The notes under the pieces: generated by a model
What the model saw: the letters and a program-made list of their open reading frames with translations, nothing else
Databases searched by the model: none
What the model was told of the DNA's origin: nothing
In this document: one piece after another, positions 1-64,000 of the stretch
Numbering within the stretch: the first letter of the stretch is position 1
Layout of the letters: each line of letters opens with the position of its first letter
Position numbers and translations under genes: made by a program
NCBI GenBank assembly: GCA_950106755.1
Contig: OX467088.1
Coordinates: forward strand, 3,952,001 to 4,016,000
Source of the DNA: Climacium dendroides
Taxonomy: Eukaryota > Streptophyta > Bryopsida > Hypnales > Climaciaceae
Direction: 5' to 3'
DNA: 64,000 bases

Positions 1-2346
1 TCGAAAACCGCGCGGTTGTACTTATCGTTCTCACTGTCCTCACCTTCTCCACATTTAATGTGGACAAGAGCATCCCCCTTTGCACGCCCTTTAAAATTCC
101 CAATAAACAATTGCAAAGCCTCATCCTTGCCAACTTCCTTCATAGATTTTTCTATGTAACCTAGACGGTTTACAGAATGACTCCCACACAGAACAAACCT
201 GGGGATGCCTCCGATCGTCTCAAAATAACGAAGAGCCTCGTCTTTAGCTGGGACATGCATTCCCTGCCAGTTGGACCTATGCTGCTCAAACTCGTCCAGA
301 AATTCACAGACTTCCTCCTTTTCCCATACAGGAAAATACCGCACTTTAACGCTCTGATTCTTGACATACTCATGATAATTCTCCTTTTTCATAGAGCAAA
401 CCTGTAAAACATGGCATTTCCAGGAAACAGATTTCATCTGAGCCCCATCGATGACAAGCCATGTGTTTTCATCATTAAGTACCTCCAGCACGTCAAGGGG
501 ATGGCTGAAAGTAGAGGCCATCGGTGAATCCTCTCGAGTAAAGTCCAGCAAATGAAAGTCATCTCCAAGTTTCCATACAACCTTTTGCTTTAGTGTGGCC
601 CGATAGCATATCCAAAACACCGAGAACATAGACTTCCCTATGCCGGATGTCCCCAAAATGGTGAATCTTTCAAAAGGAGCAGCTGCCGACATAATGTCCT
701 TCATATCCGTGTAGCAAGTGCGGACCCAAAGAAGAATCCCACCCGGAAAATTGCCGAATGGGTCAGCCTCCAGTTTGAGGAAGGGCCTGTGCATCTTCAC
801 ATCTGCAACTTCCCCAACGGCCTTTTTATGACTCTCAAGAGCCTGCTCATAATCCTGCTTCCATCTCTTGTAACTCGCTGCTGCCGATGATACAAACTCC
901 TGGATGCTTGCATCCACAGGCCGCCTTTTTCGAGCTCTTAACCCTAGGGACGCATCCACACGCCGCCTTTTTCGAGCTCTTAACCCTAGGGACGCATCCA
1001 CAAGCCGCCTTTTTCGAGCTCTTAACCCTAGAGACACACAGCAATTTCATGCACATGTAAACCGACTTCTGTAGGGACGAACAGTTCAGGGAAGGAAGAT
1101 CCATCCTGGCCACACTCAACCCTAAAACCGCTCACAAAACAAACCTGACGAAACCCTACAGTAGACCAAAGAGTGTAGGTATCTACACTGCATGAAACTC
1201 TACGACACGCATTTAAATTGACAAATCCTAACGCATTACATTGGCATTTCAAGAGAAAAAAAACAAGTGATACATCAGCTGGATCAAGGACACCTTAGTC
1301 AGGAATCTGGGATGAGATACACAAGCATCCCATCTCAAGGTTTACTGCAAAAATAATATGCCAAACTTTTTACATAAATCATGCACAAAGATTGACTCGT
1401 GCCATGTCATAATCACTCCGGTCAGGGGACTATATATTCGGCACGATTTCAAGTGCCACGAATACAGCCACGAACCATCCCTACAAGTAAGCATCAGTCC
1501 TCCATGCCAAAACTGCAACAGAATTCGCCCATGGAACAGGGCAACAAAACGGCACAGCATTATCGCTATCATTAAACAAAGAAGTTCGATACTCATCTGA
1601 TTTATCTAGCACCAAGAACCTACATAACCTAAGGGACAAACTGCTCCTGGAAGTACAAGAGGGACACAACGCTGTTCAAGCAAGAAGCAAGAAAGAGAAT
1701 CCCAGTTTGCCCTTAATAGAAAAGTTAGAAAATAAACCACCAACAGCGGGTTCGATGAAAGCCAAAAGAGATGCTCGCAACAAAGAAAGTAGGCTAAGAA
1801 GATAGACACAACGGTGTTCAAGCAAGAAGCAAGAAAGTGAAAATCCGAGCTGCGCCAACGCGCCAACACGGTTACGATTACCAAGGCATAAGTGACGACG
1901 ATCAGGTGACAACAAACCGGAAGTACTTGAACCTTAAACCCTCTATCCCCAATCTCAACTCAGCCCACCGCAACGAAGGTGGCCACACTCAACCCGTGAC
2001 GCTTCCACCACCCTAAACCCTAAACCAGAAGAGACTGAGACTAAGTGCGCGCGGGAAACATACCTTTAGACACGGGAGCCTCACTAGTAACTATAACAGG
2101 ATCTTCTTTCGTTCCAACAGGTAATCCACCCTCTTTGAAGGCCTCCTCGATCGTCTCCCACTTAAATTCTGACTTCACTCCTTCTTTAGGAAGTCGATCT
2201 CCATTCAAATCAATAGACACTGGATCCAACTTGAGCTTTTGACCAAGTTCAGAGAAATCGATCTTTCCATCAGCGGTACAGAATAACCTAACAGGTCCAG
2301 ATGTATCCGTCTTGAAGTAGACTCTCCTCATTGTGATAACCTGCAT
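1..2346 (-). CDS. Crinkler-RHS (CRN) type protein, copy 1, partial at window edge
   Basis: This is the 5' part of a CRN-like gene; the full copy lies at 46314-49565. Exon 1 is 2346-2064 and encodes a roughly 94-residue ubiquitin-like header of the Crinkler N-terminal type. The donor reads AAAG|GTATGT. Exon 2 begins at 1027 after CTCTAG and runs open to base 1. It encodes three copies of an arginine/lysine-rich repeat (core RARKRR), a linker helix region and a P-loop NTPase module with GTSGIGKS and a Walker B-like WLVIDG. The C-terminal nuclease-like exon would lie outside the window. CRN/RHS proteins are known as secreted or selfish-element-derived effectors in oomycetes, fungi and some other eukaryotes. 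What a plant copy does is not established. No disabling mutation is seen in the part present. Confidence 0.75.
902..1027 (-). repeat. Three 42-bp coding repeats (basic NLS-like repeat), copy 1
   Basis: Three tandem 42-bp units at the start of exon 2 each encode the 14-residue pattern SLGLRARKRRxVDA. Each unit begins with CTAGGG, so each could also serve as a splice acceptor in the same frame. Confidence 0.85.
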
Positions 2347-2621
2347 CCACGTCGAAGTCAGCGCCCAATCAAAGACACGACCGCAGGCTTAATCCAAACC
2401 CTACACAACCACCGAAACCAAATCATTCTCGGGTAACGAAGCTCACCTCCACACACAGAAGCTCTGCGCCACTGATGCACAGCACCCACACACACAGCTC
2501 TCGAGAGAAGAAGCGAATGAGGGATTGAAAGAGAAGGAAGGAGGACAGAAAAACAACAGGTATCCCCAAACCCTAAACTGCCCATAGCCGTAGGATCCCC
2601 GGACTTCATCCAAGCCATTCG

Positions 2622-2630
2622 TATTTATAA
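2622..2630 (-). promoter_or_regulatory. TATA box of CRN copy 1
   Basis: The minus strand reads TTATAAATAC about 280 bp upstream of the CRN start codon. The same box is present in the other copy at 49824-49832. The spacing suits a plant promoter with a leader of about 250 bp. Confidence 0.5.
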
Positions 2631-3707
2631 CCGTTAGTTATAACCGTTAGATCAAGTGAAGTTGGAGCCTATCCTAGCTAATACTTTTGCACTACTGCAT
2701 ATATTATTGTGTTAATACAAAAATAATAATAATTTTTTAAAAGCATTTTCATATTGCATTTCCAGTGCATTAATAATGTGTTTCTATAAAGTGCAATGTT
2801 AACTAATACAGAATGTTATTATTGAAATATATAACTAAACAATCCTTTCTTAATACTTTTGCAATACTACATTTGTGCTACCACAGTAGTAAATCAACAA
2901 GGTACATAATCTGTCTTTTTGCAAAATTGCATATTAATAATATTGTATACGTACTTTTGATGTATTGCAATAATTAAAAAATACTATATAGTTGTAATAC
3001 AACATTAATCATCATTCAATACACTCTTAATATTACTAAAATAGAATATTAGATGAAATTCATAATGTGACTGCATGAATAACTATTTGTGTTCAATAGG
3101 ATAGCTATGGAATATGAAACTAACTAATTAATGCATGAGTAGTTTAGAGTTTCTTGTTGTAAGTTCTATTTTATTTTATTTTAATTTTTCAATTAACAAT
3201 TCAAAAAAAAAAGGTGACGGGTTCTACCTTTTTCTTTTCTTTCAAAAGAAAAAAATGAAATAAAATAGTTTAATGAAAAATATTGTTCCTAAGAAACTAA
3301 TAAAAAAATTAATAATACATAATTATTCTTTAGGATGACAATTGACAAATAATTTTTTTGAAAATATAGAAATTACCAAAGGAATGTAGTGAATATGTTT
3401 TATAATCTATTACAATGTATAGTGGGTACTATAATCTTATAACCGGCCTATTTGAGTCATTCAAATTTTTTTGTATGACATGGAGTTTAATTGATATATA
3501 TTGGTAAGCATAATTTTCTTTGCATCCTTAGTACATTTAATGAGTGAAAAACACATAGTTTTTTGTTTTCTTTTAATTTGTAGACCCTCAACTCAATTCT
3601 TCATCATATAAACTTAGAAATTCAAAATCAATACAACAAAAATTTCAAGTTTAGAAGGCTCAACAACAAAAAATGTAGTTGAGCAAGGTGCACAAAAAAT
3701 TATTTCC

Positions 3708-3815
3708 TTCACTTTAAATGCAAAATAACTTGCAATCTACATGGTCAAAGTTTTTGAAATTTCTTCCACACTTTTGCACTAGTCTAGTACAAGATTCTAT
3801 GATTACATATGCAAA
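3708..3815 (+). repeat. Fragment of dispersed TTAA-family II repeat
   Basis: The run beginning CACTTTAAATGCAAAAT, followed by CTTGCAATCTA and TTCTTCCACAC, matches segments at 55598-55715 and 53163-53275. It also matches, inverted, 50640-50740 inside the TTAA-flanked element at 50509-51354. Confidence 0.6.
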
Positions 3816-3919
3816 AAAGACATTTTAATTTTTTGTTTTTTCTTTGCTATAGAAATGATAGCTTTGAGTGATTTTTGATGCATTGGAAAAATAGCCTTAG
3901 AACTTTAGGAGTTAAGCTA

Positions 3920-4423
3920 GGTTGTTTGTTTTGTTTGTTTGTTTGTCTTGTTTGTTATAGTAAGATCTATTGGATCATGCGTCCTCTAGTTGCATGCTTA
4001 GTACCATTGAAAAGCCTTTTCCGAAGAAAGGTGTACAGGCTTTCATTTGTGGCGTTTGGACCCGCAGTGCGAAAGTTATTGAATTTTAAAGTTTTTATGA
4101 ATTAAAAATATTAAAAAAAATACTTTTACTTTTTCTTTGACTATGGCAATGGTGTAGGGCACACTAATACCACCTTACAATAGACTCTTTATGTTTGTTT
4201 GTTTTTTGTTACAATGAGATTTCTTGCATCAAACGTCCCCAAGTCTTTTTGGAGGTATTGTCAAAAAGCTCTTTGTAAGGAAGAGTTCACAAGCTTTGTT
4301 TCATGGCGTTTGGTCCTATGGTGTGAAAGATATTGAATTCCAATAAGGTTAAGTTTTTATGAATTAAAAAACTACTTTTATTTTGAATTTGACTGTGGCA
4401 ACAACATAGGACACACTAGTGGC
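3920..4423 (+). repeat. Diverged tandem duplication, unit about 255 bp
   Basis: Two neighbouring blocks share the same order of landmarks: a TTTG(T) run, a segment with GGCGTTTGG, a TTATGAATTAAAAA stretch, then TTTGACT.TGGCAA and a closing GG(G/A)CACACTA. The copies are clearly related but have drifted by substitutions and indels. No coding capacity is evident. Confidence 0.6.
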
Positions 4424-4480
4424 GGTTGAAAATGCGACTAGAAACCAATGTCAATCAAAACCAACCACAAATATTGGGTT

Positions 4481-4556
4481 GACGGATATATTGCTAAAAG
4501 ATGTTGTAGGTTCAGGAAAAGCAAAGACAAGCTAGATTCAAACATAAAAGTAAGTA
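4481..4556 (+). repeat. About 70-bp segment also found at 45588-45655
   Basis: The segment from TATTGCTAAAAGATG through AGACAAGCTAGATTC to AAAAGTAAGTA is nearly identical to 45588-45655. There it directly abuts the end of a pogo-like element. Both copies end in AAAAGTAAGT, which resembles an exon with a 5' splice donor. Confidence 0.6.
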
Positions 4557-6836
4557 CTTTTTGGAATCTCTAAATGATTGTTTAGAATATTACAAGTAAA
4601 ATGTTTGAAATGCTGCAAAAATTTCATCCATATTGCCTAATTTTTTGAATATTTCAAAATTTTATAAGAAAATACAAAAATATCATTTTCAAATTTGAAA
4701 CTTTAAAATAATCATTATCACCAATTTGATATAATTAAAGTAATTAAGAACAGCCAAGTCCATCCTATTCAATTACAAACTACCTGTTTGAGTCTTTCAA
4801 AGATTTATATATAATATACAAATAAAATTTATATTTTCTTTCTTGCATAACTAATATTCAATTCTTACCCACTTTCAATCAAGCATATCAAATTTTAGTT
4901 TCTAAAAAGCAAAAGTTTATTTTTGGTGAATTTTTAAAGTCAATTTACATGATTTTATATATTATTTTATTGAAAATAATTGATGATGAATTTTTTAATT
5001 CAACTGCATAGATATGTAGGGAACATCCATATGCACATCTTTCATATTTAAAAACATCCCCTTAAGTAACAAATAAATGTGCAATGAAGAGTTCATTCAA
5101 AAGTGTCGTATGCCCAAACTTTGAAGAAATGGATATTTCTATATTTTAACAAGATTTTGGCAAAGTAATTGTACCATTGTGAGTTTCGGTTTCATCACCT
5201 AAGACTCAAAATTTCTTTTTTGGAATTCTTATATGTTTTGAATGTAGTTTTAGGTGTTAAAAGACCTAAAGAGTGTATTAGACCAGAATCAGTGTTGTAT
5301 ATGCCAAAACGGCCCCTAATCACGTTATATGTAGTTTTTCCTAAAAACACCTAAATCTCGTATGTAAATAGGGTAGAAACCCACATATTGTAAATAATAA
5401 GCATGTTAGTAGAAATTGCCCGATTGTCTACATCTATTTGTGCAATGAGACGCAAATTGGCTAAATTGGTCTAAGGAAATCTTGTAAGATCCTTAAGATA
5501 GATTTCTTGAGAGAGGTTTCAGTTTCCCCATTCCATCGACAAAATAGTAGAAACCCCAATTGTTAGCTTACAGGTGAAAAAACTCAAACTGAAGCATCAA
5601 AGGGTATCTATGACATACCGTATGTTGGGATCAGGTTCGTAAGACCCTATACGAAATGTTTTCTTTTTGGCCAAACATCCACTTCGTTATCTACTTTTAG
5701 AATTTATAAATTTTCGTTTGACTTTATTTTGAATATAGTGCAAGGCACTATAGCTTAACTATACTACACTACCACTAGTTCAACTTTTCCTAAATTTTGT
5801 GAGACCACAAGTGGGGTTCCACACTTTGAAGTAGCTTTATTCAACTTTAATTGTAGTAATTTCTACAATTTATTTTTTCAGATTTCATATTATTTTCATT
5901 AATATTTTCTACAATGTTCATATACACCATGTTATAATTTCTGAAATTTTCATTTCATACCTTATTTATTTATATTTTGATTTATTTTTTAACGAATTTG
6001 ACCCAAGCATAGGGTCTATATAGTGGTTCTAGATGGAAATCATGCCAGGAGTCCAACAGCAAAATCGGTTCGCCAAGATTCCTCTTTGTGTGGAAGATTC
6101 CCTGTTCACCAGAAGTTAAAGGAGATAGCGGGATTTGTATTCCTTTTCCACATGTGTAAAGTAAGAATTTAAGGTTGCACATCTCTTGAAGAACTCCATG
6201 AGAGGTTCCCCCAAAAGTCTCGATTTTTTCTGATCTTCTAAAGATCTTTTTTCGAGCAGTCAAACGCCCAAATCCAGGATGGTAAATTCATAGAATTTAC
6301 CATGGGTGCGGTAAAATCTCACTAAAAATTAGGTTAGCTTGTTTTATGCTAATAACATGCCCCAACAAGTTTCAAGACATTTTGATAACCAGAAGACCTA
6401 CAACTAGGAAGATCCTCCCCAAATCGACAATTTCAAATATTACGGAGGGGTTGACCGGCGTATCAGGAGCATACGAAATCGGAATGGGGCCCAAATTAGG
6501 TCTTTTATTACTCCCCCAAGTCTATTTGAGACCCTAGTTTAGTTACTTTCTTCAAAAAAGTCAACCTCCAAAAGTTGGATTTTATTTCTTTTTGGTTTTC
6601 AGTTGATGCTAGTTTTAAGTGGTTTTTTGATGGATGAAAAAGGGGGTGGGGGATCTCATAGACTAAAAATGGCCTTCTGAAGCCAATGGTGCAATTCGTT
6701 TGTGATTTGGAGCATTTCTTCGAAAGTTAGAAGTTTGGACCAACGTAGAAAGTCAAAAATTGGAGATTAGGATGAAAATCTTAGTTGATAAGATTACGGC
6801 TTAAGAATTGAGAGGGGATGAGCCACCTTGGAAGAG

Positions 6837-7260
6837 TATATAAGGGGGCTCATTCTTCTCTCAAATCACCCCTTAGGTTCATTTCGAACCGCCTTGTTTT
6901 CATTTGGGTCCATTTAGTTGGATTTTAGCCATTTAGGCCACGTTGCCAAATTTGCTTGTTTTTGGAGCACTTTTAGCTCCTCTTGTTGCTACTTTGTGAA
7001 GCTTTGAAGGACATTGGGGGTCCCTTCAAACTTTCTTTGTTGTATTTAGCACTTGTTGGCAAGTTTTTGTCAAGTTTCCTTCACAAGAATTGTTGTTTAA
7101 TTTGCATTTTTGTCGTTGTTGTTGTATTCTAAGCTCTTGTTTGGAGCTTGGAGTTTTTGTACTAATCTTAGAGGTTCTTCCCTTGTAATTGGTGATGCCG
7201 CTTAAGGGAGCATCTAGTGTTTGATTTGAAATATTTTGTGAATTAACACCATCGCACTAA
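6837..7260 (+). promoter_or_regulatory. Promoter-like segment, possibly a solo LTR U3/R region
   Basis: A TATATAAG box (6837-6844) is followed by a CT-rich start-site-like stretch and then a T-rich leader with repeated CTTGTT/TTTGG words. This is the look of an LTR U3-R-U5 or a gene leader, but no ORF follows and no partner LTR was found. It could be the promoter end of the gypsy element at 10590, or an unrelated relic. Confidence 0.3.
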
Positions 7261-8984
7261 CTTGCGCGTTCGAAAGTCATACTAACACTTATATTAACAT
7301 ACATTATAACCGTGATTATACTAACATGTACTTGTTTTAAGTTTTTTTTGTGATTTTTGAAAATACGGCGAAGCTTTGACTTCATGTGTTACAATTGTTT
7401 TCGCAATTTTAGTGATTCCTCAAAGCACGGTGAAGCTTTGAACCTTGAAGTCCTAAAAATTCCCATCGGATAGTAGTTACCATCATTTTCATCAAGCTTA
7501 GTGACCAAAACACTACTTGAAAAAAAACCAAGTTTAGCCTCCAAAAGGATAGAGTCAAGTCCTACGTTTGAGTTAGAAAGAAGACTTCAAAGGGTTTGCC
7601 CAATAACCCTTAGAGTTCTTTTTTTGTTGTTGAAGTGTGTTTTATTTTGAGACATTGAGGAGAGAAAACCAAAATACCAAAACAAAAATTTTCAGAGCTG
7701 AAGGTCTTGGGCACCCTAAGGACGGGCTGTAAGCTACCAAAGGAGGGTCAGTGTCCGGGGTGCTCAAGGAGATTCGACCAATCACACTCCGCCACGTGGC
7801 ACCTCCAAGAAAAAAAGGGGACTGGCCTTGCAACTGGCCGATCTGTGAGGTAATCGAGACTGCGACTCGACTTTGGACTGTCTGGGCTCCTAGACGAACT
7901 AACTGCGACTCCGACTCTAGACTATTTGAGATCTGGTTTGGACAGATCTCACATTTTTTTGGATTTCTGAAGCTTTTGAAAACATAGATTAGGAACTAAA
8001 ATAGTTTAAACAAAAACAATAAATTAAATTAGGAGAAGAAGGGATAGAATTAGGATAGAAGTTAGGAAAGGAAACAAAGTAGATTAAACAAAACTCTTCA
8101 AACTTCAAAATAGGCTCTCAATTCAAAATAGTTCTAATACTCACACTCAGATTGAAGAAAAAAAAACGAGAAGGAAGTTGGAGAGTTGTAGTTTAGAATA
8201 GAAGCTTGAAGTGACAATTGGGGTTGAAGTATGGAATGACACTTAGAAGAGTCGGGAGATGAAGGAAAAAAATTGGGATTTAGAAGATTAGGTGAAAATC
8301 TTAAAGAGTCAATTGAAACCACTAAGACCTTTGGATAGAATAATAATTGACCAAGATAAGATAGGAGGTAGAAGGTCAATTATTGTTTAGAGATTTGAAA
8401 TCAATTATTATTCCAAAACAAGTCAACTCTTGGGATAGCCAAATAATTGAATGTGAATATTTTAGAAGGGAAAGAAGAATAGAGAAGGAAAAGAGACAAC
8501 AAGTAGTTAGAAGTAGAAGTTAGAATTTCGAAAGACTTTGTATTAAAATTGCATCTTTAAGCCGTGGGCAAAACTACCAAATACCCTCAAAACATGGTAA
8601 ATGATGGAGAGTTCAAAGGGGTATTCAACTACCTACATGAGGATGCCAACTCTGAGGTAAGTTACTAACTTCTACCTATAATTTTGAATTATAAAAAATA
8701 GATAATTTCGCATAGGACCGAATTGGAACGTTAAGTCAGAGTGCCTAGAATAGAACTTTTATAGAAGTCAGGTAGCCTTAGTTGTAGATCTTAGTTAGAG
8801 GTTTCCAAAATTAAATTATACTTTGAAATCGGAGTTAAATTGAGTAAGATAGGGCTGGATGAAGTTTGGTAGTGGTTTTGGATGAAAGTAACTTTCATCC
8901 TATAAGGACAAGTGTAGCGATTAGTCGGACCAGTATTCCTCCAGTTAGCCCTTAATTCACACCAAAGGCCCACTTAGAGTACAC
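7261..8984. other. No recognisable gene; unclassified intergenic DNA
   Basis: Only short ORFs are present, none with recognisable motifs. The stretch 7980-8560 is rich in the words TTAGGA and GAAG on the plus strand and may be leader or spacer DNA of a decayed LTR element. Confidence 0.5.
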
Positions 8985-10590
8985 CGCTCCGGAATCGGTC
9001 CCACGAGGACTTGAGGTTTACAGATCTATAGGATAACTCAATCTAAGCATTCACTTTCTCTCTGTCAGACTACTCCGGACTATAGGTCCGGTCCGTTCAC
9101 TAGTGACGGATGGGTTCCGGAAGAATCCGGAAATTGTTCGGTGCCCCTTTCGGGATCCTTGGGTTTCGGTGATGAGTGGCCAGATCCACTGTCCGGATGC
9201 TTACCGTGTCCGGAAACACACTCTCTTTCTCTCTTTCTCTCTAATACTAGTACTAACCTAACTCTCAAGGACTGGAAGTGTTCTCCTGTTCTGTCACCTC
9301 ACAAATCCGGAAGGCTTTCCGGATTAGGTCACGTAGGGACGGTCAAGGACTACAACGACATTCTAACCTTAACCGAGCACTGAGCCTTCTGTCGACCGGG
9401 TGGGTTTCCTTATACTCTCTTGGGGTTGCGCTGGGGCTTTGACTTTGTTCTACAGAGAATTTCGGCAATTTGAAATTCCGGCACGTCTTGCAACACTTCC
9501 GCATACGAAAGTTGCTAGCAGCCTCTCAGATATCCCTTTCACCTAAGGCGGTATCTTACACGCAGGCTATACCGACATCCGAGCAGTACTACACTAACAC
9601 TACTGCCGGAACCATCCGGTTGATCTCCCCATCAAGTTAGTACACTCGGAAACCACTCACGAAATCAACTCTTGCTACACAAGGTAAGTTTTCAGTCTCC
9701 GGAAAAGCAAAAATGAACCTACACCTTCCACAAACATGTACCGCCTACAAAAAGATAAGAGAACGGATACTCCACACACTTGGAATTAAGTTCAAAAAGG
9801 TACAATGCTGGAACTATGGAATGGCTGCGAATGACCAAAAAGGCCATCAAAACTCCTACTTATATTGAGACTAACATCATCCTAAAAATCCTACAAAACA
9901 TTCCTACTAGTCCGCTAGATTTTCGGTAAATTCCAGATCCTATTTTTTCGGCTTTGACGGCCGGACTCCGGTATTGCCGCTATACTACACTACTGTACAC
10001 TATTCCTTGGAATCCGGATCCTTGGGAAGAATATAGTCCTTCAGTAAATCCAACTTCACCTCCTTCCGGCCACTCTCCGGAGGAAACAGATTTGGACCCC
10101 TTTGTCCCCATCTTTGGACCTCCATGATATTGGGGTCCCTATCTACACTCCGGGTCCCGACTATCGGAACTTTCAGACTTCCCTGGGAATCCTTCTAGGT
10201 CTTCTTATGACGAGGAGAAGACTATACCGTCCGACCATTGTAAGCTTCCGGAGAAGTACCCGTCAGGTCGATGGTCGGGGTCACCGGAAGTAGATCTTCA
10301 CTTTCTTGGGGTACCACGGCTCCCCAGTCCACTTCTTCTGGTCTTCCGGATGGTGGTGAAAGTTCCGGATTCACCGGTACCACCGATGATACTTCAGTAA
10401 CCATGGGTTCCGGATTATTGCCTTCCGGAACCACCAAAGTTTGCGCGGAGGGGGAAGATGGAGTTACCGGATCTGACTTAGTGGGAGCCAAATACTCCAT
10501 CATCTCCCTCATCTCTGCCCGGGATGCGTCCATCCGTCTCGCCTGCTCTAACAAGCACTTGATAGGGCGAGCATTCCCAAATTTGTAGAC
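8985..10590 (-). mobile_element. TCCGG-rich unclassified element A (retroelement-like)
   Basis: The base composition changes sharply here: the words TCCGG and CCGGA recur every few dozen bases, unlike the AT-rich flanks. A second stretch of the same character lies at 32560-35860. The only notable ORF is on the minus strand (10554-10222). It is a low-complexity Pro/Ser/Glu-rich polypeptide resembling in style the Pro-rich C-terminus of the second ORF of element B. Neither LTRs nor terminal repeats could be defined by eye. The right border adjoins the gypsy gag leader. Confidence 0.4.
10222..10554 (-). CDS. Hypothetical Pro/Ser-rich protein of element A
   Basis: This 110-codon ORF has a short charged N-terminal segment followed by a Pro/Ser/Thr/Glu-rich tail. 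No domain is recognisable. Its position and composition parallel the end of the coiled-coil ORF of element B (34458-33511), so it is probably a remnant of the same kind of element rather than a host gene. Confidence 0.3.
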   Translation of the reverse strand: MLEQARRMDASRAEMREMMEYLAPTKSDPVTPSSPSAQTLVVPEGNNPEPMVTEVSSVVPVNPELSPPSGRPEEVDWGAVVPQESEDLLPVTPTIDLTGTSPEAYNGRTV

Positions 10591-10691
10591 GATAGTGACA
10601 GTTCTCCAATACCATCAAAAGAAATGGATGCTAGAGAAGCCTGCGAACCCCCGGGACCGATCAACGATGACAGGGTTCCACCAGAGGGACT

Positions 10692-11453
10692 ATGGACCCT
10701 AAAATAGATCCTATGATGCTACCAAGGGGATTACCAATTGTGGTTCCCCAAGGGCTAAGGGAAATTTCAATTCCTCATCATTTGCCCAAGTTCTCCAAAT
10801 CTAGAGATGATATTCTTGCTGCTCATGTTGAAAGGTTCGAAGAGATCTTAATCTCTAGTTTGGTCACTGATCGAGGATACTATTTGATTTGGTTTCCTAA
10901 CACTCTCATAGGAACTACATACTCGTGGTACCGATCTCATGATACAGGTACCTTTCTCACGTGGATACAGTTACAAGCTTCGTTTCTGCGTTACTTTTGA
11001 TCTGAAACTGGACAACAGCAAGCGTTGTCTACCCTCACCAACATTCGACGGGGATCAACGGAAGACCTTACGTCCTACATCCGACGATTCCAAATGGTGT
11101 GTACCCGTTACGTAGGAAGGCTACTGATCGATAGTACCATCCGATACTACTTTATCCAAGGAATTGATTCGGCGACAATAATTCGGAAAGTCTTGTCGCG
11201 AAGACCCATTAATACGTTGAATGATGCCATTCACGTCACCTTGGAGATCGAACTCATTGACACGGAGAATGAGCGTATGGTGAAGCGAGGCAATGACCCG
11301 ATACCGGCCTTCATACCAATTTACCACGAAGACACCAATATGGCATCTTACAAGTCATCCCCACCTAAACGGGATCCGGTACCGCTTGCTACCCAAGAAC
11401 CTATGTTGATGCTAACCGCTCTTGTTGATCAATTGCGCATAGAGATGAAATAG
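10692..11453 (+). pseudogene. gag: Ty3/gypsy Gag (retrotransposon gag domain)
   Basis: This is the capsid-type Gag region of a plant gypsy element. The start at 10692 precedes the typical motif order of a retrotransposon gag domain: LPKFSKSRDDILAAHVERFE, then a W/Y-rich middle (TTYSWYRS), then SFLRYF, and after the break LTNIRRG and LTSYIRRFQ. An in-frame TGA at 10998-11000 splits it, and a TAG ends the second half at 11451. Apart from these stops the frame is intact, so the copy was damaged by point changes rather than indels. Confidence 0.8.
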
Positions 11454-11734
11454 ATTTCAAGTGAAATGACCCGAGGAGTACGGGAATTGATAGAGCAAAT
11501 GGCTTGCCTAGTAAATGGCCAAGGGCAACAAGCTCTCCTACAATATCATGAGTCTGGCTCACACACCACTGGCGTTTGGTGCAACCATTGACCATTGTGG
11601 CCAACCCAATCACACTCTTGCATTTTGTCCATTGCTTAAGGACAATCCACCTCCACCACAGTTATGAGGACCAACCGAGCCATATCGACATCCACATGCT
11701 CAAAATCAGGTACGACCCAACAACTCTTTTGACA

Positions 11735-11860
11735 GATCACAGTCTACTGGATGTCCCACTTGTAAAAGATCACATGGTCCAAGTCAATGTTGGATTAAAA
11801 ACAATGTGATTTGCAAGCGTTGTGGTGATCACCATCCTACAGTCCGTTGTACCACTCTAG
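11735..11860 (+). pseudogene. Gag zinc knuckles (two CCHC motifs)
   Basis: Translation of the plus strand gives CPTCKRSHGPSQC followed by CKRCGDHHPTVRC. These are two closely spaced CX2CX3HX4C knuckles of the nucleocapsid type. A third, degenerate one seems to lie upstream near 11590-11620. They are spread over frames broken by small indels. Confidence 0.65.
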
Positions 11861-12190
11861 ACAGTCATTTCGTTAGAATTTCCTAAAGCAGACTATGCTA
11901 AACAGGCTAGGGAAAACCAACGAGGTGTTCGTTTTATAGAGCCTAAAGAAGCGACTAGCCCACCTAACATGTATTACGATCATTCTAACAACTGTCAAAC
12001 TCAAAATCCACCTGCTGCGATATTAACAAACCAAGGAGTCATTCAATTACCACTAGCTCAAGGTACACAAGATGCTAGATTTATAGCAAGTGAGGAAGGT
12101 GAAGACTCTAGAATCAATGAATTTGAAAATTCTTTATTTGTCGGGGTTAACGGTTCAAACACCATAGACATCCAATAATCTTTACCTACA

Positions 12191-13193
12191 TTGGTCGTAA
12201 CCAGAGGAGGCTCAAAAACTGATCCTACTGCTCTAATTGAACCTGAAGAAATTGAATCTCCAGATTCTAGCTCTCATAGTAGCTTACACCTTCATTCTTC
12301 CCAAGATTCTCCACAATTCTTTGATTTGCAGAACACATTGAAGGAAACTACCAAGGAAGTGAGATTTAATGATAACCTTCCCACGCAAACCGAATTGAAG
12401 GAAAATGAATTTCAATTCATTCAAGTAGGAACTCCGTTTCATCCACCAAGCCTTAGGTCTAGATCTAAAACAAGGAAAAGTAGTAACCTTTCTTCTCCAT
12501 ATGATCTATGGGATGACATGTCTAGAGCAAAAGCTAACATTTCTTTTGGACAGTTGATCAATGTAGCACCAACATTGTGGAAACAGTTCAAGGAGGGTGC
12601 TACAATTCTTAGAGCTCCAAAAATGGTAGGACAAGTCAACAAGGTAGAACCTTTGCCACTACTTAATCAGTTTGATGTTGATCTAGAGGAACCAAAAGTA
12701 GTGGTTATGAAACCAAAATCAGACCTTCAGAAGTCTATAGAAACCTTTGAGCTAGTTGAAATTGAAGTAGAAATTTTGGATAAGATCATTACAAAAACTT
12801 TAGTGGATGATGGAAGCGAGGCTAATATCATGCCTGCATTCACTGTGCGTAAATTAGGTCTTGAGATTACTCATCCATCTTTTGTTACTTTAAAATGTGC
12901 TGATCAAAGGTCGGTCAAAACCCTAGGCCGGATTAGAGATTTTAGGATCCAAACCGGAGGGGTAGATTATATGGTTACCTTTGAAGTTTTACAACTTGAA
13001 GAAGAAACCAACGGATCTTACCCTCTCTTTTTAGGTCGTGGATTCCTCTGCCAATGCGGTGGAGTGGTTAATTGGGTTGATAAGCATCCGACCTTTACCT
13101 ATAGACCTCAAAACACTAGGACCATGGTTGCAATTGTATCTAAAGGTCTGTTGTTAAACGGTGAATTAGAATTAGGACTACCATTGTTTCAAG
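12191..13193 (+). pseudogene. Ty3/gypsy protease region, interrupted by hAT insertion
   Basis: The open frame has an acidic, low-complexity first half and then a retropepsin-like segment. There, LVDDGSEANIM matches the D(S/T)G-type catalytic loop of plant gypsy proteases, with DDGS in place of the usual DTGS. It is followed by LGRIRDFRI and the strand/flap pattern FLGRGFL. The reading frame is cut after codon ...PLFQ by the hAT element. When the 8-bp duplication is counted once, the same frame continues at 26960 into the spacer before reverse transcriptase. Confidence 0.7.
13186..13193. repeat. hAT target-site duplication, left copy
   Basis: GTTTCAAG here is repeated exactly at 26952-26959. 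Eight base pairs is the hAT superfamily length. Confidence 0.93.
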
Positions 13194-13204
13194 CAGGGTT
13201 ATCT

Positions 13205-13450
13205 ATCCGGACGTGACGTGGGCTTTTCACATCCGGATGTCATGATGCGTCCGTCTTGACGTGTCGTGACGTCGTCAGGATCCGTCACCAATACTGACGT
13301 GACCGTTTCAGCATGGATGAAGTCTGTCCAGCTGTGGACGGACTCCTAGACGGCCTCCCAGACAATAAGCCGTCCCTCGGACGGGAAGACGTCACCTGGA
13401 CGGCAGGCCATTTCCGTTGGGCTTAGGGTCCACCCGTCGACACATCAGCC
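13205..13450. promoter_or_regulatory. Left-terminal CCGTC/GACGG motif cluster
   Basis: GACGG, CCGTC and GACGTGACG words are crowded here, including the dyad CCGTCCCTCGGACGG at about 13371-13385. The cluster lies between the element end and the transposase TATA box. The same words make up the other three arrays of this element and are absent from neighbouring DNA. Confidence 0.75.
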
Positions 13451-13506
13451 GCCTGCGTCAGTCCGTCTAGCTGGGTTTTAGGGTTTTAGGATCGCCCTGA
13501 AAGGTG

Positions 13507-13514
13507 TATATTAA
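13507..13514 (+). promoter_or_regulatory. TATA box of hAT transposase gene
   Basis: TATATTAA lies 222 bp before the transposase ATG and just downstream of the motif cluster. The kinase-like and RING genes of the same element have the same arrangement. Confidence 0.5.
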
Positions 13515-13728
13515 GGACTTACGCCTATTCAAGATTACTTTTCCTTGCTCATTTTGGCTTTCATGACTTGGTTGGAGTACAACCATTGCGGTAAAGCAAA
13601 ATCCAAGAAGAATGTGTTGTGGTGGCACTTGTTGTGAGAGCAACAAGTATTGCTTCTACATTGCATTTCATACAGAATACTAATCTTCTTTCTTGTGCAG
13701 GGGCAAGTAGGAAAGAATAGATAAAGCA

Positions 13729-16700
13729 ATGGGTGGAGGAAGATCACATTGGGAACCTTGGTACACACTACGAGTGGATGGAAAAGTTGCTTGCAAGTTT
13801 TGCGAAGCTTTGCTAAGCTATCGAAAAGATCGGTTGCTTTTCCATTTGGGGTACCGACAAATAGACAAGCTCCCTGGAGTGAGAGCCTACACTAAAGTTA
13901 GTGCAGCCGTGAAGCTAATGTTTTTTAATTGCGGAGGGGACATACTTGCAAGCACTTCGGACAGGAGTGGACAGGATGTGGAAGTGACATCTCCATCAAT
14001 GGTACTTCCGAGTGTTGTACGTGGTGAGCAAGAACCTGATGCCTCAATCTCAGGAAACGATGGAGGAGAAAACACTAGGGGACAGAGCTCTCAAGTACGA
14101 TCATCAGATGCACCCAACCCGAGTTTGGCCCAGAGTCGATCAATGAGGCAATTGTCTGTGCAAGAAGGAATGAATACATCAAACAAGCAAGTACTAGACA
14201 AAAAGTGGGCTAAGTTCTTCTATGAAGCCAATATACCTTTCAATGTAGCGAGGCATCCGGCTTTTTTGGATGCCATGAAATCAACATCAGAATCGAGAGT
14301 AGGCTACAAACCTCCAGCGTACCATGCACTTCGTACAAACCTCATGAAATTTACAAAAGACGAAGTGGCGGCAATGGTAGCGGAGAAGACAAAGGCACCA
14401 ATCCACAAGTACAGCGTTACAATATGCTCTGATGGATGGGACAATGTCAACCATCGACCATTGATGAATGTCATGTTGGCATGTACAAGTGGAGAGGTAT
14501 TTCTTGGATCCATAGACACAACAGGCGAACGCAAAGATGCTACTTATGTGGCTAATTGCATGGGTAATTATATTGACATGGTAGGGGCGCAAAATGTGGT
14601 ACAAGTTTGTACAGACAATGCAGGGAACATGTTGGCTGCTAGTGCTTTGTTACTTCGTCGATTTCCACACTTATATTTTCAAGGGTGTTCAGCACATGCA
14701 CTTGACCTTTTACTTGAAGATTGGGGCAAATAAGATTGGATAAAAAGTATGGTCAAGTAGCCAAGTCAATTGTGAAATACATTCGCACACATCACATGCC
14801 ACTTGCAATTTTTCGACGACATTCTCCTAATCTCATTTTGAAGAATCCCGTTGAAACACGCTTTGCAACCATGTTCCTTATGATTGAGCATTTGGTACAT
14901 GTGAGGGTAGCGATAGAATCAACAGTCCACGATCCGCAATGGAATGAGTACACAGAGAGATTGACATCAGAGGAAAAGAAAAGAAAAGCCAACGATGTGC
15001 GACGGTATGTACGAACGGATGAATTTTGGAGAAGATGTTTAAACTTTGTGCACGTAGTGGAGCCCGTATTGGTTGCTCTTAGAGAGTTTGATGGCAAGCG
15101 CCCATGCTTAGACAAGGCATGGCTTGTGATGAAAAAGGTGGAAAAGCATGTTTTATCTCTATGGGATCCACCATTTTCTTTAGAACCACGGTATGCAATT
15201 CCTGCCATCGATGATTTCTACAAGCGTTGGGACATGCTAAGGACAGATTTGCATTATGCTGGGGCTCTATTGAATCCTTTTTTACTTGACGAAGTTTTGC
15301 TAATGGATGATGACGAGGCAAGAGAAGGCATATTGAGAGTATTGCACAAATTGGCTGTTCCAGATCAAGCATTTGCTTCAGCTTTGTCTGAGTACCAAGC
15401 ATTTCGAGATCGTCGGGGCATTTTTGGTGGACTGCCCGATGTAAACAATTTAAATTTGCAGCCTCACGAATGGTGGGACCTTCTCGGAGCCGGTGCTCGT
15501 ACACTTGTACCAATTGTAAAAAAGATCCTCGCCCATGTGTGCTCTGCATCGTCGTGTGAACGCAATTGGAGCATGTATTCGTTTGTCCACAACAAATCAC
15601 GCAATAGACTGACATCAGAGCGTGTTCAAGAATTGGTTTACATTTACACCAATTCCAAAACTCTTAGAGAAAGGGCTGCAGCAAATTCGACAAGGTGGTA
15701 CACCGAGAACATGATGTCAAAAGATTCCATGACCGATGAATCGGATGGTCTAGACCGTGGTTCGGTTCGCTCTAACCCCAATGATGATGATTCAGATGAC
15801 AATTCCAATGATGGCGATGACCCACCATTCCATGGATTTCAGGGGGCGAGAGGAGTGTGTCCTCTAATTGATGCATCTGTATTTGACTTTGAAGAGGGGG
15901 ATAATAACGACAATGACCACGAGGGATATGATGGAAGTCCAACACAAATGCCACAAGGGTGGAATGTTGGGCCAAGCAGGGGAAATACGAATGAAGACAT
16001 TGTGGCACCGAGATCACTAAATCCAGATTCTATCGATGTACAAGTTGATGCCCCAATGGAAAGAGATAGTGTTGACATGGAAAGAGGACGTGAACAAGAC
16101 GTAGTAGTACCACAATCATTGCCTATGAGGACCACCCACGGAGAAGGGCCCCCTCATAGTGGAGAATTAGATATGCCCCCTCCAAGTCAAGGGGATGTTG
16201 CACTACAACGTCAAACACCAATACTAGAGAATCTACAAATTCAAAGTTCTGCCAGGCCATCTAATTCCGGAGTTCGTCTACATGGACCCACTTCAACGAT
16301 AGGTACATGATTGGCTAGTATGGTGTTCCAGCATACGACTACAAACCCGACTTCATTGCACCCACCTACACGTGCCAATAATCGTCGGAAGCATCCACGA
16401 CATGAAGGTACTACTAGTCAACGTGTGAGTCCTAGAACATGTAGAAGACTAACGAGAGAAGAAGCGGCATCCCAACCATTTTCAAGAAAAGTTCACATAG
16501 GAGGGCCTAGTATAGATGGCATTATAGACGCAACGGGCCAACGGCCTATTCGAACGTTGTCTTCTATAATTCGACCACAACGAAATCAAAATTCGAATGC
16601 CTCTAGCGAAAGTGGTAGTGCAACATCCAGTGATGAGGGCGAGTCCATCGATGCTAGTATAGGCGAAGATGGTGAGGTTCCAAGAGATAGTGATTATCTA

Positions 16701-16811
16701 GGGACAGTGCCTCGACAAGGTCCACGAGTAGAAAGTGGTGGTAATGAACCAATTGTAGCAGAAGTAAATGCCAATACTTCTAGGCGCATTCTTAGGCATG
16801 GAAGACGTTGA
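13729..16811 (+). pseudogene. hAT transposase (BED, DUF659, hAT dimerisation), nearly intact
   Basis: The protein would bind the element ends and cut and paste it. The N-terminus has a BED-type zinc finger (WEPWY, CKFC, then a HLGY His segment). DUF659 follows, with SDGWDN (Asp codon 14431) and CTDNAGN (Asp codon 14614). After the break come a long helical region and the dimerisation domain with SSCERNWSMYSFV (Glu codon 15558), so D-D-E and the conserved Trp are kept. The C-terminal 280 residues are acidic low-complexity. Damage: a TAA plus frameshift at about 14721-14735 and an in-frame TGA at 16308-16310, after which the frame stays open to 16811. A short intron at the first break cannot be fully excluded. 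The start at 13729 precedes the BED domain directly. Confidence 0.9.
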
Positions 16812-17394
16812 ATGTTTTTCAAAAGACAATAGGATCTTCATGTTTTCAAATGCAATGGATTTTGAGGCTCAATACCTTACATTTTGAAATCGGCATTAAT
16901 ATGAAGTAGTACTTTTGTTCCTTTCATTCTATCCTTCATTTATGGTAAGGGTTTCAATTTATTTTGATACATATTGTAACTAATATGATTTGATTTCCAT
17001 GTTTAGCTTTTCTAAAATCAAAATAAATAGATTTTTTCATTAAATTAAAAAAGGCATAACTAGAAAATGGTTTCTTATACTAGCCAAAAATATTAAAATA
17101 TTCTACTGATTTTGAATAAAAAGATAAATTTGGGTTGATAGTCAAATTTGACTTTAAGGTGTTTGTTGTAGTTGTTTACTTGTTTGAGGTGTGATAAAAA
17201 AAAGATACACTCAATGTTTAGATAAAATACATTTATATATATAAAAAAACGAGTACAAAATGGATTGAGGGCACAAAGTGTGCTACATTGCTATGGATGT
17301 CCTGAAGCCGATACTATAATAACCACATTTGCTAAGAAAACATTAATTTTGCAAATCTATAGTAATACACTATCATCTAATCCTCATTGCACGC
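16812..17394. other. AT-rich spacer between convergent genes
   Basis: This separates the 3' ends of the plus-strand transposase and the minus-strand kinase-like gene inside the hAT element. It is AT-rich, has poly(A)-signal-like AATAAA words on both strands, and contains no ORF of note. Confidence 0.6.
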
Positions 17395-19038
17395 TTATTC
17401 ATCTTGAAGGTCTTGTTCTTTCCGGGCCTCGCGGTAGCAATCCACGGGTGGTGTCCAAAACGTTGGAGCACCACTTAGACGTTGCACGGCAAATGTCACT
17501 GAGCGTCGTTGTAGTGGCTCCACCTTGCACAATTCACCCAGTATCGCTTGAAATGTACCAAATGCTGTATGGTCAGAAATCATCTCTGTATTTTCGCGAT
17601 CCTTTTTCCATACCTTCATAGCCAATCTCCCTATGGAGTATCCATCCGTGTGTATACTAACAGATGGTGGCTTACCCATGCGACTAGGAGATGTTGAAGT
17701 TCCTGTCTCTCCAACCATGTACATCAACTCCGGAGCCACCTACCAACGTTGCTTGCGAGTTGCCTGCAACTTATTTGCACAACTGAATTGGTAAAGAGAA
17801 GGGGTTTCTTCATTGATGCGGCTACCCATTTCCCAATTACATAGACCAATCCACACGGTTCTTCCATCGTCATTCGGAAAGTGAAGCATGATGTTCTCCG
17901 ATGTGATGTCGTTGTGCAGTATTGAACATTGTTGCACTGCATCCACAATGCAGAGCAACGCCCACGCAAGTTCGGTGCGCTTCCGTCTGTATGCCATAAG
18001 TCGTTTCATGGCTTGCATTGTTTGTGGAGTTGCATGGTAAGCCACCTCCCCAATTTCGTCTGGGTCTCGGGTCTTCTCATCAAGGGTAAACATGACGCCC
18101 AGAGTACCTCCATTCCACCATTGAGAATAACACTCCATGGTCATGTCATTTATGACAAAGAATTTGATGACCCCTGGATGATCGCATGGACAAACCAATG
18201 CCTCAATGGACAACTTCTCCCTTGACTTCTTCAAGTCATCAACGCGCACGGCCGACTTCCCAGCTAATTCCATATTCTCGGGAATATGGTTCGAATTCTG
18301 AAGACAAACCTTGCGCACCCTCCTGTGCCCCCCTTGTTTGTTATGGCCAGACAACGGAACCACCACAACTCCTCTCTCCAGAAAAACCACTCCACCTACA
18401 GCTTGTTGACCAAAGGCCAAGTTTTGACTTCGCTGAAACCACGGAGCAGAACGGATGTTGTTTGAAGATAGTCCCCGCATTGCTTCATGCCACCAATACA
18501 CCTTCTTGTGCAACAAATTCAATGCTTGTTGTTTGGGAACTACACTCTTTTGAAAGCCTTTGATTTTTTCCGCAACTTGGGCAAGGTTGAAGATGCATGT
18601 TTGCACTTGTGACTCCAGCCAATGATTGAAGTATTCCTTTGTGCGGTCTTTCAACCACTCATCCTCGCTCATTGTTGTCCAAAACATGTGGTGGAACTTT
18701 TGTTTGATGGCATCCACCCCCTGTAATCCGTGCGACACATATGTTGTGTTCAACTGCGGAATCGAATACTGCTCAAAAAAACCCAACGCCACTTCATGCA
18801 ATTTGCGCGTTGCAACCTTGCTTGGCCACTTCTCTGGATTTGTGGCCTTGTGCCTTTTCCGTTACTTTTTCTTCGACTTCGAAGACTCTCCCGCACCCAC
18901 AATTGCTATGGCTCCTTCTGCAGCTACAGCCTCTGAAATCTGGCTTTCTGATTCCGCAGACGGGTCCAAACTCGTTCCATCTCCAACTCCTGAAAACTAC
19001 GCATCAACCTTCCTCTTCGAGAAATCGCGACCAGCCAT
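17395..19038 (-). pseudogene. Pseudokinase-like gene carried by the hAT element
   Basis: One minus-strand frame runs from ATG at 19038 to 17395 (548 codons). It has three in-frame stops (18997-18999 TAG, 18862-18864 TAA, 17740-17742 TAG) and no frameshift. The C-terminal half has a protein-kinase plan: a helix-C-like IEALVCPCDHPGVIKF, a hinge with NGG, LHNDITSENIML in place of HRDLKPxNIxL, an APELM motif after the third stop, and DGYSIGRLAMKVW as the alpha-F segment. The VAIK lysine and the DFG motif are not recognisable (IGLCNWE at the DFG position), so it is probably a pseudokinase. The N-terminal 330 residues are unfamiliar and begin with a basic KKK.RKRHK stretch. Promoter: TATATAAT and a 20-bp motif array lie upstream. 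Confidence 0.75.
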
Positions 19039-19223
19039 TGTGATAGTAGTGATAATCCAAAGGAATTAGGAATTCAGGTTCCACAAAGTGAAAAAACGCC
19101 CCCTTACCCTCAAACCAGCCTCTCACAAGCACCCGCGCTCCCAAGCAAGGACTGCAACCAATCCAAGACAAGCGAGCACCGTCAGAGCAAGAGAGACTAT
19201 GGCAGAAATGAATCCAACCCCCT

Positions 19224-19231
19224 ATTATATA
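19224..19231 (-). promoter_or_regulatory. TATA box of pseudokinase-like gene
   Basis: The minus strand reads GGGTATATAATAGG, 193 bp before the ATG. It lies between that gene and the 20-bp repeat array. Confidence 0.5.
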
Positions 19232-19255
19232 CCCATTTCCTCTCAACGGCATAAC

Positions 19256-19630
19256 CGTCGAGCTGGACGAGCATGCCGTCCACATCGACGGGCATGCCGT
19301 CGAGAGAACAGACAGGTTGTCGAGAGGACAGTCATGCCGTCGAGAGGACAGTCATGCCGTCGAGAGGACGGACAGGCCGTCGAGAGGACGGTCATGCCGT
19401 CGAGAGGACGGTCATGCCGTCGAGAGGACGGTTGTGCCGTCGAGAGGACGGACAGGCCGTCGAGAGGATGGTTGTGCCGTCGAGAGGACGGACAGGCTGT
19501 CTAGAAGACGGTCATGCTGTCGACAGGACGGACATGCCGTCGAGTGGACGATCGCGTCGTCCAGATCGACGATCATGCTGTCAAGAGGACGGACTCCGTC
19601 CCCCATCCACGGGCGTCCAGGGCGTCCAGG
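19256..19630. repeat. Tandem 20-bp array of CCGTC-N5-GACGG dyads
   Basis: About fifteen units of a 20-bp repeat (consensus GCCGTCGAGAGGACGGTCAT) run in phase. Each unit contains the perfect inverted motif CCGTC-GAGAG-GACGG. The array lies directly upstream of the TATA box of the minus-strand pseudokinase-like gene. Long ORFs across it on both strands are artefacts of the repeat having a period of 20. Confidence 0.92.
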
Positions 19631-20576
19631 GGACGAAAAGATCGTCGAAACAAGCTGTCACCCAAAGTGCTGGAAGCATGGAATTAATTGCGAATCCTTG
19701 TTCGGGGAATTTTTCAATTATCTTGTTTTCCACCCTGGGACTTGTCAGGACAGGTGTCCATGTTTGAACTACTACATTGTCTATGGTGGCGGGAAGTTTT
19801 GGAGTGCCAATTAGATGTTCACGTTTGTTCCTATGGATGTACAAATAAATACCAATAATGACTTTCAAATGTAGATGAAGGGTTTAGGGTTTAGGTTCGA
19901 ATAAAATGGAATTTTATTTAGTTGCACATAAATAAAGGGAAAAACATAGACCAAAATTACAAAAGGGCATATTCAAAACATCCTAATTTAAGACCTGGAA
20001 TATTTTTGATGTTCACATAAAAAATTGGGTCAACTCATTTGCACCCATAATAAGAAAGTTGTGGCCAATGTTTGTATTACAACGATCAAGGCATCCCCTC
20101 ACAACTTAAATAATTTATATGGATCAAATTTAAATGCAATGAATTTTAGAATTCCATATAGAGTAATTTCACCATTGGGATTATTGTAATTTGATTCCAA
20201 GCTTCCCTATATGTAAGTGCACCTAACAATTTCACAATTTAGTATTTCTTGAATATTCAACCTGCATATACTCAATACAAACATACAAACATTCACTAAT
20301 TTACTAAGTCCATATCAAATATACAAAATCAAAGACAAAATGGCCCTCTAAAAGCTAAACTCTGATATAGTAAACTTAATTTTAAAATCGTTCATTAAAA
20401 AAGATATCTAAAAAATCCTAAACAAAAATGTATAATATAGAATCATTGATTCATTACAAATTTTCTTACTTCTTGCATTTGATCCAATACACCAAAACAA
20501 GAGGACTTCCCCTATCTATGCTGAAAGATAAACTTATACTCTGACTTATGTTTCCAAGTAAATCCTAAACTCTAAT

Positions 20577-20770
20577 AATCTATACCCTATACCCTAAACC
20601 CTAAACCCTAAACCCTATACTCTATACACTATACCCTAAACCCTATACTCTATACACTATATCCTAAACCCTATACGCTATACTTTGTACCCTATATCCT
20701 AAATCCTATACGCTATACTTTGTACCCTATACCCTAAACCCCACACCCTATATCCTAAACCTATACCTTA
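20577..20770. repeat. Degenerate telomere-like CCCTAAA tract
   Basis: The tract consists of CCCTAAA, CCCTATA and near variants in loose tandem (three perfect CCCTAAA in a row near 20593). It is interstitial: unique element sequence continues on both sides. The same sort of tract recurs briefly at 36404-36440. Confidence 0.85.
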
Positions 20771-21264
20771 AATGCTCTTTCTTATTTTCCTTTTAAGACT
20801 ATTTGATGTTGCTCAACTTTATGTGATTTTAGCAAATAATTTCAAATTGAAGTAAGACCAAATCCAAAAATAGATGAATGGATTCTAATATTTCATATAG
20901 TTTTCTAACAAATGTTTCGCCGAAAACCGTAATATATTACATTTGTCCTTTGGGTTGAAATTTTGATCTAGTTTCTTGTCCTATATACTAAAAGTCTTTT
21001 AACTAATGGTTTTAGTTTAATTTAGGATACTAACACTTTTGAATCTAAAACTCATATCTATACTTTACTTATTCCCTATTACATTAAAAGTGAACCGATA
21101 TGGTGTTTCACAGAATAGAATTTAGATAATTAAAGAATATATAATCTTTAAATGGAAATACTGACATCCTCATATAACCGCTAGTTAATTCTCAAAATCA
21201 TAGAATCATGCAAGTTGACTGAAGTGTGAAGCCAAGAATACCTTAACATCCATAATATTCCCTG

Positions 21265-21370
21265 TACCTTTATAATATCACATTTTAACACTATGTGATG
21301 TTACAGAAGTGGAGTGGCTGTTGCAATTTTGTATTATTATACGGTGTTAAAATGTGATATTATAAAGGTA
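21265..21370. mobile_element. 106-bp MITE with 27-bp perfect inverted repeats
   Basis: The first 27 bases (TACCTTTATAATATCACA...) pair perfectly with the last 27, leaving a loop of about 50 bp. No transposase is present. A third partial match (TAATATCACACTATG) follows at 21382. I cannot define the target duplication with certainty, so the superfamily is open. Confidence 0.75.
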
Positions 21371-21889
21371 TTGGACCTCTGTAATATCACACTATGTAAA
21401 ATTATGGTATTACAAAGGACCTTGTGATTTTAGTAGTATGATAGTGGTTGGCGCTTGCTATGCTACACATTCATCATTTGAATTTTATTGAATTTCTATG
21501 TATTAGATAAAATAAAGAACACAAATTTCAATAAACCTTCAAATAAAAGTTTCAATAAACCTTCCATTTACTACTAAAATCTTTATAAATTTTTTTTATA
21601 AATAAGAATATATTGAAATATAAAATAAATATTTATTGAATGATGAATGAAATATATCCAATGGTGAATGTTGTAAAAGATAAAATATATAATAAAATGC
21701 ATTAGTAATTTGACTCAATTGTTACAAACAATGGCAAAACAAATTGAAGAATTGAAAAGAAAACTTGTAAATCTCAAAAACGTTTTAAACAACTTTGTTG
21801 AGAGATCCAAAATTGCTTCAATTGAATGAATTTTTCACATCATTTGGTAGTAGCAATAAAAAATTTCAATCATGAACACACAAAGGGCA

Positions 21890-22370
21890 AGCCGTCAAGG
21901 GGACGGGCAAGCCGTCGAGGGGACGGGCAGGCCGTCCAGCTCAACAGACAAGTCGTCGAGGGGACGGGTAGGCCATCCTGCTCGACAGACAAGCCGTCGA
22001 GGGGACGGGCAAGCCGTCCAGCTTGATGGACAAGCCGTCGAGGGGACGGATAAGCCGTCCAGCTCGACAGACAAGCCGTCGAGGGGACGGGCAAGCCGTC
22101 GAGGGGACGGGCAGGCCGTCCAGAAGGACGGGCAAGCTGTCGAAGGAACTCGCGGGCGGCGCCGTAATGATTTTTCAGTCCTCTTTTCGGCGTCGCGGAC
22201 GGCGCCGTAATGATTTTCCAATCCTTTTTTCGACGCCCCGCGCCTTCGGATGGCTTTCCAAACTTGTCCCGAACCTCTGGACAGCTTTCCAATCCTGTCC
22301 CGAACCTTCGTGGATGGATTGATCGTCCATTCCAAGGCCGTCCCACATCCCTGGACGCTCTGGATTCGAG
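21890..22370. repeat. Tandem 20-21-bp dyad array upstream of the RING gene
   Basis: About twelve units occupy 21890-22145. They alternate AAGCCGTCGAGGGGACGGGC (dyad CCGTC-N5-GACGG) with a variant containing CCGTCCAGCTCGACAGAC. Then come two copies of a roughly 48-bp unit with GGACGGCGCCGTAATGATTTT (22148-22240) and two of a CTTTCCAA...TGTCCCGAACCT unit (22250-22308). The array abuts the RING gene promoter and shares its motif with the other arrays of this hAT element. Confidence 0.9.
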
Positions 22371-22427
22371 CTGGACGACATGATTACGTCCTAATCACCG
22401 AGCGTAATTGGGTTGGTAATTTGGAGC

Positions 22428-22435
22428 TATAAGTA
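22428..22435 (+). promoter_or_regulatory. TATA box of RING gene
   Basis: TATAAGTA lies 220 bp before the ATG at 22648, almost the same spacing as in the transposase gene. Confidence 0.45.
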
Positions 22436-22647
22436 TGTTTATTGGGCTCATTTGAAATCGCTTCCTCTTTTGAGTTGCTTTGTCCTTGCTTGAGAAAGCT
22501 TTGCATTGTAATTCGAGAGGAAGTGTTATACATCTGGCATTTGTTTTGCCACTTTTCAGTTGCCTTCACGCAACAGAAGGCAAAGCAAATTGTCAGTGTA
22601 TCTGCAAACAGACTACAGGTACAGGGAATTTGAGACAGGTATCCAAA

Positions 22648-24852
22648 ATGGACGAAGAGGATGCAACACGAGGTTCAGGACATGGAGGTGAGCCTGCAAA
22701 TAAAAAAAAGAGGGGGAACAGGGCAACCTTGGATTGGGGCACACTCAATGTTCCGGAGATTCTGGCAAACGAGGGGTGGATGAATGAAGATTCACTGTGG
22801 ACAAGAGTGACGTGTCAGAAGTTCGTAGATTGGGCCCACATTAACCGCCATTGGGCATCTGACCGGTACGAGGTAAATGTGAAATCCGGGGTTGTAAATT
22901 TCGACCAGTGCCGACATTCGCACTTCAAGAAGAGATTGATTGAAGTGGCATTGGCGATTTGGGGTTCGAGATCCAGAAGAGATGGGACCCTTTCGTTGTG
23001 CCAAATGGCATATGCGGAAGTTTTTCTTAGGAAGGATGTGGATTGGAGAACCTTCCTCAGCAAGATGCGTCATGGTCAATCACCAAATAGACCTCGCAGC
23101 ATTCCACCAAACCTTGCCGTGCCATTGGACAATGTATCCAATGTGCAAGAAAACCCGAAAGAGCAAGTGGAGCAACCCGGGATGCAGGTGATGGAGGTAG
23201 AAGGTGGCATGGGCACCGAAGAAGACCTACCCAATGAAGATGCAATTGGTGGAGTGGAAGGTGAAGGTGATGAAGTACTTCGCTTGCGACAATTAGTCCA
23301 AACACTGCAAGCAGAAAAGGAAGCCGCATTACGACAACATGCTGCAGAGTTGGAAGGGCAAAGGGCTAGGGTAAAGACCCTTATGGATGAGAATGCAAGA
23401 CTCATCGCACGCGAGGCTGATCTCGTAGCACGTGAAAGGCGGTTGAGTACAGACGAAATTCCACCACTTGATGTGGTGGTCGAACGTGCTACATACGGTG
23501 CAGACGAAGACAGACCAGGCCCCAACAATGCAAACGAGTTTAGGGTGCAGTCACGGTCCTTGTTTCCAAGTGTTGGAGGTGCCACGTTGGATATTATGCG
23601 TGCACGTGCGGAGCGAGCTGAAGCAGAGGTTGGAAGTACTAAAGTCCACGTTGAAGAATTGACAAACGCTATGCGCGGTTTGGAACTTCGCACCAACAAA
23701 GCCGAGGCAAATGTGGTGCTGCTTACTACAGCTCAAGCTGGCTTGGAGCAGACCATGACCGCATTAAGTGCTCAAAATATGCGGTTGGTCCAAAACCCGC
23801 AGAAGGAACGCATGCTGCTTCAAATGTGCAACATGAAGTTGACATGCAGCTTAGCACTAAGCGAGGTTGAGCAGATGCAACGTGAAGTGAAGAGAGTGGC
23901 TGCGGAGTTCAATGATGGCGGCGAACGTTATTTTGGCTTGACCTCGTGGCCTCGAGTGGAAGAAATGTTCACTGATGATTTGCCAGTGAAGCTCGAGAAT
24001 GCAAGCATCGATTGGAATAGTTCTCCACGCTTGGAATTTCAATACGACACGGAGCGCTATCGATACGAGCCAGCGAACGGAGATGGGATTAGGCCACTAG
24101 TGTGGCCTTTGGTTCCCGATTTTGTACAAGACGACACCACATGTATTATGTGCCAAGAACCATTTGGCCCCGAGGGTGGATGGCATCTTGGTACATGTGG
24201 CCATTTATACCACCCCATGTGCCTCATTCTACACATGGTCACCCGAAAAAGATGTGCACAATGCAAGGCTCCATTTCATCCGAGGCTGTACAAAATGTTT
24301 GGCCTCCAAGCCCACATGCCTGAACATTACGAGCACAATGAAGAAAATTTACCGAGGCCCGCGAATAGAACGCATTAGGGGATGGACATGACTTGGCTTT
24401 GGAAGTGGGGCCACGACAATCGACACCTCCCGGCAAGAACAGTCGCGGAGATACACTGGGAGAATGATGACGCGGTGACAGAGGTGATTAAGAGGGTAAT
24501 TGGAGATGGTGATCCAGGGCGGCGATTATATTTTGGTCAAATTGCTGGTGGACATTGGGACCCGGACCTCTCCATTTTTGTGCGTGCACCACATCCACAA
24601 GGCATAATGTTTAACTCTCAAGGCATGCCTGTCGGATTTGAAGGTGAATTGAATTTTGAGGAAGAAATGATCTACATTGAAGACAATACCTTCCATGAGC
24701 CTGCACTTGTGAGTGCCATTTTCTCCCATTTACACAACAGATACGATCGTGACGCACATCAACTTTTGACGACTTTGCAATCAAGAGAAGAGTTGCAAAG
24801 ATTTTTGAGAAGCAGCATAGCACGAGGCATTGTAATTGAAGAAATAGAATAG
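22648..24852 (+). pseudogene. Coiled-coil RING-finger protein carried by the hAT element
   Basis: From ATG 22648 one frame runs to 24852 (735 codons), broken only by a TAG at 24376-24378. Order of parts: a basic N-terminal tail (NKKKRGN); a conserved domain of about 140 residues ending DVDWRTFLSKMRHGQ; an acidic linker; long coiled coils (about residues 205-290 and 315-435, heptad-like, rich in A/E/R/L); then a RING-type zinc site at about residues 497-540. There, CIMC, CGHLYH, C and CAQC give a C-C-C-H-H-C-C-C ligand order. After the stop comes a C-terminal domain with the pattern GHWDPDLSIFVRAPHPQG. RING domains usually mark E3 ubiquitin ligases; that role is inferred. A related copy lies at 29035-30955. 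The start is the first ATG of the frame after the leader. Confidence 0.8.
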
Positions 24853-26394
24853 ATAGTTTTGGATGACGTTGTGTACAAATAGATAGATGCATAGAATTAA
24901 ATTTCTAAAGTTGTACAAAGTAGAGCAATGTAAAGCCTAAACCAATGTACCACGTTTTGATGGATTTATAAAACATTGTACATTTATCATTTTCTTTTCC
25001 CCTTGTGTATTGTTGCTTTGCCTTTGTCTTTTAGGTTAATCCATTGGCCGTTTTCCTATTAGTGTAGAAGAATCTTATATACTTAGATGGTAGAACCCTC
25101 ATGGATTATTATTTTTTTATTTCTTGCCAAACAATGTAAAATCAATTTAGCAACTTTTGTAATTAGAAATTCAATAACAAACTCTAATCCCTTATCCTTA
25201 GAATCTTAGATGCCCAAGGTTTGCTTTGAGCTTTGTAGAATTTGCTCTAAATTGAACAACATGTCAACATTTTCATTAGGTGTATCAATTTTCAAAAAAT
25301 TGTAATTGTATAAATTCGAACTAGGCATGTTAGTTACCTCATAGAAAAGGAATCCTAAACAATATCACTTATGGAGTAAAAGATTATAATGTTTGCCCAG
25401 GAGGGTGCTAAAACTAAAAAAATGATGTGAAGTCTTACAATCCTCTTTTCACAAGTCCAATTTAAAAAATTGGTGACCAAACAAATATGAAATTAGAGGA
25501 CCTAATATGTATAATCCCAATCAATTTATGACTTTTAAAAATCTATACCATAATTTTCTTTAATTTTAAATGAATTTTGAATGTGATTTTTCTTCCAAGA
25601 TCCAATGTTTTTGAGGCACATTTCCAAGACCTCTCAATACTACAACAAGTCAAGATTGCAATAGGTACCCTTGCACAAAGTTTAGAATAGAAAAATCACT
25701 ATCACATATTTTTAAGAACAGACTGTTTATGCTATAACTAGAATTCAAGAACAACTTTTTAACTTCAAAGTTTGAACAACACCAGATTTGGGTGCCTTGG
25801 GCATGTAGGGGTTAACCATTTTTTGGACGATGAACAAATTCAGCTTCCTATTTCAGTTTGGTTTTTGCTTGGATCAAAGTCATCCTAATTTTTGGTGATA
25901 CTTTATCTAGTTGACTAGTTCATATCTTATCTAATGGTTTGATTTGTTGTTCTTAGAATACACATTTTTTTAAAATTACAAATGTGGAAGTGTGTCAAGT
26001 GGTCAACTTGCATTGACCCTAGTTCAAAATTGGATTTGCAAAAATGAGGTCATAGATGTAAAGAGTATAAAAATTTCAAAAAATCACCATGTCAACGCAA
26101 CCTCATTTTAAGTCCATTCCAACAAATTTCAATCAAGGAATGATAATATTTTGCTTGTAATTGAATTTTGAAGGAATTTTGAATTTTTCCTTCCAAAATG
26201 TATAGAAAAAGATTGGTGATAGCATTGATGGATCTAACCTTACGGATGGAATCTACAACTCAAACTCTACAACTTCTATTTGTATACCAATTCCAAAATA
26301 TTCTTCTAAATCATACTTTATAATGGTATTTTCCAAATTGTCATTTTGGGAGAAGAATCCAAATGTTTAGGGGTTAAGTGCAACAAATTCAAAG
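24853..26394. other. AT-rich 3' part of hAT element with nested TTAA element
   Basis: No gene is evident. A TTAA-type non-autonomous element lies at 25202-25811, and a second terminus of the same kind (TTTAGGGG|TTAA) is at 26367-26377 without a clear partner. Confidence 0.6.
25202..25811 (-). mobile_element. Non-autonomous TTAA-flanked element, family I (inverted copy)
   Basis: The right end reads GGGCATGTAGGGG followed by TTAA (25812-25815). The left end is decayed (TTAG, then AATCTTAGATGCCC). The whole body matches, in reverse complement, the element at 54034-54680, including the inner ends ATGCCCAAGG and GAATTTGCTCT.AATTGAAC. There is no coding capacity. Confidence 0.7.
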
Positions 26395-26940
26395 CCCGTC
26401 CATCCTGACCGTCCAGCCAAACCATCCATCTTGACCGTCCATCCAGACCGTCCAGCCAATCCGTCTAGATCGACGGTCCAGATCGACCGTCCATCCAGAC
26501 CGTCTAGATCGACGGTCCTGATCGACCGTCCATCTCGGCCGTTCAACCGACCGTCCAGCCAGACCGTCTAGATCGACGGTCCAGATCGACCGTCCATCTC
26601 AATCGTCCAGCCGGACCGTCTAGATTGACCATCCAGCCAAGCCGTCCAGATCGACCGTCCAGCCAGACCGTTTAGATCGACGGTCCAGATGGACCGTCCA
26701 GGTCGACGGTCCATCTCGGCCATCCAACCGGACAGTCCAGATCAACCGTCCAGTCCAACCGTCCACATCGACCGTTCATCCAACCGTCCATCGCAGCCGT
26801 CCAGAGCTCCCGGCGACGAAGCTCGTCCATCCATTTCTGTAGTCTGAATCATCCTCTGTCGCCGGTTGTCATTTGGATTTCATCCTGACGGACGCTGGGG
26901 ATGGATCCGGACATCCTGACGGACGGACGTGACGTGACGG
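26395..26940. promoter_or_regulatory. Right-terminal CCGTC/GACGG motif array of hAT element
   Basis: Dozens of GACCGTCCA words recur about every 10-20 bp, with dyads such as CCGTCTAGATCGACGG (CCGTC-N6-GACGG) several times between 26455 and 26700. The array ends in GGACGGACGTGACGTGACGG next to the terminus. Such dense subterminal motifs are typical transposase-binding arrays in hAT and CACTA elements. Confidence 0.85.
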
Positions 26941-26951
26941 GGACAACCCTG

Positions 26952-26959
26952 GTTTCAAG
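26952..26959. repeat. hAT target-site duplication, right copy
   Basis: GTTTCAAG, identical to 13186-13193. Confidence 0.93.
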
Positions 26960-29034
26960 CTATTCGGGCAGAACCTTCGACAGATTTAGGAACAATAAAA
27001 TGTATTGGTCCTGGTCTGTACAATTATGTTGATGATGGGACATACCGACAGTGGCTTCAAGACCATCCTTGCTCTAGTAATGATGCATATGTCATTAGGG
27101 AGGTACCCTCTAGTCCAATAGCAATAGAAGGTACTAGAGAAGCCCCGATTGAACTCTTTGATGATACTGCAGATAAGCAACATCCACCCACATCTAAATT
27201 TGTTCTTGGTAGTTCTCTTCACCTTTCAAAAACTCCCATTGTTGCAATAGAGGAGATTAGTGGTCCTAAGGTGATTACCCCAATACCATTCCGTCCAGGA
27301 GGATCTCAAAGGAAAGAGGAGTGCCCACGATGTGTAACACCATTGGAAATTCAACAATGTATCTCAAGTCAAACCTTGACTCTTCCAATTAGCTGCTACC
27401 ATCCCAAAGAGTGGGATCTTTCACTTGCATTGACTATAGGGCGATCATCTTCATCTCGTGAATATCCAAAAGGTAAACAATTTTTTTTGTAAGCCTAAAG
27501 ACTGACAAAACTTTAAGCCTTATCCAAGTGTACCTACTAACTCATGTATAGATAGCCCTATTGCTATCAGAGACTTTCCTATTGATTGCAATCCTCCTAC
27601 AAGGTGGATACCCGGAGTACATGGAGAATGGGGAGAAGATATCAATACACTAAGTGAAGAGGAAGTCATTCTATCACTTTCAACAACGAAAGAGGTGTCT
27701 ACTGTCCCAATGAAGGTAGTTCCTTATGGAATACGCAACGCCTCAATGAGTTTGCAACAAAAGATCATGGAAGTGGAAAGCTCAGAAGACATAGGAGAAG
27801 CAACAACTCTACGTTCCAAAAAATTGAAGGACCACCTACCAAGCATTCAAAGCTTACACATTTTAGCTAGCACAATTCCTGCTACAGAGACTCTTCTTGG
27901 AATAGGTTCTACTCTTACCATAAAGTTAAGCGAGGAGAAAGATATAGAGGTTCTTTAAAACGAAAGTGAATGTGGGCTTGTATCCTTTGTAGATGACATT
28001 GTTGTTGAAGATGTCTATCACTTCGAGATTGATGGTACTCAAGAATTATCTTGGGATCCCATTCTAACAAAAGAAAAAATTCTTCCTAATCTACATTTCC
28101 ATAGAACTTCGGAAGGTCTCCAAGTAGGGACTGACCTACCTACCTATCCTCTAATACCAAATGATTGGTACCATGGTCCTAGTGATCCAGTCCATGTTCA
28201 AGCTTCTGATTGGAAAGAGATAGACGTCTCTTTTCCAAAAGAAAAACAAAAAATGATCAAAGTAGGGGCACACCCTTGAAGGAGAAGAATTAGACAATTA
28301 TCGGTCTATGATAATGGAATACCGAGATGTATTTGCATGGTCTTATCGAAAGCTAAAAGGTGTATCCCCTTACATTGTTGAGCACACCATTCCAGTAAAA
28401 CCGAATACGATTTTGGTTAGACAAAGGCAAAGGCAAATGAATCTAGCCCTTCAATTGATAGTTAAAATAGAAATTGAACGTTTATTGGAAGCCAAGTTCA
28501 TTCGACTTGTAGAAATCACAGATTGGGTTTCTCCAATGGTTTTGGTGAAGAAGAAAAATGGAAAACTCCGAGTATGTGTGGATTACCGCCAACTCAACAA
28601 ACACACTCTGAAAGACCATTTTCCCCTTTCCTTCATCAACACCATTGTAGATGAAGTAGCTAATAATGAATTGTTCACTTTCATGGATGGATATTCAAGC
28701 TACAATCAAATTTCAATAGCACCAAAGGATTGGTCAAAGACAGCCTTTATTACTCCATAGGGAACATTTATCTATGTAGTAATGCCATTCGGTCTTTGCA
28801 ATGCACCATTCACTTTCCAACGGGTGATGAGTTTTGCATTCTCTAATTTATTACACAAATCAATGATAGTATACATTGATGACTTTAGCACCCAGTCCCC
28901 TAGCAAAGATCATCTTCCACTAGTGAGGGAGTGTCTTATTTGTTGTAGACAAACTGGAATCGCTTTGAACCCAGATAAACTATTTTTAGGGATAAAAAGG
29001 GAAGTTTTACTAGGCTATGTAGTATCTAAACGAG
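26960..29034 (+). mobile_element. Ty3/gypsy retrotransposon, right part (spacer and reverse transcriptase)
   Basis: The retrotransposon frame resumes right after the hAT duplication and leads into reverse transcriptase. RNase H, integrase and a 3' LTR are missing: the similarity stops after ...GYVVSKRG at about 29034, where RING-gene sequence begins. The spacer 26960-28300 has small frame breaks, one of them at about 28268-28280. Confidence 0.8.
28308..29034 (+). pseudogene. pol: Ty3/gypsy reverse transcriptase, 3'-truncated
   Basis: The sequence of RT motifs is clear: DVFAWSY, WVSPMVLVKKKNG, RVCVDYRQLNKHT, FTFMDGYSSYNQI, then after a TAG (28758-28760) VMPFGLCNAPFTFQR and the catalytic YIDD at about 28873. 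A segment with NPDKLFLG and LLGYVVSKRG follows. The TAG stands where the family normally has Trp (TPWG), consistent with a G-to-A change. Both halves are in the same frame. The thumb, connection, RNase H and integrase are lost at the junction with the RING fragment. Confidence 0.85.
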
Positions 29035-30955
29035 GTTCATCTTTTCATTGCGCGGGCGTAAATGTATCTCAAGTTAAACTTGGAAAGAGGGTAGACTGGT
29101 CTACTATGGTGGAAAGAGGCAACAAAATCAAAATGTCACATTTTACAAACGGATTAATTCCGATGAATGCGCGAAGGTATCCAAAGGGTGGATTGGGACA
29201 TTTCAGAACAATAGTGGAAGTGCCTTACGACAATTATATGACCGAAGAATCCTCTATAGATAATGATTCCAATAGTACACGTACGCTTCCACGACCACCA
29301 ACTACTCGGAGTCAGCAACGCATCAGAAGATGGAGGGCCCTATGAATGGATGAGCTTGAAGAAGGTGTTCCACCAGCAGTTCCTAATGAACTAGTCATTG
29401 AAGCACCAAATGAACCAGTTCTTGAAGCAAGTGAAGAAGAACCTCTTATCCCAATGCAAGAGGAAATAGATGTGCAGGTGGATACGGTTGAGAGTTTGAA
29501 GAAGGAGTTGAATGAAAAAATCAACAAACTTCAAGGACTATATGAAGATAGTCACAGATTGAGGGTGGAGTTGGAAGACAAGAACAATACCATCACCCGA
29601 CAATCCAAGAAATTGGTCGCTTGCAATGTGCTCTTGAAACGACCACAATAACTGATGAGGTTCTTTCCACAGTCGTAGAACCTCAAGATATTCCTGCAGC
29701 AAACGTCACAGTAGAGGATGGAGACCTTCTATCCCTTCTTGCATGGAATGTGGAGCTCCAAAAGCGTTTGGATGCATTGGTCTTGTAGTATTATCAGTGG
29801 AAGTTGGCATGCGTGTTCACCGTAGATAGGAACCGGCAAATGGCTGCCGAGTTCACTAAAATTTTCAACACATATCTTGAACACAATCAAGAGCGTGTCT
29901 TTGGCTTAACTTCTTGGGCCCTTGTGGACGACCTCTTCCAACCCAAGAAAATGGCGACCAAAGTCATCTTTGGAAATCAGACTGTCATTGATTGGGCTCA
30001 AAGTGGTTGGGATTTTCAGAATGCCATGTCTGCCTATGTGACCACCCCTAGTAAATTATTATGGCCAAAACCGTCTGCCTTTGTTGAAGACGGAATTCAG
30101 TGTATAATTTGTTTAAATAACTTTGGCCCGGAAGGTGGAATGCATTTGGGCATGTGTAGGCACTTGTATCACCCAATTTACTTGATCAGCTTAATGGTCA
30201 ACCGTAGATGCTATGCAGTGTACAAGGCTCCTTTCCACGAGCGTTTATATGAGTTGTTTGGCTTGGTCGAATTCATGCCACCAAGTTGGGAATTTGATGC
30301 CAACAATGCACCTGCCCATCCCAGCAAATGGGGAGAAGACCTTGTTTGGAATTGGTGGTACAAGTACCACTCGTTGGAGAAGTCCCGACTTTGTAATCAA
30401 TGGGGTTGGGAAAATGATTCAGATGTAGTTGTCAAAGTGTGCCACAACTTGATTAAAGGCACATCGGAAGCAAGCCAAGGAAAGAGGAATTTCTTCTTCC
30501 AATGCTTCAACGGGCATTGGGATGAAAATGAGAAGAAACTCCGATTTGGGCCCCACCCTCGGAACTGGCTTTGGGATAAAGATGGAGTGCGTATTAACGA
30601 GCACGAGGTGGTGGATATTGAGAGTGACAACGATGACGGATATGACATGCCTGGTCCACGAGAAAGAGTCATGATGTCGGAATCCAAGTGGAGAAACTAG
30701 TTCAAACTTGATGCGGTAGATTTTCTGTTGGACCAATATAGTCCGCAAACGCGTCAAGCGCTTGAAGAGCTCCAACAATCCCAAGTTTTGAGGGCCATAT
30801 TAGAGGAGGATGGGCCAGCTAGGCGAACTCAGTCTGCAGTCCGGAGGCTTCGCTTGGGCCCTAATGAAGACCACATTCTTGAATGCGGCATACATGATGA
30901 TGAAGCAGGTCCAAGTGGCACTGCTAGTAGTCCTATGGATGTGGACGAAGCCTAA
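29035..30955 (+). pseudogene. 5'-truncated second copy of the coiled-coil RING gene
   Basis: It begins within the N-terminal domain: KLGKRVDWSTMVERGNK aligns with RKDVDWRTFLSKMRHG of the hAT-borne gene. It proceeds through an acidic linker and shorter coiled coil (to 29651), then a long frame at 29804-30700. That frame carries GLTSWALVDDLF, the RING remnant (CIICLNNFGPEGGMHLGMC, H, H) and the C-terminal GHWDENEKKLRFGPHPRN motif. Two RING ligands are lost (HPIYL where HPMCL is expected, and CYAVY where CAQC is expected). Stops and shifts at 29343, 29650 and 30698 separate the pieces. A final acidic piece lies at 30728-30955. It is diverged enough to represent another family member. Confidence 0.7.
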
Positions 30956-32185
30956 TTTTGAACAGTTGAGGCATAATAGGAAAAAAATAGATAGAACTAC
31001 TTACAAATGTAGAGGCTTATAGCTTTTTAAATATTTATCATGTACGCCCATGTGTACAACACAATACGTTGAGACTATTATAAAAATGTTATGTTGTGCA
31101 ATTTTTTAATTTTGTTTTTTATGACATACATGAAATACATACAACTATTATCCGATATTGTATTGTTGTACTACTTCCATTTTGTATAAGTTCTACTTGT
31201 CAATTTTATATTTGCTTACATATTTCAATATTTGTCACTTCCTCAAAGCACAATTTCCCTTCACCCTAGCATCCCTAGCTCCATGTTCATTTGAACCCTT
31301 AAAGGACTTGATGTCTTGATCCATTCTAAAATAGTGAAACTTATAGTCTAAGCTAAATCCATCTTTTTAAATTGAACGGTAGAAAAAAAATTATATTTTA
31401 AATAGTTCAAACTATGAATTCCATATCATTGTAAGAAATTCCAATTTGTTTCATGAAGAATTGAAATTGTTATAATGTTTTATGTAAAAAATTAACATAA
31501 ATAAATAAAAATAGAAAAAACAATCTAAATATCTTGAAATTTTTTCAAGAACTACAAGGAGAAAGAGAGATTAGTATGAAAAAATTTCAATTGAACGTCT
31601 TGTTTTTTATACCCAAAACAATAACAACAAAGATCTTGAAGTCAAATTCAATTGTTAAAGCAAATTTATCCTTTTATTTAACAAGAAGAAAGAATTTTGA
31701 TAGTTTTTGTTAGTAGATGAATGCATTTTCTATTTTTTTTTTCAATATTTTTGTGGAAAAATCAAATTATAGTGAATTTTTAAAGCTAAAATTAATAAAA
31801 ATTTATATCAATTAAAATATATATTAAAATGATCTATAATTTTTACAATAAATAAAAACAAGGATGAGAAACACAAACATGTAAATTATTTATAAATTAA
31901 ATTAAAATTAAAATCAAATATGAATAGAAGACACTTTACATGGTGTTATTTGGATTTTAACACATGGAGCCTACCCTTGAAATAATTCTCTCAATTTCTG
32001 ACATATTTCAAAATTTCAAATTACAGTACAAGTAGAACTTATGAAGCTTTATTTTCTTAGTTTAAAATAAATTCGAAAAATGGATATTCCAAAAGTTGCA
32101 ATCAAGGTTGCATCCACTTTTTAGATGCGCGGACATGTAAGTATTAACTTGCAGTTCGTTTTCAGTGTCTTCAACAAAATACAAG
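30956..32185. other. AT-rich DNA, no recognisable feature
   Basis: Very AT-rich, with no ORF or repeat that I can name. It lies between the RING relic and the first CGTCC-N-CGCC cluster. Confidence 0.5.
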
Positions 32186-32189
32186 CAAT

Positions 32190-32345
32190 GGGTGTCCCAC
32201 GCCTGAACCCCAACGTCCGCGCCCTGCACTCTTGAAAACAAAATCAGTGGGGAATCCTACTTCTCAACTCCACCGTCCGCGCCCAGCGTCCACGCCCAGA
32301 CATCCCAAAAAACAAAGCAATGGCTTCTAACTCCCGACGTCTGTC
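32190..32345. repeat. CGTCC-N-CGCC motif cluster 1
   Basis: AACGTCCGCGCC, CCGTCCGCGCC and GCGTCCACGCC occur within 120 bp, with the phrase CCCTGCACTCT that recurs in the cluster at 35888-35960. The motif defines six clusters between 32 and 44.6 kb and is associated with the second hAT transposase. Confidence 0.75.
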
Positions 32346-33510
32346 GTAGCACAGGGTAAGTGAAATTCCCTATTATGCTCACAAAAATCTCTTTAAAGCA
32401 TAATAAAGTGACTCTAAAGATCGAATCCAAGAGACTTTGTGAAGTGTTTCGTGTTACTAGGTGATTTGAGGAAAGTTTCCTAATTCCATTATTCTTGATC
32501 ATACCTCTCTCACCTTTTTCCCAAAATACTGGATGATTTCCTAATATTCCTATAAATTAATCCGGTCCAGACTAATACTAACCTGAATCAAATTTAATTG
32601 ACAACCTTCAAGAACCAACCAGGAATTCACACTTCCGACCGGATCTCGCACTACTTTAATCGAGGGCTTCCTTTCCTCGGCTTCTATACAGTTCTGTTTA
32701 GCCTCTATTGGCACTTTAGAGGGATCTGTCACTTATTTTCAGAGAGGTAAACACTCCCCTCTTTCTGGTTTTTATAGTGATGGAAAATTCACTAATCTAA
32801 TCTATTCTCCTATCTTAACAAGATCCGGTTTGATCTTTCACAACAAATTGGAAGTAATCTCAACCTGTAGGTCACACAAAGATCCCCCGTATGACCCTCA
32901 CTTACTACAACGACCTTACTATCTTTTGCAATCCGTGCGAAACTAAAGTGGCTACAAGTGCGCCTGCCCGTACCAACATAATCTAACGTTCTTCCGTTTA
33001 CTTCTTTAGATGGTGAGACCTCTCAAGTGTTTAGAGGCTAATCTAGACATTCCATCTAGTAGCTCTAGCACAATTTGAGGATCCTTTCTCTCACTACCTA
33101 ACCTAGCACTAGTTATCTCACCCGGAATTATGATCCTTAAACCTACTGAGGTGTCTTGACTCACTCCCAACACTTACAACCTGTTCACATGCACCTGCAA
33201 TCACAAGAAGACAATAAGGAGAGAAGATCCTCTCACACTCTATTCATCTATATTCAATCTCTCCCTTCCTTATCCAGCCAATCTTTGTGAAGACAAGAAA
33301 AACAATAGACAATACACAAGAGACAGCATATGCAAGAAGGAAAAGCTCCCAGTCTCAGTCTTGAGACTTGAATTATATACAGAATTTACAAAAAGGTCTC
33401 CCCGAAAATCCAGCACTTATCCGGCTGAGATTTTTGAATCTGAACTTTTCTTAACTTTCCGGAACGAGGTCCGGTCTAACAAAATTTCCTATTCTCTAAT
33501 TTCTAGCTAC

Positions 33511-34458
33511 CTATCCCTCCTGAGGGGGTCCACCACTATCTGGAGTAGCTATGGGGGAGAGCTCACTCAAATTTCTACTTTTATCTCCCCCTTCCGGAAT
33601 TCGCTCCGGTTCTATAGGGGAAGTTACTCCTGTCCTTGTCCGTGGAGCTTCTGAAGTAGAAGTTCTTCCAACCTCCTTCTCCTTCGATATTAGAGTTTCA
33701 AACTTCCCCTCCAATATCTCTACCTCATCGAACTCATCCGGGATTGAAATCCCGGATAAAGAGACAAACCCACTCTGGAACTTCCGGACGCTATCCTCTA
33801 ATCCCTTTGCGTCCTTCCGGAATTCCTTCATCGCCTCTTCTAATTCTTCGGCGAAGTCAGCCAAGATGCGAGCGATACGGGTACCCGAAGGTTTTGGATC
33901 CTTATGTATCCCCTCATCAAACAATTTGGCCTTCGCCATTACCTCACCGGATGCCCCTACTACTGCCGTCATTTGGTTGATTGCGGTCCTGGTCTCCTCC
34001 TGTAGAGTCATTGCAGCCTTCACTTGTTCGCGACCAACATCCAAGTCCCTCCGGTAGTTTTGGATTTCTCCTCGCAACCGGACCACTTGCTTGTCTGTCT
34101 CTCGCTGGTTGATGTTTTGCTTCAGCAACCTATCCTCCAACTCCTTCACTTCATCCGGATTGCTGATGCAATTCGCCACAGCTTCCATCAAGGAACTGGT
34201 CGAAGTACTTCCTACCAAATCTTCTACTTCACACAAAGTCGTGGTCTTCACTTCCCAATCCGCTCTCACTATACTAAGAATCCGGATTAGGTCGTTGTAT
34301 GGACCTGTCAAGTCCAACAACTGGGACGATGGAACGGGTTTCGGTTTGACCGCTTCCACCGGCTCCTGCTTCTTCGAGATGACCGGCTCCCTTGCTTCCA
34401 GTCCCTTTTCCTTCCGAAGCCCCGAAAGGGACCCCCTCAGACTGGGCGTCCTTTTCAT
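33511..34458 (-). CDS. Coiled-coil protein of element B
   Basis: A 315-codon ORF with a basic start (MKRTPSLRG), a Pro/Lys linker, and a long helical middle with heptad-like spacing (about residues 95-240, including REQVKAAMTLQEETRTAINQ). The tail is Pro/Ser/Glu-rich. It overlaps the end of the upstream ORF by 4 bp, which suggests coupled or frameshifted expression of one polyprotein-like unit. No enzymatic domain is recognisable. Confidence 0.5.
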   Translation of the reverse strand: MKRTPSLRGSLSGLRKEKGLEAREPVISKKQEPVEAVKPKPVPSSQLLDLTGPYNDLIRILSIVRADWEVKTTTLCEVEDLVGSTSTSSLMEAVANCISNPDEVKELEDRLLKQNINQRETDKQVVRLRGEIQNYRRDLDVGREQVKAAMTLQEETRTAINQMTAVVGASGEVMAKAKLFDEGIHKDPKPSGTRIARILADFAEELEEAMKEFRKDAKGLEDSVRKFQSGFVSLSGISIPDEFDEVEILEGKFETLISKEKEVGRTSTSEAPRTRTGVTSPIEPERIPEGGDKSRNLSELSPIATPDSGGPPQEG

Positions 34459-35159
34459 CCTTCGGTGGAGAGGAACGCCCTCTTCCTCCTCTTCCTCTTC
34501 TTTCCAATTCCTCTTTTTAGGGTTCTCACCCTTCTCCTCCGGTTCGGAGTATTCGGTTCCGTCTCGGATTCTTCATCCGATCCTCCACACGTCCGAAGAG
34601 CCATTTGCGTTCTCCACTCCTTGTTTTCCTCCGCTGTGAGAAGACTCTGATTCTTGTACAGGTGGAAAAGGTAGGGGCTTACTGGAGTAGCCCTACTCTT
34701 TCCCACATTGGAAACTAAGACATTCACCAACGTTTGAATGAATGCCGCCCAATCCATCCGCTTCTCTCCGCTCAGGGCCCCAAAGATCGCATTTCCAAGC
34801 GTGGAAGTCACCCGGGTAGGTTTTTCCGGATGTAAAATCGGGACTAGAAACTCCAGTAATCGCCTGTGCCGCACACTGATGCAATCTTCAATTGCGTACC
34901 TGTCCTTGGGGTTAGCTGCTCCCCGGAACTTCCCACGCACGAAGTCTCCCTTCCTACTGGCCTGTTCCGCGTCGCATTCCTCCAACTCGTAAACTTTCCG
35001 CCAAATCTCCCTGGTCCACATGGGCGGAACTGGATGGATAGTGTTGTCAAACTGATTAGGGGCTCCTTCGATGAGCTCCCTCACTATCGCCTCGCTCCAA
35101 AAACCCCAGGGTTTCCCTAGGAATCCCGCGCAACCCATGGCTGAGAGGTCCTCCATCAA
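34455..35159 (-). CDS. Putative plant-transposon-type protein of element B
   Basis: A 234-codon ORF with an aromatic-rich N-terminus (GKPWGFWSEAI, PMWTREIWRKVYE) and a core RHRRLLEFLVPILHPEKPTR leading to KRMDWAAFIQTLVN. It ends in a very basic tail (KRGIGKKRKRRKR). The core resembles the 'putative plant transposon protein' type found near plant retroelement gag genes. It also parallels the N-terminal domain of the RING protein (FKKRLIEVALAIWG ... DVDWRTFLSKM). The function is unknown; the family link is my inference from pattern only. Confidence 0.5.
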   Translation of the reverse strand: MMEDLSAMGCAGFLGKPWGFWSEAIVRELIEGAPNQFDNTIHPVPPMWTREIWRKVYELEECDAEQASRKGDFVRGKFRGAANPKDRYAIEDCISVRHRRLLEFLVPILHPEKPTRVTSTLGNAIFGALSGEKRMDWAAFIQTLVNVLVSNVGKSRATPVSPYLFHLYKNQSLLTAEENKEWRTQMALRTCGGSDEESETEPNTPNRRRRVRTLKRGIGKKRKRRKRAFLSTEG

Positions 35160-35887
35160 TTCAACTCTCTCCTACTCACTACTGGGTTCTAAAGGAGCCA
35201 CTTTCCTTACTCTAATTTCTATCCTCTGAGCACTCGCTGGTCCTTGATTACGACTACGCTTTAACTGCGGCATCCGTCTCTCTTTTACCTCACTATCTCT
35301 CTTCTCTTCTAGCCGCACGCCCCGTTTCCTCACACTCTCCCCTCAATCTTGGCTGAATTATTCAATGCACAAGTGCTGCGGTACTCCCTTCCTCTCTCTC
35401 TCTCTTTCTCTTTCTCAATTTCCGCCTTGCTCATGCACTCGATTCTAGTCTAATCTCTGCGTCCGTGTAAAAAAAAAAAACGTACTTACTCACAACTCTC
35501 AGACTTTACACAATTCACACAAAAAACGCACTCAATTTGCAGACACAACTCAAAGCACTGAGAGCGCGCCAAGTATGTTGGTGCTCCCAGGTGCAAATGA
35601 TAGACAAACCCTAAAACAGTCCCTTTTATACCCCAAAAACCTCATCATTACTTTTTTCCGATTTTCCAGACGCGAATTCTGGATCCGTTCCTCCGATTAG
35701 GGAATTAGACCGGATACGTTTCCGATATCCGTTCCGCTCCTTAATCTGGTTCATTCAGGGCTTATGTTTCTAGTCTTTCTAACCCTTGGCTTTTCTTTCC
35801 TTTTTCATGCTACTCCGGGTCTATTCAATCCGGATTCTATATTACAGAACACGATAGAATGAAAAATCAAAAAGTTAGGTTGCGACA

Positions 35888-35960
35888 ACGTCCACGCCCC
35901 AACGTGCGTACCTTATAGTCCGCGCCTCAACGTTCATGCCCTGCACTCTCGAACATGAGT
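35888..35960. repeat. CGTCC-N-CGCC motif cluster 2
   Basis: AACGTCCACGCC, AACGTGCGTACC, AGTCCGCGCC and CCCTGCACTCTCGAACATGAG appear in series. It is the apparent continuation of cluster 1 on the other side of element B. Confidence 0.7.
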
Positions 35961-36214
35961 CCTCTACTCCCCCATAGTACTCTATTCTGAGGTGTGCTCC
36001 ACGTCATGATTCCCAAAATCCATTTGACTTTAGCAATAAATTCTATGTTCGTGCTCCTACTGTTCAATGCCTTGACACTGTAAATACACGTGATTTTAGA
36101 ATTAATTTCATCACATGTATGCAGGATTCAAAGCAATTGCTACTTGCACCACTTCTCTAATTCTGAGGGCTTGGAAGAAGCTACAAACTTCTAGCCCTTT
36201 CCTCCCTCCAATAG

Positions 36215-36310
36215 CGTCTCCGCTTGGACGTCCCCGCCTCGTGACTGACATCCCCGCCCTTCCCTTCAAGTCCCTGCCTTTCAGTGTCCGTGCCCCAGCA
36301 TCAATTTTTG
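36215..36310. repeat. CGTCC-N-CGCC motif cluster 3
   Basis: A series of GACGTCCCCGCC, GACATCCCCGCC, AAGTCCCTGCC and TGTCCGTGCC at about 12-20-bp spacing. Confidence 0.7.
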
Positions 36311-36403
36311 AACATGTGCTCCAGGACTGCATAAAAGAGGGAGGCAAGTCTTGAACAGCACAACCCATTAAAATAGAAACCTTCATTCTTGAACCGTATA
36401 AAC

Positions 36404-36440
36404 CCTAAACCATATACCCTATACCCTAAACCCTAAACTC
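36404..36440. repeat. Short telomere-like CCCTAAA tract
   Basis: CCCTAAACC and CCCTATA words in loose tandem. Too short and too internal to be a chromosome end. Confidence 0.75.
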
Positions 36441-36444
36441 CAAA

Positions 36445-38510
36445 CTTGAAATTATAGAACCTTGTAAAGTAACAAGTGTCCTTAGGAATTTTGTTTTTTT
36501 GGAGGTACTTAAATTAGAAATCAAGTGCCTCACATAGTTATTTTCCTCATTCCATTTTCAAAAATGAAAAGTTTTGAAGAGAAATTTTTATTACCTATAA
36601 CACTTGGAATGAGGGTAGTGTAATGTGTATAATGTAGTTAATATTAGTTTACATGGTAACTATGTTGTATTTTTTAAAAGAAAATGGACAAAGCATTGTG
36701 GAGTAACAAATCTTCAACTAAAGGTACTTTCACAAAGAAGGATTTCTCGGAGTAAGTTGCAAACATCTCCTCATTAATCCTTTATTTTCCAATTGAACAA
36801 TTATGCATATCAATTACTATGAAGAAGTTATCACGTTGTTTGTACCGATATTTGTAAATTGTAAAAATCAATTTTCCATACTAGTATACTATAAGCATTG
36901 TTCTATTTTTTGATCCTAGAGTGTAAACCATTGCCAACACATACATGGTCACATATAGATATAATGTATGCTCTCGTGACTCCATGCTATGCTAAAGGTC
37001 ATATTCTCGTGTGGATTTGTAGCGTTTTTTGAATCTCATATTTTATTTTGTTCATTTCATATTACTAGTGTTTTTTTTATTTACAATTTCAACATGATGA
37101 CCGTGTTTTGTGCTTCTATGGTGTTGTTTTTTCCTTTCTTGGTTGAGTAGAATACTTGGCATAGAATTTATAAGATGCCAAGATTGCACATCTTTATTTA
37201 TTATCAGCTGGAATTGTAACATGGTACTACTAGCATATATATCAAAAAAATTAGTTTCCATATAGGCCATTGATTTCATGGTTTAGGATGTATAGGTGCA
37301 TGGCAAAATCAAGGATATAAGTTTTATATCCAAGATGGCCCAACTATGAAGATTGCTTGATAGACTTTATGGAAAATCATAGGGTATGAAAAATATGCCT
37401 CCAATACTTTTTCATGTAAAAATACAAGTTCTCCAAAATACAATAACGAAAAGAAGTAGTCCCACATGAAATGTGAGACTTAACTTAGGTGTATAGTTGT
37501 ATACCTTAAATTAAAAGGAGTGATCTCTACAAGCACGATTTTTTGTTGAACCATAGAATGACCTTCAGATTTTGTTAGCTTCAAGAAGTTTACTCTACAT
37601 TGAATAAAATGCCAAGTTGTACCATTTAAAAAAAAATTATAACTGTACAAATTAAAACTAAACATATTAGGGAGTACATAGGAAAAGAAAATACAAAAAT
37701 ATCAATTGCAGATTGGAAGATCATAATGTTGGATCATGGGGATGTTAAAACTATACAAATGATTTGGGTAGGTTTTATTCGTCTTCTTAAAATGTTTGAG
37801 GACAAATTCTGTCCCCAAGGTCATTTTTAGGTTAACTCCACAAGTATTGAAGCAAGTGAATGAATTACAGAATAAATGGTTTCATTTGTGCAATATTTTT
37901 ATATTTGATGTTGAAGTTGCATTTGTGTTTTAAAGAAATTTCAAGAAATTTCTTATCTTCAATTGTATTCTAAGGTAATTCAGTGTATGTTAGAATTCCG
38001 TTCGTGACCCGTCCACGCTTGCAAGACTACAAATTTTAAGGCCTATTGTCTAAAGGATTGGCTTTTCTTTGGCATATATACCAGGGAAATAGGTCAGACA
38101 ATTACTTGTCTTTCTTTTCTTTAGTCCCTTAGGCTTTGACATTGTCTATTCCTTCAAAACAATTTTTTCTCCATGTGTTTGAACAACATTGTTCGAAAAA
38201 GGGTGCCAGTCATTATTTTCCCTTCTTACCTTTCGACAAGTAGACGGAAAATGACAATTTTCATGGAAAATGTGGGATAGTAAGTTGCAACTTAGGCTTT
38301 GAACGTAGCATAATTTTGAATTTTCCTTACAATGCACCAAAACATCAAAGGAGATGAAGTGCTTTGTGAAAGACACTCCAAATTCGTTATGTCTCAGGGT
38401 TTTATGAGCTGTACAGCCACCACCTGACACCTATTAGTAAGTAGGTGGAAGCTCTAAACTTTATTGCCTCGAAAACTAGAAAAAAATCACAGCCAATGCA
38501 GTGTTGACTT
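36445..38510. other. AT-rich intergenic DNA with a family I fragment
   Basis: No gene is seen. The segment 37550-37790 resembles 25205-25430, a family I TTAA element: it shares the order ...AAAATGCCAA, AATTATAACTG, ATCAT.ATGTT. Its ends are lost. Confidence 0.5.
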
Positions 38511-38516
38511 CCTTGG

Positions 38517-38690
38517 AGGTCCGTGCCCCAGCGTCTCCGCCCAAGAGGCTGGCTCGTGGTCCAACGTCCTCGCCTTGACAATACATCTTTGCTTGAGCGT
38601 CCATGCCCAGACAGTACTTTTGCGCCTCCCCTCAATGTCCGCGCTTGGTCTTTGCGTTCGCGCCCCAACGTGTCCGCCTTGCCCATTTCA
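38517..38690. repeat. CGTCC-N-CGCC motif cluster 4
   Basis: GGTCCGTGCCCC, GCGTCTCCGCCC, ACGTCCTCGCC, GCGTCCATGCCC, ATGTCCGCGC and CGTGTCCGCC appear in series. ORFs read across it on the plus strand are low-complexity artefacts. Confidence 0.75.
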
Positions 38691-39002
38691 CTAAACCACT
38701 TCCAAAGTTGGACGACTTGCCTGCAGCTTCAACTGTAAATCTTGTTTTCTTGAAACATCCTAAAGAGGGCTTGCCAAACTATGTTCAGGGCAGTTATGAA
38801 GGGCCACTTCTATCATTAATCCTTCAAGGACAGCCCCTAAACTAGTAATTCTAAACATGAATGTCCAATTCCCAATGAGTTTGTTTGTTGACCTTCCTAA
38901 CCTTTATATGTATGGATTTCTGAATATTCATTTGTATGAGATGAAAGTATGCTTTGTGATGACCTCCCTATTTTTATAAAATAAGGAGGGTGTTAGAATA
39001 GA

Positions 39003-39200
39003 GGGCCACCGAATCATACACTCCACAATTTTTTATTTTATTTGAAGACTACATTAGCAAAGGGCCACCGAATCATGCACTCCACAATTTTTTATTTTAT
39101 TTTCCGTGTACATGAGCAAAGGGCCACCAAATCATGCACCCCACAATTTTTTAATTCATTTTCCGTGTACATGAACAAAGGGCCACCAAATTACAAACAT
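39003..39200 (+). repeat. 59-bp tandem repeat, three full units and part of a fourth
   Basis: Units start with GGGCCACC(G/A)AATCAT at 39003, 39062 and 39121, and a truncated unit starts at 39180. Each contains CCCACAATTTTTTA or CTCCACAATTTTTTA. It is noncoding. Confidence 0.9.
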
Positions 39201-39989
39201 GCAATCCGTTTTAAATAAAGGGCAAAAGTACATGTAAAAGCTATTTCAGCATCACAACGTTATAATCACTTCATAGAGAACATAAAAGTGTATTTACAAT
39301 GACATGAATGAGAATTTCTACAACAATGTAATCCAAATATACAAAGTGTAATACAACAAATTGGACTTTTACATATATAAGGTCCTTGCAGTGGTAAAGG
39401 TTGGCTACTTGAAACTTACAGTGTTTTTCATGCATGTTTTGTGGGAACACTTTATCAATGTGGCACCAAGCAATATATTTCTGACACTTTCATTTTGTTT
39501 AGGGTTGCGCTTCATTTTCCCAACCAAGGAAGGCAAATTATTCAGGATCAAATAGAATATGAAAATGCTTCTTTGAATTTTTACAGTTTCGAGGCCTACC
39601 CTTATCTTGAGCCTTTTGTTTCCGTGCAACTACATTGGCTTCAATACTGGGTTGCGACATTTTTTGCCAATTAGTGTCCCAAATAGTATGTAAAGAAGTA
39701 ATCCTATTTTCTTCTTACCCAAAATAATGAATGAGAGAATAAGAGAAGTCATGAACCTTAAGTTCTGAAGCCTATGTACCCCACCTCAACTTGGAGCTCA
39801 AATGTGAAGTCCAAGAACGCAGGGGTGGCACGGCAAAACTGTCAGGGGTGGTACTTATACCCCCGACAGGAGTGTAGGCGGTCGGGTTGGAGCACAGACG
39901 GTTGGGTTGAGGCACAGACGGTCATGGCACGGACGTTGAGCACGGACGATAGCTAAAACCGCCTACACATAGAAAACCAAGACGTATTG

Positions 39990-40150
39990 ACAACGTCCAC
40001 GCCCCTTGCGTTCTCGCCTAGTACGTCCTCGCCCAATCTGGGATCAACGTCTCCGCTTGGCCCTCCTACATCCCCGCTTGATCTTCCGCCGTTGCCTTCC
40101 TATCCACAGCGTCCCTGCCCCTACTCCACATGTCCCCGCCTCTATCTCGT
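39990..40150. promoter_or_regulatory. CGTCC-N-CGCC motif cluster 5, upstream of hAT transposase 2
   Basis: AACGTCCACGCCCC, TACGTCCTCGCCC, AACGTCTCCGCTTGG, ACATCCCCGCTTG, GCGTCCCTGCCCC and ATGTCCCCGCC run up to the TATA box. The arrangement is the counterpart of the GACGG cluster in front of the other transposase. Confidence 0.75.
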
Positions 40151-40155
40151 CCAGG

Positions 40156-40163
40156 TATATAAA
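40156..40163 (+). promoter_or_regulatory. TATA box of hAT transposase 2
   Basis: TATATAAA stands immediately after the motif cluster and about 290 bp before the BED-finger coding sequence. Confidence 0.55.
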
Positions 40164-40443
40164 GAGCAAGCTGCCATTAGGAGGCTACGTTTCCAACCTG
40201 GCCTCATGATTTTGGACTTCTTTTGAGCTCCTTGCTTGGGTTCATTGGCTGAAAACGGCATTGGTTCACTTTTGAGGTGATGTTAAAGTCACTTCCAGTA
40301 GTGAACAAGTGCTATCTTGATTTGGGTTACTGAGACTTTGTCGTGGAGAACATCAAATTGCCGGGGCCAGGGTTATTGAAAGTTGTTGCCTATCAAGATA
40401 ACTTCAGGGTGAAAACAAACAAAAGAATGGGAACCATAGTTCA

Positions 40444-43400
40444 ATTTTTCTGATGATGGAAGTAAAGTGACTTGTGTATATTGTGGTAGGACATTTAGCT
40501 ACAAACGTGAGCGTGCTTTTGCCCACTACGGTTTCTGGGCAAAGTTAGAGCGAGTAGTGTGCTCAAAACTACCTCGAGCGGTAAGACACAAGTTTGTCAA
40601 TTGTGCAAACTTCGTACCACAATGGATGAATATAGAAACCCCCTCAGATATAGAATCGGGTCCGAGTGAGCCATTTATATCAGCCCCTAATGTTGGAGTC
40701 GGAAGTTCCAACCAGTTAGCCTAGAATGAAGTGGCACTGGAGGGACTCGTAGGTATGGGCCATAGACATGAAGCACTGAATGTTCCACCAGGGCCTAGTG
40801 GTGTTGCGGCATCAAATTCCACTAGATTAGGGCCACTGCGTCAGCAGTGGATGGCGAATGCACTAAACATTGCGAAGAGGAAGGCATTGGATGAAAAATG
40901 GGCTAGTTTTTTCTATGAGGCAAATGTGCCGTTCAATGTGGTAAGACATCCGGCCTTCATTGAGGTAGTGAGGGCAACCTTGTTGGCACAATTTGAATAT
41001 TTTCCGCCCTCTTACCATCAGCTCAGGACTCAAATGATTGAACCTAAGAAGATACAGATTGAAAATGAGATGAAAGAAAAAACAGCCTTTGTAGTGTAGA
41101 GTTACGAAGTCACAATATGCACTGATGGTTGGGACGATGTCAATCGATGGCCGTTGATGAATGTGATGATGTCTTGTCCAACAAGAGATATCTTCTTTGG
41201 ATCCATTAACACTACAGGTGAAAATTAAACCATGGTATACATAGCAGACCAGTTGAAAGTCTTTATTGAGAGGGTGGGCCCGAACAACGTAATCCAGATT
41301 TGTACAGACAATGCAAAGAACATGCTTGGAGCAATCGAAGACGTTATTGGGACATATCCACACATCTTTAAACAGGGTTGTGCGGCAATGCATTGGATTT
41401 GTTGCTGGAAGATTGGTCTAAATTGCCATGTTTTGTAGAGTTATTGGCGAGGGCAAAGAGGGCTTGCCAATACATAAAAAACCACCACGCAACAATGGCT
41501 ATTTTCGCAAGTTGAGTCCAAAGTTGCAGTTGTTAGTCCCCAATGATACAAGATTTGGGACTCATTTCCTCATGGTGCAACGGTTGCTGTCATTGAAGCA
41601 TGTATTGGTCCAATTGATAAGGCATCCATGTGTACTGAACTATGTTGCAACGCTACGCAAATAGTACGCAGAGCTTGCTAAAAATACCATAGATACCATT
41701 GCAAACGTGAAATTTTGGCAACGATGTTCAAATTATGTACACATTGTGACAGATGCAATGATAGCGTTGCGTGTTTTTGATGGATGAGAACCAAACATGG
41801 ACAAAGCGTGGCTGACAATGACGAACCTACGACAACATATGCATAGTTTGACGGACGCACCATTTTTCCTCCCCAATGCTTTGGCAGCAAGCATCGAGTC
41901 TTCTTTTGAGGACAAATGGGATATGGTATTCACTGATCTTCACTATACCGGTGCATTATTGAATCCATTTTTGGTAGATTATCCACGATTGAAGGTTGAC
42001 GGAATAGCCCCTTCATGCATTGTATAGGATTATTCATAAACTAGAAGGCGTGCTTCAGGTATAATATGATGATGTTATGGTCGAACTAACGCAATATGAA
42101 GAGCGCACAGGACCTTACATTCCAATTGAAACCCCAAACATTCGGGACACCAGGTTACTTCTCCACTAATGGTGGAATAGAATAGGAGATCGAGCCCTAT
42201 CCAAAATTGCGAAGTGTGTTCTTTCCCTCACATGTTCGGCATCGTCTTGCGAACCAAATTGGAGCATGTTTTCTTTTGTCCACAATAGGACCAGGAACCG
42301 CTTAGCAGTGGACAAGGCGGAGTCTCTGGTATATATATACACCAATAGCCGCGTCCTTCGACAAAGACAAGGTGCAGATCCGATTTGCTGGTATGATTTG
42401 AACAATTTGTCGGAGGATTTTGACTCACATGCACTAGGCCCTATTCCAGTCCATGAAGCCAATCGCGAATTTAATGCAATGCAAGCAGAAGATGCTGCAA
42501 AACACGAGGAGGAAGAAAATCGTGCACCTCTAGTTTATGAAGCATTCCGAAATCTTTGGAGGGAGGGTGCCGACCACCTCCAAGAAGCACGAAACTACTA
42601 CGGAGATGAAGATGGTCTAGAAAATGGCATAGATGCAAATCGTCGCGTTCGTCGTAGTTTTTTGCCCCCTCCAAACCGTCCAATCAAAGGGATAGTTCAT
42701 CCTGACCCTTTTGCTTTTCCTTTGGACGATGACGAAGATGTATTTGGAAATCCTGATGACAATGATATTCCCCCGGATGATGACAACAATGACGACAATT
42801 GGCGACCAAGAAATGGAGGCGGAAATGTCAATGTACAAAATACTGAAAGCGGGGGAAATGTAGTGAACCATGCAACTCCAAACAATGAAGGGTCTGGTCG
42901 TGGCGGTGTTGCAAATAGGATTCGTCATAGGGCTGGCCGAGCAGCTATGCCCTTGAATGGGGAACGATAGATTCCGACGAGAGCACTATGGTACGAACGT
43001 CGAATATATTCAAACTTCGAATACTATAGCAAGAAATGAAGCCATTGTAGATGACGAGAGACATGTTTGTGCTCCAAAAATTGAAGATGATGATGTCCTT
43101 AGTGCTTGGGTTCCTGCAGCACACCCCACTACAACAGTGGCCCCTATTGTAGGACAGGGCCGAAGCATGCCGAGAGAACGTACACTGAACCGCACCGTAG
43201 GTGTGAGTTTGAATGCAACAAGTAGACCTCGCCAAGAATGGTTAGGCTCGGTGGGGAATGTTGAGGGCATAGACGTTAACGCATCCAATGCTCCTGTCAA
43301 TGGTAGAACCCCACTACCCCCCAATGAACCTGTTGTGGGTGACTATAGGCATGCGCGACAAACCACTCGAGGTGATTGAGGAGGGAAGAACACTGGTAGA

Positions 43401-43864
43401 GCTTCATCTTCAAGGCCCCCCAATCGTGCTCCTCCGCGAGGAATTGGAGCAAGAAGACCAGTAGAGGAGGTACTTCCATTTTTACGAACTCCAACACGTG
43501 TGGTTCATGGAAGTCGGAGAGGTCTACTATCAATTTAAATGCGGAAGACACCGCAGCGAGGCGACATAAAAGATTGAGGAAGACTCATAGAGACGGAAGA
43601 AGAGTCATTGAGCTTCGAAATGAGAACTCTGAATTTGAGGGCCACGAAATGGAAGAAGAAGAGGGTGGAAGCAAAGACATGGAAGATGAAGAGGATGAAG
43701 AAGTCGACAATGAGGCGCTTGTTGATGAGGATGTACACATTCCACAAACTCATGTGGCTAGACCTTCTACAGGACGTGTCCGTAGATCTAGTCGATTGAG
43801 TAATATCCAAGAAGCAGTAGAAGAAAATGAAGAAGATTCTAGTCCTTCAAGAATGAGTGAGTAG
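40444..43864 (+). pseudogene. hAT transposase 2, decayed
   Basis: Related to the transposase at 13729 but clearly diverged. A BED finger is visible (CVYCGRTFSYKRERAFAHYGF), then KRKALDEKWASFFYEANVPFN, shared with the first. DUF659 keeps CTDGWDD and CTDNAKNM. A dimerisation domain follows with SSCEPNWSMFSFVHNRTRNRL, so the D-D-E positions survive. The acidic/low-complexity C-terminus runs to 43864. In-frame stops occur at 40722, 41097 and about 41226. Frame changes occur near 41430, between 42030 and 42260, near 42960 and near 43570. It is not functional. Confidence 0.85.
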
Positions 43865-44287
43865 TATAGAAAATTATGGTAGGAAACCAGCGCTGAAGTG
43901 GTAGGGCTTGGGAAACAATGGTCCATTGTATTGTTCTTGGTTTATATCAAAGTATAAAATTGGAAATGGTTTTTGGTTTTTACCCTAAATTTTGGAACTT
44001 TGTAATTTATAATGTGTCATGCTTATGAACAAGTTTGCAAGAAGCATAATTTCAACTTGTCCATATTAAATTCTAGGGAAATATGTATTCTAAAAAGAGC
44101 AAATTCACACATTGCATAAAGATTAAATGCGATAAAGTTTCTCCGCAAATAAAATTACCTTCATCCCAATTACAATAAAAAAGAAGTCCCAAATTCACCT
44201 TCTTCATCATCCACTTCTGGACTTTTTGAAACTAAAAGCATTTCACAGTTGGAGTTATGCGAGCAACCAGTGTCCCACTACATCTCT

Positions 44288-44575
44288 GCCGAACACATTC
44301 ACGCGTCTGCACCAGCGTCCCCGCTTCTTTGGAGATGCCCACGTCCAGCAAGGAAACGTCTTCGCCAAATGACGTCCACGCATCAGCGTCCACGCCCTAG
44401 TCCTAGAATGTCTTCACTCAAGTACGTCTGCGCCTAGTCACCACTGTCCCCGCCTGCACATATACGTCCAGGCCCATGCGTTGTACGTCTCCGCCCATAA
44501 TTGTCCTCGCCCATGCAACTACGTCTCAGCATGGACTACCCGTCCACGCCGAATGTCCACGCCCTCTCTGAAACG
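44288..44575. repeat. CGTCC-N-CGCC motif cluster 6
   Basis: At least ten variants of the motif (GCGTCCCCGCTT, ACGTCCACGCATC, GCGTCCACGCCC, ACTGTCCCCGCC, ACGTCTCCGCCC, TTGTCCTCGCCC, ATGTCCACGCCC) occur in 290 bp. It lies about 420 bp after the end of transposase 2 and probably marks the distal subterminal region of that element. Confidence 0.8.
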
Positions 44576-44949
44576 TGGATGGCCACATCAGATACTTGCG
44601 GTCAAGTTTAAGAGATTTTGAAACTCAATATTTCTGAGTGGAAAGCCACCTCTTCGGTCTAAATGTATGAAATCAATCAAATGAAGTTCCAAACCTGTAG
44701 CATGTATCATTTGCAAATTTTGGTGTAGCTGGAACTCGAAATTTTGGATATTCATACACTTTTCATTCTAAGTTATAAAACTGGATTTCATACATGTAGA
44801 ACATGTTATGGAGATTTGTGCTCCCTTAAAATTAAGACTAGTAAGTGTTATGTGTTAAGTGTTATGCAATGTTGCGCTTCCAACTTTGTTAATTTTACCT
44901 CAGTAAGTGATAAGTTTCCAAAAAAAGGCTTTTTGTAAGAGCCATCGCT

Positions 44950-45586
44950 TCGGGAGAGATAATTTTGAGGTAAAGGAAAGAGGTAGAGGAGGTTGCTGTT
45001 GTTTTGGAACAACTAAGTTTGATATCTTCTGAGATTGAGACCCCTAACATGAATGTTTAAGAGTATTTAAATTATGAGCTTGAGTTTGATTTGAATAACC
45101 CTTATCAACCCACTGATGAAGAAATTATTGAAATACTTCCATCTCAACAAGGTAGTGAACACAAAGATAGTGATCCTGATGAAGCTAATCCTCACGATAT
45201 AGTAGAAGAGGTTGTAGGCTTTAAAAATGTAGGTAGTGCTCTTCAAACTTTGAAGAAGTTTTTGGAGCAAAGACCTAATGACACCATGTTATCTATTAGG
45301 AATATTGAAGCACTAGAAAAGGAACTAGAATCGTGTAGCAGAAACTCGCCAAAATACTATTGATTCATTCTTTCAACAGACTTAGATGAATAATGAATCA
45401 ATATTTTGTAATTTCATCCATTTTTTCTATAAATGTTATGTATTTACCTTTTTAATTCTTTTAAGTGTTATTTTTTATAAGTGTTACAAATCATCAACAT
45501 CACCCTCTATAAGTGTTATATGTTACTAGTGTCTAAGTGTTAACTAAAAGTACACTCCCAACCCGTAACACTTATCAAGGTCTGAC
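44950..45586 (+). mobile_element. Pogo/Tigger-like DNA transposon relic (3' end)
   Basis: It contains the C-terminal tail of a CENP-B/pogo-type DDE transposase and subterminal TAAGTGTTA words (45463-45560). It ends ...CTTATCAAGGTCTGACTG followed by TA, as expected for TIRs that begin CAGT at a TA target. The left end and catalytic core are missing. Confidence 0.6.
45091..45363 (+). pseudogene. C-terminal fragment of pogo/CENP-B-type transposase
   Basis: The frame NPYQPTDEEIIEIL...DIVEEVVGF, then ALQTLKKFLEQRP, shows the acidic linker and amphipathic helix seen at the C-terminus of plant jerky/Tigger-like proteins. Coding similarity extends upstream to about 44990 in the same frame across a TAA (LEQLSLISSEIETPNMNV). 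The DDE core is absent. Confidence 0.6.
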
Positions 45587-45587
45587 T

Positions 45588-45655
45588 GTATTGCTAAAAG
45601 ATGTAGGTTCAGGAAAAGCAAAGACAAGCTAGATTCAGACATAAAAGTAAGTATT
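45588..45655 (+). repeat. Segment shared with 4481-4556
   Basis: It follows the pogo-like terminus directly and is nearly identical to 4481-4556, ending in AAAAGTAAGT in both places. Confidence 0.6.
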
Positions 45656-45659
45656 TCAT

Positions 45660-46310
45660 GCCTGATAGATTGCAAACATAAATTCAGCAGGAGGTGGTAG
45701 ATACTATATTATGATTCTTTTCTTAAGTGTATGATTTTCTACTTTTGTAATGCAAATTTTTCATATAATCAAAATAGACTCTATTATCTTTCCAACACAA
45801 TTTACGGTTTGTGAATTGATGAATTTTTGAGCCTACAAGAGGTTTTCAAAGTTTGCAGTTTTCATTCTGATTTCAAAGTTTGCAGTATTGATTCTGATTC
45901 ACCTGCAGGCCAAAAATTCGAAATATTTTTTGACCCCACTGTACAGTACAATGCAATGCAAGCACTCCTGAACCACCAATGCAAACAAACTAAACATATG
46001 AGCTTTCCCAATCACTTTTTAAAATGTCCTATGCTGTACAGTGCGTATTGCTTTTCCTTTTCTTACAAATGTGGACCAAAAACAAAGCCCACATATCCAT
46101 TAGAAAGGTGAATCAAAATACCCTCCTATGTCAAAATCAAACCCCATCAGACGAGGGTGGTTTGCAGCTGCAGCAGTTATATGTCAATTCTGGACCAGCC
46201 TTGCTCTGACTTCCACCATCAAAATTTGTCCAAGATGACCAAGAAGCTTTCTGTAGTCTTGACAAGGGTGTAAGCATCCTCAACCAAACTAACAAACATA
46301 CCTCCTACAG
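45660..46310. other. Intergenic DNA downstream of CRN copy 2
   Basis: No gene is identified. The last 150 bp before 46314 are the 3' flank of the CRN gene. Confidence 0.5.
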
Positions 46311-46313
46311 CAT

Positions 46314-49300
46314 TCAAGGACTCATAACCTTGTTGAAATCAATGGCAATGACATATTGCTCTGAATCAAGAATCACTTTAGGCAAGGCGCCTATGTACTT
46401 GGTCTTTCCGGTAGTAAGCCATGGTTGAAAACCAGTTTGCTCATACTTATCCTTCGGCACACAAGCACAAACCCTCAACTTAGTTAAGCCCAATGCACTG
46501 GCCGCATCCTGCAAACCCTGGACTATATACCCGTGGGGTGAATGGGTACGACTGAAAAACTGCAACAACAAATCAGGATGAAGTACCCCATCAATACTTT
46601 TAAAATTTGCTGGTGTTGGCCGATAATATCCGTCCGACTTGAACTCAGGAAACTTTCCCCAAGAGTCGAAATAAACAAGCTTCTTCTCAGACAGTTTCAG
46701 AGAATCCACTTCAGTACCCTTGGCAGGTCCACCTGAAGCAATGCGTTTTTTTTATAAGCAAAATGACCATGCCAAATAACTTCAGATAGCTATTTTAATA
46801 GAATCTTCTACGTCTTTTGATAAATTTTTTAGCAGATTACTATATTTGGTACATTTCTGGCTAATTTTGACAAACTTGTTACCAATATTGAAGCAAATTG
46901 GCTAATTACCTCCTGCAGCTCCTTTGATAAAATTAGCCAATAATATTCTCCTCTAGCCATTTCCCTAAAATTCATGCCAGAAAATTTCACTCACCTTGAG
47001 TAACCTTCTTCATCTGAAACAGTCCGCCTTGCTTGATGAGAAGATGTCCCACAAGCTCAAACATAAACCCATAAAGGTTGCCAATACTGGTGTCATTTGC
47101 ATATGCCCTCATAAATTTCACCAATTTCCGCTTACTTAGCTCTTGAAACTGCTGGGCGAACAAATTTCGTACAAAAATTGACGCAAAGTCGAAAACCGCG
47201 CGGCTGTACTTATCGTTCTCACTGTCCTCACCTTCTCCACATTTAATGTGGACAAGAGCATCCCCCTTTGCACGCCCTTCAAAATTCCCAATAAACAATT
47301 GCAAAGCCTCATCCTTGCCAACTTCCTTCATAGATTTTTCGATGTAACCTAGACGGTTTACAGAATGACTCCCACACAGAACAAACCTGGGGATGCCTCC
47401 GATCGTCTCAAAATAACGAAGAGCCTCGTCTTTCACTGGGACCTGCATTTCTTGCCAGTTGGACCTATGCTGCTCAAACTCGTCCAGAAATTCACAGACT
47501 TCCTCCTTTTCCCATACAGGAAAATACCGCACTTTAACTCTGTGATTCTTCGCATACTCATGATAATTCTCCTTTTTCATAGAGCAAACCTGTAAAACAT
47601 GGCATTTCCAGGAAACAGGTTTCATCTGAGCCCCATCGATGACAAGCCATGTGTTTTCATCATTCAGTACCTCCAGCACGTCAAGGGGATGGCTGAAAGT
47701 AGAGGCCATCGGTGAATCCTCTCGAGTAAAGTCCAACAAATGAAAGTCATCTCCAAGTTTCCACACAACCTTTTGCTTTAATGTGGCCTGATAGCATATC
47801 CAAAACACCGAGAACATAGACTTCCCTATGCCGGATGTCCCCAAAATGGTGAATCTTTCAAAAGGAGCAGCTGCCGACATAATGTCCTTCATATCCGTGT
47901 AGCAAGTGCGGACCCAAAGAAGAATCCCACCCGGAAAATTGCCGAGTGGGTCAGCCTCCAGTTTGAGGAAGGGCCTGTGCATCTTCACATCTGCAACTTC
48001 CCCAACGGCCTTCTCAACGGCCTTTTTATGACTCTCAAGAGCCTGCTCATAATCCTGCTTCCATCTCTTGTAACTCGCTGCTGCCGATGACACAAACTCC
48101 TGGATGCTTGCATCCACAGGCCGCCTTTTTCGAGCTCTTAACCCTAGGGACGCATCCACAAGCCGCCTTTTTCGAGCTCTTAACCCTAGGGACGCATCCA
48201 CATGCCGCCTTTTTCGAGCTCTTAACCCTAGAGACACACAGCAATTTCATGCACATGTAAACAGACTTCTGTAGGGACGAACAGTTCAGGGAAGGAAGAT
48301 CCATCCTGGCCACACTCAACATAAAACCGCTCACAAAACAGACCTGACGAAACCCTACAGTAGACCAAAGAGTGTAGGTATCTCCCTCAACGAACGTGGC
48401 TACACTGCATGAAACCCTACGACACGCATTTAAATTGACAAATCCTAACGCATTACATTGGCATTTCAAGAGAAAAAAAACAAGTGATACATCAGCTGGA
48501 TCAAGGACACCTTAGTCAGGAATCTGGGATGAGATACACAAGCATCCCATCTCAGGGTTTACTGCAAAAATAATATGCCAAACTTTTTACATAAATCACG
48601 CACAAAGATTGACTCGTGCCATGTCAAAATCACTCCGGTCAGGGGACTATATATTCGGCACGATTTCAAGCGCCACGAATACAGCCACGAACCATCCCTA
48701 CAAGTAAGCATCAGTCCTCCATGCCAAAACTGCAGCAGAATTCGCCCATGGAACAGGGCAACAAAACGGCACAGCATTATCGCTATCATTAAACAAAGAA
48801 GTTCGATACTCATCTGATTTATCTAGCACCAAAAACCTACATAACCTAAGGGACAAACATCTCCTGGAAGTACAAGAGGAACACAACGATGTTCAAGCAA
48901 GAAGCAAGAAAGAGAAAATCCCAGTTTGCCCTTAATAGGAAAGTTAGAAAATAAACCACCAGCAGCGGGTTCGATGAAAGCCAAAAGAGATGCTCGCAAC
49001 AAAGAAAGTAGGCTAAGAAGATAGACACAACGGTGTTCAAGCAAGAAGCAAGAAAGTGAAAATCCGAGCTGCGCCAACGCGCCAACACGGTTACGATTAC
49101 CAAGGCATAAGTGACGACGATCAGGTGACAACAAACCGGAAGTACTTGAACCTTAAACCCTCTATCCCCAATCTCAACTCAGCCCACCGCAACGAAGGTG
49201 GCCACACTCAACCCGTGACGCTTCCACCACCCTAAACCCTAAACCAGAAGAGACTGAGACTAAGTGCGCGCGGGAAACATACCTTTAGACACGGGAGCCT

Positions 49301-49565
49301 CACCAGTAACTATAACAGGATCTTCTTTCGTTCCAACAGGTAATCCATCCTCTTTGAAGGCCTCCTCGATCGTCTCCCACTTAAATTCTGACTTCACTCC
49401 TTCTTTAGGAAGTCGATCTCCATTCAAATCAATAGACGCTGGATCCAACTTGAGCTTTTGACCAAGTTCAGAGAAATCGATCTTTCCATCAGCGGTACAG
49501 AATAACCTAACAGGTCCAGATGTATCCGTCTTGAAGTAGACTCTCCTCATTGTGATAACCTGCAT
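46314..49565 (-). CDS. Crinkler-RHS (CRN) type protein, complete copy
   Basis: Three exons on the minus strand: 49565-49283, 48227-46995 and 46732-46314, coding for 644 residues. Donors GTATGT and GTGAGT, acceptors CTCTAG and CTTCAG, both introns in phase 1. Parts in order: a ubiquitin-like Crinkler header (about residues 1-94, VRLFCTADGK...); three basic repeats with RARKRR, likely nuclear-localisation signals (95-140); a helical linker; a P-loop NTPase with GTSGIGKS (about 220-229) and WLVIDG (about 290); and a C-terminal domain (about 506-644). The last has the HPDLLLQFF, HGYIVQGLQDA and LRVCACVP pattern of the REase-fold nuclease tail in CRN/RHS proteins. All parts are open. No signal peptide is evident, so an intracellular, probably nuclear, role is likelier than secretion. 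The function in plants is unknown. Confidence 0.8.
48102..48227 (-). repeat. Three 42-bp coding repeats (basic NLS-like repeat), copy 2
   Basis: Tandem 42-bp units at the 5' end of exon 2 encode SLGLRARKRRxVDA with x = H, L, P. CTAG|GG recurs at each unit start, in the same phase as the inferred acceptor. Confidence 0.88.
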
Positions 49566-49823
49566 CCACGTCGAAGTCAGCGCCCAATCAAAGACACGAC
49601 CGCAGGCTTAATCCAAACCCTACACAACCACCGAAACCAAATCATTCTCGGGTAACGGAGCTCACCTCCACACACAGAAGCTCTGCGCCGCACACACAGC
49701 TCTCGAGAGAAGAAGCGAATGAGGGATCGAAAGAGAAAGAAGGAGGACAGAAGAACAGCCGGTATCCCCAAACCCTAAACCGCCCACAGCCGTAGGATCC
49801 CCGGACTTCATCCAAGCCATTCG

Positions 49824-49832
49824 TATTTATAA
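49824..49832 (-). promoter_or_regulatory. TATA box of CRN copy 2
   Basis: The minus strand reads TTATAAATAC about 260 bp upstream of the start codon, as in the left copy. Confidence 0.5.
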
Positions 49833-50060
49833 CCGTTAGATCAATTGAAGTTGGAGCCTATCCTAGCTACTGCACTACTGCACTACTCTTTTGCCCGTCA
49901 CCATACTTTTGGGGTGGGCAGGGAATTTTTTGCTATTGGATTTGGGGGCAATGTGATGCAAAAAGCAATTTTTGGGTGGAGTGAGGCGGTTGTGGACATC
50001 GTTGATTTTTAGAAAATAATAATAATGGATGAGATGGGCAAAATCCACACGCAAATGAAA

Positions 50061-50405
50061 CTACACTAATGATGATAAATAGTGTTGGCAACACTAATCA
50101 CAAAACATAACACTAATTGTCAACAATCTGGTTAATGTTACCAACACTAAATGTCAACATAGACACTATTTGTCAACTATTGGGTATAAATTTTTTACAA
50201 GTTTACATTTAGTGTTACCTAACTATTTCATCAAAATGCAAAGAAAAATGTATGACCTAAGAAACCTATGGCATACTCCAAAAACTTACTACTCATAAAA
50301 GTGAACACAATACTAAATACCAACTAATTGAAGTTTAGAGTGACCGGGGTAAAAGTCCAGGTAACACTAATCACAACATAACACTATTTATCATCATTAG
50401 TGTAG
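50061..50405. mobile_element. 345-bp MITE with 26-bp perfect terminal inverted repeats
   Basis: The first 26 bases (CTACACTAATGATGATAAAT...) are the exact reverse complement of the last 26. Inside, CAACACTAATCACAAAACATAACACTA at the left recurs near the right. If the true terminus is CACTAATG, this would be CACTA-like, but I see no clear 3-bp duplication. It is noncoding. Confidence 0.8.
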
Positions 50406-50508
50406 TACATTAGTATTCATCAAAAAGAATGTACAAGACATTCATCGAAAAACAACCAATATTGTCTGTGGAATATGGTAGAGGTACCTATCATTTCCAA
50501 TAACTTAA

Positions 50509-51354
50509 CCCCTAAAGTCCCAAGGGTGTTTTCTATCATAAATCACTTAGAACTACCACTTCTGTTGTGTTCACCTAAGAAAATCAAAAAAATATATTTA
50601 TTCAAAATCCAACCGTAGGATCTTGTACTTAACTTGTTTGAGAATATGTGGTAAAACTTTCATCAAGTTTGACGGCATACATTGCAAGATATTTTCATCC
50701 AAAGTGAAGAAAACAAGTTTTTTTGCAACTTGCTTGACTAGGGTTTTGGCTTTAAATCTTTTTAACTAAATTTTTTTGCATTGTTAATTTTGATTTTTTA
50801 AGATTTTATTGTGAATAGTTGAGTTGAGAATCTAAAGTAAAAAATTCAACAAAAAACACTTAATTTTCATTCATTAAAAAATTGTTAAGTAGAAGTAAGT
50901 TAAAGATTGAAGGAAAAACTAAATCATTAATAGCTTTAAGATGGAATTGACATATGATAATCCCAATTGTGAGATTGTTCTAAAAAACAAACCTAACCTT
51001 ATCTAAATTGTTTTTAATTTTTGGAAATTATAAAAAAAATTCTCATAACTAGTCCAAATGCAATGAATGAAAACCTCAAATGTAGACAAAAATATAAGAT
51101 TTTAGGGAAAAAATAATAATTTTTTTTTACTTTTTAAATTTTTTTTGTGCTGCCCGTTGACTTTTGATTTTGGCTTATTGTGTCATAACTTTTTATCCTA
51201 GGCACCAATTGAAACAAAAAAATTATATATTCACAAAGCTCTCGGCAAATTCTACAATCTCAAAAAATCTCAAAAATATTCATTACAAATTGAGACAATA
51301 GGAACCTACCTGGACCCAAATTGTTCCCCAAGGGAACAAACAGTCCTTTAGGGG
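50509..51354. mobile_element. Non-autonomous TTAA-flanked element, family II
   Basis: TTAA (50505-50508), then CCCCTAAAGTCCCAAGGG at the left. At the right, CCCAAGGGAACAAACAGTCC leads to TTTAGGGG and TTAA (51355-51358). The inverted termini share CCCCTAAAG plus a nearby CCC(A/T)(A/T)GGG. The interior matches, inverted, the element beginning at 55222 (GTAGACAAAAATATAA and neighbours). There is no ORF. Confidence 0.75.
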
Positions 51355-51435
51355 TTAAGCATTTCAACCTATAGGATGTGAGAAATTTAGTGACTAATTA
51401 TTGACCTCAACGTTTGCAAACACAAAGATGACTAA

Positions 51436-51436
51436 G

Positions 51437-51479
<43 letters not shown>

Positions 51480-51489
51480 TACATACACA
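51436..51489. repeat. (AT)n(AC)n microsatellite
   Basis: A run of alternating AT (about 25 bp) passes into alternating AC (about 22 bp) and ACAT repeats. Confidence 0.95.
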
Positions 51490-53162
51490 CCCTAGAATGA
51501 ACATTTTATTCAAAATAAATGTTTTTTTTCATTCGAATCTATTTTAGTCTCCATAGATTCACCTATTATGGTTAACTTTGGAATTTCTTTCTAAACAAAG
51601 ATAAAAGAGAGATGAGTGGAAGAGAAAGTACAAACAAAGAATCTTTTTTAATGAATAGTGCATCTAATTGTTTTTGACAATAGGTCACCCTATAAAGTCA
51701 TCATGGGGGGCTATTAGAAACAGTAAGTACTTCTATCTTACATAACAGATTAGCAATTTCATCCATCCATTGAAAATAGAAGAATATATTGTCTAATTTT
51801 TCTTCTAAAATAAATTGTACTTTGTATTGTTTTTGAGCAAAATATTGCTATGAAAATATTAGGTAAATGTTAGGTAAATGTTAGGAGGTTGAGGAGCTTG
51901 AGAATAGAATAATATTTATAATTCATTTTAGGATGTGATCATCAATAGAGTTGTAGACCATACTAGACATTATATCAATCTCACACTTTTCTATATCATA
52001 CTTTGAGGTATCGTACAACATGTATTAACACTTAAAGATGTTTGTTGAGGATTAAAAGCATCCAATGAATGTGACTTATAACCTTGGAAGGACATGGGCC
52101 AATCACCAAGGTAGTCAATCAACAATTATTACCAAATTTTAAGGTGAATAAGTGCATTATTTGTTTTTATAAATTCCTTGAAGGTCATTTGTTAAGTAAT
52201 TTTAGTCTATAGAGTCTTCTATATATTATAGAAGTTATAGAAACAAAGCATGCACTTATTAATTCTACAATCTCATAATTTTTTATCATACAATTGTGGC
52301 CTTCTATGATTAACCCATAAAAGACTAGACTACATTTTGGGGGAAACATAGCAATTTGGGGCAACTTACTAGAAAGGGAATATATTTATTTTATTTGAAA
52401 TTATCACACAACACGTGCCTAAGGAGTAGCAATAATTTTCATAATTTTTGACTATATGGTTAAAAAGTTATTGCATGATATACAATTTCAAGTATCCAAG
52501 ATCCCAATTTCAAGCATGGTTTTCTAGAACACTTTTTCAAAATAGGTGAACAAATGAGCTTTATGTAAATGTAAATTTTATTTGAATTGGTGCTTGAGAG
52601 AGAAATTTATACTACACAATGAAAAAATGTTGAATCTGTGCAGCAAAACGAAATTAAAGAAAAAGCTCAAAATCAGAAGTATAAACATTATTTATTCATT
52701 GAATATACTTTGTCTTTATGGGCATATTGGGTTTGTTCTGTTTAGATTATTGGTGTAAAATTTATTACGAGTTTTGTTTGGAGGCAATCAAAGGAAATTC
52801 TTGAAAAAACAATTTCCAAGAGTTTTTGTTAACTCAATTTTCACAATTAAAAGAAAAAGATCTTCAAAATTTGTCAAAACAATCTCATTGTTAGTAAGGA
52901 TTGATGTGTTTTGATTCCACCTAGAATTATTCGGAAGATTTAAGTTTCAATTCATCTTATATTTATTTTCATTGAACAGTTTCTTAATGAATGAAAATCA
53001 ATTTTTTTTTGTTAAAATGAAAATCCTCTACACCCTTGATTCAAATTTTCCATCATAAATAATTTCTTACCTCAAAACTTAGTAGTGCAAGATTTAAAGT
53101 ACAAAAGATTCAAGTGTAATAATCTTGTATTGAAATTAAAGGAGCAAAATAAAATAATTTTT

Positions 53163-53275
53163 TGCTTTAAATGCTTATATCTTGTGACTTAGTACATGGT
53201 AAATTTTTTGAAAGTTCTCCCACACATTCTTTTACCACTATGGTGCAAGATCCCACAATTGAATATGCAAAAAAA
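53163..53275 (+). repeat. Fragment of family II repeat
   Basis: CTTTAAATGC..ATATCTTGTGACTTAGTACATGGTAAA through CCCACACATTCTTTTACCAC to GCAAGATCC.A parallels 3708-3815 and 55598-55715. Confidence 0.55.
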
Positions 53276-53685
53276 CAAATAAATTTGTTTTCCTTCTTTG
53301 CAATAGAAATGTCAATTTTAGAGTGTCTTTTTGGTAATAAAAAACATGGCACCAAAAGGATGCAAGAGTTAGAATTAGGTCCTTCAACTATAATATATTA
53401 TCAACCCAATGCACATAGGAAGTAGGATTATATTTAATAATGGATGGAATTTACGTTGCATAGCAATAAACAAGGATTTCATTTCCATGACTTATTGCCC
53501 CAAAGTGATACAAATATTATTTGAGGGATTCTTTGACAATGTACTACCTTCACAATAGATGAAATCATTAAATTGCTTCAAAAGAATTGAAGAATATTAC
53601 TCCATTTTGGATGAATGCAAGCAAAATGGAATGAATGAATGAATTTTCATTCACATTTGGCATGTCTTATCCATGTCAATGAATG

Positions 53686-53957
53686 CATTAGAAGACATTT
53701 CAGGCCTCTACAAGGCCATTTCAGTCTTGTTCCTTCTGCAGCAACGGAACGGCCAGCTGTCAGGGAAATTTAAAAAAAAAAAATTTAATCCTTAGAATGC
53801 CAAAAAAATTTGAAATTAAAATTTTTTTCCTTCAAAAATGACGTGGCAGGGTCTCGACCACATCAACTTGCTGCGTTGTTACTACTGTAGTGCATTGCAA
53901 GGAGTTCCCTGCCATGATAACTTGCGGCCCTATAGAGGCCTGAAATGTCTTCTAATG
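53686..53957. mobile_element. 272-bp MITE with about 32-bp inverted termini
   Basis: CATTAGAAGACATTTCAGGC...GGCC at the left pairs with GGCC...GCCTGAAATGTCTTCTAATG at the right, with two mismatches in 32. Pairing continues imperfectly inward (CAGGGAA with TTCCCTG). It is noncoding, with no clear target duplication. Confidence 0.75.
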
Positions 53958-54033
53958 TAACTAAGAGGATGCCCACTTGTCTTGAAAGACGGATGACCTA
54001 TTGCATTGGACTTGTGAAACTCGCCCCACTTAA

Positions 54034-54680
54034 TCCCTAAATGCCCAAGGCACCAAAATCTGGTGTTTGCAAAATTTTGAAGTTAAATAAAACCTAATCA
54101 AGTTTCTATTTTTAGTAATTTTTATTTTTAGAAAGTTATTCTTGAGGTCTAGTTTTAGCAACAAAAATCTGATCTTGAAAATAAATGATAGTGATTTTTC
54201 TATTCAAGATTTTGTGCAAGGGTACCCATTGTAATCTTGACTTCCCATAGTGTTGAGAGCTCTTGAAAATGAGCCTCAAATACACTAGATCAAGAAGAAA
54301 AAGTCACATTCAAAATTCATTTAAAGAAATTATAGAGTAGATTTTAAGAAGCCATAAATTGATTGGGGTTATACATGTTAGGTCCTTTAACCTCATATTT
54401 TTTTGATCACCAACTTTTTAGATTTAACTTGTGAAAAGAGAATTGAAAGACTTGACACCACTTTTGCAGTTTTAACACCTTCATAGTCAAACATTATAAT
54501 CTTTCACTCCATAAGTGATATTGTTGTATTTTCTTTTCCTATGATATCTCTAACATGTCTAATTTGAATTTGTATGGTTACAATTAAAAAAAAATTGATA
54601 CAACTCATCAAAAAATTGGCATTTTGTTCAATTCAGAGCAAATTCGAAGAAGCTCAAAACAGGGCTTGGGCATTTAGGGG
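54034..54680. mobile_element. Non-autonomous TTAA-flanked element, family I
   Basis: TTAA (54030-54033), then TCCCTAAATGCCCAAGGC. The right end is GCTTGGGCATTTAGGGG, then TTAA (54681-54684). The termini are inverted with about 17 matched positions. The body is the reverse complement of the copy at 25202-25811 inside the hAT element. No coding capacity. Confidence 0.82.
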
Positions 54681-54684
54681 TTAA

Positions 54685-55927
54685 CTTGAAAAAAAGATGG
54701 CTTGCTGATAAGCCACCCTCCAAAACCAACCAAGGCTATGAAAACATAGCTCCTTTTGCATGCTTGTACTTAGCTTGAAATCAAGAATACTCAACTTATT
54801 GCTTGATTGATTCCTTGGCTAATGTCTTGGTTCCTTTATCATCCAATTTTTAGATTTCTCTTGCCATCCTTCTAAACCTGAAGATGATGCTTCAAGAGTT
54901 TCATGACTCCAATGCAAGATCGCATTTCTACATTGCCCCCTCAATCCACACTTTAATTTAGTAAAAAAAAGTCCCCTGTTTTTGTGCCATGTTAATTCTA
55001 TTTCTATACACCTCCCCTAGATAATTTGGGGCCTTTGATTGCAAATATGAACTTGAAATTTGCAAATTTTTTCTTGTGTTGTAAGTAAAAAGTTCTTGCA
55101 TTTTTCCTAGGGGTAAAATATAGGGGCCTCTCATCGTACAACTATAAGCACAACCCTCCATTCCAATGAAAGACTTCTGTGAGTTCCATCATCTTTTTGA
55201 TTGATGTAAAAACTATCTTAACCCCTAAAGTCCCAAAGTTCTTACAGGGGATTTTTGGGATTTGGGGTAGGCTCGTGTGATCTCAATTCTTGACATAATT
55301 TTTTGAACCTTTTTTTGAAGATAGGAAATCAAATTCTCTTTCTAGGAATATAATTTTTATTTCAATCAGTGCCCAGAAACAAAATTTATGCCACCTGAGT
55401 CCAAAAAACAACTTGAGGGGTAGTCCAAAAAAAATCACAAAAAGTTAAATTTTTTTAATTTTTAATTTTTTTTCTTAAAGATTATATTTTTGTCTACATC
55501 TGAAGCTTTAATCCATTCCATTTAGACTAGTGATGAGACAAATCAGGACAATCTTAGTTTTGGGTCAATTTAAGCATCTTCTTAAAAAAAATCTTGAATT
55601 CGTCACTTTAAATGCAAATATCTTGCAATCTAGAAGGTCAAAGTTCCTGAAATTTTTTCCACACATTCTTATACTAGTGTAGTATAAGATGTTATGGTTA
55701 GATGTATAAAAAAATCATAGGAGTAAATTGTACTAAATTGTATTAAACTTTAAAAGTTGTGTTGTTCTTCCTGTCACTTCTACATTTGCTTGACAACTCA
55801 TGGCCTTTGTAGCGGGCAATATCACATTCACGCCTACTTGGTCAACTTTGACTATGACCTTAGTGGAAGACATATAGGCTAATGAGAGGTATGAGAAGAA
55901 AGAAGAAAATTTTAACAAGGACTTTAA
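54685..55927. other. AT-rich DNA with an incomplete family II element
   Basis: TTAA (55218-55221) followed by CCCCTAAAGTCCCAAAG starts an inverted family II copy whose interior matches 50640-51354. Its far end is not clear and may have been lost before 55924. No gene is seen. Confidence 0.55.
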
Positions 55928-56158
55928 CCCCTGAACGCCCAACGCAAATTCCAAAAGCAAGCTACAAATTGTCACTCAAGTGAACCCCACCAATTAAAAA
56001 ATAAGATCCAAGAAACATGACCGTTTAGATTGCAAGAGAGGTAGAGAAGGCATCTTTGGAGAAATTTGTGGAAGTTTTCACCATACAACCTAGGACATTA
56101 TAATGGTCAAATGTCTCATAGTAGGAGGCCACATTTGGGGCGTTGGGCCGCTCATGGG
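55928..56158. mobile_element. 231-bp TTAA-flanked element, family III
   Basis: TTAA (55924-55927), CCCCTGAACGCCCAACGC at the left; GCGTTGGGCCGCTCATGGG and TTAA (56159-56162) at the right. Inverted termini match over about 17 positions with one gap. Confidence 0.75.
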
Positions 56159-56162
56159 TTAA

Positions 56163-56373
56163 CCCCTGAATCTCCATTTTGAAAAACATTCTTATTCAAC
56201 TACTATAATCTTTTGAGTAGTTCGGTCACAGGACGTGTCCTTTTCTCCACACCTCTCTCTTAACTACCAATTGGTACGATTGAATTATGTGGATCTCTTC
56301 TTAGGAAAAAACTTGAGTGGATTGAAGTCGAAAAGGTCTGGATTTCATTGAATTTGCTCTGAGTGCTCAGGGG
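56163..56373. mobile_element. 211-bp TTAA-flanked element sharing a TTAA with its neighbour
   Basis: The left TTAA is the same tetranucleotide that ends the previous element (56159-56162). Left end CCCCTGAATCTCC, right end GTGCTCAGGGG followed by TTAA (56374-56377). Inverted termini share CCCCTGA. Confidence 0.65.
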
Positions 56374-56377
56374 TTAA

Positions 56378-57430
56378 AGATTTGTTGGTGTGGAGCATGG
56401 GGTCTTGAGTACACCGCCACAACTCACACGGCGTCTCACACGGCGGCAAGTGGCCTCGCCCCTTCTTGGCGAAGTGGTGACTGACTGGCTGCACCAGTCC
56501 TGCAGCAGGGGCCTTTTCCTTCCACCGACTTTCAATGTGGCCTCTCCACGGGAACTGCCGGCCTTTGCGTCTCCAACTGAATGCCCGACGCCAATCCCCA
56601 TCTTGCTGAACCGACTACTGTACCCGAACCTGGCTCCATGTGCGGGATTTGACCTTCCACTCCTGCGTGGGTCCAACACTCAGTCGAGAACTGAACTCGC
56701 ACAAACAGAAACCAAAACTATCTTGCATGCTTCACCAATGAGACAGTAGACCGACAGGGGGCTTCCACATTTTGGAAACTAGGGCACCCCTACAGCAACT
56801 GTAGTGAACGGGATTGTCGTACAGCATCAATATGGGTCGTCAGCCAACCCCAATCCTTGAAGAAACGGACAAAGTTCCTCCCAGTTTTGTAGCAAGGCAT
56901 AATACCTCACCTTTCCAGCCTGAGATCGCACTTTGGAATATTTACAGCCAAACGAATTTCTAATTTGGTTGCGAGAGTAAAAAATGAGAAAAATAGCGAG
57001 GAGAATTGAAAGAATAAGTGAGCTTAACCCCTAGTGGATCGATGGGGGTGGTTCATTGCCGGAATCATAAAAAGAAATAAAGAAATAAATAAAGAGAATA
57101 AAAAATTCCTTGAAGCACCCCGGGCGGCACTGTTGCGGAGGATAAAACAGAAGCAGTCCATGTGCCTTCCGATACCTAAACGTGCTCATGACTTGCAGCA
57201 CTTACCCACTTGGCTTGCGAGGCCACTTGGCGTCTCAGTTTCGGCCCCACGCGCACCCGTGGAAAGCCTTTTCTCCGGACTCTCGCACTCGTTCTCGGAG
57301 TCTCCCCGTCTCCCGACCTTTCTCGCTTTGCCCCATGGGACGGGCATCGGTCGGTGGTGGCGCTGCTGCGGCCCTGGCTGTGGTCCCACTTGACTCGCCC
57401 TATGGACTCTAAAAGTTTCGAAGAGCTTTG
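56378..57430. other. GC-rich segment of unknown nature
   Basis: Two GC-rich islands (56390-56700 and 57100-57420) stand out from the AT-rich flanks. Short ORFs on both strands have no recognisable domain. A lone TTAACCCCTAG at 57024-57034 resembles a TTAA-family terminus. The segment could be regulatory or a decayed gene; I cannot tell which. Confidence 0.35.
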
Positions 57431-58192
57431 AGCTCACATCTCTTGACCACTTCCCTGCTCGCAAATCATCAGAGGGCGGGGCTGCATCAACACTCAGTAG
57501 CTCAGCTGGAATTTCTCCTCCCTGAGTTGAGTTTGCATCTCAGTCAGAGTTTGTGAGGCCTGTAAGTTTGACACTCGTGGATGGAAGTCTTGATTGAAAG
57601 TGGATCTACAGCGAGGCGCTCGACTTGGTACTGAGATATTTCATGTCCTTGGATTTGGGGTGAATTGTCTGGTCAGGAGGTGCTTATCTGCTCTTGCTTC
57701 TTGCATTTGACCGTAACTCGTACGTACACGGCTTGATAATTCATAAATTAGTTGGTCAGCCAGGATCGTCTCAATAGTTTGCTAGAATGGGAATTCCTCT
57801 TTGACGGTCATCTGTTTTCATATGATGGCGTGTTGCGGAGCGTCAATTTTCTGGCATTCGAGTGCTCTGTAAACATATTGGACTTGTTATATATTTGAGG
57901 TTCAACATGGGCGACTAAAAAAGGGTCAATTTCATGAAATTCTGCCATTACAAGGGAATGTAGCGAATTTTCTACCTAGTACAAGGATACGTTCTTCATT
58001 GCAGTCAAAGAATCTGATAAGAGAAGGTTTCAGTCTACCAAGAGTTTTTGAAAAAACAGAACTAGCTAGCTGCTAGGAAACCAGTCGATCAGTGATGTAG
58101 AAAAACGTTGTCAATTAGCGGCCAACAATCTTGATAGAATTTGCGACCAAATCCGCTTGTTAGTTCGAGCAACTGTTCAAGTTTTCCAACCC
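57431..58192. other. Upstream region of KAI2-like gene
   Basis: A noncoding stretch preceding the hydrolase gene. No unambiguous TATA box or other site was recognised. Confidence 0.4.
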
Positions 58193-59168
58193 ATGATGAT
58201 TCCAGCGAGCTCGGGGTTGTTAGCGGCCCACAATGTGCGCATCCTGGGCACGGGCGACCGCTACGTGGTCCTGAGCCACGGCTTCGGCTCCGACCAAACG
58301 GCGTGGAAGTACATTGTGCCATCCCTGCTGAACGACTACAAAGTTGTCCTCTACGATTTAATGGGCGCCGGGAGCACCAACTCTGAGGATTTCAGCTTCA
58401 GCCGCTACTCCTCCCTGCACGCGCACGCGGACGACCTGCTGGCTATTCTCGACGAACTTGACATCCAGAGCTGCGTGTACGTGGGCGCCTCCGTTTCCGG
58501 CATGATCGGATGCCTGGCGTCCATCGAGCGCCCAGATGTAAGCCAATTCATATTCTCTCCATTCGTGAATTTCAGATGGCCCTAATCTGGGATCCTCAAG
58601 CGGTTTTCGTTTCCAACAAGGATTTTATTTTCTGAGTTTAGTATAACATGCTTCAAAACCTTTGCCTGAGAATGAATTGCGAAAATGGGTCCCGTAGGTA
58701 TTCCGTAAGCTGGTCCTGCTGGGGTCGTCGCCACGGTACTTGAACGACGTGGGCTACTACGGCGGGTTCGAGCAGCAGGATCTGGACGATTTGTACGGCG
58801 ACATGAAGTCGAATTTCAAGTCGTGGGTGACGGGGTTCGCGCCGCTGGCAGTGGGCGCGGACATCAAGAGCCAGGCCGTGCAAGAGTTCAGCGAGACGAT
58901 CTTCTCCATGCGCCCGGACATCGCGCTGAGCGTATGCAAAACCATTTTCCAGAGCGACATGCGCGCCATCTTGCCGCAGGTGACTGTCCCAGTGCACGTG
59001 CTGCAAACTCTGCAGGACATGGCGGTGCCGTTCGAGGTGGCTCACTACTTGCTCCGCCACTTGGGAGGCTGGACCACCATGGAAGTGCTCCACACGCGTG
59101 GCCATCTGCCGCACTTGAGCAACCCGCAGGTGGTGGTGCCTGTGCTGCTGCGCTGCCTGCCGTCGTGA
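58193..59168 (+). CDS. KAI2L: KAI2/D14-family alpha/beta hydrolase receptor
   Basis: Two exons (58193-58537, 58698-59168) joined by a 160-bp phase-0 GT-AG intron give 271 residues, the normal length for the family. Proteins of this family perceive karrikin/KL-type or strigolactone butenolides, hydrolyse them slowly, and signal through the F-box protein MAX2. Visible motifs are LSHGFGSDQTAWK (oxyanion loop), VLYDLMGAGSTN, the nucleophile elbow at Ser100, SSPRYLNDVGYYGGFEQQDL and SWVTGFAPLAVGADI in the lid region, SMRPDIALSVCKTIFQSDMR, Asp222 in LQDMAVP, and His251 in RGHLPHLS. The triad is complete. Oddly, the residue before Ser100 is Ala (GASVSG) where the family almost always has His. The start at 58193 matches the usual short N-terminus. 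Exons are GC-rich. KAI2 is likelier than D14, but the subfamily needs a tree. Confidence 0.92.
58538..58697 (+). other. Intron of the KAI2-like gene
   Basis: The donor GAT|GTAAGC follows RPD and the acceptor CCCGTAG|GTATTC precedes VFRKLVLLG. Phase 0, at the position where the family typically carries its single intron. Confidence 0.9.
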
Positions 59169-60417
59169 CCCTCGGCTGCCGGCTCGACCTTTCGGAAACC
59201 CTCAAGCTTCGGGTACGCCCACCTCCGAAATCCTAAATGCTCCATCCTCGCTCTCTGCAAACCCTAAAAACTTCACTCCTGCAAAAGCTTTCTTTTCGGA
59301 GGCTTAAAACAACTCCACTGAATATGGCAATTGTAAAACAATCGATCCACCCTCTCTCTGCAAAGCTTTCCTTTTCATTGAGGTCAAAACAAGATTGGTG
59401 AAAACATGCATGAGAACAAACTGAGTAGGAGAAGATCCGCAATTGGTGTAATGGTTGACATGGTCTTCTTGTGGATCATTTTCTTGGTTTTAGGCATATC
59501 GCTTGTCCACCGCTGGAACAGCTAGAGAGGGCAATTTGGAGCACATCCTTTGTTTGCAAAGTTTTTTTTTAAGGCCTCAAAATAGATATGCCAATGTCTA
59601 ATGATGCAAGATGTGTTTGGCAGGATTGATGGCGATACTCTACTCAGGCACTTTGTATATGGTGATTTGGGCAAGAAGGACTTTAAAATTACGATTGCGA
59701 CAATTGCCAATCTTATCGAGGTTGTAATTGTATAGACAGGTTCAATGTTTGGGGAGAATGTGGGATATGGGTAATTTGCAAGCAACAACTTGGAAGGCTT
59801 CACCTTTGCCATGCTTCTCCACCTAAATGCATCTTTGGTTGGCTATAGAGGTTGTTCTTGGGCTTGTTCAATGCCTTTTTTTAATGGCAACCTTCCATCA
59901 CACACTTTTGAGGCTATTTGTTGAGCTTGCTCAACGCCTTTTTTAATGGCAACTTTCCATTGCACGCTTTTGTAGCAAATTCAACTTTGTGAAGATTCGA
60001 TAGTTTTAGAACCTAAATTGAAGGGTTCCACATGAAGATCAACATCAATAGTATGAATTTGACTAGTTGGGTTCTCTTATAGGGACTACTTGCCTTGAGT
60101 TTAGGCGTTGAAAGTGTAGATTGATTATGATGCTTCTACACAAATTTTACATGTTAGCACAGTTGACATTAGTCGACATGATTGTCCTCTTAGAAAGAAG
60201 AGGAAGAGTGTCTTGGACCATCTATACTTAGGTTTAATGACACAACTATGATGACTTGTAATTTCTTCATTCAAAAGGTTGGCTTCACATTGAATATTGC
60301 CATTTCGCAATTCTATAAGAAATTGACTTTTCAAAATTTTAAAAGGTTTGCTTTAGAATTTGATTAGTGGAGTCTAAAGTCATCACATTCCACCTCACTT
60401 GCTAAACCATTTCCATG

Positions 60418-60575
60418 CACTAGTAGAAAACGCAGGGAATTCAACAGAATTTTGTTGTTTCGGTCCCGTTGTTTCGGTCACTGAACAACATAATTCTGTT
60501 AATTTTAACAGAATTCTGTTGTTCAGTGACTGAAACAACAGAATTTTGTTGAATTCCCTGCGTTTTCTACTAGTG
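60418..60575. mobile_element. 158-bp CACTA-type foldback MITE
   Basis: It starts CACTAGTAGAAAACGCAGGG and ends with the exact reverse complement, flanked by ATG on both sides (60415-60417 and 60576-60578). CACTAGTAGAAAA is a classic plant CACTA terminus and 3 bp the expected duplication. Pairing continues inside (GGAATTCAACA with TGTTGAATTCC, AACAGAATT repeats), so the whole element folds on itself. Confidence 0.92.
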
Positions 60576-60640
60576 ATGCTATCTATATCACATCCAATAG
60601 CATCCATTTGTACTCAAGCTAGGGGTGATTCTGAGATCAT

Positions 60641-60763
60641 TGACATCCATCATGGTTGTTTACTCAATGTTGTATAGTTATCGACATCCATTGTGGTTGT
60701 TTACTCAATGTTGTACATTTATTGACATCCATTGTAGTTGTTTACTTAATGTTGTACAATTAT
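60641..60763 (+). repeat. 41-bp tandem repeat, three units
   Basis: Units at 60641, 60682 and 60723, each starting (T/C)GACATCCAT and containing GGTTGTTTACTCAATGTTGTA or a one-base variant. It lies in the lectin kinase relic. Confidence 0.9.
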
Positions 60764-61215
60764 TACCATTGGTGGAAGGATCAAGAGGTTCTAAATTGAC
60801 CTTGGACGACTTGAAAGATGCGGATCTACATAAATTCATGTAATGAGGATCTAACCATGGCCAACAAGAACTTTGACCTAGTGCTAGGGTGAGGAGACTT
60901 TAGGAATGTGTACAAAGGCTTCTTGCCAAGCAACCAAAAAGCGTGTGAAGAATTAGTCCAATAGTCAAGGCTAGTGTGAGTTTTTGGCAAAGGTGATGAT
61001 TATTGGCAAAATTTATCACTCCTTTTTGTTGCGTTTGCAAGGTTGGTGCCATAAGTGGGGACAAGCTCCTTTTGGATTATAACTCCATGTTATATGAAAG
61101 TCTTGGCAGGCATATGTTTGTCTCTCTTGTGGTTGTACTTGGGGAGTTGCCAAATGCTCAAGATCAACAAAAGGTAGGCAAACTAGTTGTTGTTGGCAAA
61201 ATGGTGGTGGGATTA

Positions 61216-62103
61216 CCTTAGGAGAGACAATATGATACCCATTCATTATAAAATGTGTTACAAGTAATCATTCATAATATTAAAGTTTTTAAAGTAGTGT
61301 AAAGTAAACTTGCCAATCACAGGAGAGACAAAATTCAAATCCTCCTTCACATAAATTTAGAGATTTGCATGTTTCGAAATTTGACGCAATCATTAAATTT
61401 CATATTAAGATTCACCTTCATAAAACAAAATGCAAAAGGATTTCTTGGTATAAATTTTATTGCAATTTAAAGGTGAAGAAGCTAAAACCTAGTTAAAAAT
61501 TTCTTACAACTCTTTGTTGCACATGGTGTGAGGTCATTTGGCGGTGATACGAAATGTTGCAATGTTTGTACTACTAGTACTGTACAAGCAAGACCTTCAT
61601 GGACATTCCCATATGAAGTTTTGCATTTGTGAAAAGCTGTGTCCCTTCCTCCTCTTTGCTCCTGTTTTTTTGGAGTGTCGAAATCCCTAATGAACGAATA
61701 AAATTCATTACATTCTTGTCGAGCAAGAAGAAATTTTTACTTACCTGCCATGTTTCATCATTCAAGAGCTGTAGGTCTAACCTTGATGAACAAAATCACA
61801 ATCCACATTCACATAATCAGAAGGATTTCTATAGAAAGTTAATTGGACTGTTCGTGGCAAGCTTCAAACTACACAATCGCTCAGAGACGAAATAGCTTCG
61901 CAGACTCGACCACAAACCATTGATCAATGAAACCCCTGAATTAATTGCAGAGAGATTGCTGGTTAATTATCTGGCATGATATCAGTAGCGCCCGTAGAAG
62001 CAAAGATCCTTGAGTACTAATGGTGGTACAAACAAATAGGTCGCGCTTTCCAGGACATGCAATAGAAAGATGTTGCAGATGGTAGGCTTGGAGAGTGGCT
62101 GCA
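61216..62103. other. Intergenic DNA upstream of the F-box gene
   Basis: No gene is recognised; short ORFs only. The last 120 bp are presumably the F-box gene leader. Confidence 0.5.
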
Positions 62104-63517
62104 ATGGATGATAATCCTCAGAGTGCCTGGTTGGTGGAGCCTGGTGGTTCAAGCTACGAGTCGGACGCCAATTCAGCTCCCCACCAGGCTGATGGCACAT
62201 GCGACTTGGATCCTGAGCGATGGAGTAACCTCCCGCCGTACTTGATCGAAAAGGTACGAAGCATGCATAACCTTCAACCCTTGTAACCCGAAATTGAAAC
62301 GAGCTCTGAATGCAAATTCTAGGAAGAATTCACCAAGAGGCCCCCCATTGAAGCTCACGTCTCTGTTTCAACCAACACACCTTACAACACGCAATGTTTC
62401 GTTGCTGATTCTGGTGACAGAAAAGCTAAGAACGTCAATTCTGTTCATGGACGGTATTCCATGAACCATTGCAAGATTTGCATTAGCTTGTTGTGCCGGA
62501 AGACATGCAAATGAATATGCAAACTGCATTTCATCCACAACATTTTGCACCACTACGAGAGGATTTCCGCCCCCTTCCCCTCTCAGTTCCCTTAATCAAT
62601 CAATTCATTTCATATCATTTCCTAGAGGGACCCTGTGCCAATGTAACGAAATTGGCCTTTGAAGGAAAACCATTGCAGTAGGTATTTTAGGTATTAATAC
62701 AAGCAGGTTTATTTCATCTTATTGTTCGTCGATTACCGTATATAAAGGATTACGTACGGGGAGTGTTGAAACTGATTTACCTAGTAGTATTGCCTCTCTA
62801 ATTTTTGCTGCTTTTGTTGTCGTTGGGACTACTGTATGTAGTATGGTTCTAAAATAGAGTATTGAACAAGCTTGGTGGTGAATTTTCCGTGGTGATGTGC
62901 AGATTTTGGCGTGGTTGCCGATCCCCAGCTTCCTCCGCTTCCGCACCACCTGCAAGAGCTGGAACCATCTGCTGCACTCGCCGGGCTTCCTGCGCGACTG
63001 CCATGATGTGCCTTCCCAGGGGCCCTGGTTCCTGATGTTCAAGAACGACCACTACCGCGAAGCCGCGACTTACAACCCCTCCTTGGACTGCTGGCACTCC
63101 CTGCCGTTGCTCATCCCCGCGGCGCCCGGTCAAATCAGCTTCCATGTGGGCGCCGCGGGCGGCTTGCTATGCTACTACGCCGCCGAGTGCGACAGCGTGG
63201 TGGTGTGCAACCCCCTCACGCGCTGCTGGCGCAAGCTGCCGCCGACGCTGAGGATCCAGTTCTTCCAGCCGGTGGGGATGGTGGTGGATCGGAGGAGGTC
63301 AGCGTACAAGGTGGTGGTGGCGGGCATCTGGGCCACGTATGGCGCTTGCTACCCGACGGCGGAGGTGTTCGACTCCGCCACGAACGCTTGGAGTATCACG
63401 GTCAACACGCCGCCCAACTTCCCTCTGCATCCGCCGGGTATTCTGTGCGACGGAGTGCTCTTCTGGAGATGCCACGAGCCTCACGGGCTCACCACCTACG
63501 ACATGCAGGCACGCTAA
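62104..63517 (+). CDS. F-box protein (F-box/kelch type), 3' end uncertain
   Basis: Exon 1 is 62104-62253 (50 residues) and exon 2 begins at 62903, joined in phase 0 across a 649-bp intron (AAG|GTACGA ... TGTGCAG|ATT). The splice falls inside the F-box: WSNLPPYLIEK joins ILAWLPIPSFLRFRTTCKSWNHLLHSPGF. Such proteins are substrate adaptors of SCF ubiquitin ligases: the F-box binds SKP1 and the C-terminal beta-propeller holds the target. After the F-box come propeller-like strands (WFLMFKN, YNPSLDCWHSLPL, GGLLCYYAAECDSVVVCNPLTRCWRKLPPT, EVFDSATNAWSI). At 254 residues to the stop at 63515 it is short for the family (commonly near 380-420), so the gene is either truncated or continues by splicing past 63508. 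Confidence 0.85.
62254..62902 (+). other. Intron in the F-box gene
   Basis: Phase 0 GT-AG intron splitting the F-box codons. It is AT-rich compared with the exons. Confidence 0.8.
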
Positions 63518-64000
63518 TCCTCCCATGGACAGACTTCTTCTGTCATACAATATAACTATTCTTACAAGTCCTTGTTGGGGATGATTCACAATTAACAAGA
63601 ATCTATCGTCAAAATTTGGGAACGTTTCACATATTTTGAGTTGGCTTGTTTCTAAGTATTTGACACTGATTTTATAAGAAACCAGAGACATCGAGTAGGC
63701 TTAATCCATCTAAAGAGGGCCACTTTCCATTTTGCAGAAATTAGCCAGATTGGTAACAATGTAATCTTGATTGGGGGGGTGGAGAGGGGACGAATTGATA
63801 TCACTTACAGTAGGCCACGAATCGCATCAATTGATACTGCAACAATGGAAACTCCCTCAAGCAGCACACTTTTTGTGTAGATGAAACCAACGAAACTGAC
63901 GATCTAATGAGTGGGTGGGGTAGCTACAGCACAATGTATGGCAATTCGCGACAGATTTTTTAACAAATTTGCTATAAAATCATGCTAAATTGCAGTGCTC
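63518..64000 (+). other. 3' flank of F-box gene with a possible further exon
   Basis: A kelch-like reading frame (NNVILIGGVERGRI...) occupies 63749-63880, ending in TAG. It is in phase with exon 2 if a GC-AG intron spans 63509-63748. Otherwise nothing is recognised. Confidence 0.3.

Follow-up and report, generated by a model that had tools for sequence, protein, structure and literature searches.

Lineage-specific half-site arrays at the gene starts and ends of a multi-gene hAT transposon in the moss Climacium dendroides, candidate operator clusters for an element-encoded protein

In En/Spm, an element of the CACTA superfamily, a single element protein, TnpA, recognises clusters of a motif; these overlap the promoter and the element ends. 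The VANDAL elements of Arabidopsis, which are MULEs, have tandem motif arrays upstream of VANA21 and in the introns of VANB21 and VANC21 (PMC5735166). These arrays are gained and lost between copies, have family-specific motifs and are bound by an element-encoded protein (PMC5735166, PMC10398659); this is VANC, whose domains are DUF1985/DUF287 (PMC5735166). The transposase of Herves binds short repeated subterminal motifs, and the same is stated there of Ac, Tol2 and Tag1 (PMC3143072). An earlier note on the moss DNA described here knew of no described element with one motif arrayed in front of every gene and at its right end. This was too strong in view of the VANDAL arrays bound by their own VANC (PMC5735166, PMC10398659); among the papers listed by a literature search, with subscription journals largely outside its scope, there was no hAT element in which each gene has an array.

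The DNA analysed, called the window, is a 64-kb stretch of Climacium dendroides contig OX467088.1. It contains an element of 13,758 bp, inserted within a Ty3/gypsy pol, with the following features (window positions).

13186..13193, no strand: left target-site duplication, GTTTCAAG
13194..26951, plus strand: hAT element, lineage I (copy W), termini CAGGGTTATC / CAGGGTTGTC (inverted)
13729..16811, plus strand: hAT transposase gene, with DUF659, Dimer_Tnp_hAT and a BED-like C-C-H-C finger
17380..19038 (end approximate), minus strand: protein-kinase-like gene, relatives of which match PF00069
22648..24852, plus strand: N-domain / coiled-coil / RING gene, conserved C-terminal part
26952..26959, no strand: right target-site duplication, GTTTCAAG

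The assignment to hAT, already made in the earlier note, is borne out. The terminal inverted repeat, CAGGGTTRTC, is short and of the CAGGG type, as in the hAT superfamily; the target-site duplication has the 8 bp expected of a hAT element in the window copy (GTTTCAAG) and in two further elements introduced below, E2 (CATGCTAC) and B (CTTAAAAT), as well as in Ra (CATCCACA, read by eye); and the window transposase matches the Pfam domains DUF659 (5.2e-33) and Dimer_Tnp_hAT, the C-terminal dimerisation region (3.1e-08). All three genes are broken in this copy. The transposase has a frameshift near 14733 and a stop at 16308–16310, and the last cysteine of its BED-like C-C-H-C finger is changed to tyrosine; the kinase-like gene has three in-frame stops and another five codons before the C-terminus of its family; the RING gene has a single in-frame stop at 24376–24378. 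In relatives the C-x2-C, H and C of the finger are conserved, as judged by eye, and a Pfam scan of the window copy, P0017, P0018 and P0022 returned no BED domain. No relatives were found in the viral and genome contig collections searched; a single viral-contig match was judged unrelated on reading the contig.

Four arrays of the half-site CCGTC/GACGG lie within the element, three of them next to TATA or TATA-like boxes.

13194..13480, no strand: array 1, which spans the left subterminal region and the promoter of the transposase gene, with 9 exact half-sites and a single exact dyad
13507..13514, plus strand: TATA-like box TATATTAA, 222 bp before the transposase ATG
19224..19231, minus strand: TATA box TATATAAT, 193 bp before the kinase ATG
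19240..19660, no strand: array 2, at the promoter of the kinase gene, repeating the unit CCGTCGAGAGGACGGTCATG with a period of 20, with 23 half-sites and 7 exact dyads
21880..22400, no strand: array 3, at the promoter of the RING gene, built of 20-bp and 41-bp units, with 20 half-sites and 7 exact dyads
22428..22435, plus strand: TATA-like box TATAAGTA, 220 bp before the RING-gene ATG at 22648
26395..26951, no strand: array 4, right subterminal, mostly 13-bp direct repeats CCGTCCA..., 28 half-sites, 4 exact dyads

The exact dyad CCGTC-N5/6-GACGG occurs 19 times in the window, against 0.04 expected, a count reached in none of 100 shuffles. The earlier note had placed one inverted motif in front of the three genes and at the right end, with TATA-to-ATG distances of 222, 193 and 220 bp; all 19 exact dyads fall inside the four arrays it named, and the distances were confirmed. 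The arrays are promoter-proximal, with TATA boxes at set distances. The half-site counts of arrays 1 to 4 (9, 23, 20 and 28, against 1.5, 3.2, 2.4 and 5.2 expected) were not reached in any of 1000 dinucleotide shuffles, and the arrays hold 41 of the 43 relaxed dyads in the window (at most one mismatch, spacer 3–8). Across the window, CCGTC-N5-GACGG and GACGG-N5-CCGTC each occur 13 times, because arrays 2 and 3 switch between the two half-site orientations at intervals of roughly 10 bp. Array 4, with 19 CCGTC against 9 GACGG, consists mostly of direct repeats, and therefore the element common to all four arrays is the half-site rather than the dyad. The emphasis of the earlier note on the dyad was too strong, direct half-site repeats being dominant at the right end. 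Array 1 has only one exact dyad in this copy. In lineage I there are five unit types, with identical CCGTC/GACGG arms and differing spacers.

The same genome holds a sister copy, E2 (C1:15935752-15950102), 84–96% identical to the window copy by segment, in which all four arrays recur. The exact dyads of array 1 number one in the window copy and six, with a period of 19, in E2; arrays expand and contract between copies. Three diverged relatives, B, C and H, form lineage II, with transposases 37–39% and kinases 27–29% identical to the lineage I proteins. Element B (C1:13063474-13080557, 17,084 bp) also has one array, at element positions 8960–9480, with no gene behind it. Lineage III is decayed.

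Each of the 16 gene starts read, all in lineages I and II (W 3, E2 3, B 4, C 4, H 2), has at least five CCGWC per 250 bp upstream, in five elements found mostly through the motif and with CCGWC picked after lineage II was inspected; these 16 include 7 of the 7 starts that had no role in locus discovery. The same density is reached in 57 of 1605 control windows, all at the right end of E2 or in one internal array of B. Cargo genes lacking arrays, which the earlier note had asked about, were not seen among the starts read in lineages I and II; one of the three lineage III gene starts, that of gene X, does lack an array. Promoters of different genes in the same element are alike in 18 of 21 pairs (z>3; one overlapping pair excluded), whereas promoters of the same gene are alike across lineages in 1 of 18. 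In lineage II, exact half-sites lie within 10 bp on both sides of the TATA box in six of the eight non-transposase promoters. The right-end arrays of lineage I resemble its promoter arrays in 6-mers barely above shuffles (z of 2.4, 0.1 and 1.8 in W; −2.8, 3.3 and 3.7 in E2). With the exception of these right ends, the arrays are lineage-specific, non-coding, tandem and subject to copy turnover.

Genome-wide there are 2042 forward dyad places. Among the 50 listed, all on contig C1 up to 17.8 Mb, 34 have a family gene no more than 3 kb away; on this count a genomic satellite independent of the element, the alternative raised in the earlier note, is rejected for the listed places. Another 12 were fetched and have no family gene within 3 kb (seven are CCGTCGGATCCGACGG and five lie in stretches of 2.5–3 kb without a family gene), and 4 were not fetched. 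Long palindromes were seen at six of the CCGTCGGATCCGACGG places, those inspected.

The genes are under purifying selection. Between the subfamilies B and C/H, dN/dS is 0.24–0.27 for the kinase, 0.15–0.17 for RING-N, 0.19 for the transposase and 0.19 for RING; it is 0.41 for the kinase between C and H, 0.52–0.56 between W and E2, and 0.99–1.89, from few changes, among the near-identical B, Ra and Rg.

The occurrence of the motif in front of every gene and at the right end, repeated in related copies with versions of their own, suggests that one element protein controls all the genes and the ends. We propose that the arrays are probably lineage-specific operator clusters, at ends and promoters alike, for a DNA-binding protein of the element's own, the hAT transposase being the likeliest candidate. 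We infer that a single sequence-specific protein would bind them, presumably the transposase through its BED-like finger; binding at the two end arrays would lead to transposition, binding at each promoter array would set transcription, by activation or autorepression, and binding might also protect the element from silencing. In each lineage the half-site would evolve in step with the protein, leaving a single motif per element while lineages diverge. The transposase finger is less conserved than the core, at 41/63 against 119/153 and 79/95 between P0017 and P0018, and 47/80 against 126/150 between B and C, a difference that can have other causes.

The most serious competitor, though unlikely, is that the arrays are bound by the N-domain/coiled-coil/RING protein, or by its paralogue RING-N, as an analogue of VANC, with the transposase using only the termini. 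A relative of the N-domain is present in all three lineages, the coiled coils predicted for the RING protein (low confidence, mean pLDDT 39.8) would suit a dyad, and in VANDALs the array binder VANC is distinct from the transposase VANA (PMC5735166). However, the protein has no known DNA-binding domain: Pfam gives no match for the N-domain of lineage I or for two of the four of lineage II, and the remaining two match zf-C3HC only weakly (E of 1.2e-4, above cutoff, and 0.044). Both structure models, that of the RING protein and that of the N-domain (mean pLDDT 39.5), are unusable.

It is improbable that a transcription factor of the host occupies the arrays, or that they serve as CpG-rich promoter DNA, with the element merely exploiting this. 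CpG observed/expected is indeed 1.08–1.30 in the arrays against 0.17–0.78 in the other parts measured, and the TATA boxes lie at set distances; yet a host factor is not expected to prefer a different motif per lineage within one genome, orthologous promoters are rarely alike across lineages (the 1 of 18 above), and the rest of the window has at least four CCGWC in only two 250-bp bins, one of them the lineage III promoter. Neutral satellite turnover, with promoters duplicated inside the element and kept alike by slippage and gene conversion for no binding function, would fit the shifting array sizes and the homogeneous units within an array, but is just as hard to credit, since arms stay constant while periods and spacers differ among arrays of one element, the TATA boxes of lineage II are flanked as described, and arrays stand at all eight gene starts of B and C at a dS of 0.9–1.5.

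Operator clusters bound by a protein of the element would have partial parallels elsewhere. En/Spm resembles the moss element in that one element protein serves promoter-overlapping clusters and ends, such binding being putative here; it differs in having one such promoter only, in its superfamily and in that TnpA is not a hAT transposase. Ac, Tol2, Tag1 and Herves likewise have short repeated motifs near both ends, bound there by the transposase (PMC3143072), whereas the moss element has arrays also at internal promoters, 5–9 kb from its left end. The likeness to VANDAL/VANC lies in non-coding tandem arrays, copy turnover and lineage-dependent motifs, with the binder in the moss element only predicted. 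The differences are that VANDALs have a MULE (MURA-type) transposase and this element a hAT transposase, a kinase and a RING gene; that its arrays are at every lineage I and II gene start read and at the ends; and that the array-bound protein of VANDALs removes silencing, which for the moss element is conjecture. Two Pfam scans of 10 proteins each, covering window ORFs and relatives, gave no match to the VANC domains DUF1985/DUF287. On the best reading, the arrays would act in the manner of the VANC targets of VANDALs, though in a superfamily unrelated to theirs. A further step is possible, and we take it tentatively: the multi-gene hAT transposon may be a regulon, in which a self-encoded binder co-evolving with its half-site, through arrays at both ends and around each TATA box, would couple transposition, the expression of kinase and RING ligase, and the evasion of silencing through a single switch particular to the lineage. 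A VANC-like target system would then have arisen a second time, in a group other than MULEs, and would here be merged with end recognition by the transposase.

The genes that these hAT elements carry besides the transposase, a kinase and a RING gene, are under purifying selection. If the proposal is true, this would be a cut-and-paste transposon with regulon-like control: its ends would be recognised, and its genes controlled, through one lineage-diverging site. The co-evolution of element proteins and their target arrays could then be studied in a second system that is not related to VANDALs.

The four arrays lie in W, a hAT element of lineage I.

Window 13194–26951: element W (13,758 bp; termini CAGGGTTATC and CAGGGTTGTC; 8-bp duplication GTTTCAAG)

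W interrupts a region that reads as Ty3/gypsy, with reverse transcriptase from 28308 and a weak protease-like match at 12191–13216. Its transposase matches DUF659 (5.2e-33) and Dimer_Tnp_hAT (3.1e-08); the kinase-like gene is on the minus strand, with PF00069 present in its relatives, and the product of the third gene, on the plus strand, combines an N-terminal domain with coiled coils and with a RING-like domain whose scores do not exceed the Pfam cutoffs. All three genes are broken in the window copy. Their open relatives include the database transposase P0017 (77% identical, 1030 aa) and several kinases of ~550 aa. Telomere-like CCCTAAA/CCCTATA tandem repeats occupy 20565–20772, between arrays 2 and 3; the CCCTAAA repeats, together with the protein families, point to a host that is probably a green plant.

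The exact dyad, CCGTC-N5/6-GACGG, had been claimed for all four arrays, and indeed all 19 copies in the window (0.04 expected) are located there. The half-sites CCGTC/GACGG number 9, 23, 20 and 28 in arrays 1–4 (left end/transposase promoter, kinase promoter, RING-gene promoter and right end) against 1.5, 3.2, 2.4 and 5.2 expected, and none of 1000 shuffles reached any of these counts. As the motif from which the arrays are built, the dyad holds for arrays 2 and 3, whose half-sites alternate at intervals of roughly 10 bp (periods 20 and 41), but less so for array 4, chiefly a 13-bp direct repeat, and for array 1, which is irregular in the window copy. Among single-base departures from CCGTC, the two CpG transitions are enriched (19 and 20 vs 5.9 and 7.7), an excess that would be expected if the arrays had once been methylated and were now decaying.

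Relatives in the same genome fall into three lineages.

C1:15935752–15950102: E2, lineage I sister element, 14,351 bp
C1:13063474–13080557: B, lineage II element, 17,084 bp, target-site duplication CTTAAAAT
Window 29606–30811 and ~36190–44600: decayed lineage III, right flank
Window 40428–42424: lineage III transposase, 38–44% to P0017 and 44–54% to the database relative P0025 over the main pieces
Window 39663–39385: lineage III N-domain fragment
Window 29606–30811: lineage III RING relic

E2, which is inserted in the lineage II element C of the same hAT family, matches W by 84–96% segment by segment, lowest in arrays 3 and 4. All four arrays are present, with 18 exact dyads and 117 half-sites vs 19 and 84 in W. 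Array 1 holds six exact dyads in E2 (period 19) vs one in W, so the arrays expand and contract. The E2 transposase is likewise frameshifted, the RING gene has one stop, and the kinase is open until five codons before the family's end.

Element B carries RING, transposase (37–39% to P0017), RING-N and kinase (27% to the kinase relative P0007) genes; Ra is ~97% identical to it, Rg is a partial copy, and C and H, both read only in part, are ~70% identical. The half-sites of B, CGGTCGG/CCGACCG and CCGTCCG, are related to those of lineage I yet different, with GGACGTCC near the left end. An internal array at B 8960–9480 (L010), in a region common to Ra and Rg, has no gene behind it. In lineage III the motif GTC(C/T)NCGC(C/T) is clustered in the right flank, with 0 sites in W and 1 in B (raw counts).

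With the looser form CCGWC, which also covers lineage II, the region from −700 to −150 of every start, trimmed at element ends, reached at least 5 sites per 250 bp at 16/16 gene starts of W, E2, B, C and H (range 5–26). The clustering at gene starts proposed in the earlier note extends to five elements of two lineages in this one genome, a sample of its copies. Of 1605 control windows, 57 reached this density, and all of them fall at the E2 right end or the B internal array. The loci were found via the motif, and CCGWC was picked after lineage II had been seen; all seven starts without any listed dyad place (four in C, B RING, B transposase and H RING-N) reach the threshold. An array at every cargo gene is borne out at the starts read in lineages I and II but not in lineage III, where the same region of gene X has zero CCGWC and zero lineage III sites; the divergent transposase/N-domain region has four of each. 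Outside W, a small GC-rich cluster at ~57202–57451 holds four CCGWC. The 16-mer CCGTCGGATCCGACGG occurs at 7/50 listed dyad places (L018, L020, L023 and one in L019), and at the six inspected, away from W's hAT family, it is central in long near-perfect palindromes.

Promoters were compared by 6-mer similarity against dinucleotide shuffles, with z>3 taken as alike.

Promoter pairs alike, by relationship
Same element: 19/22 (18/21 after dropping one overlapping pair)
Same gene, other element of same lineage: 10/11
Different genes, other element of same lineage: 23/30
Same gene across lineages: 1/18
Different genes across lineages: 9/90

Hand-picked arrays agree, with a median z of 5.1 within elements and, when one gene is compared between lineages, of −0.6; on these, the lineage I right ends score 2.4, 0.1 and 1.8 (W) and −2.8, 3.3 and 3.7 (E2) against their own promoters.

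TATA boxes were sought between −320 and −150. The TATA-to-ATG distance is 190–194 bp in four of five kinase genes (the degraded box of B is at 179), 220–222 in two lineage I RING and three lineage II RING-N genes, 209 and 281 in lineage II RING genes, and 222–223 (lineage I) or 271 and 253 (lineage II) in transposase genes. In 6/8 lineage II non-transposase promoters the box is flanked on each side by exact half-sites no more than 10 bp away; the upstream one of C RING shares one base with the eight-letter called box, and C and H RING-N have one-base variants there. Such flanking is absent from the two lineage II transposase promoters (gaps of 88 and 122 bp), and the lineage I boxes are 11–85 bp from the closest half-site upstream.

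When B is compared with C or H, dN/dS comes to 0.24–0.27 for the kinase, 0.15–0.17 for RING-N, and 0.19 for both the transposase and RING (160 codons), at dS of 0.9–1.5. These ratios indicate that the extra genes (kinase, RING and RING-N) have been maintained as working genes. Values are higher for the C–H kinase (0.41) and W–E2 (0.52 and 0.56), and reach 0.99–1.89 among the near-identical B, Ra and Rg, resting on few changes. The records of the jgi transposase relative P0020 and kinase relative P0011 both put the longest contig at 6480 bases, as would fit transposase–kinase linkage elsewhere without proving it. The Scenedesmus protein P0077, recorded as RNF32, combines RING, DUF659 and Dimer_Tnp_hAT, possibly neighbouring genes fused in annotation.

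What protein might bind the arrays? In other hAT elements the transposase binds short motifs that recur in the subterminal regions (PMC3143072), and the lineage-specific arrays of VANDAL elements are bound by the VANC protein that these elements encode (PMC5735166, PMC10398659). The main rival to a transposase as binder is that the N-domain protein binds the arrays instead. Conservation is lower in the transposase finger than in the core, as a co-evolving transposase would lead one to expect, though this is no proof. Taken jointly, the comparisons are most simply read as a transposase, the putative binder, whose end-binding sites would have spread to every promoter of the element and may now co-evolve with it.
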